DNA of 26,856 bases from a virus: IMG/VR virus record IMGVR_UViG_3300032293_002173, positions 1 through 26,856 of that record; one strand, given 5' to 3'. The notes under the pieces were generated by a model that worked only from the letters and a program-made list of their open reading frames with translations, was not told where the DNA came from and did no database searches. The stretch's first letter is position 1; each line of letters starts with the position of its first letter. This document shows positions 1-26,856 of the stretch, piece after piece. A program made the translations under genes and the position numbers.

Positions 1-1
1 T

Positions 2-2638
2 AATTCTTTATCGGCAACAACTTTATCCGCATATGGTTCAATCTTAAGTAGTGATTATGTGAGTTTAGAATCACAATATTCTAACATAATTAACCAATAT
101 GATTGTGATAGTGTTAATTTAGCAACTAATGATTTAAGTTCAGGTAGTAATGACGCTTGGTATTATGCGAACTTTAACAATTATACGAATAATGATTATT
201 CAGGATATTCTGCGTATTATGCGGTAACCACTTTAACTACTGGAGCATCTGGAAGCTTTACAGGAACTATTTCAGGTAAGGTTTACACTTACTCAGGTAC
301 TGCATATTCAGAGTTTAATAATATGGTTGTCGCAACACTTCGCTCTAGAGGTATTTCACTATATTCTAATAGTACAAGTAGTGATAACCACGGTCCAATA
401 TACGAAGTTAGTGGTTTAACTGACTTAGATATGGTTTGTACAGGTCAGTACTCAGGTGTGACTCAATCACCATATGAAACATTCTTACTTTCAGGTGTAA
501 CTAATGACGGTAATAATTTTACTTTTGAGACAAGTTTATCAGCATCATCATCAAAATATATTACTAAGGTTTTAGGTGTTGATAATTTTGGTAAATCAAG
601 ATTTGAAGTTCCTGTATTTGTTGAAGAAATTTATCCTGGTTCTTTAAATTATGCTTACAATCAAAACTATATTAAAGGTTTAAATTGTGAGTTAGTTGCA
701 TTACCAAGTGCTAGAAGTAGAAGTAGTCAGTCAATCGCTTGGAATTTGGAAAGGTATCAATCACCTGAAACACCGTTTTTTGTTTCTGAGTTGAGAGGTA
801 ATAAAGTTTATAGATTGTTTAAGTTCATCTCAATTTCTGATGGTGACTCAGCAAATACAGAAATAAAAGTTTCAATTGCAAATCTTTCATTTAATAATAT
901 GACTTTTGATGTATTGGTTAGAAATTTCTACGATACAGATGCGAATCCTGTTGTTATTGAAAAATTCACAAATTGTACTTTAGACCCATTATCCAATAGT
1001 TTTATTGGTGTTAAAATTGGTACATCTAATGGAGAATACGCTTTACTTTCAAAATACATTATGGTTGAAATGGCGGACGAAGCACCTGTAGATGCGTTAC
1101 CTTGTGGATTCTATGGTTATATCCAAAGAGAATATGGTTCATTAACAAATCCATCACCATATCCAAAATTCAAAACTAAATACTATTTTCCTGGTGAGGT
1201 TATTGCTAACCCTCCTTTTGATAGTCCTTTTGGTGGTAATAATGCGGTCGAATCTCCTGGTGACATTGTTAGAAGAAGTTATTTAGGTTTTTCAACACAA
1301 TTTGGTATTGACGAATCATTTCTTTCTTATAAAGGAAAACAAAATCCACAAGCTAATTGGGAATTAGCAACTGATTCAGTTCCTTGGAACGTTTTAAGTA
1401 AAGGTTTTCATATGGACTCAGGTGCGACTGTTGTAACAATAGGTAATATCTATGGAACAAGTGGTGAAACCGCATTTGAATGTGGAGTTGCTGATTTCAG
1501 ATTTGACCCTGAAACACAAGATAATCCTTATTATTTCATCTACTCAAGAAAATACACTGCATGTTTTGCTGGTGGATTTGACGGATGGGATATCTATAGA
1601 GAATTTAGAACTAACCAAGATAGATTCCAACTTGGAGCTTCTGGTTATTTAGCAGGAGCAGCACCATCAACAAGATACCCAACAGCAACTGGTGACGGAT
1701 TGTTCAAGAGAATTATTGTTCAAAACAATACACAGGATTTTGCAAACACAGACTATTATGCTTACCTACTTGGTATTTTAACTTACTCAAATCCTGAAGC
1801 TACAAATATTAATATTTTCGCAACTTCAAGTATTGATTATGTTAACAACTCAAATCTTGTTGAAGAAGCAATTGATATGGTACAATACCAAAGAGCGGAT
1901 TCTGTGTATATCGCAACCACTCCTGACTATAATATGTACTTACCAGATGCAACTGACCCTCAACAAATTATCTACCCTCAAGAAGCGGTTGATAATCTTG
2001 ATAACACAGGAATTGATTCTAACTACACAGCTACTTACTATCCTTGGATTTTAACAAGAGATACTGTAAATAACACACAAATCTATCTACCACCAACAGG
2101 TGAAGTTTGTAGAAACTTAGCGTTAACTGATAACATTGCATTCCCTTGGTTCGCATCAGCGGGTTACACAAGAGGTCTTGTTAATTCAGTTAAAGCAAGA
2201 ATTAAACTAACTCAAGAAGATAGAGATACGTTGTATCAAGGTAGAATTAACCCTATCGCAACTTTCTCTGATGTTGGAACTGTAATTTGGGGTAATAAAA
2301 CACTTCAAGTTGCGGACACAGCTCTTAACAGATTAAATGTTAGAAGATTGTTGTTACAAGCTCGTAAGTTGATTTCAGCAGTTGCTGTAAGATTGTTGTT
2401 CGAACAAAACGACCAAATCGTTAGACAACAGTTCTTAGATAGTGTAAACCCAATCTTAGATGCTATCAGAAGAGATAGAGGTTTGTATGATTTCCGTGTA
2501 ACGGTTTCATCAACACCTGAAGATTTGGATAGAAACACACTTACAGGTAAGATTTACCTTAAACCAACGAAGGCTCTTGAATTTATTGATATTGAATTCT
2601 TTATCACACCTACAGGAGCATCGTTTGAAAATATCTAA
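2..2638 (+). CDS. Tail sheath protein, 5'-truncated by window edge (T4 gp18-like)
   Basis: Forms the contractile sheath around the tail tube. The reading frame is open back to base 2, so the GTG at 59 is an internal codon and the true start lies upstream. About 879 residues are visible, against about 659 for T4 gp18, so the family's variable outer domains are probably enlarged here. The last 220 or so residues carry the sheath C-terminal signature: YYPWIL, then LPPTGEVCRNLALTD, a ...TFSDVGTVIWGNKTL segment, then LNRLNVRRLLLQARK and LLFEQNDQIVRQQF. The end matches the conserved 'G.iylkPt.alEfIdi.f.i' strand that links neighbouring subunits. The N-terminal half is rich in Ser, Thr, Asn and Tyr and I do not recognise its fold. 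The stop codon is followed within 7 bases by a strong terminator. Family assignment is confident; the domain limits of the N-terminal part are not. Confidence 0.92.
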   Translation, partial: NSLSATTLSAYGSILSSDYVSLESQYSNIINQYDCDSVNLATNDLSSGSNDAWYYANFNNYTNNDYSGYSAYYAVTTLTTGASGSFTGTISGKVYTYSGTAYSEFNNMVVATLRSRGISLYSNSTSSDNHGPIYEVSGLTDLDMVCTGQYSGVTQSPYETFLLSGVTNDGNNFTFETSLSASSSKYITKVLGVDNFGKSRFEVPVFVEEIYPGSLNYAYNQNYIKGLNCELVALPSARSRSSQSIAWNLERYQSPETPFFVSELRGNKVYRLFKFISISDGDSANTEIKVSIANLSFNNMTFDVLVRNFYDTDANPVVIEKFTNCTLDPLSNSFIGVKIGTSNGEYALLSKYIMVEMADEAPVDALPCGFYGYIQREYGSLTNPSPYPKFKTKYYFPGEVIANPPFDSPFGGNNAVESPGDIVRRSYLGFSTQFGIDESFLSYKGKQNPQANWELATDSVPWNVLSKGFHMDSGATVVTIGNIYGTSGETAFECGVADFRFDPETQDNPYYFIYSRKYTACFAGGFDGWDIYREFRTNQDRFQLGASGYLAGAAPSTRYPTATGDGLFKRIIVQNNTQDFANTDYYAYLLGILTYSNPEATNINIFATSSIDYVNNSNLVEEAIDMVQYQRADSVYIATTPDYNMYLPDATDPQQIIYPQEAVDNLDNTGIDSNYTATYYPWILTRDTVNNTQIYLPPTGEVCRNLALTDNIAFPWFASAGYTRGLVNSVKARIKLTQEDRDTLYQGRINPIATFSDVGTVIWGNKTLQVADTALNRLNVRRLLLQARKLISAVAVRLLFEQNDQIVRQQFLDSVNPILDAIRRDRGLYDFRVTVSSTPEDLDRNTLTGKIYLKPTKALEFIDIEFFITPTGASFENI

Positions 2639-2644
2639 TAAAAC

Positions 2645-2668
2645 GGGGGGAGAAATCCCCCCATTTTT
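2645..2668 (+). terminator. Intrinsic terminator after the tail sheath gene
   Basis: Six G, a six-base loop (AGAAAT) and six C form a perfect GC-only stem, followed by ATTTTT. It lies 7 bases after the sheath stop and ends 6 bases before the next ATG at 2675. The downstream gene therefore needs read-through or a very short leader. Confidence 0.9.
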
Positions 2669-2674
2669 AGCCAA

Positions 2675-3505
2675 ATGAGAAAAAGAATTTTAGAAGGATT
2701 TAAAGAAGATAAATCACCAGATATGAAATATTATGCGTTCGATTGGGACGATAATATTGTTCATATGCCAACAAAAATTATTTTGAAGGATTCTGATGGT
2801 GATGAAGTTGGTATGTCTACGGATGACTTTGCAAAGTATAGACACGATATAGGTAAAGAAGATTTCGATTATAATGGACAGACTATAGTTGGTTTTGCAG
2901 AAAATCCGTTCAGAAACTTTGGTACTCTTGGAGACAAAGATTTTTTAATTGACTCAATGAGGGCAAAAGAAGGTCCTGCATTTGAAGATTTTAAAGAAGC
3001 GATAAATAACGGTTCAATTTTTTCAATAATAACAGCGAGAGGACATAATCCAAACACATTAAAACAAGCGGTTTACAATTATATTGTAAATAATTTTAAT
3101 GGTATCGAAAAAGAGCAACTTGTTAAAAATCTAAAAAAATACAGAAGTTTTACAGGTGAAGATGAGATGTCAGATAATGAGTTAATAAAATCTTATTTAT
3201 CAATGAACAAGTATCATCCTGTTTCTTTTAATGATGAAAAAGGTGCTAAAAATCCTGAAGAAGCTAAAGTCCGTGCTATGGATGATTTTGTAGATTACAT
3301 AAAAGGAATGGCTTCATTATTAAATAAGAGAGCATGGTTAAAAAATGATATAGGTAATAAATTTGTACCTAGTAAGCCATCTATTGGCTTTTCAGATGAT
3401 GACCCAAGAAATGTAGAAGTAATGAAGAAACATTTTAAAGATAAACCAGATAATATAGTAAAGACTTATTCTACTGCTGGAGGCACTAAGAAGGAAGTTA
3501 ATTAA
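2675..3505 (+). CDS. HAD-superfamily phosphohydrolase
   Basis: Predicted 276-residue soluble HAD-fold hydrolase; the substrate cannot be told. Motif I is FDWDDN at residues 22-27, with nucleophile D23 and general acid D25. Motif II is the Thr of SIITARG (T120). Motif IV is GFSDDDPRN (residues 238-246), giving the Mg-binding acids D241-D243. A Lys-rich region between motifs II and IV could supply the motif III Lys, but I cannot single it out. The first 16 residues (MRKRILEGFKEDKSPD) precede the fold; a later in-frame ATG at 2723 would start directly at MKYYAFDWDD. The gene sits between sheath and tube, two genes normally adjacent in T4-like phages, and is closed off upstream by a terminator, so it looks like an accessory insert. 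Possible roles are a nucleotide or polynucleotide 3'-phosphatase. The HAD call is firm; the role is open. Confidence 0.82.
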   Translation: MRKRILEGFKEDKSPDMKYYAFDWDDNIVHMPTKIILKDSDGDEVGMSTDDFAKYRHDIGKEDFDYNGQTIVGFAENPFRNFGTLGDKDFLIDSMRAKEGPAFEDFKEAINNGSIFSIITARGHNPNTLKQAVYNYIVNNFNGIEKEQLVKNLKKYRSFTGEDEMSDNELIKSYLSMNKYHPVSFNDEKGAKNPEEAKVRAMDDFVDYIKGMASLLNKRAWLKNDIGNKFVPSKPSIGFSDDDPRNVEVMKKHFKDKPDNIVKTYSTAGGTKKEVN

Positions 3506-3556
3506 GAATAATTTTTTTTAAAAATAAAGTAAATAGAAAAATTTTTCAACACACTA

Positions 3557-3564
3557 TATTTATA
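3557..3564 (+). promoter_or_regulatory. Candidate late promoter motif TATTTATA upstream of tail tube gene
   Basis: One of four identical octamers found upstream of late genes, followed by GAAATAAA and 31 bases before the tube ATG. The 90-base gap that holds it (3506-3595) is very AT-rich and otherwise shows only a run of eight T without a GC stem. Promoter role is inferred from recurrence and position. Confidence 0.5.
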
Positions 3565-3595
3565 GAAATAAACAAAGAAACAAAAATTTAATAAT

Positions 3596-4084
3596 ATGGC
3601 TGATTTACTGATGAAAATGCCGATACCTTACGAACCGAAACGTCAAAACCGTTTCATTGTTAGGTTCCCATCAAGTTTAGGAATTAATGAGTGGTTCGTA
3701 GAAAGTTCTGCTAGACCTCACATCACTATTGCTGCTACTGAAATACCTTTCCTTAATACATCAACATATGTTGCAGGAAGATTTAACTGGCAAACACTTA
3801 ATATAACATTTAGAGACCCAATCGGACCTTCTGCAGCTCAAGCACTTATGGAGTGGGTTCGTCTTTGTGCTGAATCAGTGACAGGTCGTATGGGTTATGC
3901 TGCGGGATACAAAAAAGACGTGGACATCGAAATGTTGGACCCAACAGGAGTTGTTGTTGAGAAATGGATTTTATATGGTACATTCTTAACAGATGTTAAC
4001 TTCAATACCTTGGCATACAATCAAGACGGATTGGCAACAATTACATCAACAATGAGAATGGACAGATGTGTGTTAGTTTACTAA
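3596..4084 (+). CDS. Tail tube protein (T4 gp19-like)
   Basis: A 162-residue protein of the T4 gp19 tail-tube family, which stacks as hexameric rings to form the inner tube through which DNA passes. Length matches T4 gp19 (163 residues). Recognisable features are the N-terminal PKRQNRFIVRFPSS, the segment RPHITIAATEIPFLNTSTYV, the strand pair WQTLNITFRDPIGPSAAQAL followed by MEWVRLC, and a C-terminal LAYNQDGLATITSTMRMDRC strand typical of the family. The start at 3596 is preceded by an A-rich leader without a Shine-Dalgarno sequence. It follows the sheath locus (with the HAD gene between) and is followed by a long perfect hairpin, so it is probably transcribed as a short, highly expressed unit. 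Confidence 0.93.
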   Translation: MADLLMKMPIPYEPKRQNRFIVRFPSSLGINEWFVESSARPHITIAATEIPFLNTSTYVAGRFNWQTLNITFRDPIGPSAAQALMEWVRLCAESVTGRMGYAAGYKKDVDIEMLDPTGVVVEKWILYGTFLTDVNFNTLAYNQDGLATITSTMRMDRCVLVY

Positions 4085-4116
4085 TACTATTTATTACCAA
4101 ATAATTTTAACTATAT

Positions 4117-4153
4117 TTAACCGTAAAGACATAAACTTTACGGTTAATTTTTT
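4117..4153 (+). terminator. Long perfect hairpin with T-tract after tail tube gene
   Basis: TTAACCGTAAAG (4117-4128) pairs perfectly with CTTTACGGTTAA (4136-4147) around a 7-base loop, followed by six T (4148-4153). The next ATG is at 4156, only 2 bases after the T-tract. A near-match to the late motif (TATTTATT, 4088-4095) lies upstream of the hairpin, so it could also be a leader structure of the next mRNA. Confidence 0.85.
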
Positions 4154-4155
4154 AT

Positions 4156-4899
4156 ATGGAAGACCAATCAAGAGAATACGGACAAATGAATTTTACCCTA
4201 CCACACGACGTGGTTCCCTTACCTTCAGGGGGTATATTCTATAAAAACAAAAAGAAATCTGTTAAGGTAGGATATCTAACTGCCTCAGACGAAAATATAT
4301 TATTGGGTAATACTGATAATATTCAAATAACATTGTTGAGGAATAAAATCTATGAACCTGATGTTAGGGTTGAAGATTTATTGGAAGGTGACATTGAGGC
4401 TATTTTAATATTTTTAAGAAACACAGCATTCGGTCCTGAAATGGTTGTTAACAATATTGACCCTATAACAAAAAAATCATTTCAAAGTACAGTTAGATTA
4501 GATGAACTTTCAATTCTAAAAGGACAAGAACCTTCGGAAGATGGTACATTTGCCCTAATGTTACCTAAATCACAAACGCCTATTAAAGTTAAACCTTTAA
4601 GTTATGGTGAGTTAATAGATATTGAAAAAATGGGTGAATCTTATCCACAAGGAAGAGTGGTACCAAAGGTAACCTGGAGATTGGCAAAACAAATTGTGGA
4701 ACTAAACGGAAGTACCGATAAGGCTGAAATTGTTAAATTTATTGAACAAATGCCAATTTCAGATTCTAAATTTATAAAGAAATTTATGGATGAGAATGAA
4801 CCAAGGTTGGATATGAGAAGACAGATTATTACCCCATCAGGAGAGAAACTAACGGTGAATGTTGGTTTTGGGGTTGACTTTTTTCGCCCTTTCTTCTGA
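4156..4899 (+). CDS. Baseplate hub assembly protein, T4 gp26-like
   Basis: A 247-residue protein resembling the T4 gp26 family of baseplate-hub/tail-assembly proteins. The diagnostic N-terminal pattern is visible: VPLPSGGIFYKNKKKSVKVG, then YLTASDENILL, then DLLEGDIEAILIFLRNTAFG. This corresponds to the family's 'lPSkG.fYp', 'mTa.dEdIL' and 'LL.GDr.aili.lR...yG' blocks. The usual CxxC zinc-like pair after the last block is absent (NNIDPITKKSF instead). It ends in GVDFFRPFF. It lies between tail tube and tape measure, the normal position of tail-assembly chaperones. Its last 41 bases overlap a second ORF in another frame (4859-5038). The start is 2 bases after the T-tract of a hairpin, with no Shine-Dalgarno. 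The family call is good; the exact role in assembly is inferred. Confidence 0.75.
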   Translation: MEDQSREYGQMNFTLPHDVVPLPSGGIFYKNKKKSVKVGYLTASDENILLGNTDNIQITLLRNKIYEPDVRVEDLLEGDIEAILIFLRNTAFGPEMVVNNIDPITKKSFQSTVRLDELSILKGQEPSEDGTFALMLPKSQTPIKVKPLSYGELIDIEKMGESYPQGRVVPKVTWRLAKQIVELNGSTDKAEIVKFIEQMPISDSKFIKKFMDENEPRLDMRRQIITPSGEKLTVNVGFGVDFFRPFF

Positions 4900-5038
4900 T
4901 TATAGAAAAGGACAACTTGATGAGTTTTATTATTTAAACACATTAATGAAAATCACATATCAAGATTTTCTTCAAATGCCTTTATTTGCGAGAAAATATT
5001 TGTTGGATAAATGGATTGAATCAAATTCAAAGGACTGA
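4859..5038 (+). CDS. Small overlapping ORF, gp51-like/tail-assembly chaperone partner (or frameshift extension)
   Basis: A 59-codon ORF in the +1 frame relative to the gp26-like gene, overlapping its last 41 bases and ending at the tape-measure terminator. Past the overlap it reads DYRKGQLDEFYYLNTL, then MKITYQDFLQMPLFARKYLL, then DKWIESNSKD. The pattern 'Y.lm...y.dfl.MP.f.R.yL...i' resembles the small proteins paired with gp26-like chaperones in other myophages and the second half of frameshifted tail chaperones. Expression could use the ATG at 4859 (AGGAG at 4839-4843 is rather far, 15 bases). It could also use +1 (or -2) slippage on the T-run TTTTTTC at 4879-4885, giving ...GVDFF-ALSSDYRKG. 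I infer a real product from the pattern and the lack of any other explanation for 4900-5038. Confidence 0.6.
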   Translation: MLVLGLTFFALSSDYRKGQLDEFYYLNTLMKITYQDFLQMPLFARKYLLDKWIESNSKD

Positions 5039-5053
5039 TTTTTCAGTCCTTTT
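5029..5053 (+). terminator. Hairpin terminator before the tape measure gene
   Basis: AAAGGACTGA (5029-5038), loop TTTT, TCAGTCCTTT (5043-5052): a perfect 10-bp stem whose 3' arm ends in a T-tract. The stop codon of the small ORF (5036-5038) lies in the left arm. The late-promoter-like octamer starts 2 bases after the stem. Confidence 0.75.
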
Positions 5054-5054
5054 G

Positions 5055-5062
5055 TATTTATA
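5055..5062 (+). promoter_or_regulatory. Candidate late promoter motif TATTTATA upstream of tape measure gene
   Basis: Same octamer as at three other late-gene starts, here directly after a terminator hairpin and 18 bases before the ATG at 5081. The terminator-then-motif order supports a new transcription start. Confidence 0.55.
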
Positions 5063-5080
5063 TTGAAATAGTTTGAATAT

Positions 5081-6943
5081 ATGCAAGCAACAACACCACC
5101 AAAAGACGAAGGATTAGATGGGTTAGGGTTTTTAAATTTTAAAGACCCTGACTATTTTAAAAAATTCGTCAACGAATTTAAATCTGCAATTGGTAATCTC
5201 TCCGCAGGTGCGACTGAAATAAATGCAACTTTTGGACAAACAAGACAAAGAATTGTTGAGATTCAAACAGCAATTTCGGATGCGGTTCCTGGTATCACCA
5301 GATTAGGTGGTAGTGTAAACGATACAATTAATACAATAAAAGAATCGGCTGAAGCGTCAAGAAGAAATGTAGTAATAACAACAGAACAAACTGAAAAACT
5401 TTATGCCGCTTCTAAGTTAACAGGACAGTCAGTTAAGGGACTAGTTGATGGATTTGCGGATGTAGGAATTGGAGTACAAGCATTACCTAAACAATTAGAA
5501 AAATCTTTTGATTATATTAGAAGTATTGGAGGTAATTCACAACAAATTTTTACATCGGTCAATTCAAATATGGAGCAGTTGAATCGATATCAGTTTCAAG
5601 GAGGTGTTGAAGGTCTTACAAAAATGGCAGCTCAAGCCAGCATGTTAAGATTTGACATGAACGAAACTTTCAGATTGGCAGATAGAGTTTTAGACCCAGA
5701 AGGAGCAATCGAAGTTGCATCGGCTTTCCAAAGATTGGGAGTTTCTGCAGGAAATTTAGTTGACCCCTTTCAATTAATGAATCAATCAATTAACGACCCA
5801 TCAGGACTTCAAAATAGTTTGACAGATGTTGCAAAACAATTTACATATTTTGATGAACAAACAAAAACTTTTAAAATAAATCCTCAAGGTGTTTTAACAC
5901 TTAGGGAAATGGAAAAACAAACAGGTGTTTCTGCTAAAGAAATGAGTAAGCTTGGATTAGCAGCCGCAGAAGCAGACCAAAGAATTTCTGCAATTAAAGG
6001 GGTTGGTTTAAATTTAAGTGAAGAAGATAACCAATTATTATCTAACATTTCTAGAATGGGTGATGGTGGTGAATATGAAGTTAAAGTTAAAGATGAATCA
6101 GGAAAAGAATATTATGATAAAATAAGTAATATTTCGCAACAACAATTAGAAGCTACTTTAAAAGAACAAAAAGACGGACCAAAAACTTTAGAGGATTTAC
6201 AAAGGGCACAATTAACAACAACAGATTTAATATATGCCGACATAAACGCGATAAAACAAAAAGTTGTGTTTGGAGTTGTATCATCTCAACCATTACTTGA
6301 AGGTGTTGAAGGTGCTAGAAGAGTGACAACAACGGCAACGGGTGAATTTTCAAAATCATTTAAAACGGAAGATGTTAGAAATATAAGTGAATCGGTTTTT
6401 AAATCGGTAGGAGAATTATTTAAAGATGTTTCTTCAGGGAAAAAAGATAAAAAATCGGCAGCGGCTGATTTCTTAGATAAAATGCAAATGTTACAAGATA
6501 AAACCGGCGCTAATGTTATTGATGGGTTAAAGAAAACTGGGATTGATATTACCGAAAAGTTAACCGATAAAACAACAGGGGAATCATCTTTAAAGAAAAT
6601 CTTCACAGATTATTTTGAAAAAATTGGTCAGTTTGATACCGCTAAAAGTACTGATAAAGTAAAAAACGAACAGATTAATTCTTTAATGTATGGTAAGGAT
6701 GGTGCAGGTAAACAATTGGCAACCGCAAGTGCAAAAGGTGAAGCAACAACAATGACAACTAAATCTACCGTAGATGTTGGTGGTAAAATAATTGTTGAAT
6801 TTAATACACCAAATGGAACTGAGTTAACTAAAAAAATGCTTGATGATTGGGCAAACAGTCCACAAACTAAACAATATTTTGCTAACTTGAATTCACAACA
6901 GAATCCAACAAAGGCACCAATCAATACAACCTACGGGAACTAA
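5081..6943 (+). CDS. Tail tape measure protein (T4 gp29-like position and size)
   Basis: A 620-residue, mostly helical, Gln/Lys/Thr-rich protein. It is probably the tape measure that sets tail length and occupies the tube lumen; T4 gp29 is 590 residues. After about 30 residues comes a long amphipathic region (FKSAIGNLSAGATEINATFG onward). A conserved-looking central segment follows: MAAQASMLRFDMNETF, then DPEGAIEVASAFQRLGVS and NLVDPFQLMNQSINDPSG. The C-terminal third is low in complexity and lysine-rich (SSGKKDKKSAAADFLDKMQM). I see no long hydrophobic segment. It follows the gp26-like gene and its small partner and precedes the large baseplate genes, as expected for a tape measure. Using about 1.5 angstrom per residue, the tail would be near 90-95 nm. 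The call rests on context, length and helical character more than on a sharp motif. Confidence 0.75.
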   Translation: MQATTPPKDEGLDGLGFLNFKDPDYFKKFVNEFKSAIGNLSAGATEINATFGQTRQRIVEIQTAISDAVPGITRLGGSVNDTINTIKESAEASRRNVVITTEQTEKLYAASKLTGQSVKGLVDGFADVGIGVQALPKQLEKSFDYIRSIGGNSQQIFTSVNSNMEQLNRYQFQGGVEGLTKMAAQASMLRFDMNETFRLADRVLDPEGAIEVASAFQRLGVSAGNLVDPFQLMNQSINDPSGLQNSLTDVAKQFTYFDEQTKTFKINPQGVLTLREMEKQTGVSAKEMSKLGLAAAEADQRISAIKGVGLNLSEEDNQLLSNISRMGDGGEYEVKVKDESGKEYYDKISNISQQQLEATLKEQKDGPKTLEDLQRAQLTTTDLIYADINAIKQKVVFGVVSSQPLLEGVEGARRVTTTATGEFSKSFKTEDVRNISESVFKSVGELFKDVSSGKKDKKSAAADFLDKMQMLQDKTGANVIDGLKKTGIDITEKLTDKTTGESSLKKIFTDYFEKIGQFDTAKSTDKVKNEQINSLMYGKDGAGKQLATASAKGEATTMTTKSTVDVGGKIIVEFNTPNGTELTKKMLDDWANSPQTKQYFANLNSQQNPTKAPINTTYGN

Positions 6944-6959
6944 AAAATAATAGTTAACC

Positions 6960-6967
6960 TATTTATA
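6960..6967 (+). promoter_or_regulatory. Candidate late promoter motif TATTTATA upstream of the 1694-residue baseplate gene
   Basis: Octamer followed by TAAAAAC, with 13 bases between it and the ATG at 6981. Context and spacing match the copy at 20056-20063 (octamer plus TAAAAAG, also 13 bases). If it is a -10-like element, the mRNA leader would be only a few bases long. Confidence 0.55.
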
Positions 6968-6980
6968 TAAAAACAATTGA

Positions 6981-9900
6981 ATGGGGAATAGTCCACTAGA
7001 TTTTATAAATTCAGAAGGATTTAGAAAAAAATTGATAACAAGGAATTTGACACCATATGCCAAATCTCCAAACAAACCTACGCCCCCAACTAATTACGAG
7101 TATATTCAAACAGATACATCTGTTGTAGATAGCCCAGACCAGTTAATTGACGAACCAAGTTTTGCAAATAAACTATATCCATTAAACCAATGGGGTTCAG
7201 AAGGTGGGTACAAACAAGTTCCTGACCCTGGTGGATTGATGAATACCCATTCAAATGATGGTGAATATGGGTATATGGATGGTAAGATTATTGACGAAGC
7301 ATTACCTGAATCTCAAAGATGGAAATCAATAAATGCTTATTCTAATGGAACTGATAGTATATTAGATAGTGCAGAATTTTTTAATAGTATAGATTTGGTT
7401 GGACCAAATTCACAAGGAATTTATAATAACCAACCGTACCCAACATTTGATTCTTCTTCCTATTCACCCATTTCAATTTTACTTACTCCTGACCCACAAG
7501 GTAGTAATGGTCTTTTGAGTAGTGATTCGTTCATTGCTAGATTAGGTGCACAGACACTTAGAAAAAGTTTTGAAGAGAGAATTGCAACTGAAATAAGAAG
7601 AAATACTATAGGAAGAGCTAACGTATTCAATGTTAGAAGTGGAACAGACATTTTAAACATTGCAACAGGTAGAGTTCCATTAATTGAACCCAACTATACT
7701 ATTACAGTACCTTCTAATCCTATATTAGCGGCCACAGATTTTGCGTTAAGATTGGCGGGAAGCATCTTACCTGTATCACCAATATTTGGTTCTTATTGGG
7801 ATACAAACACGCAACTTGGACAACCAACAACAATACAACAAATGAACAATGCGTTCAGAAGAAGTACTGTTGGTAAGTTTTTTAATAGATTATTAGGTGG
7901 TGGACAAACAGGTTCACAGATAATGTACAATAATATGGGTGGTGGACAAAAGTCACGTTTGTTTGCCAACATAGATTTTAACAGATATAAGCCAAGTTTT
8001 GATAGAACTTTATTTGATAGATTGGGAGGAGCCATTGTAGGTTCAACAACTAATAATTCTGATTTTTATGTTGGTTCAACATCATCTGACCCATCAAGAG
8101 TATTTTCACCTGCAGGGGATATACCTGTAAATTCGTTTGGTATTGAGCAACAAACTGCAGTATACGGTCCACAAGAACTTGCTCAATTATATGAAGGACC
8201 AAGTAAAGAAATTAGGTTGGGTGCTAACGGACCAACATATAGTAATGGTGGTGGTATTGAGGGAGGAATGACTTGGGTATCACCAAAGTATAAGGGAAAT
8301 GCTGGTAAAAAAGTTGGAATTGGGGGCGAAATTACAAATGATGATGAAGACTTTAAACCATCATCATATAATACAACCGAATCAACAAACATAACATTTA
8401 GGGACGGGTCAATATTGGACGATACCCAAAGAATTATTGATAGCCAACCTCAAGGAGGTAAAAGACTACAGCATGTAGGTAATGCCATTGACCAAGTAAG
8501 TAAAGTCTTTAATGATGGGTACAAAGAGCTCACAAAGGGTTCTAGAGTTATCAAGTACACAGGAAGTATTGGACAAGAAGTGGGAACTGAATATTGTAGA
8601 GTTTTCGCCAAAGATATTCCATATCTTCAATATAATGACTTACAAAAAACTGATGGTATTACAACACAAGGAAGAAGATTTTCTTATTCTGTGTTAGATA
8701 ACACATATAATCTTAATATTGCGCCAAACAAACAAGAGGGAGGACAAGACTCAACAAACCTTATTAACGGACCTGGTGGGACTAGTACTAATATAGGTTA
8801 TGCTAAAAAATATATGTTTTCATTGGAAAATCTCGCTTGGAGAACTGCTAGCACTCCAGGTGGTGGGGGTTCATCCGTTGCTGAATTACCAATTTGCGAG
8901 AGAGGTCCGAACGGAGGAAGAGTTATGTGGTTCCCACCTTATGGATTAACATTTAGTGAATCAGTATCTACAAATTGGAATCAAAGTGATTTCTTGGGAA
9001 GACCAGAACCGATATATACATACAAAACAACTCAAAGAACTGGGTCTTTAACATGGAAAATAGTAGTAGACCACCCATCAGTTTTGAATGTTATTGTTAA
9101 TAAAGTTCTTAATAATGAAACTAACAATACAAGAATTAATAGTATGCTTGATGCATTCTTTGCAGGATGCTTAAAATACGATTTATATGAATTAGCTAAA
9201 AAATATTGGACGATAAATCCAAACGATTTGTATCAGTTACAACAGGCAATTACGTCACAAGAAATGACCAAAGAACAGATAGAATTTACAAAAGAAACAA
9301 TCCAAACAGGAAACAATTCACCAACAGGTGCGGGGTCTGTTACCGCACAGGCAACACCATTAGGTAATGATTATTTTAGCAAATATAATAGTACATTAGC
9401 ATTTTATTTTGGTAATGATTATCCAAAAAAAGGTGACGTACCTAACTATAATGTTGAATATGCCAGATATACATCACAGTCAAATAAAAATTTTTATTTT
9501 ACAAAATCACCATCTACGTCAGGACAAACAAGTCAGGTTTTCACTGAAGTTGTGACAGGAAACTACCAACTCATACAAGAAATGGTAAAGGACATTGCAA
9601 AACAATTAAACGATTACCCACAAGGTAATTTAGTAATAACTGTGGATTCAAGTTGTTCTGCACCGGCAACTGATGCTTATAACAAAGAACTCTCACAAAG
9701 AAGAATTGATTCAGTTGTAAAATACTTTAACGAAAGTCCAGAACTTGAAAAAGCCATCAAATTACAAAGATTATCTATTACAAAAGGGAAAAATTTTGGA
9801 GAAAATACAAATTCACAACCAACTAATTTCACTGTTGTAGATGGAAAATATTCTTTGGATAAAAAAACAACAGGTAAACTTGTTAATTGTACTAGCGAAG

Positions 9901-12065
9901 ACCCCAATGTTAAAGGAGGTGATGTTACTGTTGGTGCGGATGAAATTTTTACGTATGGTGCAATGGCATGTAGAAGAAGTACATTCAAAATTACAGGAAA
10001 TTTATCACAACCACAATCAACATCACCGACACCACCACCACAATACGTTGAAGTTGTTAAAGGAAATGTTGTTACTGAAACAGTAAAAACACAAAAAGTA
10101 GAACAACAATGGAAACCTAGAGATAATATAACCAAAAGAGTATTAAGGTCATTGCTTTCAGAGTGTGATTATTTTGAAACAATTAAACAAGAAACTCCTA
10201 TGGTATATGATAACCTAAGAGAAAAACTTAAGTTTTTCCAACCTGCATTTCACTCTATGACACCCGAAGGGTTAAATGGAAGGTTAACATTTTTACAACA
10301 ATGTATGAGACCTGGAGATACAATTCCAACAATTAAAGATATTGGAGGTGCTCCAGTATTACAATACAACAATGCGACAAACACATCTTTCGGAGCTCCA
10401 CCTGTTTTGGTTCTGAGAGTAGGAGATTTTTATAATACAAAAATACTTCCAACATCCTTAAACATCACATATGAAGACCTTGACTTGAACCCTGAAGGTA
10501 TCGGTGTTCAACCTATGATTGCAAACATAACTATGGCGTTTAATTTTGTGGGAGGAAGTGGACTAAAAGAATCTATAGATAAATTACAAAACGCTTTAAC
10601 GTTCAACTATTATGCAAATACTGAAATATATGACGACAGAGCGGATGTTACAGAAAACTCAGAATTCTTAAAATCTTTAGATAAAGAATTTTTATCTATG
10701 GCAAATCCTCCTGGAGCCCCTGCACTTAACCAATCACAACCACAAACTGGTCAAGACAATAATAGTCCAATAGGAACCGTACTTACAAATTTGGCAACAA
10801 CATCAGGAGAAACAGGAACCATAAGTTATGGTGACTTTATGACAAAAGTTGTAAATGAAACACAAACTTATTTTACTAATGTTATAAATAAAAACAGAGA
10901 AGTTGTTTCACAGTATAATAACGCAATGAGACAACAATGGCAAATGGAAAGGAATTATGTTGGAGGAACTATGTCAGTAGATTCTAATAAAAAAACAACA
11001 CTTTTTGGAAAGCCAACTAATATACAAAAGGTTACAAATGAAATTTTTGATTTATTAATTAAAGATATTAGTAATAATGACGAAGGATTTGTTAAATTTA
11101 TTAATAATCAAAACTTTTCAGATAAAGTAAAAAAAGTGATTAAAGAAAATTATACTAATGTATTAAATAATAGAAAAAATACATATCAAAATGCGATTAC
11201 TAAAATCGTACAAGATATGACAACAGTACAACAATCGTATATTCAAACATTAGCAAGGGTTAATACTATTACTTATGATGGTACAGCCAACACAGGAACG
11301 GACGGATATCAAAAGAAAAATGGGCCTGTTGTTATATATGTTACTTCAGGTACTTCAAAAGTTTCTGCATCTTCAAACGGTGCTTCAGACACACTTGTTG
11401 AATTGGTCAATGATGTAAAAACTTTGCAAAATAAAATTATTGAATTTAATACAATAACAAGTAATCCAATAACTTTTATGAATCCAGGTGATAAAAAAGA
11501 ATACTCTGGAAAATTAATTTACGAAATTGTTGGTGACGGAAATTCACCGTTAAATAAAATATCAGCAACAGAAACCTTTATACCTTTTAGTAAAAATGAG
11601 ACTTTTGCAAGTCCAAGTTTTAAAAAGGTGTATATGATTTTATCTAATGAGGTTACCGATGACAAAAAATATGAAACTTTCAAAAAAGAAATGATTGGTA
11701 ATATAATTGGAAATACTAAGTTATTGTCCGACGGGCAACAAGATATTGAAATACAATTTGACAAATATTGGATTGGAACCGCAAAACCACTCTTTAGTGA
11801 AGAAAATACAATTACAAAAAACTTTATAGACAGTCTTGAAAAAAATGATTTGAAAAATTTTGTTAAGTTCACACCATTTGATTCAAAAACAAGAGAATTT
11901 ATATACAGTACAGATAACCAAGCAAATACAAATACAAAAGATTCACAACAAAATTTAATAAAAGGATTGGGTGCGTCAACAAACCAAAATACAAACACAA
12001 AAACTTGGTGTGATAGTAATGGAAATGTTTCAGACATATACATATCAAAAGTAAAACTTAACTAA
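6981..12065 (+). CDS. Very large baseplate structural protein with internal OmpA-like domain
   Basis: A 1694-residue virion protein, most likely part of the baseplate. Residues 1-600 are Asn/Ser/Gly/Pro-rich with no fold I recognise. Residues about 614-730 (ENLAWR..., PNGGRVMWFPPYGLTF, then GRPEPIYTYKTTQRTGSLTW and KIVVDHPSVLN) and about 1080-1220 (FQPAFHSMTPEGLNGRLTFL, FGAPPVLVLRVGDFYNTKIL, LDLNPEGIGVQPMIANITMA) look like two parts of one conserved baseplate module, split by an insertion. The insertion holds an OmpA-C-like domain at about 856-1005: LVITVDSS..., then AYNKELSQRRIDSVVKYFNE, ISKGKNFGE-like text and a closing CRRSTFKI strand. This family binds peptidoglycan. The C-terminal 400 residues are helical, then mixed. 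The stop overlaps the next start (TAATG), implying coupled translation. Baseplate assignment is from context and the conserved module. Confidence 0.72.
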   Translation: MGNSPLDFINSEGFRKKLITRNLTPYAKSPNKPTPPTNYEYIQTDTSVVDSPDQLIDEPSFANKLYPLNQWGSEGGYKQVPDPGGLMNTHSNDGEYGYMDGKIIDEALPESQRWKSINAYSNGTDSILDSAEFFNSIDLVGPNSQGIYNNQPYPTFDSSSYSPISILLTPDPQGSNGLLSSDSFIARLGAQTLRKSFEERIATEIRRNTIGRANVFNVRSGTDILNIATGRVPLIEPNYTITVPSNPILAATDFALRLAGSILPVSPIFGSYWDTNTQLGQPTTIQQMNNAFRRSTVGKFFNRLLGGGQTGSQIMYNNMGGGQKSRLFANIDFNRYKPSFDRTLFDRLGGAIVGSTTNNSDFYVGSTSSDPSRVFSPAGDIPVNSFGIEQQTAVYGPQELAQLYEGPSKEIRLGANGPTYSNGGGIEGGMTWVSPKYKGNAGKKVGIGGEITNDDEDFKPSSYNTTESTNITFRDGSILDDTQRIIDSQPQGGKRLQHVGNAIDQVSKVFNDGYKELTKGSRVIKYTGSIGQEVGTEYCRVFAKDIPYLQYNDLQKTDGITTQGRRFSYSVLDNTYNLNIAPNKQEGGQDSTNLINGPGGTSTNIGYAKKYMFSLENLAWRTASTPGGGGSSVAELPICERGPNGGRVMWFPPYGLTFSESVSTNWNQSDFLGRPEPIYTYKTTQRTGSLTWKIVVDHPSVLNVIVNKVLNNETNNTRINSMLDAFFAGCLKYDLYELAKKYWTINPNDLYQLQQAITSQEMTKEQIEFTKETIQTGNNSPTGAGSVTAQATPLGNDYFSKYNSTLAFYFGNDYPKKGDVPNYNVEYARYTSQSNKNFYFTKSPSTSGQTSQVFTEVVTGNYQLIQEMVKDIAKQLNDYPQGNLVITVDSSCSAPATDAYNKELSQRRIDSVVKYFNESPELEKAIKLQRLSITKGKNFGENTNSQPTNFTVVDGKYSLDKKTTGKLVNCTSEDPNVKGGDVTVGADEIFTYGAMACRRSTFKITGNLSQPQSTSPTPPPQYVEVVKGNVVTETVKTQKVEQQWKPRDNITKRVLRSLLSECDYFETIKQETPMVYDNLREKLKFFQPAFHSMTPEGLNGRLTFLQQCMRPGDTIPTIKDIGGAPVLQYNNATNTSFGAPPVLVLRVGDFYNTKILPTSLNITYEDLDLNPEGIGVQPMIANITMAFNFVGGSGLKESIDKLQNALTFNYYANTEIYDDRADVTENSEFLKSLDKEFLSMANPPGAPALNQSQPQTGQDNNSPIGTVLTNLATTSGETGTISYGDFMTKVVNETQTYFTNVINKNREVVSQYNNAMRQQWQMERNYVGGTMSVDSNKKTTLFGKPTNIQKVTNEIFDLLIKDISNNDEGFVKFINNQNFSDKVKKVIKENYTNVLNNRKNTYQNAITKIVQDMTTVQQSYIQTLARVNTITYDGTANTGTDGYQKKNGPVVIYVTSGTSKVSASSNGASDTLVELVNDVKTLQNKIIEFNTITSNPITFMNPGDKKEYSGKLIYEIVGDGNSPLNKISATETFIPFSKNETFASPSFKKVYMILSNEVTDDKKYETFKKEMIGNIIGNTKLLSDGQQDIEIQFDKYWIGTAKPLFSEENTITKNFIDSLEKNDLKNFVKFTPFDSKTREFIYSTDNQANTNTKDSQQNLIKGLGASTNQNTNTKTWCDSNGNVSDIYISKVKLN

Positions 12066-12388
12066 TGGCATCTCAGTATTGGAACAGATATAGTCAATTT
12101 TTAATTAACGGTGAGCAAACTGTAGTACCATTTGTACAATTACCACAAAAGGCTTCAGACAAAGCTTACATTTATAAAGTTGCTAGAAGTAGATTAGATA
12201 AAGTTTCTCAAGAGTATTATAACACACCTTATTTTGGTTGGTTAATTTTACAGGCAAATCCACAGTTTGGTGGATTAGAAAATAATATCTATGATGGTGC
12301 GATATTGATTATTCCATTTCCGCTTCTACCTTCATTACAGGACTATAAAGGAGCAATAGACAATCATTTTTATTATTATGGCAGGTAA
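12065..12388 (+). CDS. Small LysM/tail-protein-X-like baseplate protein
   Basis: A 107-residue protein whose central part, RSRLDKVSQEYYNTPYFGWL followed by ILQANPQFGGLENNIYDGAI and LIIPFP, has the LysM-like pattern. That pattern is an early 'D..s..yY.....w.i..aNp' helix-turn-helix and a late 'dG..l.iP.p' strand. It is shared by tail protein X and by the LysM-like part of T4 gp53-type wedge proteins. In contractile tails such proteins join the tube/baseplate and sheath initiator regions, and LysM folds can bind glycan. The start overlaps the upstream stop by one base, and the next gene starts 11 bases inside its 3' end, so the three baseplate genes form a translationally coupled unit. Confidence 0.7.
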   Translation: MASQYWNRYSQFLINGEQTVVPFVQLPQKASDKAYIYKVARSRLDKVSQEYYNTPYFGWLILQANPQFGGLENNIYDGAILIIPFPLLPSLQDYKGAIDNHFYYYGR

Positions 12389-15300
12389 CTTACAAGCTGA
12401 CAACAGTGGAAATATTTTATGTGAATTTGATTACAACAACATTATTGTTGTAGACCCAAACAGAACTATTGATGCTTTTGGTAATATACAAGAACGCCTT
12501 GTTGACCACGAAAATCTTGTAATGTATGCAAATTTAGAGGCCGAACTTCTACCAAGAACAAAACTTGCAGTTGGAGCTGCACCAAACGATAGAATTAGAA
12601 CAATATCAGTTGCAAAAATGAATTTTTTAAAACCAACAAAAAATTCTTATTTAGGAACAGGATATTATGATGAGATAACTGGAGAGAATACTACGCAGTT
12701 TAAGGGAGAAAATCAAATGATGACTTCTGTTTCAGTACCTAAAGATGGAAGTAAACCATATGTCGTAGATGCACCAGCAGACCTAAATAACATTATGGAT
12801 AATGGTCTTTTGGGGATAACTCAAATTAATATTCAAACAAATACTTCATTCGTACCATCAGTTAGGATAGAATTAGAGGATGTACAAGGAAGGGCTCTAT
12901 TTCAATTAGGTAACAATTCACCGTATGCGGCATTCTTTAATTTACCATATCCACCCTTTTATTTAACTCTAAAAGGTTATTACGGACAAGCCATTAGATA
13001 CCAATTAAATTTAGAAAAATTTAATGCTAGATTTAACTCATTTAGTGGTAACTATCAAGTTAGTTTAGAGTTTAAGGGATATAAATTTAATATTCTTAAT
13101 GAGGTTGCAATGGGACATTTATTAGCATTACCTCATATGTATAGCCAAACTTTTGATGTTGCATCTTCTCCTGTTGGTGCACAAACAACATCAAAAACAG
13201 CAGAAAGTCAATCAAAAACACAAAATGTAAGTACCGCCAATAGTTCAATAAGTAGTACTAATGTTGTTTCTCAAATAACATCAGAGAGAGGGTATCAAAA
13301 AATATTTGAGGTTTATAGTGAATATAAGGCAAAAGGATTGGTACCTCCAGACTTACCCGAACTAACACTTCTTCAGTTAATGAATAAATTAGAAACTTTC
13401 GAAAAAAATATTGAAAATTCTTTTCCTAAAGCTGAAGTTGAACCATTAACAAATATTAGAAGTTATAGAGAAATATTAAAAAATTATTTCGAAAACATTA
13501 GAGGAAGTAATTCTTGGTTTACTACGTATATGGACCCTAAACCATTAATTAAAAAAGGTGGACAAAGAATCTACACATTCAAAAAGTTAGAACTTCAAGT
13601 TATAGATGATGCAAACAATAAATTAAAATCTATAATTGAAAATTATAACAATACCTTATCTCAAAACGCAACCTTAGGTAAGGGAAAACCTGATGAAATA
13701 AAAAACCCAATTGCATATACAAATATTGTAGTTAGTCCTACTTCATTTACTGATATTGATTGGGATGAAACTGCAAAAATTCAATTAGGTTTACCGTCAG
13801 TTACTCAAACACAAGTTAATAATGTAAAGTCAGATTATAGTAATTTAACTAAACCTTATTTTACAACAGATAAAAACGGTAATATTGTAGAAATTAGAAC
13901 TGCATTTTTTATTTTTGAAGGTGAAGGAAGATTTGATAAACAAATCACATCTTTAGAGGCACAGGCAAATAAAAAATTATCTTTTTACGAATCAGAAATA
14001 AGTGCAAAACTTCTAAGAAAAATAGAAGACAGAGCCACAGGTATCGGATTTAGACCAACGGTTAGAAATATTACCGCTGTAATTATGGCTTCGGCTGAAG
14101 CGTTTATAAGAATGTTAGACGATGTTCATACCAACGCTTGGAACGTTAAGTATGACCCTATAAGAAAATCCGCAATATTAGATAACACTAGCTCGGCTCC
14201 AAATACTGAAGACCAAGACAATTTAGTTATCGCACCACTTGGTGATAGCCAATTAAAAAATGCAGAAATTCCTGTTTATCCTTGGCCACAATTTTTTGTT
14301 GAATCACCTGAAGATAAAAAAGGTAGATTCCAATTAAAGTATATTGGTGACCCATCGGTTGTTGATTTAACAAAAGGATATTTGTATGACAAATGGCCTG
14401 AAGTTGAATTTGTTGAAGAATATATGAAAGGTATTACAAAAAAATTCGACGCACCACAAGCTCCAGAACCTTTAGCAAATGAAAGAGATACTAATACTAT
14501 TACAATAAATGCGATAGAGTTCCCATCATTAGGATTAGCATATGCTAATAAAGAAGAAATAAAATTCTTTTATGAAATATGGGAAAGACAATTTTTAACA
14601 TCACATTATTCAGGGTTAGTCAGGGCCAATGCAAATCAAGTTCAAGATTTATTTAAATTAAATGTACAAACTGAAGTTAATAACATTTATGACGCGATTA
14701 ATGTTAGTGCACCATACCTAAGTTTAAAACTTAAAAATTACAATATTAACGCGGGTAATTATATTTCATTTTTAGAAGGTATATCTAACAACGGAACAGG
14801 TAGAGCATATCAAGATTTTATTAGAGATTTCTTTGTTACACCATACATAAAAACAATGACTGAAAACCCAACAGCGTTATTGAGTCTTTTTGATGTGGGT
14901 AAAATTCCACAATCAAACGCAGATTCATTAGCGTTAGAAAAATTAATAAAAAACGCCACAAATGATAAATTTGTTGTAGATACAATTCCATTCACAAACC
15001 CAACTTGGGTAACATCAAATATGAGTAATGGTATTACGTCAAATGGAAATGATGTTTATAATACAACAAAAACATTGAAAATCTTTGAACAAAGAAAGGC
15101 AATATCAAACTTCACAGACATATTTGATTTCTCAACAAACAGACCCGTAACTAATTTTTCATATATAAATTACCAAGACCCAACATTAGAACTTTTAAAT
15201 ATTGAAAGTAATCAAATAGGATTAAGAACGTTTTACGAAGAAAGAAAACCAACATCGTTTACGACAACAGAAGGGTATGTGTATGGAACATCACCAACAT

Positions 15301-18300
15301 CAAGTATGCCATACCAAACAACAACATCACTTTTAAACACACCTTACTTTATTAATGCAATTCAAAATGGGGTATATAACAACAGAAGAAAATCTAAATA
15401 CCCTTACATACAAGCCGCCTATATTTTTTTAAATTCTTTACCTATTGCGTCACTTAGAGAAAAATATAAATCATATAATGTTAGTGATGATTTAGATTAC
15501 ATTGCATCTTGTTTTAATAAATTCGGTGCGGTACACAAATTACCATACGCTTGGATTTTAAAGATGGGTTCAGTTTGGCATAGATACAAGAAGTATAAAG
15601 AAAGTGGGATTGATATATTATCAAGTGCTTGGAGTAATTTTGACTATTTAACAAACTATAGTCCAATTTTAAGTTCAACAACACAACAATATGATTTTAA
15701 TTATAAACAAGTTAATAATTCACAAATTGTTGAAACGACGGAATCAATTGTTTTACAATCAATAAATCCAAATGATATTAAAATAAACACAGGATTTTAT
15801 CCAAAAGTTATAAATGATTTTAATTATTTTTATAATTCATTTGATTTATATGTAGACTATAATAATACGGAAATACAAAAAAGTGTTGATTTGGGGATGA
15901 AGGTTTATAATTTTCCAAATTCAAGGTTTAGTGCGAATCAAAATGATAATAATTTAACATTAAACACTTGGTCAATTACAATACCAAATTTTAGTGACAC
16001 ACCTGTTACCAAAGATTGTAATACTAAAAGTAATGCAATTGGTACAGAACATTTTATCATACCTTCATTTGGTTGTAATATAAATCAGACAAAATATGAA
16101 TGTATTGATAACCCATATGCAGATACAAATCTTTCGGTTAATTTAACGAATAATAATAATATGTATAACGGCTCAGTTAGAGCCCTATGGTCGGCACCAA
16201 ATTTTGGATATTTCAATAATGATGAACTTGTTATCCCACCAACTGATTCATATTTAAATGAAATATCCGCGGATAAATCAGAACAGTCACCATTCAAACT
16301 TTTAACCAAAGACAGTTACTCAAAAATAGAAGAAATATTTTCAGTTTTTGAAAAAAGAGATTTAGATAGTTTTGAAAACGAATTTTTAAATTTTTCTAAA
16401 TCAATAACTGACGCAGATTCTGCACAACCAGAAGCCCAATATGACACACCAACTGTTAATCAAAATGCTAATTTCAGAAACTTCCAATCTTTGTTTAAAA
16501 CAATGATGACAGTTCCCGCACCAACACCAATCGAAACTGATTCTGAATTTTTTAATTCAACAATAGATAGTCAATATAAAAACGTACAAATCTTACTTAG
16601 AAACTTTTTAGAATATGATATTATATTAAGAATAGGTAATCCATCAAAATATAAAAGAAGGATTTTTGATTCTTATTTATCTTATCTATCAACACCTAAT
16701 GTAATTGACCCAATACAATTCAAACCATATATTGTTGGTTCACTACCTACAAGAACAGGTAGTGTGACTTTACAACAATCCAAAACACAGAACTCAGCTG
16801 CTTGGTTAACTTTGGAAACTGAAGTCGGATTCTCAACAATACCAAATGTTGTATATAGTTCACAAGGAAGTTATATTACAGATTTTTTTGTTGAAAACAA
16901 TATTGAGTTCACTTCAAGAAATATTACCCTGTTGGCTCCGTTGATTAAAATGTATGCAACCGCAAAACTTCAAACACCAGGACTTACTCCGGCACAATTC
17001 AAAAACCAATTAAATGGTTACTTAGACCAAGAAACAAATATACAGAATAATTTTATAAATGATGTTATGGCGGGAGTTAGAGCAAAATTACCTAACCAAC
17101 AACAATTGCCCGAAAGAGTAATATCAAGTGCCATTTCAGGAGAACAAAGTAAGGTGGAAAACTATGAAGTTTTTAAAGCTTTGAACGATAAATGGATTGC
17201 GGGTGCTGACTTTAAAAACCAAACATTGTTTGAAGATATTTTATTTTTAGATAGAGCATCCAGAAATATTGGTGAAACAATATTGTTAGATATTTTTGAT
17301 TTGAAAGGTATGTTTGGTATTGGTGGTAAACAAGGTGAATACTCGCTAAATCAAGCAATGAGTGTATTCACGTTCATTAGTGGGCTTTTGATAAAAAATA
17401 ATTTCACAGTAATGAACCTTCCTGCATATGTTAACTTCTATAATGTACAAGATGTTGATGGTACAACAATACCACAACCTGAAGGTAGTTTAGAATTTGC
17501 TAATAGTATGTGGGGAACATTCTTGGATGTTGATTATAGAAAATCATCATCAAAAATGGTTTGTTTTTATGTTGGAAAACCATCATCATATCTTGATTTA
17601 CCTAAAGGTAATTCAAGATACCGAGACGATTCATTTGAATTAAGAAGAGCATCTGAAAACCCATTGATAGAGAATCAACAAGGAAAAAAAGATTGGGCGT
17701 TATCAAATAAATGTGTTGGATTTAATGTTGATTTAGGAATAAGAAATCAAAACGTATTTTATTCTTTCTCAGTATCACAAGATAATGGAGTTGCAACTTC
17801 TGAGGCAATCAATACCCAAATTAATATGGTTGACCAAGCCACAGGTAGAAATACTGCAACACAAAACGTTGGTTTATATAACCTTTATAAACAAAGAAGT
17901 TATAAAGCAACCGCGACTTGTTTAGGAAATGCATTACTACAACCAACAATGTATTTCAATTTAAGACACGTACCAATGTTTAATGGTCCTTATATGATTA
18001 TGGATGTTCAACATACAGTACAACCTGGAAATTTCCAAACAACATTTACTGGTGTTAGACAAGGTATCTATGATTTACCCGCGATTGACTCATTCTTACA
18101 AAGTATCAATAAAAATTTATTAACAAGATTAGAACAGTTATTAAAAATTAAAAAGGATTCACCAATAGTACCAGCAACATCAAACCAACAAAAAAACAAT
18201 AATGTAGTTCAGAAAGCAGAAAATACTCCAGATGCCTCAAATAGTTGTGTGTCTAATGTTGACGTTACTCTGTATCGTGAATATACAAATACTACATCTA

Positions 18301-20045
18301 ATCTAACAACAGTTCAATCTCAAGTATTCTCAGACGCACTGAATAGACTATTCCCTGGTACAGAAGAAAAAGACCAAGTATTAAGGGCTTCTATATATAC
18401 AATTTCATACATTTCAAGTTTTCAACAAAATTCTAATACCACAGGAACTGGTGAATTTAAGGGTTGGAATAATAACTTCGGTTTAATATCTCTTTATTTA
18501 AATTGGAACCCATCTCAACAGTATTTCACTAAAACTTACGGTTGTGTTAATGTGAAAGATTCATCTCCAAATGGAAAATCTCAACCGTTGGTGTCTTTTG
18601 CTAATTTAGATGAATACATTAAATTCATGGGTTCAAGATTACAAGCAAACGTACCAAGAATCCTGCAAGACGGATTATTAAAATATTACGTTTGTAATTG
18701 GCCAAAAAACAATGGAGTGTCAACAGCATATTATGAATCTCATATAAATGATTATGCAACATTAGAAAAAACAATTAGTAACGCTCTAACTTCAGCTCAA
18801 TCTGTAAATATTTTACCAAAAACATCTTCTGATAATTTAAAAAAGACTGTTGAGGAAAAGAAAAAAAGTGGTACTTCAGGTTCTAGTGGTAGTTCAGGTA
18901 CTTCAGGTTCTAGTGGTAGTTCTGGTTCTTCAGGAACTTCAGGTATTTGTTTACCGCAAATATCATCATTTACTCCAGAATTAGGAAACAAAGGAACAAT
19001 TGTACAAATTAATGGAGGTAATTTGGATACCGTAACGGCAGTTACAATAAATGGTGTTGTTACATTAAAAGAAAAAATAACTTTCATTAATCCAAATACT
19101 CTAAGATTAGAAATGCCTCAAATTGGAAATGGAACTACATTAATAAAAAATAATTTTGTTCTAACTAATAAAGAAGGGTCAGTCACATCAAGTACAAAAT
19201 TCACTTACAATCCAGCAATTAACGTTCAAACGAATTCTATAGTAAACACAAATCCACAAACAACACAACCACTAACTTTATTATCAGAATACGAATCAAT
19301 GTCAGACGGTACAAATTTAGAACTTGTTGTTAAAGTTAATCCTGATTCTGGAAATTGGACAATAAATAATAGTGTTCAGATGAAAGTATCGGTTTTTGAT
19401 GTTACAGACAGTAATAATGTAAAAACACAAACTTTAAACCAACAAGCCGATACAATACTGACAAATAACGTAAATCAGAATGTGTTTAAAATTACTTATC
19501 AACAGATAGCTGATTTATTGATTAACAAACCAATCTCACCTTTTAATAACGTTCCGATAAAAAACACGCAAATTGTTAAAATTCAATTAGATATATCTGC
19601 GTCAGCGGAAGACAAAGAAAAAAACCCACAACCTGTATTACAAAGTTTTAATTTCAAATATAAAGATGAAACAATAACTAAAAAACCAACCTTTGCAGAA
19701 CAACCATTATCGATAACATTAGTTGGTGAAAGTCCTAACTTACAAGGAAATGGGTGGCAATATTTTAATATTAAAAAACCTGCGGGTGGTTATATAACTT
19801 TTATTTTTAATGCTCCTGCGTTTGACGAAAGTAAGTATGGTTTTAAAACGTTTGTTGATAAAAATGGTAATGGTATATTCTATAGCATGGTAGGTGGGAT
19901 TGATACCAAATACACCTATCTCTCCAATATAGATTCACTCGGAACATTTAAACTATCGGTTGAATATTATCCATATGGATTTACATCACCAATAAACGGA
20001 GAAGTGTTAAAGCAAACAGTATTTAGTCCTCTTTTCACTTTATAG
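12378..20045 (+). CDS. Giant hub-like baseplate fusion protein with C-terminal IPT/TIG domain
   Basis: A 2555-residue protein, probably the central baseplate hub/spike carrier. The N-terminal region (about 135-245) has a structural signature: SFVPSVRIELEDVQGRALFQ, then PPFYLTLKGYYGQAIRYQLN and NYQVSLEFKGYKFNIL. Residues about 1848-1896 (CLGNALLQPTMYFNLRHVPM, FNGPYMIMDVQHTVQPGNFQ, TTFTGVRQG) resemble the C-terminal beta domain of gp27/gpD-type hubs. Residues about 1985-2138 include GWNNNFGLIS and FANLDEYIKFMGSRL, faintly like glucosaminidase-type wall hydrolases, but I cannot find the expected catalytic Glu. A Gly-Ser/Thr-Ser linker (2165-2189) leads to an IPT/TIG Ig-like domain (about 2191-2281: PQISSFTPELGNKGTIVQIN onward), then an unassigned 270-residue tail. 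The region about 300-1800 is unassigned. The start at 12378 overlaps the preceding gene by 11 bases. Hub role is inferred; the IPT/TIG fold is well supported. Confidence 0.7.
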   Translation: MAGNLQADNSGNILCEFDYNNIIVVDPNRTIDAFGNIQERLVDHENLVMYANLEAELLPRTKLAVGAAPNDRIRTISVAKMNFLKPTKNSYLGTGYYDEITGENTTQFKGENQMMTSVSVPKDGSKPYVVDAPADLNNIMDNGLLGITQINIQTNTSFVPSVRIELEDVQGRALFQLGNNSPYAAFFNLPYPPFYLTLKGYYGQAIRYQLNLEKFNARFNSFSGNYQVSLEFKGYKFNILNEVAMGHLLALPHMYSQTFDVASSPVGAQTTSKTAESQSKTQNVSTANSSISSTNVVSQITSERGYQKIFEVYSEYKAKGLVPPDLPELTLLQLMNKLETFEKNIENSFPKAEVEPLTNIRSYREILKNYFENIRGSNSWFTTYMDPKPLIKKGGQRIYTFKKLELQVIDDANNKLKSIIENYNNTLSQNATLGKGKPDEIKNPIAYTNIVVSPTSFTDIDWDETAKIQLGLPSVTQTQVNNVKSDYSNLTKPYFTTDKNGNIVEIRTAFFIFEGEGRFDKQITSLEAQANKKLSFYESEISAKLLRKIEDRATGIGFRPTVRNITAVIMASAEAFIRMLDDVHTNAWNVKYDPIRKSAILDNTSSAPNTEDQDNLVIAPLGDSQLKNAEIPVYPWPQFFVESPEDKKGRFQLKYIGDPSVVDLTKGYLYDKWPEVEFVEEYMKGITKKFDAPQAPEPLANERDTNTITINAIEFPSLGLAYANKEEIKFFYEIWERQFLTSHYSGLVRANANQVQDLFKLNVQTEVNNIYDAINVSAPYLSLKLKNYNINAGNYISFLEGISNNGTGRAYQDFIRDFFVTPYIKTMTENPTALLSLFDVGKIPQSNADSLALEKLIKNATNDKFVVDTIPFTNPTWVTSNMSNGITSNGNDVYNTTKTLKIFEQRKAISNFTDIFDFSTNRPVTNFSYINYQDPTLELLNIESNQIGLRTFYEERKPTSFTTTEGYVYGTSPTSSMPYQTTTSLLNTPYFINAIQNGVYNNRRKSKYPYIQAAYIFLNSLPIASLREKYKSYNVSDDLDYIASCFNKFGAVHKLPYAWILKMGSVWHRYKKYKESGIDILSSAWSNFDYLTNYSPILSSTTQQYDFNYKQVNNSQIVETTESIVLQSINPNDIKINTGFYPKVINDFNYFYNSFDLYVDYNNTEIQKSVDLGMKVYNFPNSRFSANQNDNNLTLNTWSITIPNFSDTPVTKDCNTKSNAIGTEHFIIPSFGCNINQTKYECIDNPYADTNLSVNLTNNNNMYNGSVRALWSAPNFGYFNNDELVIPPTDSYLNEISADKSEQSPFKLLTKDSYSKIEEIFSVFEKRDLDSFENEFLNFSKSITDADSAQPEAQYDTPTVNQNANFRNFQSLFKTMMTVPAPTPIETDSEFFNSTIDSQYKNVQILLRNFLEYDIILRIGNPSKYKRRIFDSYLSYLSTPNVIDPIQFKPYIVGSLPTRTGSVTLQQSKTQNSAAWLTLETEVGFSTIPNVVYSSQGSYITDFFVENNIEFTSRNITLLAPLIKMYATAKLQTPGLTPAQFKNQLNGYLDQETNIQNNFINDVMAGVRAKLPNQQQLPERVISSAISGEQSKVENYEVFKALNDKWIAGADFKNQTLFEDILFLDRASRNIGETILLDIFDLKGMFGIGGKQGEYSLNQAMSVFTFISGLLIKNNFTVMNLPAYVNFYNVQDVDGTTIPQPEGSLEFANSMWGTFLDVDYRKSSSKMVCFYVGKPSSYLDLPKGNSRYRDDSFELRRASENPLIENQQGKKDWALSNKCVGFNVDLGIRNQNVFYSFSVSQDNGVATSEAINTQINMVDQATGRNTATQNVGLYNLYKQRSYKATATCLGNALLQPTMYFNLRHVPMFNGPYMIMDVQHTVQPGNFQTTFTGVRQGIYDLPAIDSFLQSINKNLLTRLEQLLKIKKDSPIVPATSNQQKNNNVVQKAENTPDASNSCVSNVDVTLYREYTNTTSNLTTVQSQVFSDALNRLFPGTEEKDQVLRASIYTISYISSFQQNSNTTGTGEFKGWNNNFGLISLYLNWNPSQQYFTKTYGCVNVKDSSPNGKSQPLVSFANLDEYIKFMGSRLQANVPRILQDGLLKYYVCNWPKNNGVSTAYYESHINDYATLEKTISNALTSAQSVNILPKTSSDNLKKTVEEKKKSGTSGSSGSSGTSGSSGSSGSSGTSGICLPQISSFTPELGNKGTIVQINGGNLDTVTAVTINGVVTLKEKITFINPNTLRLEMPQIGNGTTLIKNNFVLTNKEGSVTSSTKFTYNPAINVQTNSIVNTNPQTTQPLTLLSEYESMSDGTNLELVVKVNPDSGNWTINNSVQMKVSVFDVTDSNNVKTQTLNQQADTILTNNVNQNVFKITYQQIADLLINKPISPFNNVPIKNTQIVKIQLDISASAEDKEKNPQPVLQSFNFKYKDETITKKPTFAEQPLSITLVGESPNLQGNGWQYFNIKKPAGGYITFIFNAPAFDESKYGFKTFVDKNGNGIFYSMVGGIDTKYTYLSNIDSLGTFKLSVEYYPYGFTSPINGEVLKQTVFSPLFTL
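18870..18944 (+). repeat. Tandem 27-bp repeat encoding a Gly-(Ser/Thr)-Ser linker
   Basis: Two near-identical 27-base units (18870-18896 and 18897-18923, differing at the last base) and a diverged partial third unit (18924-18944). They encode eight G-S/T-S triplets plus a final Gly. The repeat joins the possible wall-hydrolase-like region to the IPT/TIG domain in the 2555-residue protein. Copy number could change by slippage without breaking the frame. Confidence 0.9.
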
Positions 20046-20055
20046 TATACCAACA

Positions 20056-20063
20056 TATTTATA
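20056..20063 (+). promoter_or_regulatory. Candidate late promoter motif TATTTATA upstream of the 74-residue gene
   Basis: Fourth copy of the octamer, followed by TAAAAAG and 13 bases before the ATG at 20077. It lies in the 31-base gap after the giant hub gene and would drive the last two genes of the late block. Confidence 0.55.
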
Positions 20064-20076
20064 TAAAAAGATTTTT

Positions 20077-20301
20077 ATGGATTTAAAATCAAAATTGAAT
20101 AACTATCTTGGAAAATCAGTAAGATATTCTGAGGAAGACAACGGAGACGGAACTAAACAAGTTTGTGATTTAGACACAGGCGATTGTTATACAGTAAGAG
20201 AAAGAGATGGTCTTATTGAAAGAGCAGGACACGTTCAAACCGCTAATAGAAAAGTTAGAGTAGAAACTTCAAGAGGTATAAAAACATTATTAAACGGATA
20301 A
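20077..20301 (+). CDS. Small conserved-looking protein of unknown function
   Basis: A 74-residue soluble, charged protein. It opens with MDLKSKLNNYLGKSVRYSEE and continues with a DLDTGDCYTVRERDGLIERA segment that reads like a small beta-rich domain, then a basic C-terminus (NRKVRVETSRGIKTLLNG). It contains two Cys (in QVCDLDTGDCYT) but no zinc-finger spacing. I do not recognise a family. It has its own candidate late promoter and is followed after 4 bases by the 230-residue gene, so it is probably a late virion or assembly protein. Confidence 0.75.
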   Translation: MDLKSKLNNYLGKSVRYSEEDNGDGTKQVCDLDTGDCYTVRERDGLIERAGHVQTANRKVRVETSRGIKTLLNG

Positions 20302-20305
20302 CAAA

Positions 20306-20998
20306 ATGAGTTTAGATAAAAAAATTTTAAGCGAAATCGAAAGATATAGAAATATAAACAAATATATCTTAGAACAGGCGGAGGTACCGCCACCAGATTT
20401 GGGAGCATTAGCCCCCGCACCTGGTGAAGTTGGTGCAGGAGCACCTCCACCACCAGCACCCGCTGAAGCAACTCCACCGCCAGCTCCAGGAGCTGAAGGT
20501 GCAGAACCACAAAAAATCGATGTCGAAAATGACCCCGATGTTGAAAAATTAGATGACGAGGGTAATTCAGAGGAGAAAGGAGAAGAAGGTTCTTCAACAG
20601 AAGAATTGGAAATCACAGACCTTGTAGATTCTCAAAAAAACATCGAACAAAAACAGGAAGAATATTTCACCAATTTATTTGGTCAACTTAATGATTTAAC
20701 ATCCAAACTTAATGAGATGGATAAAATTATGGATAAGTTGAATACTCTTGAAAATAAGATTGAAAAGTATAGAGAAAAAACACCACAAGAAAAACTTGAA
20801 TTAAGGACTTTAGATTCTTATCCTTTTAATCAGAAATTATCACAGTTCTTTGATGACAAACAACAGGATTTAGAAAAAACAGGTAAACACGAATATGTGT
20901 TAACTACAGACCAAATTGAAGATATGAATGTTAATGACGTAAAAAATTCATTCAAACCGGGTTTTAATGACGATACAGGATTTGAAGGATTAAGATAA
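20306..20998 (+). CDS. Pro/Ala-rich, coiled-coil late protein of unknown function
   Basis: A 230-residue protein with four visible segments. First is a basic helical N-terminus (MSLDKKILSEIERYRNINKY). Next is a Pro/Ala/Gly-rich stretch, about 27-68, whose DNA is much more GC-rich than the surroundings. Third is an acidic stretch followed by a predicted coiled coil at about 105-155 (LFGQLNDLTSKLNEMDKIMD, KLNTLENKIEKYREK). Last is a C-terminal segment ending in FNDDTGFEGLR. The architecture suggests an extended virion or scaffold-type component; I cannot name a family. It is the last gene of the late block, 4 bases after the 74-residue gene and followed by a strong terminator. Antisense ORFs over its Pro/Ala-rich part are composition artefacts. 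Confidence 0.8.
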   Translation: MSLDKKILSEIERYRNINKYILEQAEVPPPDLGALAPAPGEVGAGAPPPPAPAEATPPPAPGAEGAEPQKIDVENDPDVEKLDDEGNSEEKGEEGSSTEELEITDLVDSQKNIEQKQEEYFTNLFGQLNDLTSKLNEMDKIMDKLNTLENKIEKYREKTPQEKLELRTLDSYPFNQKLSQFFDDKQQDLEKTGKHEYVLTTDQIEDMNVNDVKNSFKPGFNDDTGFEGLR

Positions 20999-21014
20999 AA
21001 GTTAAGAATATTTT

Positions 21015-21046
21015 AAAAGGTCATCTTTTGATGACCTTTTTTATTT
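21015..21046 (+). terminator. Terminator closing the late (structural) block
   Basis: AAAAGGTCATC (21015-21025), loop TTTT, GATGACCTTTT (21030-21040): a perfect 11-bp stem, with the T-tract continuing to 21042 and then ATTT. Its last two bases coincide with the first T's of the -35 hexamer of the next promoter. Confidence 0.9.
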
Positions 21047-21073
21047 GACATAACGGGATTTCCCAACTATAAT
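21045..21073 (+). promoter_or_regulatory. Consensus sigma70-type promoter for the gp32-like gene
   Basis: TTGACA (21045-21050) and TATAAT (21068-21073) are separated by exactly 17 bases. Both are perfect consensus hexamers. A small dyad GGGA-TT-TCCC (21055-21064) lies in the spacer and could be an operator. The leader to the ATG at 21098 is A-rich with no Shine-Dalgarno. Confidence 0.75.
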
Positions 21074-21097
21074 TAATAAACACTAAAACACTTTAAA

Positions 21098-21952
21098 ATG
21101 AGTAATGTATTAGACGCCGTATTGGCACAGTATGAAAAAAATCAGTTTGGGGGCGGGGCCCAATCCAAAATGTCGCAAGACGAAAGAATGAAAAAGTATT
21201 TCGCTTTAATCCTTGGAGATAAAGAGAAATCAGGACAAAGAAGAATTCGTATTCTTCCTACCGCAGATGGTTCTTCACCATTTAAAGAAGCTTGGTATCA
21301 CGAAATCCAAGTAGGTGGTCAATGGCAGAAATTCTATGACCCAGGAAAAAATGACAACGAACGTTCACCTTTGAATGAGGTTTATGAAGAGTTGATGTCA
21401 ACGGGAAAAGATTCTGACAAAGAATTGGCAAAACAGTATAAGTCACGTAAGTTTTATATTGTTAAGGTTATCGATAGAGACCACGAAGAAGACGGACCAA
21501 AGTTTTGGCGTTTTAAACACAACTACAAGAACGAAGGTATCCTTGACAAAATCATTCCGATTTGGAGAAACAAAGGTGATATCACTAATGCTGAGAATGG
21601 TCGTGACCTTGTCATCGAATTGGCAAAATCAAAGACACCTAAGGGTAAGGAGTACACAACTGTTTCTGCGATTATGTATGATGACCCAGCACCTGTACAC
21701 ACAGAAAAAGAACAGGGTAAAGCTTGGATTAACGATGAATTGACTTGGTTGGATGTTTATTCTAAAAAACCTGTCGAATATCTCGAAGCAATCGCAAGAG
21801 GTGAAACCCCGAAATGGGATTCTGATAAAGGCGGTTATGTTTATGGTAACTCAACCGTTTCAGAAGAAACTATTGGTGGAAGCAAAAAGGCAACATCAAA
21901 TTATACTGACCCTCAAGCAGACGCTGAGGCAGATTCAGATTTACCGTTCTAA
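21098..21952 (+). CDS. Single-stranded DNA-binding protein, T4 gp32-like, lacking the zinc ligands
   Basis: A 284-residue ssDNA-binding protein that would coat replication and recombination intermediates. The OB-core start resembles gp32: QRRIRILPTADGSSPFKEAW, then YHEIQVGGQWQKFYDP, and after a helical insert SRKFYIVKVIDRDHEEDGPK with FWRFKHNYKNEGILDKI. T4 gp32 (301 residues) binds zinc through a CPVC motif and a third Cys; here the matching place reads SPLN (90-93) and the protein contains no Cys at all. The C-terminus is acidic and ends DSDLPF, like the SSB-Ct peptide (DDDIPF) with which bacterial SSBs recruit partners. It has a consensus promoter and its own terminator, which fits strong early expression, and lies next to the recombinase and nuclease genes as in T4-type replication clusters. 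Confidence 0.85.
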   Translation: MSNVLDAVLAQYEKNQFGGGAQSKMSQDERMKKYFALILGDKEKSGQRRIRILPTADGSSPFKEAWYHEIQVGGQWQKFYDPGKNDNERSPLNEVYEELMSTGKDSDKELAKQYKSRKFYIVKVIDRDHEEDGPKFWRFKHNYKNEGILDKIIPIWRNKGDITNAENGRDLVIELAKSKTPKGKEYTTVSAIMYDDPAPVHTEKEQGKAWINDELTWLDVYSKKPVEYLEAIARGETPKWDSDKGGYVYGNSTVSEETIGGSKKATSNYTDPQADAEADSDLPF

Positions 21953-21962
21953 TTTTATAACC

Positions 21963-21991
21963 AAGGGTGGTGAAAACCACCCTTATTTTTT
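21963..21991 (+). terminator. Terminator after the gp32-like gene
   Basis: AAGGGTGGT (21963-21971), GAAA tetraloop, ACCACCCTT (21976-21984), then A and six T. It ends 5 bases before the recombinase ATG at 21997. It may reduce rather than stop transcription into uvsX, making SSB the most abundant product. Confidence 0.9.
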
Positions 21992-21996
21992 ATCTT

Positions 21997-22998
21997 ATGG
22001 CAATCAAAAAAAACGAATTTAGCGACATTAAGAAGAAGTTTTCAACTTCTGCAAAATATAAACCACAAAGGTTCTTCGACTTAGGTGAAGACTTTTTGGA
22101 TGCTGTTGGACTACCTGGTCCTGCAATTGGACACTTGAATATGTTCTTGGGTCATTCAGATACTGGAAAAACAACTGCGGCAATTAAAACCGCTGTGGAC
22201 GCTCAGAAGAAAGGTATTCTACCTGTGTTCATTATCACAGAACAGAAGTGGTCTTTTGAACACGCAAGACTAATGGGTTTTGAGTGTGAAGAAACTGTTG
22301 ACCAAGACACAGGAGAGTTAGACTGGGATGGATTTTTCATATTCAATAACAACTTTAGTTATATCGAACAAATCACTGATTACATCAACTCACTTATTGA
22401 TGCTCAAGAAAAAGGTGAACTCGAATACAGTTTGTGTTTCATTTGGGATTCTGTTGGTTCTGTACCTTCTAAGATGACTTATGAAGGTAAAGGTGGTAAA
22501 CAACATAATGCAGCTGCTTTATCAGATAAGATTGGAATGGGTATCAACCAAAGGATTTCAGGTTCAAGAAAATCTGATTCAAAGTTTGAAAATACTTTGG
22601 TTATTATTAACCAACCTTGGGTAGAACTTCCTGACAATCCATTCGGACAACCAAAGATTATGGCTAAAGGTGGTAATGCGGTATGGTTGAACTCATCATT
22701 GGTATTCTTATTTGGTAATCAAAAAGGTGCGGGTACAACTAAAATAACTGCAACAAAAGACAAAAGAAGTGTTAAGTTTGCGGTAAGAAGTAAAGTATCT
22801 GTGTTGAAGAACCATATTAATGGTTTGGGATTTGATGATGGAAAGATTATCGTTACACCTCACGGATTCCTTGCGGGTAAAGAATCCACAGAAGAAAAGG
22901 CTTCTATCGAGAAGTACAAGAAAGAATATGCCGAGTACTGGAAAGACATTATCGGTACAGATGGTGATTTTGATTTGAAAGAAGAAAGAGAAGATTAG
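21997..22998 (+). CDS. uvsX: UvsX/RecA-like recombinase
   Basis: A 333-residue ATP-dependent strand-exchange recombinase, expected to form filaments on ssDNA and act with the gp32-like SSB in recombination-dependent replication. Walker A is GHSDTGKTT (52-60), the catalytic Glu is E82 in FIITEQKW, and Walker B is LCFIWDS (D151). A RecA-type loop-2 region follows, with INQPWVELPDNPFGQPKIMA ending in KGGNAVWLNSSLVFLF, close to RecA's GGNALKFYAS. I chose the ATG at 21997. The upstream in-frame ATG at 21967 lies inside the terminator stem and would add ten residues without family support. The C-terminus is acidic (DFDLKEERED), as in many RecA proteins. The nuclease gene follows after 20 bases. Confidence 0.9.
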   Translation: MAIKKNEFSDIKKKFSTSAKYKPQRFFDLGEDFLDAVGLPGPAIGHLNMFLGHSDTGKTTAAIKTAVDAQKKGILPVFIITEQKWSFEHARLMGFECEETVDQDTGELDWDGFFIFNNNFSYIEQITDYINSLIDAQEKGELEYSLCFIWDSVGSVPSKMTYEGKGGKQHNAAALSDKIGMGINQRISGSRKSDSKFENTLVIINQPWVELPDNPFGQPKIMAKGGNAVWLNSSLVFLFGNQKGAGTTKITATKDKRSVKFAVRSKVSVLKNHINGLGFDDGKIIVTPHGFLAGKESTEEKASIEKYKKEYAEYWKDIIGTDGDFDLKEERED

Positions 22999-23018
22999 TA
23001 ACCCTATAAAAACTAAAT

Positions 23019-24020
23019 GTGGGAAAGACATTGTTGGTAGATGGTGATAACCTATTCAAAATAGGTTTTCACGGAGCTAAGGACCTCTTTAACGACGGTT
23101 CGCATGTTGGTGGGGTGTATCACTTCATTAACACCCTAAGACGATTCTTGGAGGAGCACAATCACGATAAGGTGGTTGTATTTTGGGATGGTGATTCTAA
23201 CTCATCGGCAAGGAAAAAATTATATCCCCAATATAAGGAGAACAGAAGGTTAAGTATGAATGAGTTTAAATACGAATCATACTTAACCCAAAAGTCTCGT
23301 GTTAAACAATACATTGAAGAAGTATTTGTTAGACAAGTAGAAATGCATGATAACGAGGCAGATGACCTCATTGCATATTACTGTAAAATTGCTGTAGATG
23401 AGAACATAATAATCTTTTCTGCAGATAAAGACCTTACACAGTTAATCAATGAAAGGGTCACTATTTATTCACCTGTATCAAAAAGTTATTTTAAACAAGG
23501 TGATAGGATAATAATCAATAAGGTTGAAATCCCACATCAGAATGTTTTGGTTTGTAAAGTTTTTACAGGAGACAAGTCAGATAACATTGATGGTATTGAA
23601 GGTTTGGGTGAAAAAACTTTGATTAAATATTTCCCTGAATTGCAGGAGAAAACCTGCACTATCGAAGAATTATTGGATAATGCACGAAATATCCCGCAAA
23701 CAAAACCAATCAAAAGTTTGTCTAATATTTTGACTGGTAAGTCAAAAAGTGGTATACTTGGTGAAGAGTTCTATAATATGAACAAGAAAATTGTGGATTT
23801 ATCGAACCCACTAATTAGTGAAGAAGGAAAGGAGTTAGTAGAACAAATCTTGATTGACACTATTGACCCAACAGACAGAGGTTATAAAAACTTAATGAGA
23901 TTGATGATGGAAGATGGACTATTTAAATACCTTCCCAAGAATGACGAAGCTTGGGTCAACTTCCTCAGACCATTTATGAAATTAATTAGAAAAGAAAAAA
24001 GAAACACAAACAAAAATTGA
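23019..24020 (+). CDS. rnh: 5'-3' exonuclease / flap endonuclease, T4 RNase H-like
   Basis: A 333-residue FEN-family nuclease, like T4 RNase H (305 residues), which removes RNA primers and flaps from lagging-strand fragments. The acidic metal-binding clusters are in order: LLVDGDN (D8, D10), VVFWDGD (D57, D59), NEADDLIA (E113, D115, D116), FSADKDL (D136, D138) and VFTGDKSDNI (D185, D188). A helix-two-turn-helix DNA-binding element GIEGLGEKTLIKYF follows. A basic stretch (ARKKLYPQYKENRR, 64-77) matches the helical arch. The start is GTG at 23019: the frame has a stop at 23007 and no ATG in between, and this start puts the first Asp motif at residue 8 as in the family. The nearby ATG at 23017 is out of frame. 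Confidence 0.92.
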   Translation: MGKTLLVDGDNLFKIGFHGAKDLFNDGSHVGGVYHFINTLRRFLEEHNHDKVVVFWDGDSNSSARKKLYPQYKENRRLSMNEFKYESYLTQKSRVKQYIEEVFVRQVEMHDNEADDLIAYYCKIAVDENIIIFSADKDLTQLINERVTIYSPVSKSYFKQGDRIIINKVEIPHQNVLVCKVFTGDKSDNIDGIEGLGEKTLIKYFPELQEKTCTIEELLDNARNIPQTKPIKSLSNILTGKSKSGILGEEFYNMNKKIVDLSNPLISEEGKELVEQILIDTIDPTDRGYKNLMRLMMEDGLFKYLPKNDEAWVNFLRPFMKLIRKEKRNTNKN

Positions 24021-24024
24021 AACT

Positions 24025-24477
24025 ATGAAAGAGATGGACAGCACAAAGATGGAATTCCTTCTAACTTTAAATGACAACATCGTTGTACAAAGATTTTTTA
24101 ATGTTAAGGGGTATAACCCGAAGGCAAAAAATTCTTTGGAATTCTATGAAATAATTAAGGCTTTGGGAGAGGAATTACATTATTATTTGAAAATGAAGAC
24201 GGTTGTTTATATGTTGGACAATAAAGATTCCATCATCCACGACCCTTCAATTATGGAAACATCCTTCACTGAAGGACCTGAAGTTTTTAACATTTATGTT
24301 AAGGTTGGAGAACAGACAATTTGTCATAGAGGATTCAACGCAAAATTGTACCCACCAAAAGTTCGTTATACGGTTGACGTAAGACCATTTTTGAAAGAGG
24401 TGTTGAAAGAGTTAACTGACATTTTTTCAAGTAAGAAATTAAGTTACCAATATTGTGAATTTGATTTAAGTAAGTAA
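24025..24477 (+). CDS. Unknown protein in the replication cluster
   Basis: A 150-residue soluble protein with alternating strand and helix character. Visible features are EFLLTLNDNIVVQRFFNVKG near the N-terminus, an amphipathic helix EIIKALGEELHYYLKM, and a beta-type segment VFNIYVKVGEQTICHRGF. A C-terminal helix, VRPFLKEVLKELTDIFSS, is followed by YQYCEFDLSK. I do not recognise a family. It starts 4 bases after the nuclease stop and is followed by the helicase gene 32 bases on, so it is most likely a replication or transcription accessory factor. In T4 this neighbourhood holds the helicase loader and late-transcription factors (59, 33, dsbA), but I see no sequence basis for naming it as any of these. 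Confidence 0.8.
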   Translation: MKEMDSTKMEFLLTLNDNIVVQRFFNVKGYNPKAKNSLEFYEIIKALGEELHYYLKMKTVVYMLDNKDSIIHDPSIMETSFTEGPEVFNIYVKVGEQTICHRGFNAKLYPPKVRYTVDVRPFLKEVLKELTDIFSSKKLSYQYCEFDLSK

Positions 24478-24509
24478 GTATTTAATAATACGGGGTATCA
24501 AAGAAAACT

Positions 24510-25892
24510 ATGAATAAGAATTTTGACTATTTAGGAAACACTTTCCAAATACAATTATTGAATCAAATTATAGAGGACAAAGATTTTGCATCATCAATTA
24601 TTGATGTAATTGAACCTATGTATTTTGATAACAAATACTTCAAAATCACTTTACAGATGATAAAGGAGTACCACAAAAAATACGAAGTGTGTCCTAATTT
24701 CGAAATTTTAGAACAGATTGTAAGGTCTGAAGTAACACAAGAATTGGTTGCAAAAATCGTATTAGATACTCTAAAACAAATAAAAGATGCTCCTTTTGAA
24801 GGAGTTATCTTTGTCCAAGAAAAAGCACTTAAGTTCTGTAAACAACAAGAACTTCAGAAGGCAATGGACAAGGCTCAGAAAATTATAACTGAAGGTGATT
24901 TTGAATCCTATGATAAAGTAGAAGGATTGGTTAGAGAGGCATTACAGGTTGGAGAAACTGATAAGGGAACAACAGATATCTTTACAGGTCTTGATATGGT
25001 ACTTGAAGAAGATTATAGGCATCCCATCCCAATGGGAATTCCAGGTATTGATAACCTATTAAAAGGTGGGTTGGCTAAAGGTGAGATTGGAGTTATATTA
25101 GCGCCAACTGGTGTAGGTAAAACTACAATCCTTACCAAAATTGCAAACACTGCATTTAATTTGGGGTACAACGTTCTTCAGATATTTTTTGAAGACAACC
25201 CAAAAATCATCCAAAGAAAACACTTCACCATTTGGACAGGAATTGCACCAGATGAATTATCAAACCATAAGGAAGAAGTTATGGGTAAGGTAACAGAAAT
25301 TAAGGAGTCTATGGACAATAAGTTAATCCTTAAAAAACTTGCTTCCGATACAATGACAATGAATCAAATTAAAAACCAAGTAAGAAAATTAATTGCTGAT
25401 GGTACAAAGATTGATTTGATTATGTTGGATTATATTGATTGTGTATTACCTGAATCAAGTGCAAAAGATGAATGGAAGGCTGAAGGTTCGGTTATGAGAG
25501 GATTTGAAGCAATGTGTCACGAGTTAAACATTGTTGGTTGGACTGCAACTCAAGGTAATAGAAGTTCAATCTCTTCAGAGGTTGTTACTACAGACCAAAT
25601 GGGAGGTTCAATTAAGAAGGCTCAAGTCGGTCACGTAATTATTACAGTCGCCAAAACATTACAACAAAAAGAAATGAATCTTGCAACAATTGCCATTACA
25701 AAGTCACGTTTAGGTAAAGACGGAGTTGTGTTTGAAAACTGCAAATTTAATAATGAACTTATTGAAATTGATACTGAATCATCAGTAACCTTCCTTGGAT
25801 TCGAGGAACAACAAGAGGAAAGAAAGAGAGATAGAGTTAAAGAGCTTCTTGAAAAAAGAAAGCAAAGAGAAACACAACAAAAAACTATTTAA
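24510..25892 (+). CDS. Replicative DNA helicase, DnaB / T4 gp41-like
   Basis: A 460-residue hexameric 5'-3' replicative helicase of the DnaB/gp41 family (T4 gp41 is 475 residues). The N-terminal 150 residues are helical, as in the DnaB N-domain and linker. The RecA-like motor domain begins at IPMGIPGIDNLLKGGLAKGE. Walker A is APTGVGKTT (198-206), followed by QIFFEDNPKIIQRK, which carries the catalytic-Glu region. Walker B is IDLIMLDYID (301-310), followed by WTATQGNRSS and the family's 'DQMGGSIKKAQVGHVIITVA' motif with its arginine-finger neighbourhood. The C-terminus is a highly charged helix rich in Arg, Lys and Glu. No primase domain is fused, and a primase is not in this window. Its position after the nuclease fits a replisome operon. 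Confidence 0.92.
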   Translation: MNKNFDYLGNTFQIQLLNQIIEDKDFASSIIDVIEPMYFDNKYFKITLQMIKEYHKKYEVCPNFEILEQIVRSEVTQELVAKIVLDTLKQIKDAPFEGVIFVQEKALKFCKQQELQKAMDKAQKIITEGDFESYDKVEGLVREALQVGETDKGTTDIFTGLDMVLEEDYRHPIPMGIPGIDNLLKGGLAKGEIGVILAPTGVGKTTILTKIANTAFNLGYNVLQIFFEDNPKIIQRKHFTIWTGIAPDELSNHKEEVMGKVTEIKESMDNKLILKKLASDTMTMNQIKNQVRKLIADGTKIDLIMLDYIDCVLPESSAKDEWKAEGSVMRGFEAMCHELNIVGWTATQGNRSSISSEVVTTDQMGGSIKKAQVGHVIITVAKTLQQKEMNLATIAITKSRLGKDGVVFENCKFNNELIEIDTESSVTFLGFEEQQEERKRDRVKELLEKRKQRETQQKTI

Positions 25893-25942
25893 CTAAATAT
25901 CTACTTTTTACAAAAAAAACTTATTATTTTTTAACCAAAATC

Positions 25943-25965
25943 GTGGTCGGTTTGTAGCCGACCAC
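25943..25965 (+). terminator. Hairpin after the helicase gene
   Basis: GTGGTCGG (25943-25950) and CCGACCAC (25958-25965) form a perfect 8-bp GC-rich stem with loop TTTGTAG. The tail is only ATATTTAATA rather than a clean T-run, so termination may be partial. The 133-base gap 25893-26025 holds this hairpin and AT-rich sequence, with nothing else that I can identify. Confidence 0.65.
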
Positions 25966-26025
25966 ATATTTAATAATAAAATCAACGATTTTTTGATAAA
26001 AAAGTTAATTACAAAAATTTAAAAA

Positions 26026-26856
26026 ATGGACATTTCAAACAGGATTTTATCGGAAATTACAGTGTATATGAAATACGCTAAGTATATTCCCGAACTTAAG
26101 AGAAGAGAGACGTGGCAGGAGCTAGTCACAAGAAATATGGAAATGCATATTAAGCAGTATCCACATTTAGAAAAAGAGATTAAAGAGAACTATATGTATG
26201 TTTATAGAAAACAAGTTCTCCCATCAATGAGGTCAATGCAGTTTGCAGGAAAACCAATTGAAATTTCACCAAACAGAATTTATAACTGTGCGTTTGCACC
26301 AATTGATGATTGGAGAGTATTCTCTGAAATTATGTTCTTGTTGTTAGGTGGAACAGGTGTTGGATATTCAGTTCAAAAACATCACGTAGATGCACTACCT
26401 GAAATTCTAAAACCAAACAAAGAAAGAAGTAGAAGATGGTTAGTTGCTGATTCAATCGAAGGATGGGCAGACGCAATTAAAGTTCTTGTTAAATCATATT
26501 TCTTTGGTGGTTCACATATTGAATTTGATTTTAGTGATATCAGACCAAAAGGTGCAAGATTGGTAACATCAGGTGGAAAGGCTCCTGGTCCTCAACCACT
26601 CAAAGAATGTCTTATTAAACTTGAAGGTATTTTTGATTCAAAAGAAAATGGTGAAAAATTAAAGGCAATTGAAGTTCACGATATTGTTTGTCATATTGCA
26701 GATGCAGTATTGGCTGGTGGTATCAGAAGAGCAGCACTTATTTCATTATTCTCTGCAACTGACGAAGAAATGATTGGATGTAAGAGCGGTGCTTGGTGGG
26801 AAACACATCCACAAAGAGGTAGAGCAAATAACTCAGCAGTTCTTATGAGACACAAA
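26026..26856 (+). CDS. nrdJ: Adenosylcobalamin-dependent (class II) ribonucleotide reductase, 3'-truncated by window edge
   Basis: The first 277 codons of a reductase converting ribonucleotides to deoxyribonucleotides; the frame is open to the last base. It matches the monomeric class II (RTPR, Lactobacillus leichmannii) family from the start: TVYMKYAKY, KRRETWQELVTRNMEMH, VLPSMRSMQFAGKPIE, then NRIYNCAFAPID. In that last motif C88 is the expected first member of the redox-active Cys pair. Further family motifs are LLLGGTGVGYSVQKHHVDAL, DSIEGWADAIKVLV, DIRPKGARLVTSGGKAPGPQ, and VHDIVCHIADAVLAGGIRRA followed by ALISLFS and RGRANNSAV. The radical-site and C-terminal Cys lie beyond the window. 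The start follows an A-rich leader (AAAAAATG) without a Shine-Dalgarno. The gene would supply dNTPs for phage replication and would need host B12. Confidence 0.93.
   Translation, partial: MDISNRILSEITVYMKYAKYIPELKRRETWQELVTRNMEMHIKQYPHLEKEIKENYMYVYRKQVLPSMRSMQFAGKPIEISPNRIYNCAFAPIDDWRVFSEIMFLLLGGTGVGYSVQKHHVDALPEILKPNKERSRRWLVADSIEGWADAIKVLVKSYFFGGSHIEFDFSDIRPKGARLVTSGGKAPGPQPLKECLIKLEGIFDSKENGEKLKAIEVHDIVCHIADAVLAGGIRRAALISLFSATDEEMIGCKSGAWWETHPQRGRANNSAVLMRHK

Follow-up and report, generated by a model that had tools for sequence, protein, structure and literature searches.

The window, a 26,856-nucleotide stretch of DNA from an IMG/VR virus record, encodes a 1694-residue protein that we interpret, with a probability of about 0.5, as the tail-tube initiator of a contractile-tailed phage, in which a nested Ser-variant OmpA_C domain would bind the cell wall on the tip of the tube. 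How contractile tails cross the periplasm after puncture, and stay in it, is poorly known, and a conserved nested OmpA-type domain makes it possible to test whether the tip of the tube holds on to peptidoglycan. If the interpretation is true, the injection needle holds on to the cell wall during entry.

An interrupted module in a contractile-tail gene series

The carrier gene is preceded by genes for sheath, tube, a hub-type protein (PF12322/PHROG 150) and a protein of 620 aa. It is followed by genes for a baseplate protein of 107 aa and a protein of 2555 aa, and then by DNA replication genes. The features of this neighborhood are as follows.

59–2638, plus strand: tail sheath (context; Pfam/PHROG-type family matches)
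3596–4084, plus strand: tail tube (context; family matches, 38% identity to the immuto tube)
4156–4899, plus strand: baseplate hub-type protein, PF12322/PHROG 150 (context)
6981–12065, plus strand: predicted 1694-aa tail-tube initiator/baseplate protein with the OmpA insert (ORF translation; positional orthologue Flavobacterium phage immuto35A_235)
12065–12388, plus strand: 107-aa LysM-like baseplate protein of the T4 gp53/tail protein X/A-1(L) gp16 type (PHROG 7145, E = 7.4e-5)

A profile built from 12 relatives of the LysM-like protein matches LysM domains and the baseplate protein gp16 (8kea_J), and two of these relatives match tail protein X (PF05489). Flavobacterium phage immuto presents sheath, tube, hub, tape measure, immuto35A_235 and a LysM-like protein in the same gene order.

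Several further observations concern the same genes. The tail sheath (859 aa) is far above the usual length, and only its C-terminal ~350 residues match the sheath family well. The 620-aa protein (5081–6943) occupies the slot of the immuto tape measure (1006 aa there), with no similarity detectable between the two. The 2555-aa protein (12378–20045) gives only a weak collagen-like Pfam match and no PHROG match, and is likely a wedge or fiber-bearing baseplate protein. Strong terminator-like hairpins with T-runs after them lie between the tail genes (2645–2662, 4117–4147 and 5029–5052), and 14 terminator-like sites are observed in 2500–12500, against 4.8 expected.

The earlier note had described an OmpA-like domain interrupting a baseplate module, with the two halves at about 614–730 and 1080–1220. 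The interruption is real, with the halves now placed at residues ~640–697 and ~1090–1195 and a predicted tube-initiator fold. The insertion site lies between a beta-hairpin and the next helix of the tube-like module, and the total insertion (~698–1090) exceeds the OmpA domain, as it includes helical and Pro-rich linkers.

8898–9071, plus strand: first half of the putative tube-initiator module, residues ~640–697, beta-hairpin (blastp, HMMER, hhalign)
9072–9374, plus strand: linker ahead of the OmpA domain, residues 698–798, partly helical (low-confidence model; variable in the family from ~770)
9375–10007, plus strand: predicted OmpA_C-type domain, residues ~799–1009 (Pfam, AlphaFold, Foldseek, structure alignment; in all 114 homologues)
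10008–10247, plus strand: Pro-rich and helical linker behind the OmpA domain, residues 1010–1089 (sequence; helices in a low-confidence model)
10248–10565, plus strand: second half of the putative tube-initiator module, residues ~1090–1195 (hhalign, collinear order)

For the first half, blastp aligns residues 644–710 with residues 543–609 of immuto_235 (E = 2.9e-5), HMMER gives ~20 bits compared with at most 2.3 in shuffled or reversed controls, and hhalign gives a score of 47 (E = 7e-9), reached by none of 100 column shuffles. The second half has an hhalign score of 21.5 (E = 0.005), again reached by none of 100 column shuffles, and is not detected by a HMMER profile; in the hhalign control, the scores of negative regions were reached by many column shuffles. 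The first half is homologous by sequence, and the second weakly but collinearly so.

A compact form of the module (~180 residues) occurs in Microcystis phage Mel-JY01, in the IMG/VR contigs L263–265 and in immuto, where the orthologue carries it uninterrupted. A structural model of this compact form, with a mean pLDDT of 62.5, matches the tube initiators of Anabaena CIS, Pvc7, Afp7 and A-1(L), the T4 baseplate and others with Z of about 9–11. This model and the homology of both halves indicate that the split module has the predicted fold of tail-tube initiators such as T4 gp48/gp54, Afp7/Pvc7 and Mu gp43. HMMER yields no match to CIS_tube (PF19266), though the structure points to that fold.

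Comparison with homologues lacking the insert, which the earlier note had recommended, is informative: the immuto orthologue has the compact module and no OmpA domain, and OmpA matches occur nowhere in immuto or Mel-JY01. LR756508 also has the module, and the 16 kb around its sheath contain no relative of the 1694-aa protein.

Fold and pocket of the nested domain

PF00691 (OmpA) matches residues 865–922, providing the profile match to the OmpA family on which the earlier note had staked its assignment. The match has an E of 1.8e-5 and 25.5 bits in an hmmscan of the whole protein, slightly below the curated 27.2-bit cut-off, and an E of 1.0e-8 and 30.3 bits in a genome search, above that cut-off; relatives in the family score 15–19 bits or give no score. 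An AlphaFold model of residues 600–1240, for which 21 homologues were aligned, is confident at residues ~799–1009 only (pLDDT mostly 70–95), with flanks of low confidence. The best Foldseek match of this core in the PDB is PorE (6top, E = 7.6e-4), and structure alignment gives Z scores of 10.2 for Pal (4pwt), ~10 for OmpA (3td3/3td5), 9.3 for PorE and 9.0 for TagL (7bba), with 111–137 residues aligned at an rmsd of 2.6–3.8. The model thus predicts an alpha/beta OmpA_C fold for residues ~799–1009. The earlier note had proposed structure prediction of residues 840–1010, having read an OmpA-C pattern at about 856–1005; the fold holds, but the start was set ~50 residues too late, as the domain opens with beta-strand 1 (FYFGND, ~806–813), which a long insertion separates from alpha1.

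A chance resemblance to OmpA, with no relation behind it, could draw on the low Pfam score in hmmscan. The structure alignments to Pal, OmpA, PorE and TagL rule it out, and the fold, the motif, the family-wide conservation and the cellular relatives concur, leaving this explanation a negligible probability. An antisense ORF of 152 aa (9677–10135, minus strand) overlies the OmpA-coding region and is probably spurious.

The OmpA domain is present in all 114 homologues checked, namely those with both flanks readable, of which 47 form a non-redundant set at 90% identity. The stretch between the flanks measures 253–286 residues in all 114, and each contains the motif YNxxLxxRR. With the nearest relative excluded, the domain is ~36–50% identical, compared with ~80% for the flanks. 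Three features stand out in the alignment.

9657–9659, plus strand: Ser893, replacing the DAP-binding Asp (PorE Asp576, TagL Asp486); Ser in 47/47 non-redundant sequences
9678–9704, plus strand: YNKELSQRR, with Tyr900, Asn901, Leu904 and Arg908 corresponding to PorE Tyr583, Asn584, Ile587 and Arg591; each identical in 47/47
9888–9971, plus strand: invariant Cys970 and Cys997 around the last part of the fold; 47/47 non-redundant sequences

In PorE, Asp576, Asn584 and Arg591 bond the peptide through their side chains, and Tyr583 and Ile587 make hydrophobic contacts with it (PMC7192894), and the TagL pocket is formed by Asp486, Asn494, Leu497 and Arg501 (PMC8253398). The phage equivalents of the PorE contacts (Ser893, Asn901, Arg908, Tyr900 and Leu904) are each identical in the 47 sequences, so that one of the three peptide-hydrogen-bonding side chains (PMC7192894) is substituted and the Asn-x-x-Leu-x-x-x-Arg pocket motif (Asn901, Leu904, Arg908) is kept. 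The earlier note was right that the canonical GHTD Asp is absent, but misplaced the site in DSSC; the position is taken by Ser893 (CSAP), eight residues before the Asn of YN. The RR of the Arg region that it had pointed out is present, with Arg908 invariant. Of the six positions in the beta2-alpha2/alpha2 region that make contacts in PorE, five fall within the 22 invariant columns among 218 (hypergeometric P about 4e-5), although NxxLxxR also belongs to the fold signature, and its invariance is therefore no proof of ligand binding.

Because Ser893 is found in every non-redundant sequence, we file the phage domain, on its sequence, as a putative OmpA_C-fold Ser-variant rather than a canonical DAP binder. 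The Asp that bonds DAP in PorE and TagL being Ser in every copy, the domain may bind DAP weakly or differ in specificity. As a speculation, Cys970 (9888–9890) and Cys997 (9969–9971) could form a disulfide, conceivably only in an oxidizing periplasm.

The absence of the canonical Asp from all copies would also suit a structural clamp that links the tube initiator with hub and wedges and binds no peptidoglycan in infection, a role that we rate less likely than wall binding but a serious rival to it. LysM modules in tube initiators such as Mu gp43 are regarded as structural (PMC11915804), and in A-1(L) the LysM proteins, of the gp53/gp16 type, occupy the space between hub and wedge, with the gp16 LysM ringed by wedge, sheath-initiator and tube-initiator subunits (PMC10966104). 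However, a separate LysM-like protein is encoded next to the carrier gene, so that this slot is seemingly filled and the OmpA domain would be an addition. Furthermore, the pocket-lining residues are invariant while the other domain surface drifts, the opposite of what is expected for a clamp on conserved partners. These points also modify the contrast drawn in the earlier note, which had regarded wall anchoring as more often a task of lysozyme or LysM domains: the published initiator LysM is structural (Mu gp43, PMC11915804), and the present phage has a LysM-like protein besides.

Distribution and Bacteroidota kin

IMG/VR searches returned several hundred relatives, some on contigs of 309–321 kb. 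Among 50,697 phage records there is no homologue of the whole protein and none of the domain, and a whole-protein homologue was not found in the collection of genome contigs. The absence of the domain from the compact orthologues examined and its presence in every family member suggest that it may have been gained on this phage branch. Other OmpA matches in the phage records include tandem gp249/gp250 of Bacillus phage G, each annotated OmpA/MotB, from a Gram-positive host and not adjacent to annotated tail genes. Microcystis phage MaAM05 (MW495066.1) has pomA, ompA, fliM, fabI and murJ around its match and states hospital wastewater as the source of a Microcystis phage; this record looks like bacterial rather than phage DNA.

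When 84,980 bacterial and archaeal genomes were scanned by pattern, the only proteins retrieved came from Saprospirales/Chitinophagales; their architecture, judged by eye, is PorE-like (TPR/WD40/OmpA). Among 148 sampled Bacteroidota genomes, every match that extends across beta1 and the long insertion has 'SP', Ser occupying the Asp position, and GHTD-type domains match over ~50 residues only. In a tree whose cellular rows were collected with the phage profile, and are thus a biased sample, a 100/99 branch separates the phage and Ser-type domains from canonical GHTD domains; two rows on the GHTD side are also Ser (GHASAEG type). The closest cellular relatives of the phage domain are PorE-like proteins of Saprospirales, with whose Ser-variant domains it shares the Ser at the Asp site, the long beta1-alpha1 insertion and a common branch. 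Given the Ser-type cellular domains and the tree branch, the missing Asp appears to be inherited from, or common to, a cellular subfamily. We rejected the idea that loss of the Asp has left the domain dead, as Ser is fixed in the cellular subfamily too and the remaining pocket is invariant.

A gene of a Bacteroidota host is the probable source of the domain, and the family consists of large uncultivated phages that probably infect Bacteroidota. In favor of this inferred host, start codons are without Shine-Dalgarno motifs; against it, the Bacteroidota promoter motif shows no enrichment (2 occurrences, with 3.2 expected). Kinship is confined to the OmpA domain: the TPR, WD40 and CRD of PorE were not found by Pfam in the phage protein.

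Kinship to Bacteroidota PorE-like Ser-type domains, and the standing of the Ser variant as a stable subfamily rather than a decayed copy, could also fit another envelope partner. The phage domain would then mimic host PorE-like/OmpA-type proteins and dock on their partners, or bind a non-meso-DAP ligand fitting the Ser-variant pocket. We hold this to be improbable, as no such partner is known and no experimental ligand was found for the Ser-type subfamily, which the present analysis brings to notice.

Possible role at the tube tip

In T4, gp48 and gp54 accompany the tube into the periplasm, and the baseplate remains outside the outer membrane (PMC7600766). Because gp48/gp54 enter the periplasm with the tube, an insert in a carrier of their type would be brought to the wall by the tip of the tube. 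In a scheme that transfers ring position, copy number and fate of the carrier from T4, six domain copies would sit on the outer face of the initiator ring and, upon sheath contraction, would cross the outer membrane together with the tip of the tube. The domain would then bind stem peptides of the host peptidoglycan, and the tube would be held in the wall during inner-membrane opening and DNA passage.

The earlier note had proposed anchoring of the baseplate to the cell wall. Attachment to the wall is plausible, and members of the domain family (OmpA, Pal, TagL and PorE) bind peptidoglycan; but the carrier is of the gp48/gp54 type, which leaves with the tube in T4 (PMC7600766), and contact with the wall would thus be made by the tube tip and not by the baseplate. 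Anchoring of the whole baseplate is therefore very improbable. A broader form of the tube-tip proposal, to which we give somewhat less than even odds, is that a giant-phage clade has equipped the front ring of its tail tube with an OmpA-type domain of Bacteroidota host origin, which grips peptidoglycan through a Ser-variant pocket matched to the hosts.

Tube initiators with modules of the peptidoglycan-binding type are already known, as is T6SS anchoring by OmpA domains. In the open-access literature, our searches turned up no phage baseplate or tube initiator described as carrying an OmpA domain, which does not prove that such a report is absent elsewhere.

Among known systems, immuto35A_235 (716 aa) and the 2255-aa protein of Mel-JY01 have the same module, and immuto also the same gene order, but theirs is compact and without the OmpA domain. 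LysM tube initiators (Mu gp43, Milano gp25, Afp7/Pvc7, R2 pyocin) likewise combine a tube-like domain and a peptidoglycan-binding-type module in one protein, but there the LysM, regarded as structural, lies after or within a helix-rich domain, whereas the phage OmpA_C lies inside the tube-like module. The C-terminal domain of PorE (T9SS of Porphyromonas gingivalis, 6top) resembles the phage domain in OmpA_C fold, Bacteroidota lineage and YNxxLxxRR, but retains the Asp and binds stem peptide. Saprospirales PorE-like TPR/WD40/CRD/OmpA proteins come closer, with Ser for Asp and the long beta1-alpha1 insertion. In both PorE and the PorE-like proteins the domain forms the C-terminus of an envelope protein, whereas the phage copy is nested inside a tail protein. 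TagL and evolved TssL of the type VI secretion system also place an OmpA-type domain, with the same Asn/Leu/Arg pocket, in the service of a contractile injection machine; in contrast to the phage domain, TagL keeps Asp486 and is located on the membrane complex of the firing cell, not in the tube.
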